Positions 1 to 58,267 of a stretch of DNA of 58,267 bases are shown piece after piece. The position numbers and the translations under genes are program-made. Where the stretch lies: IMG/VR virus record IMGVR_UViG_3300036830_000166, positions 1 through 58,267 of that record; one strand, written 5' to 3'. Numbering within the stretch: the first letter of the stretch is position 1; every line of letters starts with the position of its first letter. The DNA comes from a virus. Below the pieces are notes generated by a model, which was not told where the DNA came from, ran no database searches, and worked only from the letters and a program-made list of their open reading frames with translations.

Positions 1-2
1 CG

Positions 3-119
3 GAAGCAAAACGAGCAATGGGTATTGATTGGATGACCCGCGACGAACTTTCGCAAGCCATCCCGCCAGCCTACTCGCGCTACATCGGAGAGCAGTTCAA
101 GCTAGTAGGGGGAGAGTGA
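3..119 (+). CDS. DNA cytosine methyltransferase, C-terminal end (partial)
   Basis: Only the last 38 codons lie in the window; the frame is open from base 3 to the TGA at 117-119. The visible tail contains [19 protein letters not shown], the closing block of many phage DNA (cytosine-5) methyltransferases, whose proteins usually end in a [13 protein letters not shown] segment. That family methylates cytosine in DNA, and phages often use it to protect against host restriction. The catalytic PCQ loop and target-recognition region would lie upstream of the window, so activity cannot be judged. It is followed after 3 bases by the next small gene, so it probably belongs to the same transcript. The family call rests on this short tail only. 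Confidence 0.7.
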
Positions 120-122
120 GAT

Positions 123-326
123 ATGCCGGGAGAGAAGCAATCGCGTTCGCCGCAGCAAGTTAACGAGCATGTCTGGTATTACGAGGATGGGCGCAAGCTG
201 ACCTTCGTGGTCGAGTCCGCACATTTGGAACGAAACACTGGGGCGGATACGGTTCAATTTCATGTGCCGCTATCTATGCTGGAGCGCAGCCTGGAACGTT
301 CGCCGAAGAAAGGAAAGCGCCGATGA
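123..326 (+). CDS. hypothetical protein, 67 aa
   Basis: Not recognised. A charged, soluble small protein with a basic C-terminus (KKGKRR). A GGGGGAGAG purine stretch at 109-116 supplies a ribosome site and the ATG follows the methyltransferase stop almost directly. The N-terminus MPGEKQS resembles that of the gene starting at 1813 (MPGERKS), and the two starts share the bases ATGCCGGGAGAGA, so the starts may be related by duplication. The TGA overlaps the next ATG (CGATGA junction), suggesting coupled translation. Confidence 0.6.
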   Translation: MPGEKQSRSPQQVNEHVWYYEDGRKLTFVVESAHLERNTGADTVQFHVPLSMLERSLERSPKKGKRR

Positions 327-1318
327 CCGACTCAGCAGACAAGCCAGAGACGCAGGAGAAATGCCCAGGTTGCGGATACGAATCACATGAGCCGCACCTG
401 ATAAATGGCGCAGGGAAATCCGTATTTTGCGACGATCCGTGGCACTCCACGGGCACGGGAAGGACGCCGCCACACCCAGAACATGAATGCGAGGGCTGCA
501 AGACGGGGCGAAGTTTAGTTGTAACACCCGATGGCAGAACCGCGTGCCACTCGCCCGAAGGCTGGGTCTGCATGAAATATCTCACGCCGGACCAATACGC
601 CGCCTATGAAAAGATCTATGCGAAACGTCGGGAGGCCGCACCTGTGACGGGAAGGACGGAGGAAACGCCGATGGAATTGTGGCTTGAATTCTTATCGAAC
701 AATCTGTGCTCGCTGTGTGGGCAGACGGGCGTAATTGATACACGCGGTATTCGCACCCCGGCTCACGTCGAATGCGGCGGATTGCACTACTGCATCTGCC
801 CGAACGGACGCGCATTAAAAGCGCGGAATGCGCCAAAAGAAAAATGGCTAAACCAAGCCAAACTTCGGGAGGCCGCATCCGAGCCGCCCACGCCATCCCA
901 GAAAGCACGCGAAAGTTTCGAGCTGATCACTAAGGATTTGCGCGGAGTGGCGAAATCTCAGGCAGAGGCATACTTCGATCTCGGCTGGAATTGTGCGACT
1001 CAGGAGATTGAGTCCGAGCCGCCCACGCAGCCAGCCACGACGGACGTGTTTCCAAACGATGCGGACTGTAAATTGGCGCGGCAGATTCACAAAATGTTCT
1101 GCGCCGGAATAGACGAATCCTGCACAGACGAGACCGAGCACATCGCGCAGAAACTAGCCGAGCATAGGTTGGCGGCGGCAGCGCCCACGGGCCAGTGGGT
1201 CAAGGATGCAGCGAAGGAAATTCGCCGTGAAGTGGACGCTGCATCCTTGCGGCACAGGTATTTAAGCGCGGATGAAATCGCCGCAATCATCGAAAAACAC
1301 CTGCGCCCCGCCGGTTGA
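323..1318 (+). CDS. hypothetical Cys-rich (zinc-ribbon) protein, 331 aa
   Basis: Not recognised as a named family. The N-terminal 60 residues carry CPGC, a later lone Cys and a CEGC pair. A second Cys cluster begins near residue 128 (CSLCGQTGVIDTRG), followed near residue 155 by HYCICPNGR, together a plausible zinc ribbon. The C-terminal third is Ala/Glu-rich and probably helical. Inter-domain stretches contain Pro/Thr/Glu-rich linkers such as SEPPT. It starts in a 4-bp ATGA overlap with the preceding gene. Its lower GC content resembles the rest of the 1-6.4 kb accessory block. No catalytic signature is visible. Confidence 0.65.
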   Translation: MTDSADKPETQEKCPGCGYESHEPHLINGAGKSVFCDDPWHSTGTGRTPPHPEHECEGCKTGRSLVVTPDGRTACHSPEGWVCMKYLTPDQYAAYEKIYAKRREAAPVTGRTEETPMELWLEFLSNNLCSLCGQTGVIDTRGIRTPAHVECGGLHYCICPNGRALKARNAPKEKWLNQAKLREAASEPPTPSQKARESFELITKDLRGVAKSQAEAYFDLGWNCATQEIESEPPTQPATTDVFPNDADCKLARQIHKMFCAGIDESCTDETEHIAQKLAEHRLAAAAPTGQWVKDAAKEIRREVDAASLRHRYLSADEIAAIIEKHLRPAG

Positions 1319-1360
1319 CTAAGGGCGATCCCATTTTGAGCACGCCAGGAGGCAAAAGTG

Positions 1361-1813
1361 ATGGCAGACCATAAGACAATTACAATTTCGGTGCGCGGCG
1401 AGAATTTGGAAATAGACGAGAAAGTTGCCGATCTCGTTCTACTAATGAATCGCATCCCCGGCCTAGAAACCTTGAGCAGTTGTCAGGGCGATTTCGGCAT
1501 TATCGGGGAGTGTGGTCATTATGGTCACGTTGCGTTTAAGTATGGCGAATGGCCTACCCTCTGCGGTTTCTGCTGGGATTTCTTGCGAGAGGGTTTCTTG
1601 GATTACATCGACGATGAAGTTCGCGTGGATGTGTTCTGCAAAACGGAACCGTATGCGTGGCTCATGTTTCGCGCTGAGATGTCAGCACTCGTTACGGGGC
1701 GAATCCGAGTTATCGCCCATGAGCTTGAAGGCATCCACGCAGGACTCGCGGATGCTGCCGCAGGACGGACAAAGCCGTTTTCCCAAATTCAAAACGAGTT
1801 GGGGAGGCGCTGA
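1361..1813 (+). CDS. hypothetical protein with SCQG-type motif, 150 aa
   Basis: The start at 1361 is preferred over the in-frame GTG at 1358 because AGGAGG at 1347-1352 is 8 bases before it. The protein opens with a short beta segment (TITISVRG), then LVLLMNRIPGLETLSSCQGD. This resembles a motif of small phage and bacterial proteins in which a SCQG loop follows a helix that counts out-of-range residues; their function is unknown to me. His and Cys residues follow (CGHYGH, CGFCWDFL). The stop overlaps the next ATG by one base (TGATG). Confidence 0.6.
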   Translation: MADHKTITISVRGENLEIDEKVADLVLLMNRIPGLETLSSCQGDFGIIGECGHYGHVAFKYGEWPTLCGFCWDFLREGFLDYIDDEVRVDVFCKTEPYAWLMFRAEMSALVTGRIRVIAHELEGIHAGLADAAAGRTKPFSQIQNELGRR

Positions 1814-1971
1814 TGCCGGGAGAGAGGAAGTCGGAAAAGTTGCCCTGCGGACACGATAAACGCTACGAGGTCACTTGGAAAGAACTGCGGAGCTATGCCA
1901 TCGTGAGCGTTTATTTCTGCATCGCCTGTAACTATGAGAGCGTCACCAAGAAAATTTCGGAGAGCCGATGA
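1813..1971 (+). CDS. hypothetical small Cys protein, 52 aa
   Basis: A short gene beginning with the ATG that shares a base with the upstream TGA. The protein begins MPGERKSEKLPCGHDKRYE and carries a second Cys pair, CIAC, near residue 36, so it could bind one zinc ion through CxH and CxxC. GGGGAGG at 1800-1806 serves as the ribosome site. It ends in Arg-TGA and overlaps the following ATG by four bases. I do not recognise the family. Confidence 0.55.
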   Translation: MPGERKSEKLPCGHDKRYEVTWKELRSYAIVSVYFCIACNYESVTKKISESR

Positions 1972-2231
1972 CTGACCGAGTGAAGCCGGGGACGAGGGGA
2001 GCCAAGACACGCACGGAATCGTATCGGGGATTTTTGCCGAAGGGATTTGTTTTGGTCTGCCCAAAGTGCCGGACATTCAAGGCATATCCCGCTAACTTGG
2101 GAGATATTCGCGGAATTCTCTGTGCGGACGACGGTGTAATTAGCAACCCCGGACTTGGCAGACCTTGCGGACAATTCACTACTGAGGAAGAAATCCGCAG
2201 CTACATTGGTATGGAAATGTTCGAGGAGTGA
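1968..2231 (+). CDS. hypothetical zinc-ribbon-like protein, 87 aa
   Basis: The middle of the protein reads VCPKCRTFKAY, followed by single Cys residues at LCADDG and RPCGQF, a pattern that could form a small zinc ribbon. The N-terminus is basic (KPGTRGAKTRTES). GGAGAG precedes the ATG inside the upstream gene, and the ATGA overlap indicates coupled translation. The function is unknown. Nucleic-acid binding is a possibility because of the basic N-terminus and ribbon, but this is inference only. Confidence 0.6.
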   Translation: MTDRVKPGTRGAKTRTESYRGFLPKGFVLVCPKCRTFKAYPANLGDIRGILCADDGVISNPGLGRPCGQFTTEEEIRSYIGMEMFEE

Positions 2232-2240
2232 AGGAGAGCC

Positions 2241-3503
2241 ATGAACCCATCAGATAAGCCGACGAAGCCGAGCGCCGCAATGAAGCCAGCAGGAACGACG
2301 GCACTAGGGTGCCCATGCATCCTAAAGGGTGAAGACGGCACGTTTGAGCACAACGAGATCGTAGCGGTATTTCGCAAGAATGGTTCCACGTTCGTCTCGT
2401 GCGCCAACCATCTAAAAGGATATGGGGGAGGAATTGACGGGTGGGTGCAGGAACCTTTTGAGGCGGAGAGTGGCGTGGAAGCGCCGCCAACGCCCCGGAG
2501 CCATGAAGAATTATCCGTTGAGGAGTATATAGCCGCCCACGCCGAGGCAGCGCTCCCGCAGGAAACGCCCGCACAGCCGGACTGGTGGATTATTCATTTC
2601 GACGATGCGGAGGTCGAGCCTATGGTGCTTCAAGGTGAAGCGATAGCCCGTAAAGTATTCGCGGCCAAATTGCTCACATGGAACTGCCAATTATTCAAAA
2701 TGGTAGATGACGGCAAGAGGGCGAGTTCCGCTCCGGCCCCAGTCCCCGCGAAGCCGTCCGATATTGAGCGTGAAGTGAAGGAATTGCGCGGTTGGAAGGA
2801 TTCGGCGATGGTGCAACTAGGCAAGGCGGACAAATTGAGGGCGATGCTGCCGACACGGGGATACTGGGGATGGGACGTTTACGATGCCACCGCAGATTAC
2901 ATCGAGAAATTGAAATCCGGGGCAGCCTTCGCGCAATCCCCTGCGGCCCCTTCCGGCCTCCCAAATAGCACGGATGCAATTCCTGTGTGCCGGGAGTGTG
3001 GTCAACCTTCGCCCTGGGGCGATCCGTGCGAGAAGTGTCGCAAGCCGCTTGGAACCTGCGCTTCTCGTTTGGGGCTGCATACTGCGGGGCATGATGGCAT
3101 GGTGCCACACCCGGAATGGAATGCCTGCGAACAATGGGGTCCGGCCCCTTCCGGCGTCGAGCAACGAGCCGCAACGATCACTCACAAGCAGGCACGGGAT
3201 GCCTACAACAAGATTCACGACGCGCTCTATAACGGCAAGCCTGTGCCATGTCTCTGCGTTCCGCCGCAACCAACCGACGTGGACATGATTCTGACGGGCT
3301 ATATCAAGCAGCAATCACGTCTCGCATCCTCTCCCGCAGCGCAAACGCCTGAAGTGTTGACTCAAATTCCAGTGCGCAAGCAATGCTCATGCGGCGATCC
3401 GCGCTGCAACTATGACAATTACTGGTCTAAGAAACATGCTCGTGAGGCACGTTCTGGGGCGCAAACGGAGCCATCCCCTGCGGAACAAAGAGAGAAGAAA
3501 TGA
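2241..3503 (+). CDS. hypothetical mosaic accessory protein, 420 aa
   Basis: The largest gene of the left accessory block. It looks modular: an N-terminal segment with CPCILKGEDG, a central helical part (REVKELRGWKDSAMVQLGKAD), a zinc-ribbon-like unit near residues 253-272 (VCRECGQPSPWGDPCEKC) and a Cys-rich C-terminus (CSCGDPRC). Low-complexity Pro/Ala/Ser linkers (SAPAPVPAKPS, QSPAAPSGLP) separate the modules. Such domain-linker mosaics are common in phage accessory proteins that collect short conserved segments. GGAGAG sits 5 bases before the ATG. No enzyme signature is seen. Confidence 0.65.
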   Translation: MNPSDKPTKPSAAMKPAGTTALGCPCILKGEDGTFEHNEIVAVFRKNGSTFVSCANHLKGYGGGIDGWVQEPFEAESGVEAPPTPRSHEELSVEEYIAAHAEAALPQETPAQPDWWIIHFDDAEVEPMVLQGEAIARKVFAAKLLTWNCQLFKMVDDGKRASSAPAPVPAKPSDIEREVKELRGWKDSAMVQLGKADKLRAMLPTRGYWGWDVYDATADYIEKLKSGAAFAQSPAAPSGLPNSTDAIPVCRECGQPSPWGDPCEKCRKPLGTCASRLGLHTAGHDGMVPHPEWNACEQWGPAPSGVEQRAATITHKQARDAYNKIHDALYNGKPVPCLCVPPQPTDVDMILTGYIKQQSRLASSPAAQTPEVLTQIPVRKQCSCGDPRCNYDNYWSKKHAREARSGAQTEPSPAEQREKK

Positions 3504-3709
3504 AGCGAGCATTTCTGTGTATCGGCATTCTCTGCGCGCTCGCCGTGAGCAATGAGTGTATCCGCGAATATCGCGCGTGCGGCCACTACGATTCGGAATG
3601 CCACCACGTGTTGGGGTTCCTTGTGTTCTTCTGCGGACTGATCGGTATCGCGTGCGTGCTGGAACTGATCTACGTGGCTCGTTCCGCAGCGCAGACGAAG
3701 GAGAAGTGA
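3500..3709 (+). CDS. small membrane protein, 69 aa
   Basis: Two hydrophobic segments are visible: an N-terminal one (FLCIGILCALAV) that could be a signal anchor, and a stronger one near residues 40-60 (VLGFLVFFCGLIGIACVLEL). The loop between them holds several Cys and His residues (ECIREYRACGHYDSECHHV). It is probably an inner-membrane protein with a Cys-containing periplasmic loop. The ATGA overlap with the previous gene and AGAGAGAAG just upstream support the start. The function is unknown. Confidence 0.6.
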   Translation: MKRAFLCIGILCALAVSNECIREYRACGHYDSECHHVLGFLVFFCGLIGIACVLELIYVARSAAQTKEK

Positions 3710-3710
3710 A

Positions 3711-3833
3711 ATGCTGGTGCAACTCTTTTTGATCGCCGTACTGCTGGGATTGGACTGCTTCTTCTTGGCGGTCTTGTGGTTCGCTGCAAAGTGGGCATTC
3801 GGACGTTCGGCTCCTGCCGGGAAGGAAAAGTAA
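3711..3833 (+). CDS. very small membrane protein, 40 aa
   Basis: The product is MLVQLFLIAVLLGLDCFF, a further hydrophobic stretch, then a short polar tail ending GKEK. It is one membrane-spanning helix of roughly 28 residues. GGAGAAG lies 6 bases before the ATG, and the stop TAA is directly followed by the next ATG. With the neighbouring 3500-3709 gene it forms a pair of tiny envelope proteins. They could act in superinfection exclusion or be holin-like, but the sequence does not decide. Confidence 0.55.
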   Translation: MLVQLFLIAVLLGLDCFFLAVLWFAAKWAFGRSAPAGKEK

Positions 3834-4190
3834 ATGAATGCCACGGATACTTGGGTGCAGCACCGCAAGGATACGTGGGAATCTCACTGCGCCAAAAGCG
3901 AGGATAGGCAGCACTGTTCTTGCTGGTACGACGGCCAACCGTGTTGCAGATGCGGAGCAGCTATGAATTTCGGAGATGCAATTGAAGCGTTGAAGAACGA
4001 TCCAGGTATGACGAAAGTGCAGCGTTTGGGCTGGAACGGCAAAGGCATGTGGCTCTGCTTGCAAGTCCCCGACGCCAACAGCAAGATGGGAATGCCCTAC
4101 GTATATCTGAGCACGGTTGACGGGAAACTAGTGCCATGGAATCCGAACAATATCGACCTGCTTTCGGAAGACTGGCAAATCTGCGATTGA
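3834..4190 (+). CDS. DUF2829 / Tad2-like protein (candidate Thoeris inhibitor)
   Basis: From residue 44 the protein matches the DUF2829 pattern closely: MNFGDAIEALKN, then RLGWNGKGMWL, MPYVYLSTVDGKLVPW and the C-terminal DLLSEDW. DUF2829 is the domain of the phage protein Tad2, which binds and sequesters the cyclic ADP-ribose signal of the Thoeris defence system. Known Tad2 proteins are under 100 aa. Here a 43-aa N-terminal extension rich in Cys (CSCWYDGQPCCRC) precedes the domain. An internal ATG at 3963 with GGAG 5 bases upstream could give a 75-aa, domain-only form. The family match is strong; anti-defence activity is inferred. The stop-start junction with the preceding gene is gap-free. 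Confidence 0.8.
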   Translation: MNATDTWVQHRKDTWESHCAKSEDRQHCSCWYDGQPCCRCGAAMNFGDAIEALKNDPGMTKVQRLGWNGKGMWLCLQVPDANSKMGMPYVYLSTVDGKLVPWNPNNIDLLSEDWQICD

Positions 4191-4204
4191 GCGAGAGGAG
4201 CCCC

Positions 4205-4528
4205 ATGCCTGACCCAAAGCCCTGCCTCATCGTGATCGCATTGCTGCTGCTGAGTGGCTGCGCGGTGAAGAAGCCGATTCTAGCGCTGTACTGCGACCAG
4301 CGCGAGCAGATTCTCGACCCACGAGGCGTGAAGCAGGTGGACAACTGCCGCGACGGAATCTGTACCGGAGTCCTGCAGACGACCTGCTATGACGGGGCGC
4401 ACATGGCCGACGATGGCACCTGCACAGTGAAGGGCGAGCGATGCCTGAAGTGGGCCGCGCACCAACCAATAACTTGCGGATCAACAGACCCTTACGGTGA
4501 TTGCACGCCGGGAACAGGGCCGAGGTGA
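4205..4528 (+). CDS. putative lipoprotein, 107 aa
   Basis: The start at 4205 is chosen over an upstream in-frame start at 4136 because it follows GAGGAG at 4195-4200 and begins a clear signal: CLIVIALLLLSGC. The LLSGC lipobox predicts cleavage before Cys and lipid attachment, placing the mature protein on the envelope. The mature part is Cys-rich (about nine further Cys residues: CDQ, CRDGICTG, TTCYD, CTVKGERC, CGSTD, CTPG), suggesting disulphide bonds. The family was not recognised. Phage lipoproteins often act in superinfection exclusion; that role here is a guess. Confidence 0.6.
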   Translation: MPDPKPCLIVIALLLLSGCAVKKPILALYCDQREQILDPRGVKQVDNCRDGICTGVLQTTCYDGAHMADDGTCTVKGERCLKWAAHQPITCGSTDPYGDCTPGTGPR

Positions 4529-4531
4529 AGA

Positions 4532-4750
4532 GTGGCTGAGACGAAGCGTAGAAAGCATGACTGGTTTCACCGTGCGAATTTGAACCAGGCTGCGGATCAG
4601 GCGGAAAAGGCTCAGTCCGACTATCTTCGCGGCTTCGAGGCGTGCCGGGAGCAAGCGGCTCGCATAGTCGAACACATGCGATTCACGAAAACTGACCGAG
4701 CAATTGCGTGCGGCAAAATTCGTGCGCTGAAGCCGGAGCGGGGCCACTGA
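4532..4750 (+). CDS. hypothetical helical protein, 72 aa
   Basis: It starts at GTG 4532, three bases after the previous stop, with GAGG/GAAGAG at 4521-4531 as ribosome site. The product is highly charged and helical (ANLNQAADQAEKAQSDYLRGFEAC), ending in a basic tail. The YLRGFEACREQAA segment resembles short helices in other phage early proteins, but I cannot name a family. There are no transmembrane or zinc motifs. Confidence 0.5.
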   Translation: MAETKRRKHDWFHRANLNQAADQAEKAQSDYLRGFEACREQAARIVEHMRFTKTDRAIACGKIRALKPERGH

Positions 4751-4765
4751 GAAAGGAAGGGAACG

Positions 4766-5008
4766 ATGCGAGATTATGGCGCGGTAATAGCGGGGGTTGT
4801 CGGCGCGGTTCTGGCATTGGCGTGTATCCTGCACACGCCGTCGTACCATCCACCAGCGAAGTGCTGGATCATGCCGGGGCCTATCGAGTGCAGCGCGAAC
4901 GGCGTTTGCAACGAACCAGAGTCGCCGGAGATCGTCTACTGCGACGAGCCACGCTGCACGACAAACCCGCTGTGTGATGGATACAAGAAACCGGGAGGCT
5001 CGCAATGA
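4766..5008 (+). CDS. membrane-anchored Cys-rich protein, 80 aa
   Basis: An N-terminal hydrophobic segment (VIAGVVGAVLALACIL) is followed by a Pro/Cys-rich domain with seven Cys residues (CWIMPGPIEC, GVCN, YCDEPRC, PLC). This points to a disulphide-stabilised periplasmic domain on a signal anchor. GGAAGGGA precedes the ATG by 4-5 bases. It ends GGSQ and its TGA overlaps the next ATG within a 16-base sequence that recurs at the next gene junction. Confidence 0.55.
   Translation: MRDYGAVIAGVVGAVLALACILHTPSYHPPAKCWIMPGPIECSANGVCNEPESPEIVYCDEPRCTTNPLCDGYKKPGGSQ
4993..5008 (+). repeat. 16-bp start-junction repeat, copy 1
   Basis: GGGAGGCTCGCAATGA covers the ribosome site, the GGSQ codons, the stop and the next start. 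An exact copy lies at 5181-5196, at the next gene junction. Confidence 0.6.
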
Positions 5009-5196
5009 GCGATCTGGAAATTGAGTTGCAGGCAAAGTGCCTGATTCATTCGTTGATTCACATGCCTCTGCCATTATCTTGGCGGCAGAGAAAACTTGGA
5101 CAGGAGTTATTTCGCTTTCTCGCCGCACGCAACCCTACCACGAACGATCCTGAGTGGAAGCGAAAGAATTTATTGCTCCGGGGAGGCTCGCAATGA
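5005..5196 (+). CDS. hypothetical protein, 63 aa
   Basis: A small helical protein (IELQAKCLIHSLIHMPL, QRKLGQELFRFLAARN) ending GGSQ like the preceding gene product. The ribosome site GGGAGG at 4993-4998 lies inside the upstream gene, 6 bases before the ATG. Both ends are embedded in ATGA overlaps. I do not recognise the family. Confidence 0.5.
   Translation: MSDLEIELQAKCLIHSLIHMPLPLSWRQRKLGQELFRFLAARNPTTNDPEWKRKNLLLRGGSQ
5181..5196 (+). repeat. 16-bp start-junction repeat, copy 2
   Basis: Identical to 4993-5008. Both copies encode Gly-Gly-Ser-Gln at the end of one gene and provide the ribosome site and ATG of the next, suggesting duplication or recombination at a gene boundary. Confidence 0.6.
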
Positions 5197-5423
5197 ATGA
5201 TCCAGGGACGCCGAAAGGGGACGCGGTGATGCCGAATGTTGATGACCGTGTGAAATCCAAGGGATGCAGTTTTGCGCGCCAGTTAACTGGCAGTCGGTTG
5301 GCGGAAATGGCCCAGCGCGACGAATTGTATATTCTGCGGGACGATGCACAAGAACCCGCAATGGTACTTGCTCCATACCGCATTTATTTGGAGTTGCAAC
5401 GTTTAGCGGAGTTGAGCCGATGA
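5193..5423 (+). CDS. possible Phd/YefM-like antitoxin domain, 76 aa
   Basis: The start at 5193 is preferred to the in-frame start at 5154 because GGGAGG lies 6 bases before it and it overlaps the upstream stop as ATGA. Residues 31-70 (LTGSRLAEMAQRDELYILRD, then AMVLAPYRIYLELQRL) follow the layout of Phd/YefM antitoxins: a helix, two short strands, and a VLxPYxxYLEL helix. The usual N-terminal strand is weak. No adjacent toxin is evident; the next gene does not look like Doc, RelE or YoeB. An orphan antitoxin could neutralise a host toxin, but the call is tentative. Confidence 0.45.
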   Translation: MNDPGTPKGDAVMPNVDDRVKSKGCSFARQLTGSRLAEMAQRDELYILRDDAQEPAMVLAPYRIYLELQRLAELSR

Positions 5424-5902
5424 CATCTTCCAAGCCAGTCCAAGAGAAGGAACGAGCCGAATTCGAAGCGTTCATTATGCGGCGCATTGCGGAGGGCATG
5501 AAGGGCTGGAGCCTAGAACGTGACGACTTCGACTATCACAGTGGCGTCATCTTCAGCATGTGGCAAGGTTGGCAAGCTCGGGCCGCCTACGCCTCAGAGG
5601 CCCGCAGAGAAACGACGCCCGGAGCTAATGACGTATGCGCTTACGGGAAACGATGGGCGCATACGGATGAATACGTGAGTGAAATGGGAATATTTCACGA
5701 ATTTGTCGAGCCTGAGACTCCTGAGGCAGCGTATCGCAGAGGACGAGCCGAACAAGCGAAAGAGGATGCAATAGCGATCTGCAAAGGGTGCGCGGAAGGA
5801 TGGCCTCTGGATAAGGGCTGGCATTCGCACAGCACATCCAACAGCCAAGTAACGATGCTTTGCAAAGTCCCGTATGCTCTGCGGGAGAAGATCGGGAAGT
5901 AA
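5420..5902 (+). CDS. hypothetical phage accessory protein, 160 aa
   Basis: The start at 5420 lies in the CGATGA junction with the upstream stop and is preferred over a longer frame beginning at 5264. The central motif DFDYHSGVIFSMWQGWQAR resembles a segment that recurs at the front of modular phage early proteins (a W-x-GW helix). An Ala/Glu-rich helix and a CKGC pair near residue 121 follow. The function is unknown. Confidence 0.55.
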   Translation: MTSSKPVQEKERAEFEAFIMRRIAEGMKGWSLERDDFDYHSGVIFSMWQGWQARAAYASEARRETTPGANDVCAYGKRWAHTDEYVSEMGIFHEFVEPETPEAAYRRGRAEQAKEDAIAICKGCAEGWPLDKGWHSHSTSNSQVTMLCKVPYALREKIGK

Positions 5903-5927
5903 GTTTTGGGCACAGGAGAGAAATTCG

Positions 5928-6404
5928 ATGAGACCTTTACTTTTGGCTGTCATGCTTGGATTGGTCGGGACTGCTGCGGGGCAAACGACGCCGCCAGTGT
6001 CGCCTAGTTTTCATGGGAAGCCGCTCTCTCCATGGGAGGCATTTCATTCGATTACGTCGCCACTCGCGCCACCCCACGAAAACGGCGTATGGGCGCTAAG
6101 TTGCTCCGACTCGATCCGCGTCGGCTCTACCACCAAGTCAGTGAAGGAACTGTTCCCGGAAGAATGCCTGAAGCCTGTCATCAAGATGTGCAGCGGGATC
6201 ACATGTGTCTGCGATTCAGGCGTGAACGCGCCGCCCGCCATGCCGCGAAAGGTGCGGGTGGAGTGGCGGAATCTCATTACCAATGAAACAGGCCACGGAA
6301 ACTGCATGAGCGAGAGCGAGGCCGTCCACTGGCTCGTCTTATTTGCAGAATCGTATCCAGATGAGCAGCACTGGGTCAGTACGTGCAAACCGGGTGCGCG
6401 ATGA
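5928..6404 (+). CDS. putative secreted protein, 158 aa
   Basis: The start at 5928 has AGGAGAG at 5913-5919 and begins a Sec signal peptide, MRPLLLAVMLGLVGTAAGQT, with likely cleavage near AAG-QT. The mature part has six Cys residues (SCSD, ECLK, MCSG, CVCD, CMSE, TCKPG), so disulphide bonding in the periplasm is plausible. No catalytic motif was recognised. It is the last of the left block of short genes and ends just before the GloVer gene. Confidence 0.6.
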   Translation: MRPLLLAVMLGLVGTAAGQTTPPVSPSFHGKPLSPWEAFHSITSPLAPPHENGVWALSCSDSIRVGSTTKSVKELFPEECLKPVIKMCSGITCVCDSGVNAPPAMPRKVRVEWRNLITNETGHGNCMSESEAVHWLVLFAESYPDEQHWVSTCKPGAR

Positions 6405-6443
6405 AGCTTTGTGTTCTTACTCTCTGCGGAGGCTAACTATTCT

Positions 6444-7664
6444 ATGTATCGTACCGTTCTAACCTTGATCCTGCTGGCCGGACTCGGCGCGCCCTGCGCC
6501 GCCCAATCCCAGTACACCGAATCCGTCCTCTACTCCTTCACTTCCGCTGCCGACGGATCGTATCCCGTCGGCGGCTTGATCGTCGACGCCAAGGGGACAC
6601 TCTACGGCACAACGCAATACGGTGGCTCTCTCACCGGCCCTTGCGCCCAAGGCGGCTGCGGGACTGTGTTCAAGCTGTCGCCCACCGGCGTCAAGACGAC
6701 CCTGCACACGTTCACGGCTGGCACCGATGGTGCGCTGCCGAACGCGTCGCTGGCGATGGATAAGAGCGGCAGCCTCTACGGCACCACTGTGTTTGGCGGC
6801 GTCGGCTACGGGATCGTGTTCAAGCTGACAGCGGCCGGGCGGTATTCAATCCTGCATACGTTCGGCAAGGCGGCGGGGGATGGGCGCTACCCTCTTGGCC
6901 CTCCGACGCTCGACTCCGCCGGCAACCTCTACGGCACCGCCAGCGACCTCAACGTGTGCGACGCCGAATGCCCCACGGTCAAAGACGGCGGCTACGGCGT
7001 CGTGTGGAAGCTCTCCGCGAAGGGAGCCGTAGAGACGATCCTCTACGCGTTCGGCGTCGACGGCAATCCGGTCGCCAACCTGATCCGCGACGGCCAGGGC
7101 AACCTCTACGGCGGCGCGTTCGCGGGGGGTACCGCGTCCGGCGGCACCTTCTACGGTGGTGCGCTGTTCAAGCTCCCCGCGAAAGGGGCCGAATCGACGA
7201 TCTACGCCTTCTGCGCGGACGCCGGGTGCGCCGACGGCCAAGATCCCTCCTACGTGGCCCGTGACTCCCGCGGTAACTTCTATGCCGAGGTGGCCGGCGC
7301 TGGCTCGGCCATGCAGGGAGCGATCGCCGTGGTAACGGCGCAGGGCATGGAGTCGATGCTGTGGCAATTCTGTTCCCTTGCCGGGTGCGTGGATGGCCAG
7401 TCTCCATCTGGCCCACTGGCCGTGATTGGCGGCAGCCTTTACGGAGCCACGCAGGGCGGCGGGGCCAGCGGCGAGGGGACGGTGTACGAGCTCACTCCCT
7501 CCGGTGCCCTCACAACGCTGTATTCGTTCGCGCCTGGCGGCGATGCGGCCCAGCCGATGGGCGGGGTCGTGGCTGACGCGGCGGGAAACCTCTACGGAAC
7601 GTCGTCGGCAGGCGGTGCGAACGGGATGGGAGCGGTGTGGAAGCTTACGGCGGCGGGAAAATAG
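6444..7664 (+). CDS. secreted GloVer tandem-repeat protein, 406 aa
   Basis: The ATG at 6444 (GGAGG at 6428-6432) starts a signal peptide ending PCAAQSQ, so the in-frame GTG at 6411 is not preferred. The mature protein is built of about eight repeats of the form LYGTTxxGG...GTVFKLSPTG...LHTF, recognisable as the GloVer-type tandem repeat (choice-of-anchor tandem repeat GloVer-containing protein). It is a probable beta-propeller. The family is abundant in Acidobacteriota; its role is poorly understood and is thought to be extracellular. No C-terminal anchor is seen. The gene is much richer in GC than the block to its left. This looks like a host-derived gene carried by the phage. Confidence 0.85.
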   Translation: MYRTVLTLILLAGLGAPCAAQSQYTESVLYSFTSAADGSYPVGGLIVDAKGTLYGTTQYGGSLTGPCAQGGCGTVFKLSPTGVKTTLHTFTAGTDGALPNASLAMDKSGSLYGTTVFGGVGYGIVFKLTAAGRYSILHTFGKAAGDGRYPLGPPTLDSAGNLYGTASDLNVCDAECPTVKDGGYGVVWKLSAKGAVETILYAFGVDGNPVANLIRDGQGNLYGGAFAGGTASGGTFYGGALFKLPAKGAESTIYAFCADAGCADGQDPSYVARDSRGNFYAEVAGAGSAMQGAIAVVTAQGMESMLWQFCSLAGCVDGQSPSGPLAVIGGSLYGATQGGGASGEGTVYELTPSGALTTLYSFAPGGDAAQPMGGVVADAAGNLYGTSSAGGANGMGAVWKLTAAGK

Positions 7665-7694
7665 TTATGCACAGGATTCCATCGAAAATAAGTG

Positions 7695-7723
7695 TTGACA
7701 ACTTTCCCGGCGCGGCGTAAAGT
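7695..7723 (+). promoter_or_regulatory. sigma70-type promoter for the replication block
   Basis: TTGACA (7695-7700), a 17-bp spacer and TAAAGT (7718-7723). The predicted start of transcription is near 7730, just upstream of the ribbon-helix-helix gene. This forces the use of a downstream start codon for that gene and marks the boundary between the GloVer gene and the replication genes. Confidence 0.7.
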
Positions 7724-7778
7724 CACCTTCGTGCCGCAGACAAAGTTAGACAGAAACGGACAAGAGAGGACACAGACG

Positions 7779-7910
7779 GTGCATGTCGCCCTGCGTAAGA
7801 CTCTTGTCCAGCGCATCAAGGCCATGGCCGCACTGAACCGCCGATCATTGAACGCGCAGGTGGCGCTGCTGGTCGAGCGGCAATTCGCAAAGGAGAGCAA
7901 TAATGGCTAG
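7779..7910 (+). CDS. Arc-like ribbon-helix-helix DNA-binding protein, 43 aa
   Basis: Start GTG at 7779, 8 bases after AGAGAGGA. The longer frame from 7692 overlaps the promoter and is rejected. The product begins with a short strand (HVALRKTLVQRIKAMA), then NRRSLNAQVALLVERQF, which is the strand-helix-turn-helix pattern of Arc/MetJ-type dimeric repressors with the SLNAQ turn. Such proteins bind operator DNA with the paired strands. As the first gene after the promoter at 7695, it probably regulates the replication operon, perhaps including itself. The stop overlaps the next ATG. Confidence 0.7.
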   Translation: MHVALRKTLVQRIKAMAALNRRSLNAQVALLVERQFAKESNNG

Positions 7911-8127
7911 GAACCGATACATCAAGCTGGCGCTGGCAGAACGCTGCGCCACCAACCTGCAAGGCGCCGTGGTCGTGGGACAGGCGGACGACTACCTGTT
8001 GGTCGAACGTGCCGCGCCGAAGCGAACGGCGGCACGGGCGAAGAAGACGAACGCCAAGGCCGTCGCCGCGCCGGCGCAATCCGCGACCGCATTCCCCGGA
8101 ACGGTAGAGGGAGTGTCGCGTGGCTGA
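7903..8127 (+). CDS. hypothetical protein, 74 aa
   Basis: It overlaps the preceding gene by 8 bases, with GGAGAG 6-7 bases before the ATG. The N-terminal half (RYIKLALAERCATNLQGAVVV) may form strands and a helix. The C-terminal half is a basic Lys/Ala-rich tail (RTAARAKKTNAKAVAAPAQ) suggestive of nucleic-acid contact. It ends within the next gene, which starts at the overlapping GTG. The function is unknown. Confidence 0.55.
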   Translation: MARNRYIKLALAERCATNLQGAVVVGQADDYLLVERAAPKRTAARAKKTNAKAVAAPAQSATAFPGTVEGVSRG

Positions 8128-9145
8128 TTCCGGCGTTCTATACGGCGAAACCGACACATTCAAAACTACCGCCATTGGCCACATGGCGCAGTATATCGCC
8201 GAGAAGACAGGTAAGGCCACGCTTCTGTTCAGCGCCGACGGTGGCGGCTGGAAGCCGGTGCAGGAGGAGATTGACGCTGGGATGATCCGGCCCTACCGCT
8301 GCGACACAGCGACAATCCCGCTGCCGATCCTGCGTAAAGTGTCGCAGGGCTACTGGCCCCGCAACCCGGAGGAGACGGACATCTCCAAGGTAGACTTTTG
8401 TCCCATCGACTGGTCGGACGTTGGCGCGATCGCCATTGAAGGATTCACGTCGATCGGCACCATGCTGATGCGCCACGTTGCGGACAAGAATCTCAAGACG
8501 GGGGAAGAAGGCACGACGCCGTTCTCAATGCCGATCCTCGTAAGTGGGCAGATGCGGCAGGAGACGTTTGCCGGGAATTCGCGCGGCCACTATAACTTTG
8601 TCCAGAACCAGCTCTATGGCCTCACTATGAACTTCATATCGTGGCCTGTCTCCTACGTCCTGTTTACCGGGCATGAGAAGAAGACGGAGGAAGGGGATCG
8701 CACGATCGTGATGGGAGTGGCGACCCCCGGCAAGGCGATCACTCCGCTGATCCCGACGTGGGTGGGAGACTGTATCCACGCGCAGGACTATCAGATCGAG
8801 AAGATCACGCAGTTGCCGAAGCCGGGCGGCAAGCCGGGAGAGATGGTTGACGACAAGACGTTCGAGCGTCACTGCCGCTACTACTTTCGCAAGCATCCTG
8901 ATCCGGTGACCGGGTTGTGCTTCCCAGCGAAGCCGCGCGTGACGCATTCGGCGGTGCGGGAACTGGATAAACGGTTCCCCGGCGGGTTCTTTGAGCCCAC
9001 GCCGGAGCACGGATTCGACTTATACCTGAAGGCATTGGACGATCTCACTAAGGGTGGCGCGAACTCGCTCAAGGGATGGCGCGAGAAGGCCGACGCCAAG
9101 CTGGGTCGCGGCCCGCGTCCTGTCGCAGAGTTATCAACCAAGTAA
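8120..9145 (+). CDS. RecA-like / Sak4-type recombination ATPase, 341 aa
   Basis: The start is GTG 8120 inside the previous gene. Near residue 8 there is a P-loop, VLYGETDTFKTTAIGH, in which the Gly before the catalytic Lys is replaced by Phe. A Walker B-like strand ends in Glu near residue 110 (VGAIAIEGFTS). A second cluster of charged residues lies around KKTEEGDRTIVMG. The order and length fit the compact RecA-like ATPases (Sak4 group) that phages use for single-strand annealing or recombination. The neighbouring gene is a plausible single-strand-binding partner. The altered P-loop leaves ATP use uncertain. Confidence 0.65.
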   Translation: MADSGVLYGETDTFKTTAIGHMAQYIAEKTGKATLLFSADGGGWKPVQEEIDAGMIRPYRCDTATIPLPILRKVSQGYWPRNPEETDISKVDFCPIDWSDVGAIAIEGFTSIGTMLMRHVADKNLKTGEEGTTPFSMPILVSGQMRQETFAGNSRGHYNFVQNQLYGLTMNFISWPVSYVLFTGHEKKTEEGDRTIVMGVATPGKAITPLIPTWVGDCIHAQDYQIEKITQLPKPGGKPGEMVDDKTFERHCRYYFRKHPDPVTGLCFPAKPRVTHSAVRELDKRFPGGFFEPTPEHGFDLYLKALDDLTKGGANSLKGWREKADAKLGRGPRPVAELSTK

Positions 9146-9190
9146 CCAGAATGTTGTGTCGGGCCTATCAGCCCATGGAGGAAGCAAGCA

Positions 9191-9949
9191 ATGAGTACAT
9201 TCGGAGACGTAACGTACGCGGACGCACCGGCTGAGACCGCTGCGGCACAGGGCGAGCAGGCTCCCGCGATCGACCCCAACGACCCCCGGCTCACGTCGGA
9301 AGTCCTCACCATCAACCCGGACGCGGACGCGTATGCGATCCTGCCTCCGCTCCCCGACGGCAAGTGGCGCGCCAAGGCCAAACAGGTCGACATCCGGGAC
9401 GACAAAGGCCAGCAGCAGCGGTACGCCATCTTCTCCCGCGCCAAGATGGCCAACGGCGCTCCGTTCCTCGCTACCAACGTGGAGTTCTCGGTGATCGACC
9501 ACTCCGGCGAGTTCGACGGTGTCAAGCTGACCGAGTATTGGGTCAAGACGCTGATCGACGCTCGGAAGGGTACGTCGCAGGCGGCCACGCTGACCGGCAA
9601 GCTGGGCGGGACGGTGCTGCCATCCGGCAACCAGAAGCAGTACATGGACGCCCTGCTGACTCAGTTGGCCAAGGAGCCGGAACTCGTCATCGAGACCGCG
9701 TGGTCGGCGGAGTGCCAGCATTGCCAGGAGGCGGCGAAGAAGAAGGGCGATCGCGCCCCGCGTCCATTCCTGCAAGGCATGCACCGGTTCCCATCGACCA
9801 AGACGCCGGGCGTACACGATCCGATGGCGAAGTGCCCGACGCAGGGATGTGGGTCGCTGGTGCGGGCCCAGCCGCGCATCGTCGGCATTTTCAGCCTCAA
9901 GGAAAGCCAGCCGACACGGGGTACCGGGCAGCCGGCGGCGGGGAAGTAG
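9191..9949 (+). CDS. putative single-strand DNA-binding partner of the ATPase, 252 aa
   Basis: GGAGGAAG lies 8-10 bases before the ATG. The central part (GKWRAKAKQVDIRDDKGQQQ, then strands through KLTEYWVKTL) has the alternating strand pattern of an OB fold. The C-terminal third adds CQHCQEAAKKKG and CPTQGCGS, a four-Cys zinc-binding unit. Genes in this position next to a Sak4-like ATPase often encode a phage SSB, and that context is the main reason for the call. The N-terminal 40 residues are low in complexity and acidic. Confidence 0.45.
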   Translation: MSTFGDVTYADAPAETAAAQGEQAPAIDPNDPRLTSEVLTINPDADAYAILPPLPDGKWRAKAKQVDIRDDKGQQQRYAIFSRAKMANGAPFLATNVEFSVIDHSGEFDGVKLTEYWVKTLIDARKGTSQAATLTGKLGGTVLPSGNQKQYMDALLTQLAKEPELVIETAWSAECQHCQEAAKKKGDRAPRPFLQGMHRFPSTKTPGVHDPMAKCPTQGCGSLVRAQPRIVGIFSLKESQPTRGTGQPAAGK

Positions 9950-9991
9950 TCTCGTTCGCCGCGGGGGAAGCCGGTTGCGGCGGCCGGGCAC

Positions 9992-10028
9992 GGCGGCGGG
10001 ACAGCGATGAACAGTCGTACCCGCCGCC
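9992..10028 (+). terminator. GC-rich hairpin, possible weak terminator
   Basis: GGCGGCGGG (9992-10000) and CCCGCCGCC (10020-10028) form a perfect 9-bp stem with a 19-nt loop, followed by TTTGATATT. The T tract is short, so termination would be partial at best. It sits in the 106-base gap between the SSB-like and zinc-ribbon genes. Confidence 0.4.
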
Positions 10029-10055
10029 TTTGATATTGCGAGGGAGGATCGCCAG

Positions 10056-10253
10056 ATGGCGGCACAGGCAAGGACGCAGGCGTCGGAGATGTGGATTCCC
10101 CGTTGCCCGCATTGCGGTTCTGGTACGTTGCTGCTGGCCCCGGCGAACGGGTTCACCAAGTTCCTGACGACCAAGACGGAAGTGTATTGCTCGAATTGCC
10201 AGTACCGGGCCGTGCTGGCCGACGACATCAAGCGGATTTATATTCGGAGTTGA
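10056..10253 (+). CDS. zinc-ribbon protein, 65 aa
   Basis: GGGAGG at 10041-10046 precedes the ATG. A clean CPHC...CSNC pair separated by about 27 residues (RCPHCGSGTLL ... VYCSNCQYRAV) forms a treble-clef or rubredoxin-type zinc ribbon resembling those of transcription or DNA-processing factors. It lies between the SSB-like gene and the helicase operon. The precise role is unknown; nucleic-acid binding is likely. Confidence 0.6.
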   Translation: MAAQARTQASEMWIPRCPHCGSGTLLLAPANGFTKFLTTKTEVYCSNCQYRAVLADDIKRIYIRS

Positions 10254-10257
10254 CGGG

Positions 10258-10521
10258 ATGGGCCGACGCCAGGGTGACACCGACCTCCAGACGCTCCAGC
10301 GCCACGTACACGATAACAACGCAATCCTGATCGAGAGGGCCAGATGGCTACGACGGATACTACGCCGGAGGCGGCAACGGAAATGGATGTACGCGGCAGA
10401 GACAACGATAGCAGGCGCGTACCGCCCGATGACGCCGCTGGCATTCCAGGTGATGGTGAACGAGACGCTGCGGCGCTGCGGGATCACGGCGACGGCGACG
10501 GCGAGATGGAGAGGAGAGTGA
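10258..10521 (+). CDS. hypothetical basic protein, 87 aa
   Basis: Starts five bases after the previous stop. An Arg-rich stretch in the middle (RARWLRRILRRRRQRKW) suggests nucleic-acid binding. The C-terminal half (MTPLAFQVMVNETLRRCGIT) is helical. The stop TGA overlaps the GTG of the helicase gene (GTGA), indicating coupled translation. A longer reading of the helicase frame across this gene is rejected for that reason. The family was not recognised. Confidence 0.55.
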   Translation: MGRRQGDTDLQTLQRHVHDNNAILIERARWLRRILRRRRQRKWMYAAETTIAGAYRPMTPLAFQVMVNETLRRCGITATATARWRGE

Positions 10522-11798
10522 CCGACCCGGCGGCGGTGCCGTGCGAGTTCACCTGCGGCGTCGCCGGGAGCGGCAAGACGTACCTGTGGCGCGAACGCAT
10601 CGCCGCCGACCCCAGCGCGGGCGTCTTAGCGGCGACGACAGGCATCGCGGCCGTAAACCTCGGCACCACGACCTTGAACAGTTTGTTGCGATTCTTCGAC
10701 ACCGACTCCCTGCGCGACTCCTACCTCAACGGGTCGCTGGTGCGTCGGCTCAAGGAACTGAGGGAGGATTACCGCCGGATCGTGATCGACGAAGTGTCGA
10801 TGATGGACGGCGACCAGCTCGGCATCCTCGTGCGGGCGGCGCTGGAGTGTAACTCGTTCCTGTCCGCGTCCGGCGCGCCGCCGCTGGGACTCACCCTCGT
10901 CGGCGACTTCGCCCAGCTCCCTCCGGTCAAGGCCCGCTGGGCGTTCGAGTCTGACGAATGGTGGCGCTTCGACGCCGCGACGACGCGACTCACTAAAGCA
11001 TGGCGGCAGGACGCCGGGCCGTTCCTCAACGCGCTCAACCTGACGCGATCCGGTTGCGGCGACGCGGCGGCGGCAGTGCTGTCGCAGGAGGGACTGGAGT
11101 GGCACTCCTCCCTCGACATCGGCTTCGACGGCACGACGATCGTGCCTAAGAACGACGCCGTCGATCGCTACAACGGGATGGCCCTCGACCGCCTCTCCGG
11201 CGCGACGTTTACTCTGACCAACCGCCGATGGGGCAAGCAGCGCGGCGAGTGGAAGCAGGTGCCCGACCGGGTGACGCTGAAGCCGGGCGCGTACGTGATG
11301 CTGCTGTCGAACTCCTACGGCGACGATGGCTCGCTGGAGTACGCCAACGGGGACTGCGGCCACGTGCGCGACCACTCCGCCGGATCGCTGACCGTGGAAC
11401 TGGTGCGTAACGGGGCCGAGGTGGACGTCCGGCGCGTGGTGCGTGACACGGGCCGCAAGGACAAGCCGGAAGGATGGACGCGCGGCGACGGCGCAACCGG
11501 GCACGGCGAGTGGCTGTCGCGGCCACACTGGATACCGGATAAGCGGCGGAGGTTCGTCGAGGGACAGGTGGAAATGTGGCCGATGCGGCTGGCGTATGCG
11601 TCCACGGTACACAAGTCCCAGGGGCTGTCGCTCGATCGGCTCCAAGTGGACATCCGCGATCATTTCTTCTCGGCTCCGGCGATGGAATACGTGGCGCTGT
11701 CACGATGCCGCACTCTTGCTGGGCTCCGCATCGTGGGCCAACAGGAGAGGTTCATCCGCAACTGCAACATTGACGAAAGGACTCGACCATGGCTGTGA
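10518..11798 (+). CDS. Pif1/RecD/Dda-like SF1B DNA helicase, 426 aa
   Basis: Start GTG 10518 with GGAG 6 bases upstream and a GTGA overlap. Motif I is CGVAGSGKTYL near residues 12-22, motif II is RIVIDEVSMMD near 90, and motif III is LVGDFAQLPPV near 130. C-terminal motifs YASTVHKSQGLSLD and MEYVALSRCR match motifs V and VI. These define the SF1B 5'-3' helicases (Pif1, RecD2, T4 Dda). At 426 aa it is near the size of Dda. It would unwind DNA for the polymerase encoded two genes downstream, or act in recombination with the Sak4-like ATPase. Confidence 0.85.
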   Translation: MTDPAAVPCEFTCGVAGSGKTYLWRERIAADPSAGVLAATTGIAAVNLGTTTLNSLLRFFDTDSLRDSYLNGSLVRRLKELREDYRRIVIDEVSMMDGDQLGILVRAALECNSFLSASGAPPLGLTLVGDFAQLPPVKARWAFESDEWWRFDAATTRLTKAWRQDAGPFLNALNLTRSGCGDAAAAVLSQEGLEWHSSLDIGFDGTTIVPKNDAVDRYNGMALDRLSGATFTLTNRRWGKQRGEWKQVPDRVTLKPGAYVMLLSNSYGDDGSLEYANGDCGHVRDHSAGSLTVELVRNGAEVDVRRVVRDTGRKDKPEGWTRGDGATGHGEWLSRPHWIPDKRRRFVEGQVEMWPMRLAYASTVHKSQGLSLDRLQVDIRDHFFSAPAMEYVALSRCRTLAGLRIVGQQERFIRNCNIDERTRPWL

Positions 11799-11989
11799 CC
11801 GACGACGAATACGCCAACGACCCCATCATCCTGTCCGAGCACGGACGCACGACCCCGTGGGCGCGGCGGCAGGCGGTGTTGAATATGAAGCGCGACCCGG
11901 CCCTGCTGGCGCGGATGGTCGCGCAGTTCGGCGAGGAGCGCATCCGGCGGGACTATCCTGAATGCTTCATGGAGGAGGAATCGCAATGA
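11789..11989 (+). CDS. hypothetical protein, 66 aa
   Basis: Starts inside the helicase gene's last codons (10-base overlap). The product is charged and helical: TTPWARRQAVLNMKRDPALL, then an acidic C-terminus (CFMEEESQ). No motif was recognised. It ends within an ATGA overlap with the next gene, keeping the operon continuous between helicase and polymerase. Confidence 0.5.
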   Translation: MAVTDDEYANDPIILSEHGRTTPWARRQAVLNMKRDPALLARMVAQFGEERIRRDYPECFMEEESQ

Positions 11990-12471
11990 CATCCCGTATC
12001 GCCGTCTGCGTCACTGCCATCCTGGCCGTCGTGTTCCTCGCTGCGACGGCGCACTGTCAAGACGGCACTGGCAACGTCAAGGGGGACGGGCCGATCCCGT
12101 CGTCCATTAAGACGCCGCCAGGCAAGCCAACCGTAGACTCCGGTATCCCGCTGCCTCCGCCGCCGTTGCTGTCGGCCGACGACAAGTTCCATGGCCGCTC
12201 CCTCCAGTTGGAGGAGGCGCAGGACATCTCCGCGTTGCAGCAGACGCCGCAGTACCAGACCGCCATGGCCGCGCAACAGCGCCGGGCGCAGTTCTTCCGC
12301 GACCTGTACGCCAAGTACCATCTGGACGCGGCGCATTACGTGGTATGCGACGGGCCGGGGACGGGACAGCCAAGCGAGGCCGCGTGCAAGGGCGTGGCGC
12401 GGGGGGACATGGAGTGGCGGGCGGTGGTTGCGCCATCGCCAGCGCCAGCCGCAACGGGGCCGAAGAAGTGA
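11986..12471 (+). CDS. putative exported protein, 161 aa
   Basis: GGAGGAGG at 11971-11978 sits 7 bases before the ATG and supports it over an upstream in-frame start. Residues 1-24 form a Sec signal (IAVCVTAILAVVFLAATAHC) with likely cleavage near HCQ. The mature part is Pro-rich, then helical with an AQQRRAQFFRDLYAKYHLD segment, and has two Cys residues (VCDG, ACKG). It ends overlapping the polymerase GTG. An exported protein between helicase and polymerase is unexpected; its role is unknown. Confidence 0.6.
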   Translation: MTSRIAVCVTAILAVVFLAATAHCQDGTGNVKGDGPIPSSIKTPPGKPTVDSGIPLPPPPLLSADDKFHGRSLQLEEAQDISALQQTPQYQTAMAAQQRRAQFFRDLYAKYHLDAAHYVVCDGPGTGQPSEAACKGVARGDMEWRAVVAPSPAPAATGPKK

Positions 12472-15254
12472 GCCGATGCAAGCCCAGTTCGTGTTCCGGC
12501 TGCTCAATCGAAGGCCATGGAACAGATTTCAGCGCGATCGAGGGAACCGGATCGCTCGGTGTCCTCATCTGTGCCGAAGCCAGCGGCGAACTCGAAGCCC
12601 GCGACCAGCTCCCGCTACGCCCGTATGCGCCCAGCGGCTCCGTGCTCGAACGCACCTTTCGACGGATGGGCTACTCCCGCGCCCAGTTCTCGATCACCAA
12701 CACGCTCCGCTGCCGCCCGCGCAACAACTGGCTGGCGGGCGCGCCGTGGGAATGGTCGGCGTTGACGCACTGCCGGCCTAACTTAGACGCCGCGATCCGC
12801 GACCGGCGGCCACGTGCCATCCTCGCGCTGGGGGATACGGCGCTGCGGGAGCTGACAGGGGAGGCGGGGACGGCGCGGGGCGTGAGCCACTTGTGCGGGT
12901 ACGCGCTTCCGTCAGGTCGGTTCGCGGAGTTCCTTAAGGCGCCGGACGACGCGCCGATCCCGGTGATCCCGGCGTTCCACCCGGCGTTCATCCGGCGCGG
13001 CAAGGCGTCGCTGCAAGGCGTGTTCGCGCGCAACCTGCAACGGGCGGTGAACGTGGCGGCGGGGCGCGATCGTGAATGGACGTGGGGCATCGACCCGGAG
13101 GAGAAGGAGACGTATGGACAGCTCAGATATTCGCTACATCCTGGCCTTGACGAGGCGCGAGCATTTGCGCGAAGAGTTACGGAATCTCCGGAACGAACTC
13201 TCTCCTACGATATCGAGACTTTCGAGAGCGCTAGCCTTGATGAGGATGCTCGCGATGGATTTACAGATACCCGCATTCGACTCATCCAGTTCTCTATTGA
13301 ATCAGGCAGTGGAATCGCTCTCCCTTGGGAGGGAACTTATCGGGACATCGCTGGCGAGTTGCTACGAACCCCCAATGTCAAATGCGGCCACAACCTCTGG
13401 CTCTTCGACAACAAAGTCCTCGACGCCTGCGGCCAGCGCGAGGGACTCGACCTCCGACCACGAGGCGTGATCCACGACACGCTCCAGATGTTCCACCACT
13501 GGCAACCGGATCTCCCGGCGCACCTACAGTTCTGCGCCCAGTTCGTGCAGTTCCCGTTCCCGTGGAAACATTTGGCGGCCACCAACTTAGAGTTCTACGG
13601 ATGCGTCGACGTGGACGCGACGCTGCGCCTGTACACGTTCCTGCACCAACAACTCGACCGCGATCTCATCTGGGACTCGCCGTACGACGCGTCCGGCGAC
13701 TGTGTCGGCGGGTACGTGGGCCAGGTGGCGCAGGTCAGGCCGATCCTCGCGGCGATGGAGCGGCGGGGATTGCCTGTCGACGACGCCGAGCGGTTGAAGC
13801 TGGACGGGGAGTTCGATGCGGCGCAACAGGAGTTGGACGCGGCGCTGCAACTGAGAGTGCCGGAGGAAGTGCTGGGGCTGGAGCCGCGGCGCGGGAAGAA
13901 AGGGAACTATGATTACGGATACGTCAGGACGCCTAAAGATACTACAGGTCTTGTACTGCGGGCCTGTACCATCACCACGATTGATGAGAGCACTGGAGAG
14001 CCTTGCCGAAGGAGCGTTGAACGCTATTGCCGGGTCATTGCCTTCAACCCCAACTCTCCTGACCAGCTCAAACGATACATGGACGCTAGAGGTCACAAGC
14101 GTCCTAAATCCCGCGAACAAGACGACGAAGGCCACGACAAAGACACCACGGCGAAGAAAGAGTTAGTCCGGCTGGCGCATCGCAGCGGCGACGACTTCTA
14201 CCTCCGCGTGATCGAATATCGCGAACTCTCCAAAATGCGCGGCACCTACATCGACGGATTCGCGCCCCACGCCGACGGTCGCGTCCACACGACGTTCACG
14301 TTCGACACCGGCACGGGCCAGCTCACCTCCCGCAACCCGAACGCGCAGAACTTCCCCAAGCATGGTCGGCTCGCCAAGGCCATCCGCCGCATGGTCGCCG
14401 CGCCGCCCGGCCGCATCCTCGTCGAGTGGGACTACAAGGCCTACCACGTCCTCACCACTGGCTGGTGCGCCGAGGACGCCTCCTACATGCGGATGGCGCG
14501 GCTGGACATGCACTCATTCGTCGCGGGATGCTTCCTCGGCACATGGCAACCGCAAATCATGGAGGAGTCCGATGAGGAGCTTCGAGATCGCTTTCGATGG
14601 TTCAAGCAGGATAGCGACCGCAAACGTGTCCGTGATAAGCAAGCCAAGCCTTCCATTCTCGGAGTCGGCTTTGGAATGGGCGCTCGGCGACTGTATCAGG
14701 AGAACCTTGAGCACTTTTCTGGGGAGCGAGTTGCAAAGCATTTCCTCGATCTCCTGCACCGTCTTTTTCCGCGAGTCTTTGCGTGGCAGCAGCGTATCCG
14801 CCAGCAGGCCCACGAGCAACAGTACCTGCGCTCCCCGTTCGGCCACTTGCGACGGTTCTACGAAGTCTTCACTTGGGACTACAAATCGGCCACGTACAAA
14901 AACGGCGACCAGGCGGAGGAGGCGGTAGCGTTCCTGCCCGCCAACGTCGCGTTCGGCAACATCCGGCTCACGATGAAGGCGCTGGAACGCGCTGGGATCG
15001 CTGACCGCTATGGCCTGTGCAACACGATCCACGATTCGCTGATGTTCGACTTTCCCGCGCCGCTGCTGGAGCAACACATCGCCGAGGTGTACCCGATCCT
15101 GATCGCGCCGTCGCCGGTGCTGCGGAACTCGGTTACACCGGAAGGACTGTGGTGTGACGCGGAATGCAGTGCCGGGCCGAACTGGGCTTCAATGACTGAG
15201 AGGGAGGTCGCTCATGCGCCGACTGTGGCGTCTTCTGTTGCTGCGATGGTATAG
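12468..15254 (+). CDS. UDG-like domain fused to family A DNA polymerase, 928 aa
   Basis: Start GTG 12468 overlaps the previous stop (GTGA). Residues 1-205 resemble a family 4 uracil-DNA glycosylase: CKPSSCSGC and later LRCRP and LTHCRP supply four Cys for an iron-sulphur cluster. AEASGELEARDQ aligns with the GEAPG catalytic loop, and FHPAFIRR with the HPS/HPA motif. A 3'-5' exonuclease follows: SYDIETFE near 246, HNLWLFDN near 307, DVDAT near 381. Then family A motifs: A near 652 (VEWDYKAYH), B near 727-737 (KPSILGVGFGMG), C near 854 (TIHDSLMF). It should be the phage replicative polymerase, possibly sensing or removing uracil. Three internal stretches have lower GC3 than their flanks. Confidence 0.85.
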   Translation: MSRCKPSSCSGCSIEGHGTDFSAIEGTGSLGVLICAEASGELEARDQLPLRPYAPSGSVLERTFRRMGYSRAQFSITNTLRCRPRNNWLAGAPWEWSALTHCRPNLDAAIRDRRPRAILALGDTALRELTGEAGTARGVSHLCGYALPSGRFAEFLKAPDDAPIPVIPAFHPAFIRRGKASLQGVFARNLQRAVNVAAGRDREWTWGIDPEEKETYGQLRYSLHPGLDEARAFARRVTESPERTLSYDIETFESASLDEDARDGFTDTRIRLIQFSIESGSGIALPWEGTYRDIAGELLRTPNVKCGHNLWLFDNKVLDACGQREGLDLRPRGVIHDTLQMFHHWQPDLPAHLQFCAQFVQFPFPWKHLAATNLEFYGCVDVDATLRLYTFLHQQLDRDLIWDSPYDASGDCVGGYVGQVAQVRPILAAMERRGLPVDDAERLKLDGEFDAAQQELDAALQLRVPEEVLGLEPRRGKKGNYDYGYVRTPKDTTGLVLRACTITTIDESTGEPCRRSVERYCRVIAFNPNSPDQLKRYMDARGHKRPKSREQDDEGHDKDTTAKKELVRLAHRSGDDFYLRVIEYRELSKMRGTYIDGFAPHADGRVHTTFTFDTGTGQLTSRNPNAQNFPKHGRLAKAIRRMVAAPPGRILVEWDYKAYHVLTTGWCAEDASYMRMARLDMHSFVAGCFLGTWQPQIMEESDEELRDRFRWFKQDSDRKRVRDKQAKPSILGVGFGMGARRLYQENLEHFSGERVAKHFLDLLHRLFPRVFAWQQRIRQQAHEQQYLRSPFGHLRRFYEVFTWDYKSATYKNGDQAEEAVAFLPANVAFGNIRLTMKALERAGIADRYGLCNTIHDSLMFDFPAPLLEQHIAEVYPILIAPSPVLRNSVTPEGLWCDAECSAGPNWASMTEREVAHAPTVASSVAAMV

Positions 15255-16294
15255 GCCGACTGCGGAGTCGGAGTGGCCTGTCGTGCGTCTGCGCCAGCTG
15301 CTCGGATCTGATACAGGCCCAGTCCTGCGATGTCCACTCGGCTATCGCATGGCATGCACACCGGCTGCCACGCGCACGGCCCTCCAACCGGATCACACGC
15401 CGACCGCGCCATCGGCACCGACAGCGGATCCACCGCCGCGTCTGCGTCCACGAGTCGTCTACGCATCTCCTCCACTAGAAGGAGTATTTCCGATCGGATA
15501 CGGCTGCCCTGTGCCTGCGAAGGTTGAGCGATGGTTACATGGTGAAGAAGGGACGGCGTAACGTGATCGGCGTCGAGCAGATCGCACCACGCGTCGGCGT
15601 CCGGCTTGGTCTGGTCGGCGTACCACAGCGGCGTCCACTTGTCGCCGGAGAGTTTGCGCCATCCGCCCTTGCCGTCCGGTCGCTGGAACCGGTACTGCCC
15701 CGCGATGCACGGATGCTTCCAGCATCGCGCCCACGGCGACACGCGCCGGCCGCTCCGCTGCTGGCCGATATCGACTACATGCAGCATCATCGGCGCGTCC
15801 AGCATCACCATGTCGCCGATTACGGCCCACGAATGCGCCTCGCGGGCCAGCGTGTCGGCGTCGAATGCGTCGGCGGTGATCCAGCGGTGCAGAGTGCCGG
15901 AGTCGTCGGCCCACGACTGAGGGAGCCATGACGCTGTGGTGGGTGTGGTGCCTGGCAGGACTCGCGGTGGCCGGGTTAGAGTTAGCAGCGTTAATCGCGC
16001 AATGGCGGTCAGAGTCACGCCCAGCATCCCGGCCCAGTCCTGCGCCACCGTCCACGGGTCGCCGGTCAGCATGTCCAGTCCCGGCCGCGCCGCCTCGGAC
16101 AGAAACCGGGTACGCGCATCCGACCTTACAACCTCAATCGGTTCGGTGTTCGATAGTCGGAACACACCTTCGCGCAGACACGACCGGAACAATGACGCCG
16201 GACGCCATCGCAACACGCGCCACTGCCGCTCTAAAAGCCAGCGACGGGGGCAGGTCTGCCACTGGCGGAGATCCGAGGCGGACACGGTGAACAT
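15212..16294 (-). CDS. PD-(D/E)XK nuclease-like protein with Cys cluster, 360 aa
   Basis: Encoded opposite to its plus-strand neighbours and overlapping the polymerase end by 43 bases. The start at 16294 follows GTGGGGA; an upstream ATG at 16327 is possible. The N-terminus FTVSASDLRQWQTCPRRWLL is the hallmark opening of RecB/Cas4/AddB-type nucleases. The C-terminus has SACDPVGGPCAWQPVCMP, matching the trailing Cys residues of an iron-sulphur cluster, with the first Cys at QTCP. The core strand VVDIGQQRSGR may carry the catalytic Asp, but the full E-x-K is unclear. It probably processes DNA ends in replication or recombination, or counters host defence. Confidence 0.65.
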   Translation of the reverse strand: MFTVSASDLRQWQTCPRRWLLERQWRVLRWRPASLFRSCLREGVFRLSNTEPIEVVRSDARTRFLSEAARPGLDMLTGDPWTVAQDWAGMLGVTLTAIARLTLLTLTRPPRVLPGTTPTTASWLPQSWADDSGTLHRWITADAFDADTLAREAHSWAVIGDMVMLDAPMMLHVVDIGQQRSGRRVSPWARCWKHPCIAGQYRFQRPDGKGGWRKLSGDKWTPLWYADQTKPDADAWCDLLDADHVTPSLLHHVTIAQPSQAQGSRIRSEILLLVEEMRRRLVDADAAVDPLSVPMARSACDPVGGPCAWQPVCMPCDSRVDIAGLGLYQIRAAGADARQATPTPQSAYTIAATEDATVGA

Positions 16295-16325
16295 ACGTCC
16301 CCACAATATCACCAATCCGGTACGC

Positions 16326-16505
16326 ATGGATGATCCGTGCTACCGCTGCGACGGGCGCTGGAAGCTCCTGCGCGTGACGCCGGACGACTTGGATCGCATG
16401 GTGGAGTGGGGCGTGGAACTGATCGTCAAATGTCGCGGCTGCGGCATCCTTAGCGCCGCTACTCGTCGCCGACCGGGGGCGGAGGAACAGTCCGAGGGCG
16501 TTTGA
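16326..16505 (+). CDS. small zinc-ribbon protein, 59 aa
   Basis: The product begins MDDPCYRCDGRWKLLRV and has a second pair in VKCRGCGIL, a four-Cys zinc ribbon of about 30 residues. The start at 16326 lacks a clear ribosome site. A GTG at 16287 after GAGGCGG would add 13 residues, and either is possible. It is divergent from the nuclease gene and its end overlaps the convergent late gene by 47 bases. The function is unknown. Confidence 0.55.
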   Translation: MDDPCYRCDGRWKLLRVTPDDLDRMVEWGVELIVKCRGCGILSAATRRRPGAEEQSEGV

Positions 16506-18009
16506 AGCGGTCGTAGAGTTCCGCGCCAGCCTCGCCCCCAACCGCGTATCCCAGCAGCGGGTGACCCATCGCCGATCCCATAGACCCGCCGACCACTTTC
16601 CCTCCGAGACGGGCTGCCTTACGAGCCATCGTGCCCTTCTCCGGCGGCTTGGGCGGCTTGGGCCTCGGCAACTCCTTCACTTCCGGCACCTTCTTGCTGA
16701 TCTCCGCAGCCTCGCCTGCAATGCGTTTCGCGGCCAACGGCAGATGCGGCTTGGCGCCATGCTCGGTGTAGCGGCGTAACTGGTTCGACATGTACTCATT
16801 GCCGCGGCCCATAACCTGCGGCTCCAAGAAGTTGGCGTCGAGTGCTTTGTGTGCGCGAGCCAACGGGGACTTGGGATCGACCCAATCCTGACGGAACTGA
16901 CGCTCAGACGATTTCAGCGCCGTGTATTGGTCGCCCAGCTTGCGGGACTCGGCGGCCTTGGTAAGTTGCGAGTCCAATCCCTCCTGCACCGACTTCAACG
17001 CTTGGTACACGTTGCCGGGGAGGTTCCCCTGCGCCAGCTTGTCGCCGATCGCGGAGTAGTGTACGCGGGCCGTGTCGAACGGTAACTCTCCCGTGCCTGG
17101 GATGGCCTTCAACTCGCCCCCCGCACCTTCCATGAACTCCTGTATCCCCATCTCCTTCGCCAGATCGTTGAACACTTTCAGTGACGAGGGGCTTCCCTTG
17201 AGATACTTGGCCTTCGCATCTTCAATCTGGTTGAACGCGGCAGCGGGGTCAAGTTGCGCCCCCTCCATCCCTTGGCGGAACTGGCCCCAACGCTGATCCA
17301 GCGACGACCGTGCGCGGGTGTACGTCTCCTGTAGATTCTGGTGCAACTCCTTCACGGTGCCCTTTGCCGCAGCGTCCAGCCGCGCCTTACGCTGCACCTG
17401 CGCGGTGGCGTCACGGTACCCACGATTGGCCTTCTCGATGGCCTCGACGCGCTCTGGTGTGACCTCGGATGCGGGAGGCTCTGGCACCGTCTTTCCGCGC
17501 GGCGTGGCGGTCGTGGCCTCGGAGCTCCCAGACGGCTCCGCACCCGCCTCGTGCATGATCCCAGCCGTGAGGGCGTCCCCAGCGAGGTTAGCGGGATCCT
17601 TCGCCCAATCCTTGGCCGCAGCGACGATCTGGCCCGGCGGCCCGTACTTCCACGCCCGCGCCAGTGTCTCTTTCGGCCCGGCGAAGGGATGCGGGCCTGA
17701 CATTCTTCGCACCAGATCGGCATGCTCTGGCGTCCCACGCTCAGTCATGGCGATAGCTCCGCTGATCGTCTGGTTGAGGCTGTGGCCAGTGTCGCCGACG
17801 CGCTTGCTGGTACGAGCGAGGAACGACTGGTCGGGGTCGGCGTCGGGATCGCCTGCGAGGTAGGACTCGTGCATGGCGACGGATGGCTTGGCTATCGCGG
17901 GAGGTGTGATGGGACTGGATGCACTGGGCAGTGTCGCAATGGACGCGTAAGGATCGTTCTTGGTCGACGGTTCGGCGGTAGCAATGGATGCGTAGGGGTC
18001 TTGCGGCAT
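16459..18009 (-). CDS. large helical virion or ejection protein candidate, 516 aa
   Basis: Last gene of the late operon. The N-terminus contains the heptad-like repeat DPYASIAT twice. The middle is long and helical (PERVEAIEKANRGYRDATAQ, KSVQEGLDSQLTKAAESRKL). Near the C-terminus comes a Lys/Pro-rich linker and a Gly-rich hydrophobic helix (LGGKVVGGSMGSAMGHPLLG), and the protein ends TVPPPPVGDE. Helical bulk, a membrane-compatible Gly-rich segment and the position at the end of the tail genes fit an internal or ejection protein of a short-tailed phage. No lytic transglycosylase motif is visible. The start overlaps the upstream stop as ATGA. Confidence 0.55.
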   Translation of the reverse strand: MPQDPYASIATAEPSTKNDPYASIATLPSASSPITPPAIAKPSVAMHESYLAGDPDADPDQSFLARTSKRVGDTGHSLNQTISGAIAMTERGTPEHADLVRRMSGPHPFAGPKETLARAWKYGPPGQIVAAAKDWAKDPANLAGDALTAGIMHEAGAEPSGSSEATTATPRGKTVPEPPASEVTPERVEAIEKANRGYRDATAQVQRKARLDAAAKGTVKELHQNLQETYTRARSSLDQRWGQFRQGMEGAQLDPAAAFNQIEDAKAKYLKGSPSSLKVFNDLAKEMGIQEFMEGAGGELKAIPGTGELPFDTARVHYSAIGDKLAQGNLPGNVYQALKSVQEGLDSQLTKAAESRKLGDQYTALKSSERQFRQDWVDPKSPLARAHKALDANFLEPQVMGRGNEYMSNQLRRYTEHGAKPHLPLAAKRIAGEAAEISKKVPEVKELPRPKPPKPPEKGTMARKAARLGGKVVGGSMGSAMGHPLLGYAVGGEAGAELYDRFKRPRTVPPPPVGDE

Positions 18010-19658
18010 CAGTCGCCTACCTTGTACCCGTGCGACTTGATGTCGGCTTTGATGTCGTCGTCAGACTTGCCGCGGTTCTGTGGCAGCTTCTTCGCGGCGG
18101 CGAGGGACACCGTTTTCCCGTTAGATGGCTTGCTTGGCGGGGGCGGCACGGTCTTACCGTGCGTCTTAGTGTCCAAGTCGTCCTTGTACTCCTCCTCGAC
18201 GCGATCTACATGATCCTTCAAGATGCCGACCTTTTGGTCGCCGAGATCCACCATCTGGCGCATCTGCTCCGGCGTCAACGTCACGCCGCTCAGATACCCG
18301 TCATCGCTGAACTTGGCTCCCAGCTTGGCCAGCCAAGGCGCGGATGACGTGGCTTCATCCCACACCGCCCGCGTGATCCGGGCGCCTTTCTGCGCGCCCA
18401 GCGTCATGCCGATGTGGTTGGCGACGAGCGACAGCATCGCCTGCTGGTCACCCTTGAGGCCCGCGTCCAAGTTTTGGTGCATCGTCGTCTGGCGATCGAT
18501 GGCAGAGTCGTAGTCCGACCGCGCCTTTTTGACTTCTTTCTGCGCGGCGGCGTAATCGCTGCGGTCGAGTGCATGCTGGAACGCCAGCGTAGACGCAGTG
18601 ATCTGGTGCTGAAACCTGCGATCGTCTCGCGCATCTTGCGCCGCCTCGTGCGCCTTCTCAACCTTCTTCGCTGAGTCGTAGATCGCCTTGGCCTCCGGGG
18701 GCATCGTAGTGGGGTCGGTGTAATACTCATTCGTTGCTGGGTTCTTGACGCCGACCAGCATTCCATCCTTGAAATCCGGCTGCATCTCTTTGCCCGCACC
18801 TTTGGGCGTCACTCCGGCCTTGGTCATCATGGCCTTCTCGACATCCTCCGGCGACATTTGCGGGAATGCGTCATGGAGGTCGTCGCGGAACCGCTTCAGG
18901 TCGTTGACGTGGTAGCGTGGATCGGCCTCGGCGGTCAGCTTGTCACGGTATTCCTGATCCTTGATCCGGCGGGCATCCTGCTCCTTCATCGACGCGGCAT
19001 CGGAGTCCCGTTGCGCGGCCTCCATGAGCGGGTTGCTGGACGGCGCGGTTGGCGGAGTCGGAGTCGCGGAGGCCGCCGTTGGTGCTCCCGTGGGCGGAGG
19101 CGGCACCGTCCCGGATTGTGGTGACGGCGGCGCGGCTCCTTGCGGCGGCGGTGGCACGGTCGGCGAACCCTGCTGTGTTGATGGCCCGGCAGGCTGCCCT
19201 ATCGCCGCGTCGTGATGCGCGATCACATGCTTCATCGCTCCGGCCATCTGCTGCACCAGTGGCTTGGCCTGCTTCGACTTCCCTGCAATCTTGCCGTACT
19301 CGGCCATCTCTTTGTCGCCATTAACTTTCAGCTTGGCGATCTCGTCCGGCGTCATCGGCTGGCCTGTCACCGGATCCTTGCCCGTGCGGGACGCCGCCAT
19401 GTATTTGCTGTACCAGGATTTGGCATTGGCTGAACGGCGTTGCGCGTCTGCCATAACCTCGTCGTGGTGCTGTTGCAACGCCTTGTCGATGGCAGGCGTG
19501 CCGCCACCACTCAGCCGTGAAATGATGCTGCGGAACTTGTCCATCCCGCCGCCGTTGCCCGCTCCCTGTACATCTACCGCGGGATCGCCGGACGGCGGTG
19601 CGGCCACCGTCGGCGTGCCTTGCGTCGCTGGTTGTTGTGGCGGCATAGTGAGAGTCAC
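18009..19658 (-). CDS. Pro-rich coiled-coil virion protein candidate, 549 aa
   Basis: A long, mostly helical protein with strongly charged helices (DLKRFRDDLHDAFPQMSPED, QDARDDRRFQHQITASTLAF). Disordered Pro/Ala/Thr linkers contain TVPPPP three times. A SAP- or LEM-like small helical unit may end the protein (LPQNRGKSDDDIKADIKSHG). Together with the next gene it resembles the internal core or ejection proteins that follow the tail genes in podoviruses. No enzymatic motif was seen. It begins three bases downstream of the preceding stop. Confidence 0.5.
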   Translation of the reverse strand: MTLTMPPQQPATQGTPTVAAPPSGDPAVDVQGAGNGGGMDKFRSIISRLSGGGTPAIDKALQQHHDEVMADAQRRSANAKSWYSKYMAASRTGKDPVTGQPMTPDEIAKLKVNGDKEMAEYGKIAGKSKQAKPLVQQMAGAMKHVIAHHDAAIGQPAGPSTQQGSPTVPPPPQGAAPPSPQSGTVPPPPTGAPTAASATPTPPTAPSSNPLMEAAQRDSDAASMKEQDARRIKDQEYRDKLTAEADPRYHVNDLKRFRDDLHDAFPQMSPEDVEKAMMTKAGVTPKGAGKEMQPDFKDGMLVGVKNPATNEYYTDPTTMPPEAKAIYDSAKKVEKAHEAAQDARDDRRFQHQITASTLAFQHALDRSDYAAAQKEVKKARSDYDSAIDRQTTMHQNLDAGLKGDQQAMLSLVANHIGMTLGAQKGARITRAVWDEATSSAPWLAKLGAKFSDDGYLSGVTLTPEQMRQMVDLGDQKVGILKDHVDRVEEEYKDDLDTKTHGKTVPPPPSKPSNGKTVSLAAAKKLPQNRGKSDDDIKADIKSHGYKVGD

Positions 19659-19660
19659 CT

Positions 19661-20245
19661 TTATCCGAAGATCACGTCCAGCGCATCGGACGCCAGATTG
19701 CCCGTGGACTGGGCTTTCTGCTGGTGCAGGGCGTCCGACGTGGTGCGCGAATCCCCGGCCAGTTTCGTCAGGTCGCCCGCCGCCTGCCCGCCCAGTCCCA
19801 GCAGGTTGCCCGCCTGCGACGCAAGCGTGCTCCCCACAGCGGTCGCGCCTGTGGCAGCCTTCGACTTGGCATCGTTCACCGCCGCGTCGATCGAGGCGCG
19901 CTTGGAATCCTCCAGCGTCTGCGTGGTCGCGTTGACGCCGCCGCCGCGCGCCGTACCGCTCCCGGCGATCTGGCGCTTGGCTGCGTCCGTCTGCTGCGTC
20001 GCCGCGTTCACCGTCGGCGCGACGGCGCTGAGTGTCGCAGCCCGGTCGCCGCCGAGTAACTTGGAGTAGTAGCCGCCCGCCTGGCCAAGGAGGTCTGAGG
20101 CCGCGCCAGTCGAGTTCTTGCCCGTGTTCATGCCGAAGTTGAACAGGTTGGAGAGATCGCCGAATCCGGCGAGCTGCTGCTTGCGATCGGTCTTGGCCCC
20201 CGATCCACCGAACACGTTCCCGATGTCTGAGGCGAGGCCGCTCAT
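19661..20245 (-). CDS. Ala/Gly-rich virion protein candidate, 194 aa
   Basis: The start at 20245 overlaps the acetyltransferase stop as ATGA, so the longer frame to 20335 is rejected. The sequence is Ala/Gly/Thr-rich with heptad-like stretches (NAATQQTDAAKRQIAGSG, QAGNLLGLGGQAAGDLTKLA), and no charged catalytic motif. This composition is typical of small internal virion proteins such as the T7 gp14 class, which form part of the ejection channel. The role is inferred from composition and position only. Confidence 0.5.
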   Translation of the reverse strand: MSGLASDIGNVFGGSGAKTDRKQQLAGFGDLSNLFNFGMNTGKNSTGAASDLLGQAGGYYSKLLGGDRAATLSAVAPTVNAATQQTDAAKRQIAGSGTARGGGVNATTQTLEDSKRASIDAAVNDAKSKAATGATAVGSTLASQAGNLLGLGGQAAGDLTKLAGDSRTTSDALHQQKAQSTGNLASDALDVIFG

Positions 20246-20658
20246 TGCGTCATATACACCGGAGACTTGATCCGTGTCATCCCGCGCTCCTTGCACATCT
20301 TCTCGGCGAACGGTGAGTCGGCGATGACCATCCATCCGCGCGCCTTTACGCCTTGGAGAAACGCTACCATCTGATCCGCGAGTTGCTGGGCGATCCCGCT
20401 GCCACGCTCGTCGGCGTTAACGTATTGAGGCTCGGCGTGGGGCAGGAGTTGAAGCACGTGAAAGCCGATCATCCGGTCGCCGCGATACGCAACCAGCACG
20501 CGGCTGTAGGTGCGGCTGAGACTCATCCAGCCGCGTTGAATGCACACGTCGTCGATAGCATCCCATTCGGCCTTCGTCGCGGGTCGCGGCGCATCTCTCG
20601 CGTCTGGCCCGTCGATCCACTCGAACCGCACATCCTGCGCTGCGTCGTCGTCTGCCAT
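20242..20658 (-). CDS. GNAT-family N-acetyltransferase, 138 aa
   Basis: Residues 80-100 contain YVNADERGSGIAQQLADQMV, the motif A loop (R/Q-x-x-G-x-G/A) that binds the pyrophosphate of acetyl-CoA. It follows a strand ending GFHVLQLLPHAEPQY, and a C-terminal strand (GWMVIADSPFAEKMCKERGM) completes the fold. GNAT genes are seen among the tail genes of several podoviruses, where the substrate is unknown. Its location between virion genes suggests modification of a host or virion protein. Confidence 0.7.
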   Translation of the reverse strand: MADDDAAQDVRFEWIDGPDARDAPRPATKAEWDAIDDVCIQRGWMSLSRTYSRVLVAYRGDRMIGFHVLQLLPHAEPQYVNADERGSGIAQQLADQMVAFLQGVKARGWMVIADSPFAEKMCKERGMTRIKSPVYMTQ

Positions 20659-20670
20659 CGCTGGCCTCCC

Positions 20671-21108
20671 TTACTGTACGAATCCCGTTACCAGCGCCGA
20701 ATCGCCATTGTTGTCGGCGTCGATATAGAACTGGTAGCCGGAGAATGTGTCCCGCACTCTGGGCGCGCTGCTGATGAATATCGTCTGCCCCGGCAGCAGC
20801 ACGGCCACCATGGCGCCGTAGTCGTCCCGGTTGCCGAGTCCCTGCACGCCCTTACGCATGATATACACGTTGCCTGCGTTGGTCTGAAGGCCGTCTGTGT
20901 TGGCCTTGAATCCCTGAAACATGAGTTGCTGGAAGCACGACGTGTACTCGTCGCTGCTGGCGGTCGTGGCCGTCTCCGGCGCGTTGACCGACGAGGGATC
21001 GACCAGTGACATGATACCGACGGGCGTGCCTGCCGCCGCCACGACGATCAGCCCCAGCGGCCACGTCGGGCCCGACTTCCAGTCCTTCATTACCGATTGC
21101 GTCGCCAT
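20671..21108 (-). CDS. virion protein candidate, 145 aa
   Basis: Rich in Thr, Val and Gly with predicted strands (GNVYIMRKGVQGL, YGAMVAVLLPGQTIFISSAP, YQFYIDADNNGDSALVTGF). A soluble beta-rich protein of this size in the late operon fits a minor virion or decoration protein. GGAGAT precedes the ATG. The family was not recognised. Confidence 0.5.
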   Translation of the reverse strand: MATQSVMKDWKSGPTWPLGLIVVAAAGTPVGIMSLVDPSSVNAPETATTASSDEYTSCFQQLMFQGFKANTDGLQTNAGNVYIMRKGVQGLGNRDDYGAMVAVLLPGQTIFISSAPRVRDTFSGYQFYIDADNNGDSALVTGFVQ

Positions 21109-21139
21109 GGTGATCTCCTCTTACTCTAATTCGATTGGT

Positions 21140-22822
21140 CTAGCGAATTGCCCATCCTCCGCTGATGGTGACGCCGGAACTGATCTGGCCCGGTGCTGTT
21201 GAGGACTGGGAGAATGCGTTGAGCGCCGCTGCGTAGGTGCCGTCGCCGTGCCCTCCGGGGCAGGTTGGCAAAGTGGCCGAAGTTGGCCCCTGGCAGCGCA
21301 TCCCGTACACCGCGCCCGGATAACTTCCGCTTCCGCACGTTCCAGCGCTCTCGACACAGTAAGTCGGATCGAAGGCGAGCGCGGCGTCGAAAGCGTATAA
21401 CTCCAACGTCGAAAGGTGCCTGGACTTGGCGTACGGCAGATAGGCGACCAAGCTGCCCGTGCTGGATCTGGTTCCACCTGCGCCCTGAAAACCGGGAACT
21501 CCGGTAAGCCCGCTTTGCCAAATACAGGAACCGTTATACACAGCGGTCGGATCGGAACGATCGATTTGCTGGCCTTCAATCGGCTGCGTGCCGGGACTGA
21601 CGCTGCCACCGCTGTAGTAGTTGGCCGCAGAGGTTACCCAATCGGCGGAGGAGTAAGGGGGAGGCGGAGTTGCGCTGCACTTGTCTGTTGCTTGGAGTCC
21701 TTGCGAACCGAATCCGTTGCGATGCCCTCCGGCGTTCGAGGCCGCAATGGCGTACCCCGCCTGCGAGTCCGCGTAGGAGTAGTCCGGCGAGGATCCCGTC
21801 CATCCGGGATTCATCGAGTTGATGACCTGAAATGTTGGATTGAGGGTGGCCATGTAATTGATGGAATTCTGAATCCACGCGAGCCAGGTAGTCTTTGCCT
21901 GCGCCTGCGAGGCGTATCCGGGGAATCCGTCCGCAACCATCTGGTCGGGGCAGAGCATGACCACTTCTCCGCCACGCGCCGCTGGGAGGCCACGCGAGTA
22001 GCTAATTTGGGAGACGTTGGCGGAGTGATTGAAGTGGTAGACCAGAGCCGCCTCGAACGCCTCCTGCGCCGCCGTATAGCCCGCATCCGTAGGCACGAAC
22101 CAAGACTGCACCTGCGATTCAGAGAACCCTGAGCCGGTCGCAGTCACGGCATTGGTGGCCCCGGAAGCGTACGTCCACGTTGTACCGTTGGCCGATAGTA
22201 CAGTCGTCCCCGCTTGCGTCGTGATGTTGAACGTGGAGTCGGTGAATCCGTAGACCCAAACTGTGTCGCCCACGTTGTAGGAATTGTTTTGCGTGACCGT
22301 GGCCACGTTCGAGCCACCCGTTAATCTTGCGGCGCTGGTGATCGCTACGCCCGCATCCTGCGAGCAGGAGTCCTTCGCCACGTTGATGTAATGCTGGGTT
22401 CCGGCAACAGTCGTCCACGCACTCGTCGTCAGGTAGTACGGTGTGGCGGAATTCGGCCCGTTGGTCTGGGAGGTCGTTAAAATGTTCACTTTCTTCCCGG
22501 CAGCGAACCACTGCGCCAAGGTCGCGTCCGCGCTCGTCCAGTCGTAAGTGTGGTAGAGCGTCGCGAAGGTCGCGTCTTGCTGGCAGATATCCGTGCCAGT
22601 GGGGGCGCAGGGAGTGGTCAACGCGGCAGCCGTGGTCGTTTCGACCGAGGCCCATGATGGCCCATCCGTCACTCCAAGGACGGTAGCCTGTGTCAGCACG
22701 TAAGTCTTGAAATGCGTGTTCCCTGTCCCTGATTCGGGAGGGCCGACTACAAAGACGGAAGGCGCCTGCGCCGCCGCGAGAGAGGCGACGAGGATGAGTG
22801 CGAGATGGAGCACTTTCCGCAT
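21140..22822 (-). CDS. exported fibre-like protein, glycosidase-like core, 560 aa
   Basis: The N-terminus is a Sec signal, VLHLALILVASLAAAQAPSV, with cleavage before Gln. The middle shows TIM-barrel-like features: YDWTSADATLAQWFAAGKKV, then a large helix followed by QISYSRGLPAARGGEVVM. The latter resembles the strand with a GGE catalytic acid in clan GH-A sugar hydrolases. The end (GQISSGVTISGGWAIR) resembles the last strands of phage fibre proteins. It may be a receptor-degrading depolymerase. Lower GC than the tail genes. A signal peptide on a virion-type protein is unusual. Enzyme activity is not proven. Confidence 0.5.
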   Translation of the reverse strand: MRKVLHLALILVASLAAAQAPSVFVVGPPESGTGNTHFKTYVLTQATVLGVTDGPSWASVETTTAAALTTPCAPTGTDICQQDATFATLYHTYDWTSADATLAQWFAAGKKVNILTTSQTNGPNSATPYYLTTSAWTTVAGTQHYINVAKDSCSQDAGVAITSAARLTGGSNVATVTQNNSYNVGDTVWVYGFTDSTFNITTQAGTTVLSANGTTWTYASGATNAVTATGSGFSESQVQSWFVPTDAGYTAAQEAFEAALVYHFNHSANVSQISYSRGLPAARGGEVVMLCPDQMVADGFPGYASQAQAKTTWLAWIQNSINYMATLNPTFQVINSMNPGWTGSSPDYSYADSQAGYAIAASNAGGHRNGFGSQGLQATDKCSATPPPPYSSADWVTSAANYYSGGSVSPGTQPIEGQQIDRSDPTAVYNGSCIWQSGLTGVPGFQGAGGTRSSTGSLVAYLPYAKSRHLSTLELYAFDAALAFDPTYCVESAGTCGSGSYPGAVYGMRCQGPTSATLPTCPGGHGDGTYAAALNAFSQSSTAPGQISSGVTISGGWAIR

Positions 22823-22823
22823 G

Positions 22824-24266
22824 TTAATTAGTCTGCGTCAACTGGCAGGAGGCGTTCGCCCCTACCGTGATGTTGTTCGTCCCGTTGGCCGCAGTCTGTA
22901 ACGTTAGAGCTGTACCGGAGGCCGTGGCGCCGTTCTGTATATTCGCGGCGACATGCACCCATTCTCCAGCCGCCGCCGCGCCGGAAGCGCCGGTCTTGGT
23001 TCCGTAGGCCGTTTGCGCCAAGGTCGTGATCTGCGCGTAAGCACCCGCCGCGCCGATAGGGCCGTCCGCCTCAAGGCTGTAGGAAGTCGCGGTGCCCGGC
23101 CCGCCAAGGCAGAACTGCAAAGTAGCCGAGGCCGCAAAAGTGACAGGTACCTCACACTTCAATACGTATCGCTTATTCGCTGCGATGTTCCACGTCATGC
23201 TCGTAACGTTGGTACAAGTTGCCGTTGACTGAGCGGTCATTGCAGCTGTCAGGAAACCAGCACCCAGATCGACGAACCCGGCAGTCGTTCCCGCCGTGCC
23301 TGCGGTGGTTGTTGTGAACGATCCCGCCGCAGGAGTCGTGTTGCCGATGGCTGCCGGAGCGGCCCAGTTCTTGCCGACCAGAAGGCTGGCGTTCTGCGAG
23401 CCGTTGTCTGCGAAGTAATTCGTGCCGTCACTGCAAACGGTAGACCTAGAAGCGACCTGCGCCGAGGACGGTGCCGTGATCGTCAAGTTCGTCGTCGCGC
23501 CGTTAATGTTCTGGCCGCTACGAGCGATGGTCAGTACGCCGTTGCCATAGTTGACGACGTTGATGCACTGTGCTGCCGGAGGCTGCGAGCCGGAGGCGAC
23601 AAGCGTAATCGTAAAGGTACCGGACGCCGCGTAAATCGTGCAGTGGTTGGCGAAGTCGGCAGCCGTAACCTGGTAGGTCGCCGTTTGCGGGTTGATGCAA
23701 CCTAACGCGGAAGTTGGTAAATTCATCAACGATGTGAACTCACTTCCGCCATGAATAGAGGCCACGTATCCTGAAGTCGAATCAGAGCGGATGTAACTTT
23801 GGCTAGCTTGCGGTGATCCCGCTACGGAGTTCTCCGTCGCTGCCATGCAGCCAGTCGCCGATCCGCAAGCCGTCGGAGGAGACGCACCGACTGCGAACCC
23901 TGCCCCCGTATAGCCGAGAGTCGTTCCCGTGTCGGTGAGCAGCGTGTCACCCCCAAGGGTAGTCGGGCCTGTGTAGATTGTCAGCTGAGTCGCGGTGCCG
24001 GGAGTGATCGTCCCACTACCTCCACCGCAAGGCGTGCCCGCATCCTGAATCTGTGTGTTGGAGAAGAAGCTGGAGCAATTCCCCGGCGTGATCGCGCCTT
24101 TCGTGGTCACAGTGCCGCCCGACGCCGACCCTTGTGCGGATGCCAAAGGGACGGCGGCTCCCATTACCAACCCAGCCAACAGGATAAAGGTTGCCGCCGC
24201 GTAACGCATGCGGCCAGCATAACGGGAAAGTGGCGCGGAATCAATCGGATTCATGTCGTACCTCAT
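22824..24266 (-). CDS. exported fibre-like protein, 480 aa
   Basis: The first ATG (24266) overlaps the preceding stop as ATGA, but an in-frame ATG at 24209 begins a textbook signal: MRYAAATFILLAGLVMGAAV, with cleavage near ASAQG. The true start is therefore uncertain by 19 residues. The mature protein is Thr/Ser/Gly-rich with repeating short strands (TITPGTATQLTIYTG, TLLTDTGTTLGYTGAG) and an end region like trimeric fibre tips. Several Cys residues (GNCSSF, TPCGG, NHCTIY) suggest folding outside the cytoplasm. No chaperone domain is visible. Confidence 0.5.
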   Translation of the reverse strand: MRYDMNPIDSAPLSRYAGRMRYAAATFILLAGLVMGAAVPLASAQGSASGGTVTTKGAITPGNCSSFFSNTQIQDAGTPCGGGSGTITPGTATQLTIYTGPTTLGGDTLLTDTGTTLGYTGAGFAVGASPPTACGSATGCMAATENSVAGSPQASQSYIRSDSTSGYVASIHGGSEFTSLMNLPTSALGCINPQTATYQVTAADFANHCTIYAASGTFTITLVASGSQPPAAQCINVVNYGNGVLTIARSGQNINGATTNLTITAPSSAQVASRSTVCSDGTNYFADNGSQNASLLVGKNWAAPAAIGNTTPAAGSFTTTTAGTAGTTAGFVDLGAGFLTAAMTAQSTATCTNVTSMTWNIAANKRYVLKCEVPVTFAASATLQFCLGGPGTATSYSLEADGPIGAAGAYAQITTLAQTAYGTKTGASGAAAAGEWVHVAANIQNGATASGTALTLQTAANGTNNITVGANASCQLTQTN

Positions 24267-24559
24267 GGCTTGTATACAATCTGGCCGCTGGCTCCGTCGT
24301 AAGTCAGGCGGTCGCCGTCGTTGGGCGTCATGGCCTTGACGAAGAGGCCACCGATTTTCGTCGTCGATGGGCCGTTGGCGACCTGCGACGCGAGGTCGGA
24401 GTGCTTCTTTGTCATCGTCGCCAACTGGCCCTGCGTCTCTTTCAGCCGATCCTGCAACGAATACACATGGTCGAACAGCAGCCGGAAGTCGTTGTGCAGA
24501 TCCTTCGTCTTTGTCGGCGACGGGTAGTAGCGATTCTGTTGCGGGTCAACTTTGGGCAT
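24263..24559 (-). CDS. small coiled-coil virion protein, 98 aa
   Basis: A short helical segment (HNDFRLLFDHVYSLQDRLKE followed by TQGQLATMTKKHSDLASQVA) makes a coiled coil of about 45 residues. A beta end follows (GDRLTYDGASGQIVYKP). The coiled coil plus strand tail resembles small fibre-associated or assembly proteins in this position of other phages. It overlaps the upstream gene by 14 bases and the downstream one by 4. Confidence 0.5.
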   Translation of the reverse strand: MPKVDPQQNRYYPSPTKTKDLHNDFRLLFDHVYSLQDRLKETQGQLATMTKKHSDLASQVANGPSTTKIGGLFVKAMTPNDGDRLTYDGASGQIVYKP

Positions 24560-26024
24560 TCGCGCCTCCCGCGTCCCGTGACCGCATCGGATACGAGTCC
24601 TCGGCCAGACGGTAGACGCGCCCGTCCTGCCCCCAGTGGTCGCACAGCACGCCGCCGTGCGCCATCATGCGGAACCCCGCGTTGCGCAGGCGGTAGCAGA
24701 AATACATATCGTCCGTCCACTCCGTCGACAGCGGCAGGGCGTCGCCATTACGGTACAGGCCCAGCGACCGGGCATGCTCGACGCCATGCACGTCCACGAA
24801 CCACGGCTCCGGGAGATCGTCGAACACGGAGAGCCGGATCATCATGCAGCCCGTGGCGACGGCCTGACACTCGAACACATCGCCGCGCTTCCACCGCCAG
24901 TACGGCCCGATGCCGTAATCCTGAAACACCAGCGGTACCGCGGGATCGGATTTCGTGGTGTAGATGCCGCCCACCACCGCTACGTTCTCGTCGGCGTTCT
25001 CCAGTACGTACTGTAACTTTTGCATCGCGTCCGGCGGCGGCACGGTGTCGTCGTCAAGGAACATGCCCCACCTGGCGCCGTAGCTCCGGGCCTGCTTGAC
25101 CAGCGCAGTGCGCGCCGGGCCGCGATCCATGTCCTTGATCGAGAGGATGGCATGGCGGCAGTTGGCCAGCGGGGCCAGCAGAGAGAGCCCGATGCCCCAC
25201 TCCGGCGGCTGGAAACGCAGCGAGCCGTCGCCGTTGCGCGACACGGTCGGCAGCAGCAGCGCAAGGCCGATCTTGGAGACTTGCTCGACGCCGCCCAACT
25301 GCTTCCACTCCAGTTGCGCGACGGAGGGGAGGCGCGGCGACGGAGGCGCAGCCGCGGCGATTTCAGGATAGTAGTTCGCCGTGCCGTCCAGTTTCAGGTC
25401 TTCGACGCGCATGCGGCGTAGTGCGGTAGCCATGGATTCCTCCGACCAGTACCAGATGAAAGAGTGGCCCGGCGCGTATTGCCAGCCAGGGCAGAGCTCG
25501 TCGATGGCGCGGCGGACGCCTGGCTCACCGCGATCATGGCCGCACAGCAGGCCGCCGGGAGCCAGCCGGGCACGCCATATCAGGATGTCGCGGCGAACGT
25601 CGTCGTATTCGTGGGAACCGTCGATGAACACCATGTCGGGCTGAAGGTCGCCGGGGCCGCGCCCCAGCCATTCCACCGGCAGCGCGTGGGTATCGCCGTG
25701 GTCGGCCACGATCAGCGTGACCGGAAGGCCGCGCGTGTTGTAGAGGAATTCTTCGCGCAGGTTCTCCTGCGGGACGGCCAAGTCCGCGTCCCGCGGCCCA
25801 CGCATGTCGTCGATACACCACACGCGACCGGGCGTGTTGATGGCCATGGCCGTGGTAGAGCGGCCGAGGTAGCAGCCTACCTCGACGATCCGCTGGTGCG
25901 CCGTCGCCTGCTCCGCCAGCCATTGGAGTTCGTCGGGAAACGGCCAGCGCAGGTCGGGGGTCGCCAGCGCGCGCGTGATGTCCACCGTTGCGGTCGTCGC
26001 AGCCGCAGCCGCAGTCGTCGCCAT
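24546..26024 (-). CDS. class I methyltransferase fused to a GT-A glycosyltransferase, 492 aa
   Basis: The ATG follows GGGAGG by 7 bases. Residues 30-190 form a Rossmann methyltransferase: RIVEVGCYLGRSTTAMA is motif I binding S-adenosylmethionine, and MVFIDGSHEYDDVRRDI followed by GGLLCGHD matches the Methyltransf_24 group. Residues 245-470 look like a family 2-type glycosyltransferase: MFLDDDTVPPPDAMQK carries the DxD metal site, with a CMMIR strand and a Trp-Thr-Asp-Asp motif near the end (STEWTDDMYFCYRLR). Such enzymes modify sugars. In a late operon it may decorate fibres, capsid or host surface glycans. Confidence 0.7.
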   Translation of the reverse strand: MATTAAAAATTATVDITRALATPDLRWPFPDELQWLAEQATAHQRIVEVGCYLGRSTTAMAINTPGRVWCIDDMRGPRDADLAVPQENLREEFLYNTRGLPVTLIVADHGDTHALPVEWLGRGPGDLQPDMVFIDGSHEYDDVRRDILIWRARLAPGGLLCGHDRGEPGVRRAIDELCPGWQYAPGHSFIWYWSEESMATALRRMRVEDLKLDGTANYYPEIAAAAPPSPRLPSVAQLEWKQLGGVEQVSKIGLALLLPTVSRNGDGSLRFQPPEWGIGLSLLAPLANCRHAILSIKDMDRGPARTALVKQARSYGARWGMFLDDDTVPPPDAMQKLQYVLENADENVAVVGGIYTTKSDPAVPLVFQDYGIGPYWRWKRGDVFECQAVATGCMMIRLSVFDDLPEPWFVDVHGVEHARSLGLYRNGDALPLSTEWTDDMYFCYRLRNAGFRMMAHGGVLCDHWGQDGRVYRLAEDSYPMRSRDAGGANAQS

Positions 26025-26025
26025 G

Positions 26026-26160
26026 TCACATCCTCCCGATCCACTCTACCTCGAAGTCCGTCAGCGACTCCAGCAATATTCCCTGCACCGCCGCCCGCGA
26101 GAACAATTCCGCGATCCACGCGCAAAAGTTGGCCTGACGGTCGTAGTGGCTGACGCGCAC
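26026..26160 (-). CDS. hypothetical protein, 44 aa
   Basis: Start GTG 26160 is preferred because GGGG lies 6 bases upstream and it clears the preceding gene. An ATG at 26226 would overlap that gene by 46 bases. The product reads MRVSHYDRQANFCAWIAELF, then QGILLESLTDFEVEWIGRM, an acidic helical peptide. The function is unknown; it lies between the large tail protein and the methyltransferase fusion. Confidence 0.4.
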   Translation of the reverse strand: MRVSHYDRQANFCAWIAELFSRAAVQGILLESLTDFEVEWIGRM

Positions 26161-26180
26161 GCGTCGCCCCGCAACCGGGA

Positions 26181-29100
26181 TTAGATCGCCGCCTGTACGC
26201 CGTGCTTCCCGCCCAGTGACTTCCATGTGGTGTACGCCCCTTCGCGGCCCCATGCGCCGACGAGGATCTCCCAGTCGTCGAGGTACAGCTGGAACTGTCC
26301 GGTGGATTGCGCCGCGAACGTATACAGCTGGCCCTTGTTATACGTAAGCACGACCAGCAACTTTTGATACGCGCCGCCGGTAGATGGCAGCGTGACCGGG
26401 ATCGGACTGGTGCCGTCGAACGCGGTGATGGTGAGCGTGATCGGCGCGGAGGCGACGTACGCAGCCACGATCCGCTGGATGTGCGAGAAGCCATTGTTGC
26501 CGAACGATGTCGCCTGCGTCTCCCACGTCTCGGCCAGCTCCGGCGTCGGCTCGAACACGAAGGTCACGTCGAAGAACCGCCATGGCGTGGTGTCTGTCGG
26601 GGACACCTGCACCGTATGTGCGATGAACGGCTGGTTGAACGAGTACGGCAGGATGGACTCGCCGTTGTGAACGACCTGCGGCGTGAACGCGTGGAAGGCC
26701 AGCGTATCGCCGTCGATGATCTGCAACGGCTTGACCGCACCGGAGGTGTCGGCGTGCAGCAGGAATCCCTGGAAGAACTTCGCGCCTTCGGTGCCGCCGT
26801 CGTACCAGTCCGAATCCCGGTCGCCGATCAATTCCGGCTTGACCAAAAACGATGGCTGCCATGCCTGGAGCACCGTGGCGGAGGTCTGTTGCGTATAGTC
26901 GTCCGTCCACTGGAGCAACATGCCGAGGAAGTCGGTGGTGAGGCCGCCGCCGAGGGAGACCGGGAGTTGCTGGCGGGTGGCTGCGGTGGGAATGTTGGTA
27001 GTGGGCGTCAGGGCCGCGCCCAGGGACGTGGGCACGACCAGCATCCCGTTGCTGGTTGCAGGGGTCAGGTCGAGCCACAGGTCACCCCACTGCGCGCCGG
27101 CGCGGATGTCACCGCCGTCCCACTCGCGGGTGGCGATCGAGCATGCGATCGGGGTGGTGTCGTCGTTTTGCAGGTTGGCCTCGGAGTACACCTCGCCGGA
27201 CGATGTTCCTACGACGGTCAGCGGGTAGGCGGTGCCGGTGGACAGCAGCGTGCCTTCCGGCTGCTCTGGTGTGTAGTAACAGGTCGGCACGAATCCGGCC
27301 GCGGGGGACGGCGCGTCCACCGCCCACGCCATGCGGTTGAGGTCGCAGACCAGTGTATGGTATGTCCCGGTCGTGTCTTGATAGACCGCGTACAGGTAAT
27401 GGTTGCCGTAGGTGAGCCGGAACGTGGCGGCGCGGGAGTAATCCGGCGCGTACACGGTGAGGCCGAGATAGGTCACGCTGGTGCCGGGTACGCCGTCGCG
27501 GGGAAACAGGTTAGAGAGGTCGGCGTCGGTGAGCGATCCGCGTCCAGTGCCCCAGATGCCGTCCTTGGCCCAGAAGTAGATTTCCTTGCCGTCGGTGCAG
27601 TGGCCGAATGGCGCCGCGAGCCCGCGCGGAATCGGCTGCTGGATCACCGAGTAGCGTTGCGCGGCGTTGCCCGGTTGCGGGTACAGCGCCCACCAGCGGT
27701 TCGGCGACGCAACGAAGCTGAGGCCGTCGAGGACTTCGCCGCCCAGGAGCGGCTCCGACGGAGCGGTAATCTCCAGATTGTATGCCGAGGGTGCGGAGTC
27801 CGGCGCGTAGTTCTTGGCGAAGTAGAGCGTACCGGGGCGGGAGGAGTCGCCGACCGCGAATACCGTACCTTCCGAATCCGGGCCCCACATGTACGGGAGG
27901 AATTGCTGCGCCGTCTGCGGCTCGTAGATCGTCGCCGGGACATTGGTCTGCGCGCCCGCGTTCTCCAGAAACTCGAACAGGTAGCTGGAGCCGGTGAGGA
28001 GCGTGGGCCGCTGGCGCAGCGTGTAGACGTTGATCCCTCCCAACTGGACGAGATTACCCGGCAGGTAGCGCGTCGGGCCCAGCGTGGCGGCGGCGTTGAT
28101 TGTCACCACGGCAGTGAAGCCTGTGACGCTGGTCGCGGTGGCTTCGAGCGGCACGTCGATCGTCGGCCACGGCTGGAGGTTGTCGAACTCTAACTCCTCG
28201 CCCGCGGTCGCGGCCTCGTCGGAATAGTTGTCGGTGAAAGTGGCCGCTGAGGATGCGCACTGGCCGATCTTGCGCCATGACGTGACGGTGCCGCCATAAC
28301 GGAACACGTCTGCCGTGTCGATCTGGGTGTCGTAGGCCAGTGACGGAAGGCTGACCGTGACCGCGTTGCGCCGGGCGGTGACGCCGTAGCGCATATCCGG
28401 CGACGGATTTCCCTTTGTGCCTGTGAGGGATGATCGTGGCCGGATGCGGTAGCGATATGGCGCGCCGGACGGCCCGGTATCTGGCGTTGGGCCACCGACC
28501 AGTGACATCTGACCTAATGCTGCGTTGGTTGCAGCAGAGCAATTAAATAGATATTGCAGCTTGACCGTGTTGAACAGCGTTCGCGTCTGATCATTGCCGA
28601 CACGGGTCAGGTCGCCGATGCGGATGTCGATTTCGGCCCACTGGCCATCACCGGGCGTAGTCTGCGCCGAGGACGCGGTGGATAACTGGTTGTTCGAGGC
28701 TGCCGCCGTTTCCTCGTCGATGGTGGCGCGTTGCGTTACTAGTTGGGCCGCGCCCAACTGTGTCAACGTGTTCTGTATCCCGGCCTCCACGTCGGAGACG
28801 CGGATGGTGTAATAGTAGAAGTTCTGCGTGAACGATCCGTCGCCCACGTCGAGCAGGAACTTGAACTCGTTCAGCGACGCCAGCGTGTCGATCCGCACCG
28901 AGATGTGGATATAGTCGTCCTCTTGGAAAGAGAAGGCCGCGCCGAAGGTGAACATGCCTACGAGGGACGCTGCGGAAGTCTGTGTGCCGATGCCTGCGCC
29001 TGAGATAGCAAAGGTAACGTCGTCGGAGGTGATGGCGTTGCCCGGAACGTAGGTCGACGAGCCATTAACCTGAATCGCCGGAGGCTGTGTGAACGTTTCA

Positions 29101-30149
29101 GCCGTTGTGTGCGTGCCTGTCGTCGAGGTCTCGATGCAGATCGTGCCGTCCGGGCCTTCAGTAACTGACCATACGAGACAGGTTTCCGGGCCGCTGGACA
29201 GTTTGATGAGGGCTCCGCGCCGCAACGACGACAGTAACGACTTGACGTAGAGAGACTGGTCGACAGTGCCTGGCCCTGCGTCGACGGTGCCGGGGACGAT
29301 CACGCAACGCCCAGTCGTCCCGGAGAAGTAGAAGATGGACGAGATTGCAATGGCGTTGGTCTGGCCGGGGAACACGTCCCACACAATACAAGTCGACGCA
29401 GCTACGATCTGCACGACCATGCCCCGTGAATAAGTGATGCCTGCGGAGACGCCAACCGTAGACGGCCCGCTGTGTCCCAGCACGGGATCGAGGAACGCGG
29501 ATTGCACCGTGTCACTGATGCGTGTACCACCAGATACCGCGCCTGCAACGCCTGCGTGGGCGTAGCTCAATGACGCCACGAATATGGACTGGTACTGTCC
29601 CGTTCCCTGTCCCGCGTTGCAAGCCGTCGCAGGTTCCGCGATCCCCACTGCCTGCTGCGTCACCGCGTCGGCGGCACCGGGCGCGGACAATTTCTGGTAG
29701 TCATACCCGTTGGCGACATACATCCACGGGTTAGGAGACTCCGCAGGACGAAACGGGATCATCGTGACGCCCCAGATGCCGCGCCCGCCACCTACGCCAA
29801 CAAGGCTGCCGACCTGCGTGGAGGTGTTGCCCGGCTGGCCGAGGTAGATGCGGGTGATCGTATTGGCGACGACAGTGTGAGCCACTGCGGCCAACAGGCG
29901 CGGATTGTTGTCGGTGCCGATTGCTGTATAGGCACGGATGTCGGTCGGGCCGCCGGATTCGGTCGGGAATAGCGGCGAGAGGCCCCAGCGGGTACGCACT
30001 GAGTCGTCCCGCGTGGCGCGGACGTTGGCGGCGTAGGCGTATTTGTAGTCCGGCAGCGCGTCGGCAGTGGCGTTGGTCTTCATGCCGAGGAAGCGGAACC
30101 GGAAGCCTTCCTTGGGGCGCGTGTATTGCTGGCCGAGGTCAATCGCCAC
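26181..30149 (-). CDS. large tail (nozzle/tubular) structural protein, 1322 aa
   Basis: The largest gene of the window. The N-terminus (FRFRFLGMKTNATADAL, then YAYAANVRATRDDSVRTRWG) recalls the start of podovirus tail nozzle proteins of the T7 gp12 type, which describe values along a beta-propeller. The rest is beta-rich with repeated Gly/Thr strands and no enzymatic motif. Its length exceeds T7 gp12 (about 794 aa), suggesting extra domains. It overlaps the next upstream gene (connector-like) by 11 bases. The assignment rests on position and composition. Confidence 0.6.
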   Translation of the reverse strand: MAIDLGQQYTRPKEGFRFRFLGMKTNATADALPDYKYAYAANVRATRDDSVRTRWGLSPLFPTESGGPTDIRAYTAIGTDNNPRLLAAVAHTVVANTITRIYLGQPGNTSTQVGSLVGVGGGRGIWGVTMIPFRPAESPNPWMYVANGYDYQKLSAPGAADAVTQQAVGIAEPATACNAGQGTGQYQSIFVASLSYAHAGVAGAVSGGTRISDTVQSAFLDPVLGHSGPSTVGVSAGITYSRGMVVQIVAASTCIVWDVFPGQTNAIAISSIFYFSGTTGRCVIVPGTVDAGPGTVDQSLYVKSLLSSLRRGALIKLSSGPETCLVWSVTEGPDGTICIETSTTGTHTTAETFTQPPAIQVNGSSTYVPGNAITSDDVTFAISGAGIGTQTSAASLVGMFTFGAAFSFQEDDYIHISVRIDTLASLNEFKFLLDVGDGSFTQNFYYYTIRVSDVEAGIQNTLTQLGAAQLVTQRATIDEETAAASNNQLSTASSAQTTPGDGQWAEIDIRIGDLTRVGNDQTRTLFNTVKLQYLFNCSAATNAALGQMSLVGGPTPDTGPSGAPYRYRIRPRSSLTGTKGNPSPDMRYGVTARRNAVTVSLPSLAYDTQIDTADVFRYGGTVTSWRKIGQCASSAATFTDNYSDEAATAGEELEFDNLQPWPTIDVPLEATATSVTGFTAVVTINAAATLGPTRYLPGNLVQLGGINVYTLRQRPTLLTGSSYLFEFLENAGAQTNVPATIYEPQTAQQFLPYMWGPDSEGTVFAVGDSSRPGTLYFAKNYAPDSAPSAYNLEITAPSEPLLGGEVLDGLSFVASPNRWWALYPQPGNAAQRYSVIQQPIPRGLAAPFGHCTDGKEIYFWAKDGIWGTGRGSLTDADLSNLFPRDGVPGTSVTYLGLTVYAPDYSRAATFRLTYGNHYLYAVYQDTTGTYHTLVCDLNRMAWAVDAPSPAAGFVPTCYYTPEQPEGTLLSTGTAYPLTVVGTSSGEVYSEANLQNDDTTPIACSIATREWDGGDIRAGAQWGDLWLDLTPATSNGMLVVPTSLGAALTPTTNIPTAATRQQLPVSLGGGLTTDFLGMLLQWTDDYTQQTSATVLQAWQPSFLVKPELIGDRDSDWYDGGTEGAKFFQGFLLHADTSGAVKPLQIIDGDTLAFHAFTPQVVHNGESILPYSFNQPFIAHTVQVSPTDTTPWRFFDVTFVFEPTPELAETWETQATSFGNNGFSHIQRIVAAYVASAPITLTITAFDGTSPIPVTLPSTGGAYQKLLVVLTYNKGQLYTFAAQSTGQFQLYLDDWEILVGAWGREGAYTTWKSLGGKHGVQAAI

Positions 30150-31488
30150 TGGACACTCCTGCGCCTGTCGTCGGCGCGTCGGACGTGAATCGCGGGTTGC
30201 GCTCGGCGTCGAGCTGCGACTGCCCCTGCAACACTTCCGCGAACTGGCCCATCTCGGCGATACGGGATGCGTAGAGGGCCGCCAGGGACAGGAACCGCTG
30301 GTGCATCGGGATCGTGGCCGCGAACTCAGCCCCGCCCATCTTGAACGTGGCGATGTGCTGCGCCTCGTCGAGCAGGGCCTCGTAGATGTCGAGGGTCACG
30401 TTGATCGGGTCGGTGGGCACGGACGGCACAGGCGCGTTCTCGATGACGGTTGCGGTGACGGAGCGCGTGGTGGAGTCGGCGGCTGGCGTCAGCGCGATCA
30501 GGTTCAGCGACGCGACGAGGGCCTGCGCCGGAGTGCCCTTGGCCGCGCCTTGCCACGACGGGTTGTACTGGTCGGCGGACGTGACCGCGTCGATCTCCAG
30601 CGGGAGGTTGTTGACGCGGATGCCGAGCAGGGCTGGCGCGATGGTCAGCAGGCGCATCCCGTCGGCGTAGCGCTGCTCGCAGTAGCGCTGCCGCGGCAGA
30701 TCCTTGGCGTTGGATTCGCGGCCGAGGAGATCCGCCAGCGCGCCCCACTTGGCAAGCCACGACCAGTCGTCGGGGATCACGATCGGGGAGCCGGTGGGGG
30801 AGGTGATGGCGGAGTTGGAGGTGAGGACTTCGTAGATCCCGCCAGCCACGTTGAGTTGTGTGTCCACGTCGAAAGTGAGGAGAGGCTGCGTCGACATTGC
30901 GTACGTGGAAGGGATACCCGGCGGCAGGGTTGTATAGTCCGGCTCGAAGGACTGCCACGCCCACGAGTCGTCCTGCCACAGCGTCGAGGGCGCGAGGCCC
31001 GTCGCAGGATTCGGCAGGTATGCCACGCGGCGCAGGTCGAGCGTCGTCGGCAGCAGGGCGATCCGGCCTGCGACGCCCGCCAGCTGGAACTGGGTCAGGA
31101 CGCAGGCTGTCGCGCCGAGGAGTTCGTTGATGCGCTGCTGGAGCGCGTTGCCGATGTCGGAGAGGGAGAATTGCGTGGAGCCCAGCCATATTGTGGAGGC
31201 GCCGTTCGGAGGCTCCAGCAGGTGGTACTCGATCACCGTGTAGAGATAGTCGATGACGAGGAGTTGCTGGCGCAGGGATGTGGCGGGAGTGGTGAGGTCG
31301 TACCACGTCTCATTGTCGATGGTGGGAAAGGTGAAGTCGCCGCGCCAGTAACCCGTGTAGGCGTTCCACTCTCTCAACGATTCCTGTACGTACAGGGTGA
31401 GTTCGTCCTGCGACCAGAACTGGTTGGTCGGATCGTAGAGCCGCTGCGAGAGCGCGGCCAGCATGGTCGATAGGGTGGTAACGGGCAA
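30139..31488 (-). CDS. connector or tail structural protein, 449 aa
   Basis: The start is TTG 31488, directly after the TGA of the upstream gene, with a GGGGGG tract about 7 bases before it; the first ATG (31464) has no ribosome site. The N-terminus (LSQRLYDPTNQFWSQDELTL, then YVQESLREWNAYTGYWRGDF) is a helical segment seen in phage head-tail joining or neck proteins. A beta-rich middle and a helical C-terminus follow. It is tightly linked to the large tail protein. The exact role is inferred. Confidence 0.55.
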   Translation of the reverse strand: MPVTTLSTMLAALSQRLYDPTNQFWSQDELTLYVQESLREWNAYTGYWRGDFTFPTIDNETWYDLTTPATSLRQQLLVIDYLYTVIEYHLLEPPNGASTIWLGSTQFSLSDIGNALQQRINELLGATACVLTQFQLAGVAGRIALLPTTLDLRRVAYLPNPATGLAPSTLWQDDSWAWQSFEPDYTTLPPGIPSTYAMSTQPLLTFDVDTQLNVAGGIYEVLTSNSAITSPTGSPIVIPDDWSWLAKWGALADLLGRESNAKDLPRQRYCEQRYADGMRLLTIAPALLGIRVNNLPLEIDAVTSADQYNPSWQGAAKGTPAQALVASLNLIALTPAADSTTRSVTATVIENAPVPSVPTDPINVTLDIYEALLDEAQHIATFKMGGAEFAATIPMHQRFLSLAALYASRIAEMGQFAEVLQGQSQLDAERNPRFTSDAPTTGAGVSSGD

Positions 31489-31650
31489 TCACTTCCCCCC
31501 TCGCTTGCGGCGGCCTTTAGCGTGGTGCTTGACCTTGTGCTTCCTACCTCCCACGACGACTTCCTTGGCGTGTGTGGGGATGCCATGGATGTGCGTGTAC
31601 GCACGGGACTTGCGATACGCCTCCTCGGACTTGAAGTGCTCGGTCGGCAT
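31489..31650 (-). CDS. small Lys/His-rich basic protein, 53 aa
   Basis: The product begins MPTEHFKSEEAYRKSRAYTH and ends in a run of Lys/Arg/His (KHHAKGRRKRGGK). GGAGGAG about 6 bases before the ATG, at the end of the next gene, serves as ribosome site. It is one of four tiny, strongly basic proteins embedded in the late operon. A DNA-neutralising or virion cement role is possible but not shown. Confidence 0.5.
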   Translation of the reverse strand: MPTEHFKSEEAYRKSRAYTHIHGIPTHAKEVVVGGRKHKVKHHAKGRRKRGGK

Positions 31651-31653
31651 GGC

Positions 31654-31827
31654 TCACTCCTCCGTGTCCCGCCCGTCGTTGGAGTCCCGGTCGACCTTGC
31701 GCCGGGGCCGCACATGGCCGATGAACGCCGCAGGGTCGTCGGCGATCTCACGGACGTTAAGGCCGTCCCGCTGAACGCGGGGGGAGAATTGAGAGTCCTT
31801 GTCGCGGGTTTCGTCGTAGCAAGTCAC
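31654..31827 (-). CDS. hypothetical charged protein, 57 aa
   Basis: Start GTG 31827 with AAGGAGG 7 bases upstream, a strong ribosome site. The product (MTCYDETRDKDSQFSPRVQR at the start, RPRRKVDRDSNDGRDTEE at the end) is highly charged and probably disordered. Its stop is four bases before the next gene. No family was recognised. Confidence 0.5.
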   Translation of the reverse strand: MTCYDETRDKDSQFSPRVQRDGLNVREIADDPAAFIGHVRPRRKVDRDSNDGRDTEE

Positions 31828-31838
31828 GCCGGGCCTCC

Positions 31839-32438
31839 TTAGATCATGTGCTGCTTGTATTGCGTGTTAGTCAGTAGCGAGTTGAATGCACTCTTGAACT
31901 GCGCCACGCTGCGCTTCTGCGGCACGTAAGGAATCGTGCGCTGCAAGTTGGCCCGCATGGTTCTGGCCTGCGCCGCTGCCGGAGTCGTAGGCGCGGGAAG
32001 CTGCGTCAGGAATCCGGCGATGGTCGAGGTGATGACTCCGAGTAGACCTTGAATGAGGCTCGCCAGTTGCGGATCGGGAATCGTGAGGTCGCTCCAAAAC
32101 TGCTGGATATTGGCTTCGAGCACCGTCAGTATTCCGCTGATCTGTGCAGCGAGACCTGTCCCTGGCGCAGCCTGATACTGGTTGACCGCCGCCTGTACGT
32201 CGCCGAAGCCTTTGTTGATGAGGCCGAGAATGACGGAGATCGCCGCATTGAGTCCGATTCCCAGCACGCCCGCTCCGGTGAGAATGCTGACCACGGACGC
32301 AACGGCAGAGAGGCCTACGGGCGCGTACTTTTTAATGTCGCTCCAGACCGTACCCCACGAACATGCGACGCTTCCCATCAGCGGGACGAGCGCGATCGCC
32401 GCCGCCAGTCTCGTTGCGAATACTCTGCGATTCATCAT
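31839..32438 (-). CDS. putative exported lipoprotein-like protein, 199 aa
   Basis: The start at 32438 follows AAGGAGA by 7 bases; a longer frame to 32492 is rejected. The N-terminus has an RR pair and hydrophobic core (MMNRRVFATRLAAAIALVPL), then GSVACSW, a weak lipobox. The body is hydrophobic and Gly-rich (GLSAVASVVSILTGAGVLGI) with small polar segments, so it could insert in membranes. It is one of several late-operon proteins with export signals. The function is unknown. Confidence 0.5.
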   Translation of the reverse strand: MMNRRVFATRLAAAIALVPLMGSVACSWGTVWSDIKKYAPVGLSAVASVVSILTGAGVLGIGLNAAISVILGLINKGFGDVQAAVNQYQAAPGTGLAAQISGILTVLEANIQQFWSDLTIPDPQLASLIQGLLGVITSTIAGFLTQLPAPTTPAAAQARTMRANLQRTIPYVPQKRSVAQFKSAFNSLLTNTQYKQHMI

Positions 32439-32448
32439 TGCTTTCTCC

Positions 32449-33093
32449 TTATACCGTGCCGCACGGAAACAAGACATTGGGCGGTCTGGCATTCACGATG
32501 GTATTGAAAAGCGAGATGTTCGTCGAGCCATATTGCCCGAACGTCAAAGTTTGCGATTCCCAGCGTACCCGGCCCCGCCCTGCAACGTAGTGGTTAATTT
32601 CCATCGTCGAGAATCCCGGCCCCCATTTGTAGAACTGTACAAGGCAGTCCTGCGTGCCCAAGTCCCCGCCGAAGGGATACTGCGACACAAACTGGAACGA
32701 AGTCTCGACCGGGCAGGGAACGCCGTTCACCGCGCCCAGCGGTTGCGTTGTCGTCGCTCCGCATAGTTTGTAGATCGTGTACGCCGAGGGCGACTGCACG
32801 GGAGAAGGAGCGGTGCCGGGAGTCCAGTAGCGCGGCAGCCAGATAATCGGCTTCACGAATGCAGAGTAGTTGGAGGCAATCGACCAGTCGTTCGAGTTAG
32901 CGTTCTGGTAAATTCCCCACTCGTCCCACGAGTTCATGTCCACGGGGAAGCCTTTGATGGACTTCATCTCGAACCAGCGGGAATTGGGCGCGTCGGCGGA
33001 GATGATGTTCGGCTGCCCGCCGTTGGCGATGGCGAGGTAGTGTTCCAGCGCCCAGACCTGATCGGGCAGCATGTATGTGAGTAAGTCGATCAC
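32449..33093 (-). CDS. hypothetical late protein, 214 aa
   Basis: It starts with an ATGA overlap on the upstream gene. The sequence is aromatic-rich (WALEHYLAIAN, NSWDEWGIYQNANSNDW, PIIWLPRYWTPG) with two Cys residues (LCGATT, PCPVET). No catalytic motif was recognised; a receptor-binding or host-surface-related role is conceivable from its position among exported fibre genes. It could also be a lysis-related protein, but no lysozyme or amidase signature is visible. Confidence 0.45.
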   Translation of the reverse strand: MIDLLTYMLPDQVWALEHYLAIANGGQPNIISADAPNSRWFEMKSIKGFPVDMNSWDEWGIYQNANSNDWSIASNYSAFVKPIIWLPRYWTPGTAPSPVQSPSAYTIYKLCGATTTQPLGAVNGVPCPVETSFQFVSQYPFGGDLGTQDCLVQFYKWGPGFSTMEINHYVAGRGRVRWESQTLTFGQYGSTNISLFNTIVNARPPNVLFPCGTV

Positions 33094-33296
33094 CAGTTCT
33101 TCCTCGCGCTGCGAGTCGGAAAGTCTTCTACCTTGACGCCGCGCTTCTCCGCTTCCGAAGCCATAAGCATTTCGTGTTCTACCATGAACGTGCGGAGCGT
33201 AGAGCTAATCTTCCACAACCACCACAGGATGCCGCCGAGCGGGGCGAACAGTACGATCTGCCCCGCCGACACATCCCACGTGAAGTGGATGCCCAT
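33090..33296 (-). CDS. small single-span membrane protein, 68 aa
   Basis: One hydrophobic helix near residues 12-30 (GQIVLFAPLGGILWWLWKI) followed by a charged helical tail (STLRTFMVEHEMLMASEAEK). The layout, a short N-out segment, one helix, and a long charged C-terminus, resembles spanin or holin-associated small proteins. It neighbours two other membrane genes, so a lysis cassette is possible. Confidence 0.5.
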   Translation of the reverse strand: MGIHFTWDVSAGQIVLFAPLGGILWWLWKISSTLRTFMVEHEMLMASEAEKRGVKVEDFPTRSARKNW

Positions 33297-33297
33297 C

Positions 33298-33471
33298 TCA
33301 GGAGTATTGCCCCAGAAATGCGACCGTGCCGACGATCAGCGTGTCGTGCGGGTAGTAGCCGTAAGTTGTCCAGAATGCGGCGTAAGAGTTGTTGAGCGCA
33401 GTCTGAATCTGCGCGGTGGTCAAACCTGTGAGGTCAACGGTTACCGGGAAATGATCGGGAGGTCCGGGCAT
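33298..33471 (-). CDS. hypothetical protein, 57 aa
   Basis: GGAG lies about 9 bases before the ATG. The product begins MPGPPDHFPVTVDLTGL and contains TTAQIQTALNNSYAAFWTTY, a small beta-helix pattern. It lies within the start region of the next upstream gene (38-base overlap), a compact arrangement typical of this operon. Not recognised. Confidence 0.45.
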   Translation of the reverse strand: MPGPPDHFPVTVDLTGLTTAQIQTALNNSYAAFWTTYGYYPHDTLIVGTVAFLGQYS

Positions 33472-33964
33472 TTTCAATTCTCCTGTATTCGTCGTTTGCG
33501 GTGCGCCAATAGAAATTTAATCCTGCTCCGTTCAGACTCTTGCACGCCCCTCGTTCTTCCCACACGGCACGCTCTGCGATGTAGCCGATAGCCTCTTGCA
33601 GCATGTCCGACGTGGCCTTGCCGTCCTCCGGGCATGGTCGGTAAGCGAACGGCCCGGACTCATCGCTTGCCATGGCCCAGTCACCGTCCGGGAGTTGCTT
33701 GTAGACGGCGACATTGTGCTCCGTGATGATCGGATAGTGATACCCGTTCCCTGTCCATGCGAGCAGGCCCACTACGATCACCGCGAACGGCAACGCCCAC
33801 CACCACGAGTTACGGCTCCGCGCCATCACTTTCGTCGTCGGCAGGCTCACGGGGGGCTTGCGCATCCTCCAAAGTCTGCACGCGACCAAGCAGGCGATAC
33901 ACCCAATACAGCAGTATTCCAACCAGCCAGCGACAACCGTGATGTTGGGCGTCAGGCTCCACAT
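33434..33964 (-). CDS. two-span membrane protein, 176 aa
   Basis: The start is ambiguous: the ATG at 33964 (MWSLTPNITVV) is used here because an upstream ATG at 34063 would overlap the next gene. Two hydrophobic helices (ITVVAGWLEYCCIGCIACLV and WWWALPFAVIVVGLLAW) flank a basic loop, followed by a periplasmic domain with charged helices. The topology fits a membrane protein with an exposed soluble domain. A role in lysis or envelope modification is a guess. Confidence 0.5.
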   Translation of the reverse strand: MWSLTPNITVVAGWLEYCCIGCIACLVACRLWRMRKPPVSLPTTKVMARSRNSWWWALPFAVIVVGLLAWTGNGYHYPIITEHNVAVYKQLPDGDWAMASDESGPFAYRPCPEDGKATSDMLQEAIGYIAERAVWEERGACKSLNGAGLNFYWRTANDEYRRIENARTSRSFPGNR

Positions 33965-34028
33965 ATTCAGGTGTACTTCAGCGTTCCAATTTACGGACAG
34001 CGAAACTTTTCTGTTACGAATTCCGAAG

Positions 34029-34226
34029 TCAGCGCAACCCCGGCAACACCGGAGTCCCGCCATGCACCAGACTCAACAACAACATGACCGCAAAGATGGC
34101 TGCGATCAGCACCAGAGCGACGATAAAAAACTTCTGCGCGGGTGGGGGCACTAAAGCCGTCACCGCGTAGTACGCGACCGCCAGCAGAATCACGCCTACA
34201 ACGAAATAGATCAGCAGGGTAATCAT
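34029..34226 (-). CDS. holin-like two-span membrane protein, 65 aa
   Basis: The start at 34226 has GGAGG 7 bases upstream. It encodes two transmembrane helices (LLIYFVVGVILLAVAYYAV and FFIVALVLIAAIFAVMLLLS) joined by a short Pro-rich turn (PPPAQK). This size and topology is typical of class II holins, which form lethal membrane lesions. No endolysin gene is recognised nearby, so the call stays tentative. Confidence 0.5.
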   Translation of the reverse strand: MITLLIYFVVGVILLAVAYYAVTALVPPPAQKFFIVALVLIAAIFAVMLLLSLVHGGTPVLPGLR

Positions 34227-34519
34227 GGTTTTCCTCCGTCGCTGTTGGATGCGGAATCCTTGCCGAAGTACGTTGGCAGATTGCGTGACTTGTCGCTCGG
34301 CAACCGAAGCCACGGGAAGATTCTCGGCAACCCTCCCATCACTCCCTGCGCGAACGCGAAGAACCACTTATACAGCGGCGTCGAGGTAGCGCACGGGCTG
34401 GGCATCGCGAGCGCCGCATTCGACAGCAGCCACAGCCCGACTACGATCAGAGCCGACCAGTAGGGGTGCATTTTGATAAACTCCCCGACTGCCGCCATCA
34501 GCGTTTCCACGACATCCAT
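34223..34519 (-). CDS. membrane protein, possible lysis-related, 98 aa
   Basis: The start at 34519 overlaps the preceding stop as ATGA. One clear helix (YWSALIVVGLWLLSNAALAM) follows an amphipathic N-terminus, and a second, weaker hydrophobic stretch (LYKWFFAFAQGVMGGL) precedes a polar tail. A LYKWFFAFAQGVMG-like segment is familiar to me from small membrane proteins in other phage late operons. Its function is unknown. Confidence 0.5.
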   Translation of the reverse strand: MDVVETLMAAVGEFIKMHPYWSALIVVGLWLLSNAALAMPSPCATSTPLYKWFFAFAQGVMGGLPRIFPWLRLPSDKSRNLPTYFGKDSASNSDGGKP

Positions 34520-35103
34520 CAGTGGCACCCCGAAAGCGTGACCGTGCCGTTATGCGCGGTCGTGAGCTTGGAACAGATGAAGGAGGGAGGCATCGCGCCG
34601 GCAGGGCCTTGCTTGCCCGTAGCCCCAGTCGGCCCGGTTGCGCCGGTTGCGCCCTTCGGCCCGGCGGGGCCTGTGGCTCCAGCCACGCCCTGCACGCCCT
34701 GCGGCCCGGTAGCTCCCTGCGGGCCGGTAGGCCCAGTAGCTCCCTGTGCGCCCTGACTCCCAGCCGGGCCGGGAGAGCCGGGAGGCCCAGATGGCCCCGG
34801 CGGCCCAACCTGCGGCACGTACCCCGCGCCGGAATCGACGAGGATCGCGCCATTGCTGAGGCATACGACGGGGATCGCGGCGGTGCCAATGCCGGGAGGA
34901 CACGGCGCGGCGGTCGTGGCGGCGGTGAACGAGATCATGGTCGTGGGCGATGCGCCCGGCTGCGGGATCACGTAGATCGGCCCCTGGATGCACGTGGCTC
35001 CAGCGGGCGCGGTCGTAGGACACTTGACGACTTGGCCGTGCGCCGTCGCTGCAAACGGCAGCAGCAGAAGCAGCAGGGTTAGCAGGGCCCGGTGGATACG
35101 CAT
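34519..35103 (-). CDS. exported collagen-like fibre protein, 194 aa
   Basis: The start at 35103 follows GGAGG by 9 bases and begins a signal peptide ([18 protein letters not shown]) with cleavage near AHGQ. Four Cys residues in the next 70 amino acids suggest disulphides. Residues about 100-170 form roughly 23 Gly-X-Y triplets ([12 protein letters not shown]), a collagen-like triple helix. A short globular tip follows ([20 protein letters not shown]). Collagen-like regions are common stalks in phage fibres; an export signal on one is not. The overlap with the upstream gene is 25 bases. Confidence 0.7.
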
Positions 35104-36734
35104 ACTGGCTTTCCTCCTACTGCGATTTGGTGCGAGCCGTTGACTGCGTGCTGGACGCCGTCGAGGGACTCGTAGGTCGTGTAGCCTGCGGGAACGGTGA
35201 CCGTGGTGCATCCCGCGCCGCCGATCGTGTTCGGACAAGTGTAGCCGGAATTGGAGTCGGTGGCGGAGGAATCGTAGACGAATAATTCGGGTGAGCCGCC
35301 GGAGCTGGTGAATGGTTCCGTGTAGACCGTGCCGGCAGGATTAGCGAACGTGCCGGGCACGCCGCCGATCATCCACAGCGCCAGACGGTCGAATCCGTTG
35401 CCGCCCAGCGTACCGACGAGGGCCGTGAACGATCCCTTGCCGTCCATCTGGTACCAGTCGCAATCCTGGTAGCCGAGGAAGGCGCAGTAGAGATAGCGCC
35501 GGGTCGCGTCGGCTTCAAGGCAATCCCCGGTCGAGCACATGGCGGATTTGGTGCCGAACTCGTCCGCCGTCTTGGGCATCGGGATCAGATGCGTGAAGAA
35601 GGTGCCGTTGTGGGACGCCCCGGACTGCGAGACGCATCCCGCGGTGAGTTCGCAGACCAGCCAGCCGTTGGTGGCGATGAAGGATTCGGGAGTGTCCGGG
35701 TTGCCGTCGGGATGGATGTTGAGAACGTCGATCACCTGCCAGCCGAACACGGTGGCGGAGGCGACGGTGGGACATCCGGCGGGGTAGCCGTTGGTGCCGC
35801 CGACCAGTGTCGGAGTGGTGACCGAGGTGGCGATGAAGTTGTCGAGGATGTTGCCCGGCTGCACGGTCAGGACGTGGGACGATGGCGAGTAGATGACGGT
35901 GGAGGGGGATTTGCAGTTGAGGAACGCCCGGAGGTCGGCCCCGCGCCGCACCATGGCCTTGTTCATCAGGGCGGTGGTGTTGTTGGACGAGAGTGGAGAG
36001 GTGCCGCCACCACAGCCCGCGCCGTTCCAGCACTGGAAGCCCTGCGTGTCCCATTCGTTCTGGAGTTCGATCGCGTCGAGCGTGATGCCCAGGCTGTTGA
36101 GATGAGTGATGAGGTTCGACAGGAACGTGAACATGGTCGTGTCGGTTTCCGTCGAGCCGCCCTGGGTGTTGTCGTCGTAAGCGCGGCAGGAGTTAGTGAC
36201 GTCCGGCGAGCAGCAGCCCGCGACGCCGCCGCAGGAGCCGACGGAGATCGTGCCCGCGAGGGCCGCGCCCGCGGGCGTGTCGCCGAGAGTGTAGATGACT
36301 TTCATGGGCGCATTGGGTGCGCCGGTGAATCCCGCCGTCTGCTTGCAGCGTTGCACGATGCTGTCCAGCGCCGTCCAGTTGAAGGAGTATGTGTGCGCGC
36401 CAACCGGGCCGGAGACGGTCATCAGCTGGCCGATCTTGGCGCCGGAGTCCCAGATGCGACAGGTGCCTTGCTGCATGGCCGCGCCCGCGAGGTCGCGCGG
36501 CGGCCACGAAGGCGTAGAGGAATTGAAGATCCCGCCGAACATGCGCGGCAGGATGGACGGGCCGGGTGGCGGAGGCGTAGGGCCGCTGAGGCCGGAGATG
36601 GTGGTCTGGCCGCCAATCGCGGTCTGGCCGCCGACGACGGACTGCGCGGACAGCAGCGACGGCCAAGCTAGCAGCGCCGCCAGCAGGGCAGCGGTAACGA
36701 GAGAGATCGCGGTGGCGGTTATTTTATGGCGCAT
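35079..36734 (-). CDS. exported clan GH-A glycoside hydrolase-like protein, 551 aa
   Basis: A signal peptide ends near LLSAQS (residues 1-31), then a Gly/Thr-rich linker. The core from residue 85 follows a clan GH-A TIM barrel: [37 protein letters not shown], then AIELQNEWD with Asn226-Glu227 as the acid/base on strand 4. LNIHPDG near 340 and LVCELTAG with Glu362, a likely nucleophile on strand 7, follow. About 14 Cys residues suggest oxidative folding outside the cytoplasm. It probably cleaves host surface or biofilm glycans and could act as a fibre depolymerase or as a secreted enzyme. Confidence 0.65.
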
Positions 36735-38848
36735 ACGAAAGCGTTCGCGTCGACATTGAGTGTGCCAGCCGCGTTGCTGGTCGCGGCTTGGATTGTAAAG
36801 GTGGTTGAGCTGCCCGTAGTGACCGGGCCGCTGATGCGGACAGGGTAGTAGGTGCCCGTTGCTGCGGCGGCGGCCGCGGCGGTGACCAGCGCCCCGTTGG
36901 TGGTCTGGCGTCCGAAGGTGTGCGTCTGGGTGGTGGCGTTCGCGCCAATCTCTACGTTGAGCGACATGTTGGCCGGGGCGGAGGTGAAGTTGATGCCGAA
37001 CTCCGCGGATTCGGCGGCGGTAGTGAATTTGTAGGTGCCGACGCAGTCGAGGAGTACCGCCGTCGCGCCCTGGATCGAGGTCGGATAGGTGAAGGCTGTG
37101 GTGCCGCCAGTCGTGCCATTTGAGTACGGCGACGCCGGGCCGACCGTGGACGGCAGCGAGGTGGCGATGTTGACGCCGGAGGATCGGAGGCAGCCGGAGC
37201 CATCGCCGACCGCGACGATACCGTTGGCCATTCCGCCAAGGGACGCCGCGCCGCAGGCGACGTTGGCCGCCGTCGAGCCGGAGAGGCCGAGGAACGAGGT
37301 CAGGGATTCGGAGCCGGACAGCGCCGGGAACAGGAGGATCGAGCCGTTGGTCGACGATGGCCCGGTGCCGGGCAGGCCGATTCCGTATTCCGCAGTGATT
37401 GTCGTCGGCGCGAACAGGCAGATGACGTTGGATGCCGCAGCGGCCTGGCAGGCGGTAAGCGGGTCAGGGCCCTGCTCGACGCCGAGGTAGCCGGCGGTGG
37501 AGGCGTTGGAGGTGGCGAGGGAGTTGAAGAATCCCGCGCCGGTGATGTCGATACTCCAGAGAGTTGCGCCGCCCGGTTTTTGGCCAAGGAGAAAGTTTCC
37601 TGTGGGCACAGTGTCGGTCTTACGGGTCATCAGGAACATCGTGTTCGTGTCATTGGCCCACTGCGTCTGCGAGACATTGCCGGGGAGGAGTAAGGGATTG
37701 ACGCCCGCGCTTCCGTTGGCTCCGCCGTAGAGTGCAAGCACTGGGTTGGAGGATGTGCCGGTGTTGACGATCTCACTCGCCGTGCCTGAGACCGTAGCTA
37801 CGCTACCAGTCGCGCATCCGGTGCAGGTGCCGGTGACGGTGATGTTCCCAACGGTCGTATTGCCGGTCACAGAGAGCGTGCTGCCGAGGCTGACTGGAAC
37901 GCTGAGAGTCGTCAACGTCGTATTGAAGTCGGCCATCGTGGTTACGCCGGACGTTAGAGTGATGTCGGTCTGGCTCCAGGATTGACCTGTACCGGTGCCG
38001 GTCGCACCGGTGAATAACTGCCACCCGTTTACAGGCGCGCCGCTTCCGCCAGCCTCAATACGGTTGCGAGGATTCCCGGAATTGAAGTCTTCGATGATCA
38101 GGGTCAGGCCGGTAGCGGTTCCCGGAAGCACGCGGAATAGCGCGCCAGTGGTGCCAGAATTAGTGAAATCGCAGGTCGAGGTGACGAGGCATTGCCACGC
38201 CTGATAGGTGCCGGAAGTTTGCGTCCACCCCACCGCGCCGTAGTCCGTCGCCAAGGGAGTCAGTGCTCCGGTTCGAGTACCGCCCGCGCCGCCGGTGAAC
38301 GATAACACTCCTGTGTTAGCGATCGTGGTCGTGCCCAGGGAATTGCTGATGCTGAGGCCGGGAGTCGTCACAGCGAGATTCAGCAGGGCTTGGTTCCCGT
38401 TTACGATGCCGCTGGTCTGGAGCACGATGGATGTCCCGCCACCGCCGCCGCCCGTGCCGGAGACAGCCGCGTCGTTCCACGTGAACGGGGCTGGGAGCTG
38501 CGGGTAGGCTGGCGAAGGGTTGCAGGAGGCGTCGTTCGAGATGGTCACGTCGTACTGGGCCGACTGGGACGCGAAGAACAGGAACGATGCGTCCGCGTTG
38601 GCGCAGAAGGGATTGGCCAGCGGCGTGGAGGTGACGGTCGAGTAGATAGTGGCGAGGGTCGGCGATCCGGTGATGAACACGCTGACCTTGCAGCGCGGGT
38701 ACGTGCCCATCAGCGGATTCGAGGAGGAGATGCCGCTAACCGAGGCCAGCACGTCGCCGGACTGGCACCATTGTTGAAACGATCCGTTCTGCGCAAGGGC
38801 AGGAGCGGCGCAGGCCAGCAGGAGGAGCGGCAGAAGTCGCCGGATCAT
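36719..38848 (-). CDS. large exported fibre-like protein, 709 aa
   Basis: The start at 38848 follows GGGAGGG and overlaps the preceding stop as ATGA. A signal peptide reads MIRRLLPLLLLACAAPALAQ, and several Cys residues follow (QWCQSG, RCKV, FCAN, SCNP). The body is a long Thr/Ser/Gly-rich beta repeat region (SNSLGTTTIANTGVLSFTGG, TLSVPVSLGSTLSVTGNTTV) typical of fibre shafts, with a globular C-terminus. It is probably a tail fibre, but with an N-terminal Sec signal instead of the usual tail-attachment domain. Confidence 0.6.
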   Translation of the reverse strand: MIRRLLPLLLLACAAPALAQNGSFQQWCQSGDVLASVSGISSSNPLMGTYPRCKVSVFITGSPTLATIYSTVTSTPLANPFCANADASFLFFASQSAQYDVTISNDASCNPSPAYPQLPAPFTWNDAAVSGTGGGGGGTSIVLQTSGIVNGNQALLNLAVTTPGLSISNSLGTTTIANTGVLSFTGGAGGTRTGALTPLATDYGAVGWTQTSGTYQAWQCLVTSTCDFTNSGTTGALFRVLPGTATGLTLIIEDFNSGNPRNRIEAGGSGAPVNGWQLFTGATGTGTGQSWSQTDITLTSGVTTMADFNTTLTTLSVPVSLGSTLSVTGNTTVGNITVTGTCTGCATGSVATVSGTASEIVNTGTSSNPVLALYGGANGSAGVNPLLLPGNVSQTQWANDTNTMFLMTRKTDTVPTGNFLLGQKPGGATLWSIDITGAGFFNSLATSNASTAGYLGVEQGPDPLTACQAAAASNVICLFAPTTITAEYGIGLPGTGPSSTNGSILLFPALSGSESLTSFLGLSGSTAANVACGAASLGGMANGIVAVGDGSGCLRSSGVNIATSLPSTVGPASPYSNGTTGGTTAFTYPTSIQGATAVLLDCVGTYKFTTAAESAEFGINFTSAPANMSLNVEIGANATTQTHTFGRQTTNGALVTAAAAAAATGTYYPVRISGPVTTGSSTTFTIQAATSNAAGTLNVDANAFVCAIK

Positions 38849-39864
38849 GCGATCCCTCCCGGCGCGGCGGTTCCGGCCTGGGTGTTGTAGAACGGGTAGA
38901 GGTCGGAGCCGTCGTTGAGGCGGTAGGTCGTGTAGAAGTTGTCCACACGCTCGCGGTCGGCCATGCGGTCGCGTTTGAGCAGGGTGTCGTACTCGGATCG
39001 CGCCGCGCCCATTAGATATTGGAAGTTGGGGCCGACGCCGCGCGGGGCGAGTCCCTTGTTGGCCTCCGCCCACTCGTAGGCGTAGACGCGGGCGAGCGCC
39101 ATGACCGTGTCCTCCCCGATCGCAGGCGGGAGTACGTCGCCGTTGGCTGCAAGGTCAAGTCCGGCGCGGATGCCGTAGAGCTGGTAATTGAGGTTGAAGG
39201 TTGGCGCGCCCCATAGCTCGAAGCGGAGAGCGTTGAAGGTCGGCGATCCCGCGACTGAGTCCGGCGCGTAGGGGACAACGTCGGTCGGGATGCCGTACCA
39301 CGTCCGCTGCGGGTCGCGCATGTCGAGGTCGCGGCGCGTGTAGCGATCCGTGTACAGAGAGCGGAAGTCAGACATGTCGCGGACGCTGATCCACGATTTG
39401 AAGTCCGTGATCGGCGAGTTAGATACGGTGGGGATGTAGTAGCACTGGTAGATCTGGAACGCCGATCCGGTCGTGGAAGCCTCGCCCCACCAACGGTCGA
39501 GGGTCAGCGTCGCCTCGGTCGAGGAGGGAGTGTTGGGCACGTAGGCAAGGATGTCGTAGAGGCCGGAGGACGCGATCCGAAACTGGCGCGAAGTGATGAG
39601 CGAGTAAGGTTGCGTCGGCAGGAGGGTGGCGAGGGCCGCGCCGTCGGCTGCGCTGAGGACGACGGTGGCGGAACCTTGCGTCGTGGCAGCGGAGATGCCG
39701 GTGTATTGTGCCGGGGCGATCCACTGCCCGTTGAAAAGGAGGAACGACCACAGGTTGCGCTCGCGGATGGTACGCCAGGCACGGTTCACCAGAGTACCGG
39801 TGTAGGAGTACGCCAGCTTGGGTACGCTGCCTCGTAGCTCCGTTCGCATGGATAAGAACGACAT
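38845..39864 (-). CDS. head-tail adaptor or tail tubular-type protein, 339 aa
   Basis: The N-terminus is helical (LVNRAWRTIRERNLWSFLLF), followed by a beta domain and an aromatic middle (ITDFKSWISVRDMSDFRSLY). C-terminal helices (DTVMALARVYAYEWAEANKG) end the protein. The helix-W-S-F pattern resembles gp11-like tail tubular or adaptor proteins of podoviruses. It lies between the fibre genes and the smaller structural genes that follow the capsid. Confidence 0.55.
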   Translation of the reverse strand: MSFLSMRTELRGSVPKLAYSYTGTLVNRAWRTIRERNLWSFLLFNGQWIAPAQYTGISAATTQGSATVVLSAADGAALATLLPTQPYSLITSRQFRIASSGLYDILAYVPNTPSSTEATLTLDRWWGEASTTGSAFQIYQCYYIPTVSNSPITDFKSWISVRDMSDFRSLYTDRYTRRDLDMRDPQRTWYGIPTDVVPYAPDSVAGSPTFNALRFELWGAPTFNLNYQLYGIRAGLDLAANGDVLPPAIGEDTVMALARVYAYEWAEANKGLAPRGVGPNFQYLMGAARSEYDTLLKRDRMADRERVDNFYTTYRLNDGSDLYPFYNTQAGTAAPGGIA

Positions 39865-39898
39865 CGCCGCCGCGCCCTCACGTCTCCTGGTTGCAAAT

Positions 39899-39922
39899 AT
39901 GGCGCGACCGGAGCCGCGCCAT
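39899..39922 (-). terminator. perfect 8-bp hairpin between structural genes
   Basis: ATGGCGCG and CGCGCCAT form a perfect stem with an 8-nt loop in the 99-base gap between the 39964-40362 and 38845-39864 genes. On the minus strand ATTTG follows the stem. With no long T run it may act as an mRNA-stabilising or attenuating hairpin rather than a full terminator. Confidence 0.4.
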
Positions 39923-39963
39923 CAAGTCACCTCACCCTGCTGACAGTCGTCGCGTCGGCGGCC

Positions 39964-40362
39964 CTACACCATCGTCGCATCGAGCCGGAACGTCTCAGCG
40001 GACAGGTCGGTCGCGTTGGTCACTTCGGTCGAGATCGCGCCGAATGCCGCGCTGGTGGTCATCCAGCGCAGGACGAGCTTCGGCGTCGCCAGACCAGGCG
40101 CAGGCGCAACAGTCTGGGTCGTCGATGCCGCCGAAACGCCGATGATGACGATATAGTTGCCGGATGCGGAATAGTTGCCCACGCCCATCGTGGTGTCGCA
40201 GCCGTCGAAGCCGCCAAAGCCGAGATCGGTCGCGTTGATTACGTCGCCGGTGCCCGACGAGGTGCCAATGTTGCCGTAGGACTTGGGCCCGGTGTGGTCG
40301 AATACCATGCGGATTTTCGACCCCATTGGCTGCGGGTAGCCCTGAACCGGTGTGTTCGCCAT
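39964..40362 (-). CDS. virion protein candidate, 132 aa
   Basis: A beta-rich, Gly/Thr-rich protein (NIGTSSGTGDVINATDLGF, NYSASGNYIVIIGVSAAS) with no catalytic motif. Its position just downstream of the capsid cluster suggests a decoration or minor structural protein. GGGAGG precedes the ATG by about 7 bases. Confidence 0.5.
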   Translation of the reverse strand: MANTPVQGYPQPMGSKIRMVFDHTGPKSYGNIGTSSGTGDVINATDLGFGGFDGCDTTMGVGNYSASGNYIVIIGVSAASTTQTVAPAPGLATPKLVLRWMTTSAAFGAISTEVTNATDLSAETFRLDATMV

Positions 40363-40374
40363 GCAAATCCTCCC

Positions 40375-41091
40375 TTAGAGTCGCGCCATGCCGCGGGTGA
40401 TGGCCACTTTGGCCACGGTTGAGGTAGCAGTGGTGCCGATGGACACGCCGACGACGGACGCGACCGTGAGCGCGGTGACCGCGAACCCGGACGTGAGGTT
40501 GTCGGCGGTGGACGCGACCGTAGCCGATGCCTTAGCGATAACCGTCGAGCCGCCCGTGGTCGCACTGACCGTCGAGTCGAACAGGACGGACGCGATGCCC
40601 GCGATCTGGATCCAGCCGTAGTAGCCGTTGGTCAGGACGTTGATCCAGACGCCGAGGATGTAGGTCGGCACCGTGGTCAGGGGCTGGGCGTCGCCATAGG
40701 CCACGTACGGCGTGGTTGTGGTCGAGCCGATGTCGGCGGCGCGGTAGTAGGCGATTCCGCCCACGACCGAGGCGCGGGTCGTCCACACCGCGTTGACGTA
40801 CATATAGATGCCGCCGTAGAGCGTGCCGACGGTGGTGTCGGAGAGCGCGAGGGCCGTGGCGTCGTCGAGAATGATGCGGTCGCCGGGCAGGGATTGCTGG
40901 CCCTGCGTAGCCGTGACGCCGGAGGGGACAGAATTGATCTGGCCGCCCAGTGTGGCGGTGTTTACGTCGTTGAGATACGCCGCATCAAGGTAATCGGCTT
41001 GCTTTGTAAACCAGCCCCCAGCGAATGCCGGAGAGATTGCCGTCAGTGTCCACCGCAACCAGAAGTTGAAAAGAGTTCCGAATACGCTCAC
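40375..41091 (-). CDS. virion structural protein candidate, 238 aa
   Basis: Start GTG 41091 overlaps the upstream stop as GTGA, with AGGAGG 7 bases upstream, so the longer frame to 41160 is rejected. The first residues (MSVFGTLFNFWLRWTL) are hydrophobic; a helical then Ala/Thr/Val-rich beta-like C-terminus follows (NLTSGFAVTALTVASVVGVS). It is probably a structural component. Family not recognised. Confidence 0.5.
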   Translation of the reverse strand: MSVFGTLFNFWLRWTLTAISPAFAGGWFTKQADYLDAAYLNDVNTATLGGQINSVPSGVTATQGQQSLPGDRIILDDATALALSDTTVGTLYGGIYMYVNAVWTTRASVVGGIAYYRAADIGSTTTTPYVAYGDAQPLTTVPTYILGVWINVLTNGYYGWIQIAGIASVLFDSTVSATTGGSTVIAKASATVASTADNLTSGFAVTALTVASVVGVSIGTTATSTVAKVAITRGMARL

Positions 41092-41744
41092 GGCTTTTCC
41101 TCCTGCACTTCGACAGATTTTTCCGTCGAGGTGCGTGTAAAGTCTAGAATTTTTCCCCAATCGTTTTCACAAGCACGCATCTGAGCAGTCACAGATTCGT
41201 CGCAGTCTTTGCCGCCCGCAAGGAACCTTTGAATTATGGCGCGAGTGGTTCCGTAGTGCGTCGCTATCTGAGAGTGACTGTAGCCTAAGTCCACCATCGA
41301 GCGGACATCAGCAATGTTCTCCACGAATCGCGGACGAGTAACCAGATCCATTCCAAGACGCACGGCGTAACAATCGTCGCACAGCTTGGAGGGCACGACC
41401 CAGAATCGATTTTGCTCGATGCCCCAAAATACGACCACATCGCACATCTCGGAGAACGGTTTCCGATACAGCACCTTTGGCTCTGAGTCCACTGTGGAAC
41501 GGCGGCGATACGCTACTGTCTTGCGAAGCAGAATCATGTAGTGAGCGGAGCCTCTCTTGTCAGAGTTACAGAGATGTCCACTCTTTACTTGAATCCGGCA
41601 GCCATTCTCAGCAACCAGATCAGTTCCCACGCCGACGCCAAGAAAGCCAACGTCGAGTCCACGCAACATGAGTTGGCAGGCTACTGCGTGTTCGCCCGCC
41701 TTCCCCACCAGACTCGACATTCGTTGATTCTCGCCGCCTTGCAT
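41088..41744 (-). CDS. PD-(D/E)XK homing-type endonuclease with HTH, 218 aa
   Basis: The start at 41744 follows AAAGGAT by about 7 bases; starts at 41810 and 41720 are alternatives. The N-terminal core (GKAGEHAVACQLMLRGLDVG, then GTDLVAENGCRIQVKSGH) carries the D...Q-V-K signature of the PDDEXK_5 group, related to the intron-encoded I-Ssp6803I. The C-terminal GYSHSQIATHYGTTRAIIQR is a helix-turn-helix that could read the target site. It lies directly behind the major capsid gene and is clearly lower in GC than its neighbours. These features fit a free-standing homing endonuclease that recently arrived. Confidence 0.7.
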   Translation of the reverse strand: MQGGENQRMSSLVGKAGEHAVACQLMLRGLDVGFLGVGVGTDLVAENGCRIQVKSGHLCNSDKRGSAHYMILLRKTVAYRRRSTVDSEPKVLYRKPFSEMCDVVVFWGIEQNRFWVVPSKLCDDCYAVRLGMDLVTRPRFVENIADVRSMVDLGYSHSQIATHYGTTRAIIQRFLAGGKDCDESVTAQMRACENDWGKILDFTRTSTEKSVEVQEEKP

Positions 41745-41781
41745 CGGTTGATCCTTTCGAACTAAGTCGAAGATACCACGA

Positions 41782-42924
41782 TCAAAATCCGGCTCCGTAC
41801 AACTGTTCATTGTCCCTGGGTGAGACCGTATACACGTTGATCCCCACCTTGAAGAACCCGACCACGTTGTCCGGGTTGGTCTGCGAGCGAATCCACGGGG
41901 TAAAGTTGAAGTTGTACTCCGGGTCGCTGGTCGGACGAACCTTCCATCCCTTGGTGCGGAGCCAGAAGAACGGCTCGCCGGGATTGATGGTCTTGTTGGC
42001 CGGCAGGTTCGAGATGGACGAGATGCCGGAGGCGGCCGAGGTGAACGTCGACGGCTTGATGGCGGTGGTCTGCGACAGGCCGGAGGGGAGGATCTGGCCG
42101 TATTTCGTCGACGGGCACAGTTTGTCAACCATGATCAGCGCGTTCATCACGCGGATGCCCACCATACCCATGTTCACGTCCTGTTCCTCGGCGTAGCGTT
42201 GCTTGGGCTCAAGGCGCTCCAGCAGGTACGCGTAGAGGGCTTTGTTGCAGACGCCGAGATCGGGTTCCTGGACGCAGTTGAGGTAGGCTTCGACGAGGGG
42301 CTTGTAAGTGATCTGACCCGTGCCTCCGTTCTGGTCGCCCAGCCAGATCGGAATCGAGTTCAGGGTGTTGCCGACTGTGCCGTTGCGGGATTGGCCGCCG
42401 TAGGTCGTGAAGATGTTGCCGTCCCACGAGTTGGTCACGCCGTCGTTGAGCGCCTCGGAGAAGCCGTTGATGAAGATGACACGGTTCTGGGAGATCGTGG
42501 TGCCGGATGCCTGGCCGTGGCGGAAGATGTCGATGCCAAGGTCGGTGTTGGCCGCCTGGACGGCGTTGGTCATGTAGGCGTCGATGATTTTCACCTTCGC
42601 CGCAGGCCCGGCGTTGATCACGCCTACCTGCCACAGGTTGACCGGAATCTGCTCGACGTACTCCTTGGGCACGAATCCAGTCGCGGCCAGAATCTGCTTC
42701 TGCATGACCGTGAGGTCGGAGCCGGGCGCGATGGCGCCGCCGTTGACGCGCTGGTACTGGAACGGCGTCTGCATGATCGTGCCGCCCATGTACTCGTCAA
42801 GCGCGCCGGAGAGGCGCATCTTGCGGAGGGTGGTCGAGTCGACGAAAAAGTTGTCGATGACGATGTCGTCCTTGAGGTCGGCCAGCGTTGTCGCTGAGAT
42901 TTGGTCAAAACTCGGATCGGCCAC
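41782..42924 (-). CDS. major capsid protein, 380 aa
   Basis: It lies directly after the scaffold gene, has one domain of the expected size, and is a mix of strands and helices without catalytic motifs (TLRKMRLSGALDEYMGGTIM, GFVPKEYVEQIPVNLWQVGV, YNFNFTPWIRSQTNPDNVVG). GGAGAA sits upstream of the ATG. The gene order portal, small genes, scaffold, capsid is the normal phage head order and is the main reason for the assignment. The fold type is not decided by eye. Confidence 0.75.
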   Translation of the reverse strand: MADPSFDQISATTLADLKDDIVIDNFFVDSTTLRKMRLSGALDEYMGGTIMQTPFQYQRVNGGAIAPGSDLTVMQKQILAATGFVPKEYVEQIPVNLWQVGVINAGPAAKVKIIDAYMTNAVQAANTDLGIDIFRHGQASGTTISQNRVIFINGFSEALNDGVTNSWDGNIFTTYGGQSRNGTVGNTLNSIPIWLGDQNGGTGQITYKPLVEAYLNCVQEPDLGVCNKALYAYLLERLEPKQRYAEEQDVNMGMVGIRVMNALIMVDKLCPSTKYGQILPSGLSQTTAIKPSTFTSAASGISSISNLPANKTINPGEPFFWLRTKGWKVRPTSDPEYNFNFTPWIRSQTNPDNVVGFFKVGINVYTVSPRDNEQLYGAGF

Positions 42925-42964
42925 GGTTATTCTCCTGTACTGCGAATGTCGTTACAGCGCGGCG

Positions 42965-43798
42965 TTAGTTCACCGCTCCCAGCTTTTCCAAATTCGGCAT
43001 TACCTTGGCGATGCGTGCGTTCTCACGCTCCGCGTCGGACTTGAGCCACGGCTGCTTCTCGCCGTTGGCGGTCGCGGACAGGACGCGCCCGGTGAACGGA
43101 GTGCGCGAGATCGTCTGCGGGCCGAGCAGCGGGTTCGATTCCGGGTGCTCAGACTTGTAGCGCGTGACCGCCTCGTCGGCGATCTTCTTCTCGTGCGCGG
43201 CGCGGTCGGCGGATGCCTTGGCGTCGCGGGCGGCCTGGACGCCGTAGCGCTCTATCCACAGGGATTCGACGGGGATCTTGCGCGACACGGCTTCCTTGCG
43301 GAGTTCGCGGAACGACAGTCGCTTGGCCGGGTCATTGCCGAACAGCGCGTGATGCTCGGCTGCGATGTCCTGCGCCGTGGCGATCGCGTCGCCCTCGCGC
43401 TCGGCGACCTGCATCAGGGTCTCACGATCCACATAATTCTTGGGGTCGAACGCCGGAGTCTCGGTGGGCTTGGGCGTCGTGGAGCCGGGTTCGAGGTTCT
43501 CGGCGACCTGGAGCAGGCCGAGCTCCTGTAACTTTTTCAGTCGCGCCGTGTTGGCTGCGGAGTCGGCGAGGGCGGTGTCGCGCTCGCGGAGGTAGGACTG
43601 GTTCTGCGTCTCCACCTGCGTCGCCCATTCGCGGTTGCGCTCGATCAGGTCGGCGGCCTTCTGGCGCTCGGCGGCGGCGGCTGCGACGAGGGACTGCTGC
43701 TTGTCGTAGGCTTTGCGCGCGGCGGGCACGTCCAGCACTTTGATTTCGTCGGCGGTCGCGCCGTTCTCTGCGAGGAATTCTGCGTACGATTGAGCCAT
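42965..43798 (-). CDS. capsid scaffold protein, 277 aa
   Basis: A highly charged, mainly helical protein (ARKAYDKQQSLVAAAAAERQ, KAADLIERNREWATQVETQN) with low-complexity linkers (PGSTTPKPTETPAFDP) and a basic C-terminus (KQPWLKSDAERENARIAKVM). This composition, with its position just upstream of the capsid gene in transcription order, is typical of phage scaffold proteins, which guide capsid assembly and then leave. There is no sign of a protease domain. Confidence 0.7.
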   Translation of the reverse strand: MAQSYAEFLAENGATADEIKVLDVPAARKAYDKQQSLVAAAAAERQKAADLIERNREWATQVETQNQSYLRERDTALADSAANTARLKKLQELGLLQVAENLEPGSTTPKPTETPAFDPKNYVDRETLMQVAEREGDAIATAQDIAAEHHALFGNDPAKRLSFRELRKEAVSRKIPVESLWIERYGVQAARDAKASADRAAHEKKIADEAVTRYKSEHPESNPLLGPQTISRTPFTGRVLSATANGEKQPWLKSDAERENARIAKVMPNLEKLGAVN

Positions 43799-43809
43799 GG
43801 TACCCTCCG

Positions 43810-43905
43810 TTACTTCTTCGATCCCTTGCGGTTCTTTTTGGCCGCGTTCGCCACCTTCTTCTTGAACGGGCCTTGCTTTTCCTGAACCATCGCATGCTTC
43901 TTCAT
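43810..43905 (-). CDS. tiny Lys-rich protein, 31 aa
   Basis: The product (MKKHAMVQEKQGPFKKKVAN then AAKKNRKGSKK) is about one third Lys. GGAG lies 9 bases before the ATG, and the stop is 11 bases from the scaffold start. It is the second of four tiny basic proteins in this operon. Its position between the scaffold and an accessory gene suggests a head role, perhaps DNA contact, but nothing more can be said. Confidence 0.45.
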   Translation of the reverse strand: MKKHAMVQEKQGPFKKKVANAAKKNRKGSKK

Positions 43906-43917
43906 GGTGAGTGTCTC

Positions 43918-44220
43918 CTAGGCCGACGGTGTCGGCGGTGCTGCGGGCTCGGATGGCTTGCTGCCGGCCATGACCTTGAGCTGGACTTCGCGCATCAGGT
44001 CGTTAATTTTCGTGATCGCCGGCACTGCCGCCGGGAAATCCTGCGCCAGCTTGCGTAGTCCCTGCACCGTCTGGATCACCAGCCGCGATCCCGATTCCAG
44101 TTGCGGCGATGGGGCCGCAGGGGCCGGGGATGCGTCCGCGCCGTTGGGCGACGGAGGTGGCGTCGGGCCGCCCGGAGGCGGGGGGACGGTGGACTGGGAC
44201 GACATGGGCGCGGCTGACAT
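43918..44220 (-). CDS. Pro-rich accessory head protein, 100 aa
   Basis: The N-terminal half is a disordered Pro/Ala/Ser stretch including TVPPPPGGPTPPPSPNG. The C-terminal half is a helix (GSRLVIQTVQGLRKLAQDF, ITKINDLMREVQLKVMAG). The TVPPPP string recurs in three other late proteins, so it may be a docking motif for a shared partner. A scaffold accessory or head completion role is plausible from the location. Confidence 0.45.
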   Translation of the reverse strand: MSAAPMSSQSTVPPPPGGPTPPPSPNGADASPAPAAPSPQLESGSRLVIQTVQGLRKLAQDFPAAVPAITKINDLMREVQLKVMAGSKPSEPAAPPTPSA

Positions 44221-44227
44221 TAAAGTG

Positions 44228-44392
44228 TCAGACCGCCTTCCGCGACATCTTGGGCGCCTTGCCGGAGCCTTTGGCCGCGGCGGACTTCATGTCGGAGTGC
44301 AGCTTGAATCCGTGGCCGCCCTTGTGGTTGCCGATCTTGGTTCCGGTGATCTTGGCCATGCCGCCACCGGAGTGTCCTTTGCCGTATGCCAT
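44228..44392 (-). CDS. Gly/Lys/His-rich small protein, 54 aa
   Basis: The start at 44392 has GAGG 9 bases upstream; a longer frame from a TTG at 44506 lacks support. The product begins MAYGKGHSGGGMAKITGTKI and continues with basic His/Lys/Gly (HKGGHGFKLHSDMKSAAAKG). It is strongly basic and probably unfolded alone. Third member of the small basic set in the head region. Confidence 0.45.
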   Translation of the reverse strand: MAYGKGHSGGGMAKITGTKIGNHKGGHGFKLHSDMKSAAAKGSGKAPKMSRKAV

Positions 44393-44532
44393 TGCGTGTG
44401 CCTCGTCGTGGGTAGTGGTGGGAATGTGAAAGGGGAAGGATGGTGGCTCGCGCCGTCGTCCCGCCCCTGACCTCGGTTGATCCTCGCTCGGAGAGAGCAC
44501 AGTCAAGGCTCTCGTTTCCGGGTAAGGTGCGG

Positions 44533-44601
44533 TTACTTTTTGTGGCGCTTTTTGCCCTTCTTGCCACGGTTGCGAACTTCAAATTCGTTGATCGTCTGCA
44601 T
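44533..44601 (-). CDS. tiny basic peptide gene, 22 aa
   Basis: MQTINEFEVRNRGKKGKKRH plus two Lys residues. GGAG is 8 bases before the ATG. It is short, but its ribosome site and composition match the other three basic genes. It is directly downstream of the hairpin at 44634-44703 and a TTGACA element, so it would be the first reading frame of any transcript started there. It could instead be a regulatory leader peptide. Confidence 0.4.
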   Translation of the reverse strand: MQTINEFEVRNRGKKGKKRHKK

Positions 44602-44633
44602 GATGGAGTCTCCTTTTCCCCGTAAACGCACCA

Positions 44634-44703
44634 AAGGCTCCACGATGACGGGTGTGAGGAGGAAGCGTGAAGCGAATCCTGTTCCGTCGAATCGTGGAGC
44701 CTT
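44634..44703 (-). promoter_or_regulatory. 13-bp perfect inverted repeat, 44-nt loop
   Basis: AAGGCTCCACGAT (44634-44646) and ATCGTGGAGCCTT (44691-44703) are perfectly complementary. The element fills most of the 197-base gap between the 44533 and 44799 genes, upstream of the former. There is no adjacent T tract. It may be a terminator-like boundary, an RNA processing signal or a protein-binding site that sets head protein levels. Confidence 0.55.
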
Positions 44704-44747
44704 GTTGAGGCGATTACGAAATCGTCAAGCAAGTAGCTCTGCGGTCA

Positions 44748-44777
44748 ATTAATCACACAACCGGATTGCAATGTCAA
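44748..44777 (-). promoter_or_regulatory. possible internal late promoter
   Basis: On the minus strand there is TTGACA (44772-44777), an 18-bp spacer and ATTAAT (44748-44753). The -35 is perfect; the -10 matches at four of six bases but lacks the conserved second A. It lies in the only sizeable gap of the head region and would drive the small basic genes, scaffold and capsid separately from portal and terminase. Confidence 0.4.
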
Positions 44778-44798
44778 CAGGAATCGTGCTAGGCGGCG

Positions 44799-45041
44799 TC
44801 AGGAGGGATCGCTGATCGGCGATTGCTCGTCGAATTCCGCGCACGTCGCCGAGCCCTGCGACAGGTTGATGGTGAGTTTCCCCGTGGCACGTTCGGCGAC
44901 GAGTTCACATAGAACGTCGACGAGGAATCCGGCGAGTTCGCGGCGCAGGCGCATCCAGCGGCGCACCGAGCGGAGGGAGAAGTGGCGCTCGCGGATGTAG
45001 TCGGCGGGGGCGGGGGCGGGCGACGCAACGGCGGTGCTCAT
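44799..45041 (-). CDS. hypothetical protein downstream of portal, 80 aa
   Basis: The ATG overlaps the portal stop as ATGA. It contains a helical basic segment (YIRERHFSLRSVRRWMRLRR), a hydrophobic-amphipathic helix (ELAGFLVDVLCELVAER), then an acidic end. No motif was recognised. It may be a small head-assembly component translated together with the portal. Confidence 0.5.
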   Translation of the reverse strand: MSTAVASPAPAPADYIRERHFSLRSVRRWMRLRRELAGFLVDVLCELVAERATGKLTINLSQGSATCAEFDEQSPISDPS

Positions 45042-47065
45042 ACGACGCGGCCTCCTCCGGCGGATTCGGTGATCGTCGAGCGACCGTCCGGCTTCTGCTT
45101 CAGTTCTGGTTGCTGCTGGCCGGAGGGTGGGCGGCCTTCCTGTTGCTTGCCGCCCGCCGCAGCTCCAGCGGGATTCATCTGGCCCTGATCGGTGAGCGAC
45201 ATGCCCAGTTCCTTCATCCGCGCCGCGAACATCAGGTTGAGTTCCTGCTCGTTCTCGAATTTCTCACGCACCGTCGATCCCTTGATATGGCCGTAGTTGG
45301 GCACGTTGCACGCGTCGGCAATGGTCTGCGAATCGATCTGGATGCCCGCCTTCTTGAGCTGAATGAGCATCAGGCGCTGGGACATCTGCGTGATTTCATG
45401 GAGTGAGCGCGGCGTGATGACGAAACGTAAGGCCGACGCGAACACTCGCGCGCGCGCGATCTTGCCCGTCGGAGACTCTTTCGGCGCGGTCTTGGTGCCG
45501 GGGTCTTCGCCGGGGAGGTGTGATGGCACCATTGTGTCCGGGTCGTAGTCGAAGGGCTCCATGGTCATCGCGTCCTCGCCGACCACCTGCATGAACCGGG
45601 CCGGGGGGACGTATTGCAGCGACAGGAACTTCACCTGGTCGGCGATCTCGCGCATCGGCGGCTCCATCGAGCGCGACATATCCTCGACGATCGGCCCGGC
45701 GGATTCGAGGATCTTCTCCAGATCGTCGCCCGCGCCGCGGGCCTTGGCGAGGGCCAACGCGTCGTGGATGCCGTGCTGCGAATCCATGGCCTCGCGCAGG
45801 AGTTCGTAGAATTTCAGCGTCTCGGCGGAGGTGGCGTAGACCTCCGGCGGCACGACCATCTCGAAGGGCTTGGAGGATTGTGATCCGTCGAACCCGGCGC
45901 GCACCCGCGGCTGCATAGGGTCGAACTGCTGCGCCTCCTTCTTGGTCACGGAGTTGATGTCGTAGGCCAGCGGGAGGTCGAGCTTGGCGCGCTCCTTGTC
46001 CATGGTGCCGCGCTCGATCTCGGTCATGGATTGCTGGATGTCGTAGCCGTCGCGCACCATCGAGAAGCCGAGAGGTTCCCACGGCCAGTGGTCGGTGGAG
46101 AACGGGACGGCGGGGAAGCGACCGTGCCAGTCGAACGAGGGGCCGTCGTAGAGGACGACGGATTCCGAGGAGATGAGCAGGCGGCGGTAGGGGTACAGGA
46201 GGTTGCCGGGCTGGACAGTGTAGGCCCACGAGGTCTCCGGTTCGCCCATCGGGATCGGAGAGGAGGTCGTGTTGCGCGTGAGGTCGATGACGTAGGTGTA
46301 GCGGATCGGCACCATCAGGTCGCCGATGCCGGGCAGCGCGGACGAGGACTTGCCGAACGAGAACATGCGCTGCCACAGGTTGCCCTGCGCCGAGCGCCGG
46401 ATTTCGTTGGAGTACCAGTAGAGGGAGGAGGTCGGGCGGAGTTCCGATTGGTAGCGGGGGAACATCCCGTGCGCCATGTAGATCGGCATCTCGTCGAGGA
46501 TGGTCATCGCGTACGCCTGCTGGAAGTCGCCGGACGGGGGGAGCTGCGTGGGGAGGATGCAGGGCGCGCCGTAGGACAGAAGGCGAACCGAGCCCTGGCC
46601 CTGGCCGCCGAAGTCGCGGGAGTAGACGGGCCGGATCCATCCGGTCGAGGTGGCGGCGGCGTACTGGAGGGCTTCCTTGATTTTCACGTCGGCGTAGGTT
46701 TCCAGCCACCACGCGCGGACGTAGAGGTTGAACAGTTCCGCGTTGGGCGCGAAGGCCGGGTTGTCGGAGGAGTAGCCCCATAGAGGGCGGAGTTTCGCCA
46801 GCGTGCCCACGACCTCGCGGATGTTGCGTTTGAGATGGTTCGTGTTCAGGGAGGATCGGTATTTCACCGGTTCCGGGCCGACGCGGCCGGAGATCACGTC
46901 AAGGGCGCGGCGCCAGTCGGTGTGGCCGCGCTGGCGCTTGAGCCAGTCCATGCCGGATTCGGTGTTTTCGTTGAGCCAGCCGAGGCGGCGTTCCGGCGGC
47001 GCGGCAGCAGGCGGGCACTGCCACTCGTGGAGTTTGCCGTCGTTGCGGGGAGAGTCGACGCTCAT
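45038..47065 (-). CDS. portal protein, 675 aa
   Basis: The start at 47065 overlaps the preceding stop as ATGA, so a longer frame to 47089 is rejected. The sequence (WLKRQRGHTDWRRALDVISG, NHLKRNIREVVGTLAKLRPL, IQQSMTEIERGTMDKERAKL) has the long helical stem and crown pattern of portal proteins. The C-terminus is Gln/Gly/Pro-rich and disordered. Position (terminase, two small genes, portal, head genes) and size (about 675 aa, like podovirus portals) support the call. It forms the ring through which DNA is packaged. Confidence 0.75.
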   Translation of the reverse strand: MSVDSPRNDGKLHEWQCPPAAAPPERRLGWLNENTESGMDWLKRQRGHTDWRRALDVISGRVGPEPVKYRSSLNTNHLKRNIREVVGTLAKLRPLWGYSSDNPAFAPNAELFNLYVRAWWLETYADVKIKEALQYAAATSTGWIRPVYSRDFGGQGQGSVRLLSYGAPCILPTQLPPSGDFQQAYAMTILDEMPIYMAHGMFPRYQSELRPTSSLYWYSNEIRRSAQGNLWQRMFSFGKSSSALPGIGDLMVPIRYTYVIDLTRNTTSSPIPMGEPETSWAYTVQPGNLLYPYRRLLISSESVVLYDGPSFDWHGRFPAVPFSTDHWPWEPLGFSMVRDGYDIQQSMTEIERGTMDKERAKLDLPLAYDINSVTKKEAQQFDPMQPRVRAGFDGSQSSKPFEMVVPPEVYATSAETLKFYELLREAMDSQHGIHDALALAKARGAGDDLEKILESAGPIVEDMSRSMEPPMREIADQVKFLSLQYVPPARFMQVVGEDAMTMEPFDYDPDTMVPSHLPGEDPGTKTAPKESPTGKIARARVFASALRFVITPRSLHEITQMSQRLMLIQLKKAGIQIDSQTIADACNVPNYGHIKGSTVREKFENEQELNLMFAARMKELGMSLTDQGQMNPAGAAAGGKQQEGRPPSGQQQPELKQKPDGRSTITESAGGGRVV

Positions 47066-47280
47066 CGCCGGGGCACCCAGTCCAGCCACAGGACGGAAGG
47101 TTGTGGGTCGGCGCGGAGAGTCGATTCGGCCTCCGCACGGCGGGACTCCATCAGGGCGTGTTCCGCGGCGTCGCAGGTGTCGGAGATCCGGTAGGTAAAG
47201 GAGCCGTCGGGCAGAAGCTCCCCGGCGGCGAGGATGCGTTGCGCGCCCGCGTGAGAGTCAATGAAGGCTTGGTCGATCAT
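47062..47280 (-). CDS. hypothetical protein, 72 aa
   Basis: Between two ATGA overlaps. It has a small strand-helix-strand look (ELLPDGSFTYRISDTCDAAE, HALMESRRAEAESTLRADPQ) and a C-terminal WLDWVPRR. The family is unknown; position suggests head or packaging accessory. Confidence 0.5.
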   Translation of the reverse strand: MIDQAFIDSHAGAQRILAAGELLPDGSFTYRISDTCDAAEHALMESRRAEAESTLRADPQPSVLWLDWVPRR

Positions 47281-47693
47281 AGGGATTCACCGAGGAGTTC
47301 TTCCGCGTTGCGCGGGTGGTCGTTCTCGCGGAGTTCCAGGTACGCCCGGTCGCACGCGAATCTGGCGCGGTACTTGTCACGCTTCTCCTCGCGCAGCTTG
47401 ACGTATTCGCGCAGGAAGTCTTTCTCGTAGGGCGTGGTCGCGGAGGAGGCCATGCGCGCCGAGAGCCGGGACGCAACCTCGGATCGGGCAATGGCGAACG
47501 CCTGCTCGTCGGCGATGAGTTCGCGCTGGCAGCGGGCGTAGGTGGCCTGCTGGAGCCGGCGTTGCAGCGCGTCTACCTCGGCGAGCGTGTTGGCCTCGCG
47601 GTCGATGCAATCGGCGGGGCAGGGGATGTCGTCGGAGGGCGGCAGGAGGATGGTGCCGTCGTGGCGCTCGAAGTAGCGGAGATGAATGGCCAT
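47277..47693 (-). CDS. coiled-coil hypothetical protein, 138 aa
   Basis: Starts with a strand and a CPADC pair, then a long coiled coil (LAEVDALQRRLQQATYARCQ, DFLREYVKLREEKRDKYRAR). It lies between terminase and portal genes. A packaging or head-assembly accessory role is possible. No motif identifies a family. Confidence 0.5.
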   Translation of the reverse strand: MAIHLRYFERHDGTILLPPSDDIPCPADCIDREANTLAEVDALQRRLQQATYARCQRELIADEQAFAIARSEVASRLSARMASSATTPYEKDFLREYVKLREEKRDKYRARFACDRAYLELRENDHPRNAEELLGESL

Positions 47694-47728
47694 CGGTCGT
47701 CGTCCCTCAGCGCAACGTTATCACACGA

Positions 47729-49987
47729 TCACAATTCGTCCAACGTCAAAGGTCGGTAGGCATCGAGCGACGCGGTGGGGAAGCGCGCGCCTGCCGACGG
47801 CGAGATGTCGATCGGCGGCAGGCGGGTGGCGTTGGCGTCGCCCATGAACCGTTTCGCCGTACGGTCGGTCTTGGATTGCTTGCCGCGCACGATCTCGATG
47901 GAGATGGCGGCGGCGAAGATGCCGTCGTCGTGCTCGCCGTCCTCGTGCTCCTGCTTGATCTTGCCGCTGGCGGTGGAGTGGGACTCGAAGTGCTCGCATT
48001 CGTGCAGCGTCCACGGGGAGTTGAGCTCGTACCAGCCGTTGCGGATGGCGTCGATGAACGAGCCGATGAGGATCGGGCGCGACCAGCCGAACGTGTACCA
48101 GCCCAGTTTGTTGGACTTGGTGGACTTGGCCGAGTCGTAGCGCTGGAAGCGGAAGATGCGCGCGTATCCCATCTGGCGCATCTGCGTGGTGACCACGTCG
48201 CCGACCGACGCCACCTGTTCCGGCGCGACCAGTGGCTGATGGTGCAGCGCGCCGGGATCGGTCATGGCGGCGGCGTAGTAGGACGCGATGGCCATGGCGA
48301 ACGCGAACGCCTGCACGTGCGAGACGTAGCAGGAGCGGAACTCGGCGGCCTGAACGTCGGGCAGGCCGGGCCGGGGCGCGATCTCGGTGACGCAGATGAC
48401 GGTCGAGTCGTTGCCCGTGCCGCCAGCGGTGTCGATGCCGATGGAGTAGTCGACGCCGGAGCGCGGCGGGTGCCACACGAACAGTTTGCCCTGCGCGTAG
48501 TCCCAGAACGCGTCGGGATTGGAGTGGCGCCAGGCGTCGACGCGGGCGTGGTCGTGGAGGAGCGGGATGAGCTCCCAGTTGTAGACGGGTCCACGCGGAG
48601 AGCGGAACGTGACCGGGATGCGCGGGCGCGGCGCGGAGGAGGAGCCGTAGTCGATGTCGTCCGGCGGAGGCTCGTACTCGTCCTCGATGGATTGGCCGGA
48701 GATGCCGTAGACGGCGTAGTCGCGCTTGCGGGCGCGGTCAACGCGATCCATCACGTCATAGCCGAACACGGACTCGGAGGATCGTTGCAGGGCCTCAGTG
48801 TCGTCACCTGCCATTTCCTGAAACCACGTGGACTCCAGCCCCTTGGCCTTGGCCTCTTCGTGGCCGATTTCCCAATAATATTGTTGCTCCAGTGGCATCG
48901 AGCCGTCGGCCCACCACGACCGTTTGTCAGGCGGCAGGGTGGGATGCGGCGCGCACAGATGCCGGCGGATCATGTCATGCGTGCGGACGTAGAGTTCGGC
49001 CTTGGCCACGTGCTCCCGCGTATCCGGGAGGCGGCGGGAGTGGAAGTCCGGCGGGACCGGGTGCGCGCGCAGCCACGCCGGCTTCGGGTAGATGTCAAGC
49101 CCCACGAACCACGGCAGGAACAGCGGCAGCAGGCGCGATTGGCCCTCGGCGAAGTTGGACTTCGAGAAGCGCCAGGTGTCGGCCCACCAGCCCACGTCGC
49201 CCTCACCGGTGGATTCGAGGATGCCGAAGATGGACGGCGAGGGGTGGACGGCCTTGAACAACGCGGCTTCGATCTGGTCGGCGGCGTTCGAGAACGAGGC
49301 ACACTCGGAGAGATGGTAGACGGTCGGCGTGGCACCGCGCGCGATGCCCGACATCTGGTTGCCGTGCTGGATCGAGACGCCGGAGTTCAGCGAGCCGAAT
49401 TCCAGTTTCCCTCGGTCGGACTCGACGCGGGCGGTGTATTGTGGCCGCAGCCACACGGGAAGCATGTCGTACGCCATCAGAAGTTTCTTGGCCATCATCA
49501 GGGATTTCCCCTGGTCGGCGGAGGCGATGACCGCGTTGACGCCGTAGGAGAACACGATGCGGAGCATGATCAGGAGTTCGACGACGGTAGTCATGCCCAG
49601 CTGGCGGGCCTTCAGGATCATAATTTCGATGGCCACGTCGCGGGATTCGAGGTCACCGATGATGCCGAACAGGATGGCTTGCGCGATGCGGAACGCGAAC
49701 CGCCGGATGACCCCTTCCTCGTCGATCACGAAGCCGTAGCGGGTGACCGCGTAGTCGGCGTCGCACATGACCAGGCAGCGTTCGTTGAGCATCCACTGGC
49801 GCTCCCAGGCGTCGAGATGCTGGGTGCCGCAGGGGCGTCCGTCGGCGTCGAGGATGTAGCGGGATTCGTCGGTGAGCCACGTCTCGAACGCCTCGATCTC
49901 GTCGATCGAATGGCGCACGGGGACGAAGCCGAAGACGCCCTCGACTTCAGTGCGGATGCGGGCGGCGACTTTGTCGGGGTGGTACAT
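47729..49987 (-). CDS. terminase large subunit (TerL), 752 aa
   Basis: The ATPase domain has a deviant P-loop near residues 126-134 (LKARQLGMTT), as in many TerL proteins. The Walker B near 222-228 is TVYHLSECA, with Ser-Glu as catalytic pair. The nuclease domain near 515-535 begins VDYSIGIDTAGGTGNDSTV, giving the Asp residues of an RNase H-like fold; later acidic residues (EDGEHDDGIFAAAISIE near 690) complete it. It cuts and pumps phage DNA into the prohead through the portal. At 752 aa it is longer than most TerL proteins. Confidence 0.85.
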   Translation of the reverse strand: MYHPDKVAARIRTEVEGVFGFVPVRHSIDEIEAFETWLTDESRYILDADGRPCGTQHLDAWERQWMLNERCLVMCDADYAVTRYGFVIDEEGVIRRFAFRIAQAILFGIIGDLESRDVAIEIMILKARQLGMTTVVELLIMLRIVFSYGVNAVIASADQGKSLMMAKKLLMAYDMLPVWLRPQYTARVESDRGKLEFGSLNSGVSIQHGNQMSGIARGATPTVYHLSECASFSNAADQIEAALFKAVHPSPSIFGILESTGEGDVGWWADTWRFSKSNFAEGQSRLLPLFLPWFVGLDIYPKPAWLRAHPVPPDFHSRRLPDTREHVAKAELYVRTHDMIRRHLCAPHPTLPPDKRSWWADGSMPLEQQYYWEIGHEEAKAKGLESTWFQEMAGDDTEALQRSSESVFGYDVMDRVDRARKRDYAVYGISGQSIEDEYEPPPDDIDYGSSSAPRPRIPVTFRSPRGPVYNWELIPLLHDHARVDAWRHSNPDAFWDYAQGKLFVWHPPRSGVDYSIGIDTAGGTGNDSTVICVTEIAPRPGLPDVQAAEFRSCYVSHVQAFAFAMAIASYYAAAMTDPGALHHQPLVAPEQVASVGDVVTTQMRQMGYARIFRFQRYDSAKSTKSNKLGWYTFGWSRPILIGSFIDAIRNGWYELNSPWTLHECEHFESHSTASGKIKQEHEDGEHDDGIFAAAISIEIVRGKQSKTDRTAKRFMGDANATRLPPIDISPSAGARFPTASLDAYRPLTLDEL

Positions 49988-49993
49988 CGGGGG

Positions 49994-50740
49994 CTACTCG
50001 TCGCCCTCGGCGTCGGACTCGGACTCGACGTATTCCTGCTCGACCATCACCGGGACGCGGGCGGCGTCGCCGCGAGGCATGAACGCCTGCGGGACGGTGG
50101 ACGCGGTCGCCGCGGGCAACTCTTTCGTCGCTGCGGACGCCAGCGCTGCCGACGCCTGCTGGCGGCGCTCGACGATGCGCCGGATCGTGTCCTCCGGCGA
50201 CGCGAGGGAGGTGGCGTCGGACTTGGCCGCGGCGGAGGCGTTCGCCGATGCGTTGATGCCGATGTTGATCGTCGATCCCTTCGGCGACGGCGTGAATCCC
50301 ATGTGCTTCAGATGGGCCATCCTGTCTTCCACGCCCTCCGGCGTCTCCGCGACGGCGGAGGACACGGCGACGATGGCCTCGTGGCGTTCCGCAGCTTTGA
50401 TCGCGCCCAGTTGCGCCTTCTGGAGCCGGATCACCTCGGCGATGACGCCCCACAGCCGCGTGGGGGAGAGGCCGGCGGCGACTGAGAACGCTTCCACGGG
50501 GAGAGTCCGGCGGACGTAGGCCGGCAGGAGCGGATTGTCGTACTTGGAGACGAAATGGCGCGCTTCCGGGAGGTCTGAGGCGCGCAGTGCATCGAGGACG
50601 GCAGGCAGGCCGCCGCCGACCTTGGCGATCAGGGAGGAGATTCGCGGCGCGTCGTCGACGGCCTTGGGATCGACGCCGAGGATCAGGTAGGCGCGGGCGC
50701 GGCGGTCGCGGGAGGCGGGAGTGGAGGCGAAGGGGCTCAC
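49994..50740 (-). CDS. putative terminase small subunit, 248 aa
   Basis: It lies directly upstream of TerL in transcription order, the normal place of the small subunit. Predicted helices (LIAKVGGGLPAVLDALRASD, LSPTRLWGVIAEVIRLQKAQ) and a C-terminal acidic tail (EQEYVESESDAEGDE) fit a DNA-recognising, TerL-contacting protein. A central SINIG/N/A-rich linker is followed by a helix (PEDTIRRIVERRQQASAALA). There is no certain HTH, so the assignment is by position and composition. Confidence 0.55.
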   Translation of the reverse strand: MSPFASTPASRDRRARAYLILGVDPKAVDDAPRISSLIAKVGGGLPAVLDALRASDLPEARHFVSKYDNPLLPAYVRRTLPVEAFSVAAGLSPTRLWGVIAEVIRLQKAQLGAIKAAERHEAIVAVSSAVAETPEGVEDRMAHLKHMGFTPSPKGSTINIGINASANASAAAKSDATSLASPEDTIRRIVERRQQASAALASAATKELPAATASTVPQAFMPRGDAARVPVMVEQEYVESESDAEGDE

Positions 50741-50940
50741 CGGCTGGCTCCCTCGTCGCGGCCCCGGTCGTCGAATCCGCGCTCGAAGTCCTCCGGCGTG
50801 GCGACGGAGAACTCAGCAGGCCGTCGCGCCAGCGTTGGCGTCGGCGGGTGGGCACGCTCCAGCGCGTCGGCAATGCGGGCGGCGTGGCCAGCGAGGCGCT
50901 TGAGCCACACGATAGCGCGGCCTACGGGTGTGGAATACAT
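50737..50940 (-). CDS. hypothetical protein, 67 aa
   Basis: An amphipathic helix at the N-terminus (GRAIVWLKRLAGHAARIADA), then a charged disordered end. ATGA overlap with the next gene. Unknown function. Confidence 0.45.
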   Translation of the reverse strand: MYSTPVGRAIVWLKRLAGHAARIADALERAHPPTPTLARRPAEFSVATPEDFERGFDDRGRDEGASR

Positions 50941-50944
50941 GGCG

Positions 50945-51517
50945 TCAGTCCAGTCCCAGTTCGCGCCGCATCTCCGGCGTCACGTCCGTGAGATCGGGCA
51001 GCGGGAACTCCGCGCTGGCGGCCATACCAATGTCCGACGGGTGGTATTGCACGAGGCGCTCCGTCGAATGGCCGTCCTGTCCCATCGTCGTGACTTCGAT
51101 CGGCAGCGAGTGCTCGATGCGGGCCAGGTTGGGGGAGTCGATATCGCGGACGAGTTGCGTCGATTGGAACACGGTGGGGGCGGCGTCGGGGCCGTCGGGG
51201 GCGACGGAGGTGGCGTCGTCCGTTGGTGGCGGCGGCGCGAGCGTCGGCCCCGGCTCCAGCGCGGCGAGGGCGGGCGTCCGAGCGACCGCGTCGTCGGCGG
51301 CGGGCCGGGAGCGCACCGCGTCCACCGAGACCGGGATCGCGGGCAGGCCGAGGTGCAGGGTCAGGCGGAGTTCGTAGGCGATGCGCGGGTAGGCGGTCTG
51401 GCCGGAAAGTAAACCGTTATCCTGCAACATCCGCGCCACGTCGGCGAGAATTATTTGCGAGAGTTCCGTCCCTTGCAGCGCCTTGTTGCTAACCAGCTCC
51501 CTGCTCGTTGGGCTCAT
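50945..51517 (-). CDS. hypothetical late protein, 190 aa
   Basis: The start at 51517 follows AGGAG by 8 bases, so the longer frame to 51712 is rejected. The N-terminal half has helices (ELSQIILADVARMLQDNGLL), the middle is Pro/Ala/Asp-rich, and the C-terminal part (DIDSPNLARIEHSLPIEVTT, DLTDVTPEMRRELGLD) is acidic. No motif was recognised. It overlaps the next upstream gene by 29 bases. Confidence 0.5.
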   Translation of the reverse strand: MSPTSRELVSNKALQGTELSQIILADVARMLQDNGLLSGQTAYPRIAYELRLTLHLGLPAIPVSVDAVRSRPAADDAVARTPALAALEPGPTLAPPPPTDDATSVAPDGPDAAPTVFQSTQLVRDIDSPNLARIEHSLPIEVTTMGQDGHSTERLVQYHPSDIGMAASAEFPLPDLTDVTPEMRRELGLD

Positions 51518-51839
51518 GGGTGGTGCTCCTTCGTAGTCGTCGTTGAGTATAGTCGTTGGCCTTGGCCTCCAGCGCGGCGCGGGAGAGTCGAGGGTCGTCG
51601 AGGGCGAGGCGGCGGATGACACGGAGAGGGAGGCCGCGGGCCAGGAGGGAGGCCAGCCATCTTGCGTGGGCCTGTCGCGCCTTTTCAAGAGGGAATATTC
51701 CAAAGTCCGCATAATGGAATGGCAGTGTTGTCAGCCACACCGTCACCGGGCCTTCCCAGTGCTCCCAGCGGTCGGCGGCGATCCGGTCGAAGCGGGGCGT
51801 CGTCGTGATGGCGGAGGTCGGCGTGGTGGCGAGGGTCAT
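51489..51839 (-). CDS. hypothetical protein, 116 aa
   Basis: Begins as an ATGA overlap. It has an aromatic N-terminal region (RWEHWEGPVTVWLTTLPFHY), then a helical basic part (ARWLASLLARGLPLRVIRRL). No motif is recognised; its place between the first late genes and terminase suggests a packaging accessory. Confidence 0.45.
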   Translation of the reverse strand: MTLATTPTSAITTTPRFDRIAADRWEHWEGPVTVWLTTLPFHYADFGIFPLEKARQAHARWLASLLARGLPLRVIRRLALDDPRLSRAALEAKANDYTQRRLRRSTTHEPNEQGAG

Positions 51840-52375
51840 CGCGTCCCTCCATCCCGCTCCAGTTCATCCAATCCCGGCGGCGGCGGCACTGTCCGGCGCA
51901 GGTGCGGCCTCGGCGGCGGCGCGGCGGCGATCCGCGGCGGCGTCTGAGGTGCATCCGGCACAGGCAGCGAGTCCATCTCCAGCGCCGTCGTGACTTCCTC
52001 GACGGCACGGCGCGGCAGCGCGGCCTCCAGCTCCCGCACTTTGGCTTTGTGGCGGTAGAGACGGCGGCGCGCGACCGCCTCGGCGCGCATCTTCTCCTGC
52101 GTCGCGGGCGCGATCCGCGAGGGTCGCCGCGCGTTGGCGCGCACGCCCGGCCGATCCCAGTAAGAGGAGTGGCAGTTCGGGCAGGAAGTCGGATGCGGGT
52201 TGCGGTAGGGCCGCCACTCGCCGAACAGGCGGCCGTAGCCGCAGCGGCGGCACCACAGCGGGAGCTGGCGGGTCGGCGACGCACGCAGGGCCGACCACAG
52301 CCGAGAGTCAGCGTCCTCCTCGGACGCCAGTTCCCACGCCCGTTGCGCGTCGAGTTGTGCGTCGGCCAGCGTCAT
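51836..52375 (-). CDS. zinc-ribbon plus coiled-coil protein, 179 aa
   Basis: A zinc ribbon is visible near residues 42-70 (WCRRCGYGRLFGEW then SCPNCHSSYW). Next comes a basic helix (RMRAEAVARRRL-like region: EKMRAEAVARRRLYRHKAKV), and the end has TVPPPPGLDELERD, sharing TVPPPP with other late proteins. Zinc ribbon plus basic helix suggests nucleic-acid binding, perhaps near packaging. Its exact role is unknown. Confidence 0.5.
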   Translation of the reverse strand: MTLADAQLDAQRAWELASEEDADSRLWSALRASPTRQLPLWCRRCGYGRLFGEWRPYRNPHPTSCPNCHSSYWDRPGVRANARRPSRIAPATQEKMRAEAVARRRLYRHKAKVRELEAALPRRAVEEVTTALEMDSLPVPDAPQTPPRIAAAPPPRPHLRRTVPPPPGLDELERDGGTR

Positions 52376-52659
52376 TGTTTGATCGTCGATCCCGGCTCCG
52401 GCTCCGGCTGTACCAGCTTGTAGATGTCGCCCAGTTGCGTCCCCTCCGGGAACTCCATGGTCACATTGGCCAAGAGCGTGATCGCGCCGTTCATGGCGAT
52501 CGCTCCCTCCGGGCCGGGCGACAGCACAGTCGATGCCGGGCGCACATCGACCACGCGAAAGTTCATCGCGGGTTGCGGCAGGGCGGCCCGGATCAGGTCG
52601 CCCTTGCGCAGTACGTTGCCCAGCGCGTCACGAGGCCAGCTGCGGTCGGCGTTGCTCAT
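52372..52659 (-). CDS. hypothetical protein, 95 aa
   Basis: The start at 52659 overlaps the upstream stop as ATGA, making the long frame to 53187 unlikely. Small beta-barrel-like pattern (VLRKGDLIRAALPQPAMNFR, GAITLLANVTMEFPEGTQLG, DIYKLVQ). It may be a small beta protein such as an adaptor. No family recognised. Confidence 0.5.
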   Translation of the reverse strand: MSNADRSWPRDALGNVLRKGDLIRAALPQPAMNFRVVDVRPASTVLSPGPEGAIAMNGAITLLANVTMEFPEGTQLGDIYKLVQPEPEPGSTIKQ

Positions 52660-52967
52660 GCGGTCTGGGATATCTCCAATCCCGTCGGAGTCGGCTGAAG
52701 CAGCGGCACGGACACGGTGCCCGCGACCGGCGACGGCGCGCCCGGCGGCGTGAACGAGGATGTACACGTGAGATTGAACGCCGTCGCGGTGTCTGTGGCG
52801 ACCGTTTGCGCGGTCACCGATGTCCCGTCCGCCGATGGTGTCAGGGTCACGTTGGTGTCGTCCGAAGTCCAAGTGAAGGTCGTCCCGGCGGGGAAGATGG
52901 TGCCCGCGGGGGTAGGGGTCTCGGCGAATGTGCCCGCCGAACCGAGAGTGATTCCGTTGATGGCCAT
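52656..52967 (-). CDS. Ig-like or decoration-type protein, 103 aa
   Basis: The start at 52967 has AAGGAG 8 bases upstream. The product is beta-rich with a Thr-rich pattern (GTIFPAGTTFTWTSDDTNVT, GTSVTAQTVATDTATAFNLT) typical of an Ig-like or BIG-type domain, often used to decorate phage particles. The frame remains open upstream to an ATG at 53150, which would add a 61-residue segment with a membrane helix (see findings). First gene of the late operon. Confidence 0.5.
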   Translation of the reverse strand: MAINGITLGSAGTFAETPTPAGTIFPAGTTFTWTSDDTNVTLTPSADGTSVTAQTVATDTATAFNLTCTSSFTPPGAPSPVAGTVSVPLLQPTPTGLEISQTA

Positions 52968-53157
52968 GATCGTAGCTCCTTGAATCTGTGAGATTTGTAG
53001 CGTTGTGGGAATGCGGGCGAGGAGGAACCCTAAGTGGAGCAGCGTGTCTAGCAGGCGGTCGGATCGTCGGAACGATTCTCGCACCAAAACCAGCAACCAG
53101 CCTAGAATCAACGCGATAGCTATCAGTGCGAGGAGCATAGCCGGTGCCATGGAGGAC

Positions 53158-53187
53158 AGCGTAACACGGGCTGGAACGCGGTGTCAA
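53158..53187 (-). promoter_or_regulatory. candidate late promoter (minus strand)
   Basis: TTGACA (53182-53187), an 18-bp spacer and TACGCT (53158-53163) on the minus strand. Transcription would begin near 53150, just before the first late gene. The -35 is a perfect match, the -10 weak. It faces away from the promoter at 53902, so the two would divide leftward late and rightward early expression. Confidence 0.5.
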
Positions 53188-53241
53188 GGTGAATGTAGCG
53201 TAACTTTACGGCCCACCCCCCCTTCCTCCCTCCCCGGAAGT

Positions 53242-53289
53242 GGGATCGACGCGACCGTTCGAACGAGATCGATGATTCGCGTCGATCCC
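53242..53289. repeat. 13-bp inverted repeat (cruciform) with inner palindrome
   Basis: GGGATCGACGCGA (53242-53254) and TCGCGTCGATCCC (53277-53289) pair perfectly. The 22-nt loop contains the 10-bp palindrome CGTTCGAACG (53256-53265). Long pyrimidine-only stretches flank it on both sides, so the region may extrude as a cruciform or form a triplex. Confidence 0.65.
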
Positions 53290-53339
53290 TCCTCCTCCCT
53301 CCCTCCCTCCTCCCGGCCGCCCGGCGTCGCAGGCTCCAG

Positions 53340-53362
53340 GCAAAATTACAAAAATAAAATTG
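53340..53362. other. AT-rich island in GC-rich non-coding DNA
   Basis: About 23 bases of A/T with few G/C (AAAATTACAAAAATAAAATT at its core). The neighbourhood is over 65 percent GC by eye. Such islands serve as DNA unwinding elements at origins; whether this one does is inference. Confidence 0.4.
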
Positions 53363-53473
53363 GTGAGAATGACGCGAGGGGGAGTGGGGGGATGTCTCCG
53401 TCCGAGAGCCGCCCCTTCCTGCGGACAACTCGGCCGGGGCCGCGGCCGGCGCCGCCGACGAGGGATGCGTGGG

Positions 53474-53497
53474 GTAACGTTACTGTAACATTGTTAC
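53474..53497. repeat. double GTAAC dyad (candidate operator)
   Basis: GTAACGTTAC (53474-53483) is a perfect 10-bp palindrome. Two bases downstream, GTAAC and GTTAC (53485-53489, 53493-53497) flank a 3-bp centre. Four GTAAC half-sites in 24 bases suggest binding of a dimeric or tetrameric regulator. Confidence 0.5.
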
Positions 53498-53645
53498 GTC
53501 GCCGCCCGGTGCGGGAGGATCGTGGCTCAGCGACGGAGGGTGCGCCGTCGTGGGACGCGAGACGACCTGGGCCGGACTGGGCGCGGGTGTGGGACAAGGG
53601 GACTACGCGAGGACAAGGGCGGCGCGGTCGCGGCGCTCACGGCCC

Positions 53646-53681
53646 GTCTCACTTTGAGACGCAGTAGTCTCAGTCTGAGAC
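53646..53681. repeat. tandem GTCTCA-NNN-TGAGAC operator pair
   Basis: Two 15-bp dyads, GTCTCACTTTGAGAC (53646-53660) and GTCTCAGTCTGAGAC (53667-53681), have perfect 6-bp half-sites with different 3-bp centres. Centre-to-centre distance is 21 bp, two helical turns, so two dimers would sit on the same face of DNA. Conservation of the half-sites but not the centres points to protein recognition. Confidence 0.65.
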
Positions 53682-53708
53682 GGCGGCACTCGATCCCACT
53701 CCCCCGCC

Positions 53709-53788
53709 ATCCCTGGCATCCCTGCCACCGCCACTCAATCCCTACTATCCCTATCAGGATCATGCCAAGTATCCCCATAATCCCTACT
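53709..53788. repeat. three tandem pairs of an ATCCCT nonamer (iteron-like)
   Basis: Nonamers start at 53709, 53718, 53738, 53747, 53771 and 53780. Each begins ATCCC and five of six begin ATCCCT (ATCCCTACT occurs twice). Copies within a pair are exactly 9 bp apart; pairs are 29 and 33 bp apart. A weaker copy begins at 53693. Tandem short direct repeats of this sort bind initiator proteins at origins. Confidence 0.55.
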
Positions 53789-53833
53789 AAGTCTATGGCA
53801 CACATCGGCACGGAGGAGATGCAACCGGCTGGC

Positions 53834-53864
53834 CACTGGGTATCAACGTTGATATCCGCCAGTG
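53834..53864. repeat. nested palindrome upstream of the rightward promoter
   Basis: The 14-bp perfect palindrome TATCAACGTTGATA (53841-53854) is enclosed by a second inverted repeat, CACTGG (53834-53839) and CCAGTG (53859-53864). Its centre is about 55 bp upstream of the -35 at 53902, a usual position for an activator or repressor site. Confidence 0.55.
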
Positions 53865-53901
53865 CAGAGCGATTTATTTCGCAAGTTACGCTACTTTTTA
53901 C

Positions 53902-53930
53902 TTGACACACGTGTAAGGTCGCGGTAGAGT
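53902..53930 (+). promoter_or_regulatory. strong promoter for the right-arm gene chain, with palindrome
   Basis: TTGACA (53902-53907), a 17-bp spacer and TAGAGT (53925-53930). The 8-bp palindrome ACACGTGT (53907-53914) overlaps the spacer and may be an operator. Start of transcription would be about 53937, directly before the first GTTAGATC leader. It occupies the place a cassette promoter has in an integron. Confidence 0.7.
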
Positions 53931-53940
53931 GTGCATGTCA

Positions 53941-53955
53941 GTTAGATCAATCGGG
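53941..53955 (+). repeat. GTTAGATC leader repeat 1
   Basis: GTTAGATCAATCGGG, identical to the copies at 54148 and 54872, lies about 4 bases after the predicted transcript start and 8 bases before the first ATG. The initial GTTAGAT fits the GTTRRRY box of integron recombination sites. No partner box is seen upstream, so it would correspond to an attI-like or simple leader element. Confidence 0.55.
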
Positions 53956-53963
53956 GGCCGACA

Positions 53964-54152
53964 ATGAGCAAGGGATGGTATGAGACGGAGTTGTTGGACT
54001 TGTGGCGCGTGAGCCGTACCGCGTTGGCGGGATTGGATCATGTGCCGTCGCGCTGGGAACGACTGCAATGGTCGCTGGGTGAGTTTATCAAGGCGCATCT
54101 GGACCAGCCACGTAAGCAGGTTTACTTGGACCTGGACGCGTATACACGTTAG
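53964..54152 (+). CDS. hypothetical protein, 62 aa
   Basis: First gene of the right-arm chain; CGGGGG of the leader is its likely ribosome site. The product (MSKGWYETELLDLWRVSRTA, then RLQWSLGEFIKAHLDQPRKQ) is a small helical protein. Its TAG stop is contained in the next GTTAGATC repeat. Family not recognised. Confidence 0.55.
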   Translation: MSKGWYETELLDLWRVSRTALAGLDHVPSRWERLQWSLGEFIKAHLDQPRKQVYLDLDAYTR

Positions 54153-54162
54153 ATCAATCGGG
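54148..54162 (+). repeat. GTTAGATC leader repeat 2
   Basis: A perfect copy of GTTAGATCAATCGGG. The TAG inside it is the stop codon of the preceding gene. No complementary CTAAC box is present within 60 bases upstream, so this copy is not a complete attC-like site. Confidence 0.5.
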
Positions 54163-54173
54163 ACACAAATTCA

Positions 54174-54404
54174 ATGCGAGGTCTGGAAATGACAAACGTT
54201 AGGCAGTTCACCAAGATTCAAGGAAACACTTTCACCGCGCAATGCGCTTCGTGCGGTATCTCCCATACCAGCAATCAGATGTACTCCGACTCCGACCGCA
54301 AATCTTTGAAGTACAAAGCTCACTATTGCGCCTCGTGCGCGTGCATGCTCGTTATCGCTTCGAGCGACCAGGTTTCGGCAGACCAGACCTCGCAATCTGC
54401 CTAA
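54174..54404 (+). CDS. small zinc-ribbon protein, 76 aa
   Basis: CASCG near residue 24 and CASCA near residue 52 give a four-Cys zinc ribbon (QCASCGISHTSNQM, HYCASCACMLV). The ATG at 54174 is 11 bases after the leader; an ATG at 54189 with GAGG upstream is an alternative start. The TAA stop lies in the first box of the following attC-like element, as in many integron cassettes. Role unknown. Confidence 0.6.
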   Translation: MRGLEMTNVRQFTKIQGNTFTAQCASCGISHTSNQMYSDSDRKSLKYKAHYCASCACMLVIASSDQVSADQTSQSA

Positions 54405-54456
54405 CTGCCGAGCACAGCGTCCGTGGCGACATTGGCGCTGTGTTGAGCGGTTAGAT
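54399..54456 (+). other. attC-like recombination site 1 (58 bp)
   Basis: Order: GCCTAAC (fits RYYYAAC), spacer TGCCG, arm AGCACAGCG, 16-nt loop, arm CGCTGTGTT, spacer GAGCG, GTTAGAT (fits GTTRRRY). The outer CTAAC/GTTAG and the 9-bp inner arms (one G-T pair) are complementary, and the spacers are not. This is the box-spacer-box layout of integron attC sites, and the length, 58 bp, is near that of short attC sites. A GTTAGATC leader variant continues past it. Confidence 0.6.
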
Positions 54457-54487
54457 CGTCGGGCGGACGTTAAACGCGGAGAACCAC

Positions 54488-54826
54488 ATGAAAGCAATCA
54501 AGACGAAGTACAAAGGGCCAACCGATACACGCGGATCGCGCATTATCGCCTCAGACGAAGATGGAAACAGGATAACTATCGGCTATCCGTACGAGTTGAG
54601 CGGCGAGGCTGTGCACCGCAAGGCCGCCGAGGCGCTGTGCGCCAAGATGGGATGGGGCCGTGATTTAGTTGGCGGATCGCTAAAGAACGGTTACGTGTTC
54701 GTATTCTCCGCCGAGCCGATGATGCGAAACGCGCTTACAATCTGCAAGGCGACGATTGAGCGCCTGGACAGTGACCACAGCAGCACGCAGGGAACGTTGG
54801 ACGTAATCCGGCAGACGTTGGACTAA
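54488..54826 (+). CDS. hypothetical cassette-borne protein, 112 aa
   Basis: GGAG is 7 bases before the ATG. The product begins MKAIKTKYKGPTDTRGSRII, a segment I associate with a small family found on phages, plasmids and mobile islands. It continues with ELSGEAVHRKAAEALCAKMG and a hydrophobic strand (GSLKNGYVFVFSAEP). It is enclosed between the two attC-like elements, so it is the best candidate for a complete cassette (about 422 bp). The TAA stop lies in the second element. Function unknown. Confidence 0.6.
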   Translation: MKAIKTKYKGPTDTRGSRIIASDEDGNRITIGYPYELSGEAVHRKAAEALCAKMGWGRDLVGGSLKNGYVFVFSAEPMMRNALTICKATIERLDSDHSSTQGTLDVIRQTLD

Positions 54827-54878
54827 CTGCCGATGTGTCAGTCCGTCGCAGGATTGGCTGGCACATGAACGGTTAGAT
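54821..54878 (+). other. attC-like recombination site 2 (58 bp)
   Basis: Order: GACTAAC, spacer TGCCG, arm ATGTGTCAG, 16-nt loop, arm CTGGCACAT, spacer GAACG, GTTAGAT. Same length and layout as site 1. The spacers and parts of the loop (TCCGT, TTGG) are conserved between the sites, while seven of nine arm positions differ but stay paired. Such compensation strongly indicates that the folded strand is what is conserved. GTTAGATCAATCGGG begins in the last box. Confidence 0.62.
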
Positions 54879-54896
54879 CAATCGGGAGGGACGGTT

Positions 54897-55094
54897 ATGA
54901 CGCAAGCAATTGAGCAGCACAAAGTTATCAGCCTCCGTGAGTTGCGCGGAGTGCTGGATCGCATGTCAAACAATGCCCTGCACCAGATCGACAACGAGCT
55001 TGTGAACATCACTGGCGGCCCGATTACCGTGCGCCTTGAATGCGAAAAGCTCACCGATGGCAGCGAAGTCTACAACCTTACTTTCAAGCTGTAG
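54897..55094 (+). CDS. hypothetical protein, 65 aa
   Basis: GGGAGGG lies 6 bases before the ATG. The product (VISLRELRGVLDRMSNNALH, then PITVRLECEKLTDGSEVYNL) is helix then strand. It has no motif that I recognise. It is followed after a short gap by the next leader repeat. Confidence 0.5.
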   Translation: MTQAIEQHKVISLRELRGVLDRMSNNALHQIDNELVNITGGPITVRLECEKLTDGSEVYNLTFKL

Positions 55095-55102
55095 TCCGGC
55101 CA

Positions 55103-55120
55103 GTTAGATCAAGAGGAGAA
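55103..55120 (+). repeat. GTTAGATC leader repeat 5
   Basis: GTTAGATCAA, then GAGGAGAA, which is the ribosome site of the next gene. The stretch ATCAAGAGGAGAAGCGA (55108-55124) recurs exactly at 55496-55512 before another gene of the chain. An upstream pairing box is not visible. Confidence 0.5.
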
Positions 55121-55123
55121 GCG

Positions 55124-55351
55124 ATGAAAGCGGAATTGATTAAGTTGAATGGCTGCTATCGGATGAAGGATGAAGTTTTCGCTGGATGTGTACAGGCTAG
55201 CGGCAGGCCGTTTCAGACACCCGATGTGACCGTTGTCCGCATTGCTTATCCGACAGGCCGCAAGCGGGCATGGTACTACGACGCCAATGGCAATGCGTTC
55301 CGGGCCGAGGACTTGTCCGGGTTCGCCCCGAAAATCGAAGTGGAACTATGA
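55124..55351 (+). CDS. hypothetical protein, 75 aa
   Basis: The start at 55124 has GAGGAG in its leader, so a longer frame from 55040 is rejected. The product (MKAELIKLNGCYRMKDEVFA, then RAWYYDANGNAFRAEDLSGF) looks like a small all-beta protein. The TGA overlaps the next ATG (ATGA). Not recognised. Confidence 0.5.
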   Translation: MKAELIKLNGCYRMKDEVFAGCVQASGRPFQTPDVTVVRIAYPTGRKRAWYYDANGNAFRAEDLSGFAPKIEVEL

Positions 55352-55518
55352 CTTTGGCTTGGGAATACGCGAAGTTTGGAACTTGCTTAGGTTGTGGCAA
55401 GCCTGCCAATAGCCTCAGTGCAGCTTATTGCGGATATTGTCTTTCGGAGCTTATGCAGAATCCGAAACATCGCTGTGAAATTACAGAATCCAAGAATCAA
55501 GAGGAGAAGCGAAGATGA
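55348..55518 (+). CDS. small zinc-ribbon-like protein, 56 aa
   Basis: CLGCGKPANSLSAAYCGYCL gives two CxxC pairs 14 residues apart, a compact zinc ribbon. A C-terminal basic segment ends EEKRR. The ATG overlaps the previous stop, and its own TGA overlaps the next ATG. Function unknown. Confidence 0.55.
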   Translation: MTLAWEYAKFGTCLGCGKPANSLSAAYCGYCLSELMQNPKHRCEITESKNQEEKRR

Positions 55519-55697
55519 CGCAAGCCGATGTGGGCAGGGTGCGTTATTTTCAGCAGTCCCAGTTCCCATGCTCCACGATCACACTCTCGCACTCCGAGGA
55601 TAAAGACTCTCTATGCCATGTGGAAATTCATAACGGGTATGGGGTGTTGGTTTATTGCGGGGAATATTTGGGTGCGCTAAGCGTCGAACGCACATAA
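55515..55697 (+). CDS. hypothetical protein, 60 aa
   Basis: GAGGAG (55500-55505) in a repeated leader stands 9 bases before the ATG. The product is beta-rich (RYFQQSQFPCSTITLSHSED, HVEIHNGYGVLVYCGEYLG). No motif was recognised. Confidence 0.5.
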   Translation: MTQADVGRVRYFQQSQFPCSTITLSHSEDKDSLCHVEIHNGYGVLVYCGEYLGALSVERT

Positions 55698-55714
55698 CTG
55701 GAGTCGCGGTAGCA

Positions 55715-55727
55715 GTTAGATCAACGG
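55715..55727 (+). repeat. GTTAGATC leader repeat 6 with 6-bp hairpin
   Basis: GTTAGATCAACGG, then AGGCAGGAGG. TAACTG (55695-55700) and CAGTTA (55713-55718) form a perfect 6-bp hairpin with a 12-nt loop, so this element is a shortened hairpin version, only about 27 bases long. It is too short for a normal attC. Confidence 0.5.
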
Positions 55728-55747
55728 AGGCAGGAGGAAACCAACAA

Positions 55748-55900
55748 ATGTCACTCGCATGGAACTGTGAACGCCGTCCGCCGCGGAGCCAGTGCCGCCA
55801 GCCAGCGCCGTGGACGCTTTGGGACGTCGGAGTCGTCATCGTGCTCGTGGCGGGCGCTGTGGCGACGCTGTGCGGCATCCTGGACGCGGTGCTGGGATGA
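55748..55900 (+). CDS. small membrane protein, 50 aa
   Basis: GGAGG precedes the ATG by about 10 bases. A basic N-terminus (CERRPPRSQCRQPA) is followed by one helix, WDVGVVIVLVAGAVATLCGI. The TGA overlaps the next ATG. A single-span inner-membrane peptide of unknown role. Confidence 0.5.
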   Translation: MSLAWNCERRPPRSQCRQPAPWTLWDVGVVIVLVAGAVATLCGILDAVLG

Positions 55901-56106
55901 CGCGGGCCATCACGATAACCTACGATCTGGCTATGGCATCGGCCAAGGATGCCGCGAACCAGCAGATGCGGAAGGCTGGACGGACAGCGTGGAACGAGGA
56001 CGACTACAACCTATCAGTGGTCAAGTTTCATCGTCTGTGGCCGTGTCCCAAGGGCGCGACGTGTGAGATCTGTAATCCTGTGATTGAGACCGCGGTGCTG
56101 GGATGA
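55897..56106 (+). CDS. hypothetical protein, 69 aa
   Basis: The product (AITITYDLAMASAKDAANQQ, then LWPCPKGATCEICNPVIETA) is helical with three Cys residues near its end (CPKGATCEIC), a possible metal site. ATGA overlaps on both ends. GC and codon use return to the phage average. Not recognised. Confidence 0.5.
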   Translation: MTRAITITYDLAMASAKDAANQQMRKAGRTAWNEDDYNLSVVKFHRLWPCPKGATCEICNPVIETAVLG

Positions 56107-56180
56107 TCGGCGCGGGAGTCTGCTTCGTGGCGCTGGTGGCACTGGTAGCGGTGAGGTTGTGGGAGGAGTGGCGGCGATGA
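56103..56180 (+). CDS. very small membrane protein, 25 aa
   Basis: ATGATCGG... encodes MIGAGVCFVALVALVAVRLW followed by EEWRR, one membrane helix with a charged end. Both ends overlap neighbouring genes as ATGA, which is the best support for a gene this short. It could be a toxin-like or regulatory membrane peptide. Confidence 0.4.
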   Translation: MIGAGVCFVALVALVAVRLWEEWRR

Positions 56181-56497
56181 CCAAGCACGCGTTGCTGATG
56201 ATCGTGCTCCAACTGGCATCCTCCGGCGCCGACGCGTGGACGACGCATCGCGGACTCAGCGATCCCGGCCACTTCGAGCGCAATCCTCTGGCGCGGCCGT
56301 TCGTGGGATCGACCGCCGGCCAGGTGGCGTTCTTCGGCGGCGGCGCGGGGATCAAGCTGGCGATCCCGTGGGCCTTGCGACGTCGTGGGCATGGCAGGAT
56401 GGCCACGGCCGTGGAATGGACCGGGATCGTGGACTCCGGTGCCGCGGCGGGGAACAATGTAGCGGAGTTGCGGCGCGGGGCATCCCACAAGCCATAG
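56177..56497 (+). CDS. membrane protein, 106 aa
   Basis: Starts in an ATGA overlap with GGAGGAG about 9 bases upstream. The product has an N-terminal helix (LLMIVLQLASSGADAW), then THRGLSDPGHFERNPLARPF, a motif typical of a family of small multi-span membrane proteins common in Acidobacteriota. Two weaker helices follow (GQVAFFGGGAGIKLAIPW). Function unknown. Confidence 0.55.
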   Translation: MTKHALLMIVLQLASSGADAWTTHRGLSDPGHFERNPLARPFVGSTAGQVAFFGGGAGIKLAIPWALRRRGHGRMATAVEWTGIVDSGAAAGNNVAELRRGASHKP

Positions 56498-56567
56498 CGA
56501 TCATAGCTGCCGCCGTGAGTATCCTGTGGATCGTGTGGAAATCAGGTCGAGTGGGGCGCGGGACGCG

Positions 56568-57623
56568 TCACCAGGGCGGCGGCGAGGGCGAAACGGTCGA
56601 ATATCTCCGCGCGGCCATCGTCGCCCGTTGCCTTTGGCCATAACTGGTAGGTCTTATATGGTCAAATCGCTCGGCGAGTTCTCGCACGGTGGCCAGCATG
56701 TGCTGTCGGATGTGCCGCCTCCCGCATACGGAACACGTTGGCAGTTCGGGCGTATCTTCCTCGATCGTTTCGCCGTCTCCGTGCTCGAATCCGCGAAACG
56801 TGCCATATAGCGCAGTGAGATCCTCATTGCGGAATTCGGCGCTCAACTCCAGCTCGCGCGCGCCGACGGACTCCCAGTACGCGACGAATCCGCTGTTGGC
56901 TAACCGTAAGCCGGTTTCCTGCGTGTCCCCGTCCCGGTCGTCGTAGGTACGAACGCGAAGCGTGGCGGCGGGCCCGGCGATGCGCTTCCATAGCGCGTTG
57001 AGCTCAGGCCAGTACGGTAATCGATCGCCCTCGTGGATCACGTGGAACATGGTGCCGTCGAATCGTGGCGTAAACGCAGCCAGCCATTGCCAGCCGTGTT
57101 CGCCATCGAAGGTGTTGGCGAAGCGGCGGAACAATTCTCGCCCACGCACCATGCTGAATCGGCGATCTCCTGGCGCATCTGGCAACTCGAACGTGAACAC
57201 TTGAATGGAGGATTGCGCCAAGTGGGCGTGCAATCGCGGATGCTCGTAGCGGAACTTGCTGATGCGGGCTTTTGGCGCGGCGCACGGCTCGTGCAGCATC
57301 GGCTTCCCGCATACCACGGGAGAGTGTTCCGCCTCGTGGCCGGCGGCGCAATGCGACGTAACATTGTGGATGTGAGAGCAGCCGGCGAGGGAATTCGCCT
57401 CGGAAGCGCGATCCGCGGCCAGTAGCCGGTTGGCACGGGCCAGCGTCTTGGGCTCCAGCTCGGCGGCGATCTCCGGCTTGATCTGGATGCGACCGGTGGA
57501 GTCGTCGCGCGTCAGGCCGTGTTGGAGAGTCGGCGGCGCGTACCAGTTGGCGGAAAGATCGATGTGTTGGGGAGTGTAAAGGCTGGGATCGGTGGGGTCT
57601 GGAACGAGCGGAATGGTAGACAA
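56568..57623 (-). CDS. possible Rep-like (HUH-type) protein, 351 aa
   Basis: Start TTG 57623 has AGGAGGG 6 bases upstream; the longer reading from 57641 is rejected. The N-terminal part has His/Cys pairs (CSHIHNV, HCAAGHEAEH, VCGKPMLHEPC) and VFTFELPDA. A core follows with WQWLAAFTPRFDGTMFHVIH, then LPYWPELNALWKRIAG. This order (Cys-rich finger, FT strand, H-x-H strand, L-x-x-W-x-R-I-x-G) recalls rolling-circle Rep proteins. A second zinc pair (TCSVCGRRH) and a helix end the protein. The catalytic Tyr/Lys motif is uncertain. Confidence 0.4.
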   Translation of the reverse strand: MSTIPLVPDPTDPSLYTPQHIDLSANWYAPPTLQHGLTRDDSTGRIQIKPEIAAELEPKTLARANRLLAADRASEANSLAGCSHIHNVTSHCAAGHEAEHSPVVCGKPMLHEPCAAPKARISKFRYEHPRLHAHLAQSSIQVFTFELPDAPGDRRFSMVRGRELFRRFANTFDGEHGWQWLAAFTPRFDGTMFHVIHEGDRLPYWPELNALWKRIAGPAATLRVRTYDDRDGDTQETGLRLANSGFVAYWESVGARELELSAEFRNEDLTALYGTFRGFEHGDGETIEEDTPELPTCSVCGRRHIRQHMLATVRELAERFDHIRPTSYGQRQRATMAARRYSTVSPSPPPW

Positions 57624-57943
57624 GTGTAACCCTCCTGACAAGGGTCGATGGGCCGCAGTGTGTCAGGCACCGCAACCCGGCTCGACTTTCATCAATTTCC
57701 CCGTGGTGAGGAACTGAATGTTGAACACAGGCTAGCACAAATTGCAAGCGAAAAGTTAACGCCCCGTGAAAAACTTCCTACCCTCCCCCTACGACTCCAC
57801 AGGCTAAATGCGCGGTAGACGCCATCTAGGCTGGTTGGCGTAGACACCCGCCACTGTCACTCTAAACTTAGCACTTGACATACTCCGCGCGGGCTGGTAT
57901 AAACGGTTCGTGCGTCGGTGAATCCGGCACGAGGAGAGATGGT
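57624..57943. other. intergenic region with divergent starts
   Basis: 320 bases between the Rep-like gene (minus) and the partial gene at the right end (plus). It has a near-consensus rightward promoter at 57875, a pair of GTAGACRCC direct repeats (near 57812 and 57841) and a lower-GC stretch around 57690-57760. No gene is seen in it. Confidence 0.5.
57875..57903 (+). promoter_or_regulatory. near-consensus sigma70 promoter
   Basis: TTGACA (57875-57880), 17-bp spacer and TATAAA (57898-57903); five of six bases match the -10 consensus and all six the -35. Start of transcription near 57910, 34 bases before the partial gene at the end of the window. The strongest promoter seen here. Confidence 0.75.
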
Positions 57944-58267
57944 ATGGCGGGATCGCAGAAGGTGCAAGTCAGTGTGACGATGGAGGTTAGCGGGATCGAG
58001 CGGATACGGATGGGCGACGGTCAAGACGTGATGAAGCTGTTGCTGCGCCAGCATCATTCGGTGAATCCTTTCGACTCGTTTCTGTACGTGCCATGGGACG
58101 ACGCAACCGCGGCGAAGACCCGGATCGGCGACCGCCTGACGCTGGAGGTATGGCACGAAGGTTCTACAACCTTCGAGTCGGCGACGGAACCGGTGAACGC
58201 GGGTACGGCGGTTAGAGGAGAGAGGTCGCCGGTGCTCGGCGAGACCATGGTCGACAAACTCTCCGCG
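57944..58267 (+). CDS. hypothetical protein (partial, runs off the window)
   Basis: The ATG at 57944 follows GAGGAGAG; the frame is open to the last base, so at least 108 residues are encoded. The product begins MAGSQKVQVSVTMEVSGIER, then has a VMKLLLRQHH helix, FDSFLYVPWDD and a beta segment (RIGDRLTLEVWHEGSTTFES). No motif is recognised. It is the first gene behind the strong promoter at 57875, so it is likely an early, highly expressed protein. Confidence 0.6.
   Translation, partial: MAGSQKVQVSVTMEVSGIERIRMGDGQDVMKLLLRQHHSVNPFDSFLYVPWDDATAAKTRIGDRLTLEVWHEGSTTFESATEPVNAGTAVRGERSPVLGETMVDKLSA

Follow-up and report, generated by a model that had tools for sequence, protein, structure and literature searches.

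Phage record and small-gene operon

The window analyzed here, that is, the whole stretch of 58,267 bases, is a virus record in IMG/VR encoding a phage DNA polymerase, a Dda-like helicase, a Sak4-like annealing protein (8120-9142) and a terminase, and no tyrosine recombinase was found in it. The host may be an acidobacterium, since the nearest terminases among named phages are those of Tunturi_1 and Tunturi_2 (Acidobacteriota; 32% identity over 91%). For comparison, we used a sister phage recovered by pattern scan (L010/G001) and a more distant phage, G006, the terminase of which is 79% identical. The sister phage is a 62-kb record, circularly permuted relative to the window, with 87-99% identity in most of the long aligned blocks.

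A run of small genes on the plus strand, from 53964 to about 56100, had a G+C content of 55%, compared to 63% in the remaining record. The gene starts within this run are calls made in this analysis by start-site analysis and inspection. A promoter scan detected one plus-strand promoter-like sequence in the operon (TTGACA-17-TAGAGT), located upstream of leader copy 1 only, and scans found neither terminators in the operon nor internal promoter-like sites at the hairpins. As leader copy 1 begins 10 nt past the -10 box of this single promoter-like sequence, the predicted operon mRNA probably has its 5ʹ end at or close to this copy. The features of the array are as follows (window coordinates, all on the plus strand):

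53902..53930, sigma-70-type promoter TTGACA-17-TAGAGT (promoter scan), conserved in the sister phage (G001/L010)
about 53936-53940, transcript start predicted from this promoter
53941..53955, leader copy 1, GTTAGATCAATCGGG; 15 nt from GTTAGATC to the ATG at 53964
53964..54152, gene 1, 62 aa; the G001 homologue (73% identity) sits behind a different leader
54148..54162, leader copy 2, GTTAGATCAATCGGG; its TAG is the gene 1 stop, and a second, native leader follows, TGCGAGGTC
54189..54404, gene 2, 71 aa, cysteine-rich; start best placed at 54189, not 54174
54401..54454, RNA hairpin 1, 22 pairs; left arm with the gene 2 stop, right arm ending in the GTTAG of copy 3
54450..54463, leader copy 3, GTTAGATCGTCGGG; followed by gene 3's own leader, GACGTTAAACGCGGAG
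54488..54826, gene 3, 112 aa, PHROG 3199 family (unknown function)
54823..54876, RNA hairpin 2; left arm with the gene 3 stop, right arm with the GTTAG of copy 4
54872..54886, leader copy 4, GTTAGATCAATCGGG; runs into GGGAGG
54897..55094, gene 4, 65 aa
55103..55118, leader copy 5, GTTAGATCAAGAGGAG; second leader type, with GGCCA in front as in G001
55124..55351, gene 5, 75 aa
55348..55518, gene 6, 56 aa; weak zinc-ribbon match, under the curated cut-off
55496..55512, second ATCAAGAGGAGAAGCGA copy, without GTTAG; leader of gene 7
55515..55697, gene 7, 60 aa
55695..55718, minimal stem TAACTG/CAGTTA with its end in leader copy 6; z -0.6, not significant alone
55715..55730, leader copy 6, GTTAGATCAACGGAGG
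55748..55900, gene 8, the last one behind a leader copy

Upstream of the operon promoter, ATCCC occurs seven times in about 90 bp (53693-53784; 0.15 expected per 105 bp). This cluster is largely retained in the sister phage and could represent iterons or operators. Four GAGAC/GTCTC motifs with a spacing of about 10 bp (53646-53681) are possibly operator half-sites.

A leader repeat confined to gene junctions

The sequence GTTAGATC occurred six times in the 58-kb record, at 53941, 54148, 54450, 54872, 55103, and 55715, always on the plus strand and always within 53941-55722. These are the six positions reported in the initial annotation, and the three copies that it listed as exact (53941, 54148, and 54872) do extend identically to GTTAGATCAATCGGG. 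The 17-base leader described there as duplicated was likewise recovered at 55108 and 55496 (ATCAAGAGGAGAAGCGA). The annotation had made its claim depend on the frequency of the motif in coding DNA; elsewhere in the record there was no copy of GTTAGATC on either strand, and the minus strand had none at all. The chance expectation was 0.76 copies, and six were reached in 0 of 100 shuffles. The Poisson probability of the count was about 1.4e-4, with clustering and start association left out of account.

Each copy precedes a small gene, with a gap of 13-33 nt between GTTAGATC and the start codon. It had been stated that the copies lie just before starts and mostly run into the ribosome site. The first part was borne out, and the second holds for four copies, which run more or less straight into it, and fails at 54148 and 54450, where the ribosome site does not come from this leader but from a gene-specific one behind it that has a GAGG or GGAG of its own. 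The copy at 54148 additionally provides the stop codon of gene 1 (TAG within GTTAG). Relatives of gene 3 (PHROG 3199) occur in unrelated phages and there have a GACGTTAAACG-type leader without GTTAGATC; two of them (L027 and L028) carry GACGTTAAACGGAGG and GACGCTAAATGGAGG, respectively, directly before the ATG. In the window, GTTAGATC is located upstream of this native leader. The native leader of gene 2, TGCGAGG, was found twice more in G006. Because GTTAGATC stands upstream of the native ribosome site in two genes, it is a junction element and not mere Shine-Dalgarno context.

We further looked at 10-mers common to gene starts in these phages, and their genome-wide number was not above that of random placement, indicating that the case of GTTAGATC is specific. 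Inspection by eye showed no further pairing between the leader and the 3ʹ end of the 16S outside the ribosome site, and the variable gap between leader and start (13 to 33 nt) argues against a strict role in initiation.

Leader retention and gene exchange in the sister phage

A search in relatives, as suggested in the initial annotation, located the leader in the same operon of the sister phage, again downstream of the shared promoter, with exact copies of GTTAGATC at G001 positions 28346, 29015, and 29945 and a damaged copy, GTTCGAGATC, near 29396. The promoter and the first leader were conserved between the window and G001, but the downstream content was not. The only array proteins homologous throughout were window gene 1 and one G001 protein (w1/g3, 73%), and window gene 2 and the first G001 gene (w2/g1) had their last nine residues alone in common, indicating that the leader is shared by unrelated genes. 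The slot of gene 2 is occupied in both G001 and G006 by unrelated genes with a related C-terminal tail. The G001 homologue of gene 1 is located behind the leader that serves gene 4 in the window, showing that leaders and genes have been re-paired between close relatives. Almost all array genes of the sister phage are different ones, so the leader persists longer than the genes behind it. The designation of GTTAGATC as a start-associated element is thus well supported: it lies at gene junctions only, is retained in the sister phage and is common to unrelated genes.

The leader had also been suggested to mark cassette boundaries. When block edges common to both arrays were mapped, three of eight fell inside the leader footprint (P about 0.008), in a small test (8 edges) that was framed after the alignment was seen. 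The suggestion is therefore partly supported, in the sense that the leaders may act as recombination joints, and does not extend to an integron meaning, as described below.

Mosaicism was not confined to this operon. A second small-gene arm of the window (1-6390) was equally mosaic relative to the sister phage, with blocks of ~20-50 bp at or near 100% identity interleaved with unrelated sequence. The other arm of G001 contains the start leader GGGGAGAGTGAGAT three times (36232, 36800, and 40285), and in G006 the leaders TGCGAGGCCAC and GCGCCGCACACGAAA are each present twice.

An IMG/VR scan with a 15-mer returned 26 stretches. Those other than L010 were considered mostly fortuitous, given the length of the query and the size of the collection. 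TJE1, a published CALIN phage, has a single GTTAGATC on the minus strand, with nearly all of its genes on the plus strand.

A hairpin conserved as sense-strand RNA

Four homologous hairpins were found in three phages: the two copies in the window, one in G001, and one in G006. Their alignment gave a common 22-pair structure with 95.5% of cells paired. Nine pairs had changes on both sides, a count that comes from four hairpins of three phages and is inflated by their kinship; 0 of 500 shuffles were as good, and slid controls were far lower. The middle stem was almost wholly changed, and the tip GUCCGU-GC-AUUGGC was retained. The consensus energy was -35.1 kcal/mol on the sense strand versus -17.1 kcal/mol on the opposite strand, and wobble pairs followed the same direction, with 16 G-U cells versus 2 A-C cells on the sense strand. 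The sense-strand z scores of the four single sequences were -6.4, -5.4, -5.0, and -3.6, and those of the opposite strand were weaker in three of the four hairpins and equal in G006. Hairpin 1 differed from its G001 orthologue at two sites only, a C-G to U-G and an A-U to G-U change. The hairpin thus belongs to the mRNA-sense strand and is conserved as RNA.

The left arm of both window hairpins holds the stop codon of the preceding gene, and the right arm holds the GTTAG of the leader. In the G006 hairpin, the outer stem is partly broken. The large hairpin was absent at four of the six window leaders. A search of other relatives with model R1 yielded no further hairpin copy, and hairpin scans of IMG/VR recovered the same phages only, with looser matches covering the tip alone. 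Rfam covariance models matched nothing in 53000-58267 at E values up to 1.

These results bear on whether the repeat is a passive scar, namely a good ribosome-site region that was copied by duplication or gene exchange in a mosaic operon and whose regulation is by translation only. The 20-50 bp identical blocks between unrelated genes in both phage arms are in keeping with such an origin, as is the fact that other leaders are duplicated too (GGGGAGAGTGAGAT in G001, TGCGAGGCCAC and GCGCCGCACACGAAA in G006). However, GTTAGATC lies upstream of the Shine-Dalgarno sequence and is retained even where a native ribosome site follows, and a covarying hairpin requires selection on RNA. We therefore regard a passive origin as unlikely.

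Comparison with integron attC sites

According to the initial annotation, two of the leader copies had a full attC-like partner; these partners span 54399-54456 and 54823-54878. On this basis, the array could be a CALIN, with GTTAGAT serving as the Rʹ core of attC, both hairpins as attC sites and the copy nearest the promoter as an attI-like site, the genes being shuffled at G^TT by an integron integrase that the host supplies in trans. Virulent phages with CALINs carrying IntI1-active attC sites do exist (Qi 2023, PMC9892861), and the window resembles them in its GTTRRRY-like boundaries, hairpins, small genes in one orientation, and upstream promoter (PMC9892861). GTTAGAT matches GTTRRRY at every boundary, and the promoter stands directly upstream of copy 1. 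Moreover, the whole array is in the same orientation, its content is rearranged in the sister phage, and both strict boxes, RYYYAAC and GTTRRRY, are found in hairpin 1 (54399-54456) and its G001 copy.

The strand on which the hairpin is conserved points in the other direction. The conserved strand is the top one and has G-U pairs. In attC, recombination uses the bottom strand, and three authentic sites of plasmids R388 and R100 folded better on that strand, with 0-1 G-U pairs on top. The G006 homologue is without the GTTRRRY core, hairpin 2 misses the strict RYYYAAC by one base, and there is no attC at four of the six boundaries. Conservation also extends past the core into AATCGGGAG. Strict box pairs were about as frequent in the whole window as expected by chance (shuffle mean 2.0), yet rare in array-only shuffles (0.04). 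Searches of the window and its relatives with TIGR02249 and PF00589 were negative for both integron integrases and tyrosine recombinases. CALINs are by definition without an integrase, so the action of a host enzyme on degenerate sites is conceivable. A consensus scan of 85,000 bacterial genomes for attC sites gave two isolated matches and no array.

Because the sense-strand bias is opposite to that of the attC controls, the core is missing in G006, and no integrase was detected, the hairpin is most likely not attC, and the partner named in the initial annotation appears instead to be a sense-strand RNA hairpin. An integron origin of the array as a whole is, in our estimation, very improbable; the G-U-rich sense hairpin with opposite strand bias, the lack of an integrase, and the majority of boundaries without attC set it apart from the phage CALINs. 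This case suggests that a phage hairpin resembling attC can be an RNA element and that it helps, in telling the two apart, to look at which strand the wobble pairs favor.

Comparison with start-associated sequences and other phage elements

The initial annotation drew a parallel with the start-associated sequences (SAS) of mycobacteriophages. In cluster K mycobacteriophages, SAS are 13 bp in size, and inverted repeats lie upstream of about half of them (PMC3203893). As in SAS and extended SAS (ESAS), a short conserved motif stands here before many unrelated small non-structural genes in one orientation, is rare or absent elsewhere, is kept across relatives, and has an upstream inverted repeat in a subset of copies. 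The parallel therefore stands for the arrangement and not for the sequence, since GTTAGATCAATCGGG differs from the SAS consensus GGGATAGGAGCCC (at most two mismatches), as compared by inspection only. The spacing to the start is 3-9 nt for SAS and 13-33 nt here, and here one 2-kb operon alone is involved. ESAS are 17-bp inverted repeats upstream of SAS with putative promoters inside and no RNA pairing supported; unlike these, the hairpin described here covaries as sense-strand RNA, carries the upstream stop codon, and is without a promoter-like site. By analogy, we infer that the leader works like SAS/ESAS; it is not a member of that family.

A role in transcription, with internal promoters, terminators, or operator sites, has been proposed for cluster K ESAS, and in phage Adephagia, SigA-like promoters lie within the ESAS inverted repeat (PMC11373665). 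In the window, the scan placed the sole plus-strand operon promoter upstream of copy 1 and found no terminator, and the stems vary in sequence yet keep pairing, unlike a DNA operator. A transcriptional element is accordingly the reading to which we give the least credence. SAS/ESAS have been known since 2011, and their function is still called unclear (PMC11373665, PMC12699233). The present case is an independent, unrelated one in a different phage lineage. The covarying hairpin points to the transcript, not DNA, as the site of action, and the question becomes testable in a small operon.

T7-like phages have RNase III processing sites between their early genes. The hairpins here resemble these sites in that they are long, contain internal loops and sit between cistrons of an early-type operon, immediately ahead of the next ribosome site. 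This likeness is one of length and position only, and the conserved tip and the repeated leader are differences. The tip counts against a plain RNase III substrate, because such conservation is not expected there.

Tunturi_1, a cultured phage, has a sequence of its own, TCTGGGAGGA, before five genes (L041/L042, PP887698), which is possibly a start-associated sequence as well. No hairpin was found in Tunturi_1 or Tunturi_2, and GTTAGATC was not present on the plus strand of the record, only three copies being on the other strand.

Proposed role of the element

We consider it fairly probable that the element is a lineage-specific intercistronic RNA and translation-start module of a tailed phage, where it belongs to a hypervariable operon of small genes and also serves as a recombination joint. 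The GTTAGATC(AATCGGG) sequence would open the predicted operon transcript or come close behind its 5ʹ end; it recurs before most downstream genes, where it would form the translation-initiation region of the downstream gene or sit just above it. In this way, the leader might make 5ʹ ends and start regions alike in all downstream cistrons. The hairpin between cistrons in the mRNA may be a processing or stability element or a protein-binding site. The mRNA target of a regulator, the other role suggested in the initial annotation, is also a possible function. Because the leader recurs, it could offer short homology for small-gene exchange, probably by general phage recombination, a route for which we count the encoded Sak4-like annealing protein. 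The accessory genes would then be exchangeable while the expression signals stay.

A more specific version, which we hold only tentatively and think somewhat doubtful, is that the hairpin and the GTTAGATC leader together form an unreported structured RNA, and that a factor of phage or host origin recognizes it and thereby processes or licenses every cistron of the exchangeable small-gene operon. If this were true, newly captured genes would be co-regulated merely by landing behind a leader.

Minor features of the related arrays

One gene of the sister array (L010 1973-2520) looks frameshifted near a T run at about 2226 and continues in another frame into a backbone gene. The homologous array of G006 encodes a 451-aa protein (L045, 43857-44405, minus strand), most of which is an 18-bp tandem repeat encoding GI-AG-type hexapeptides.
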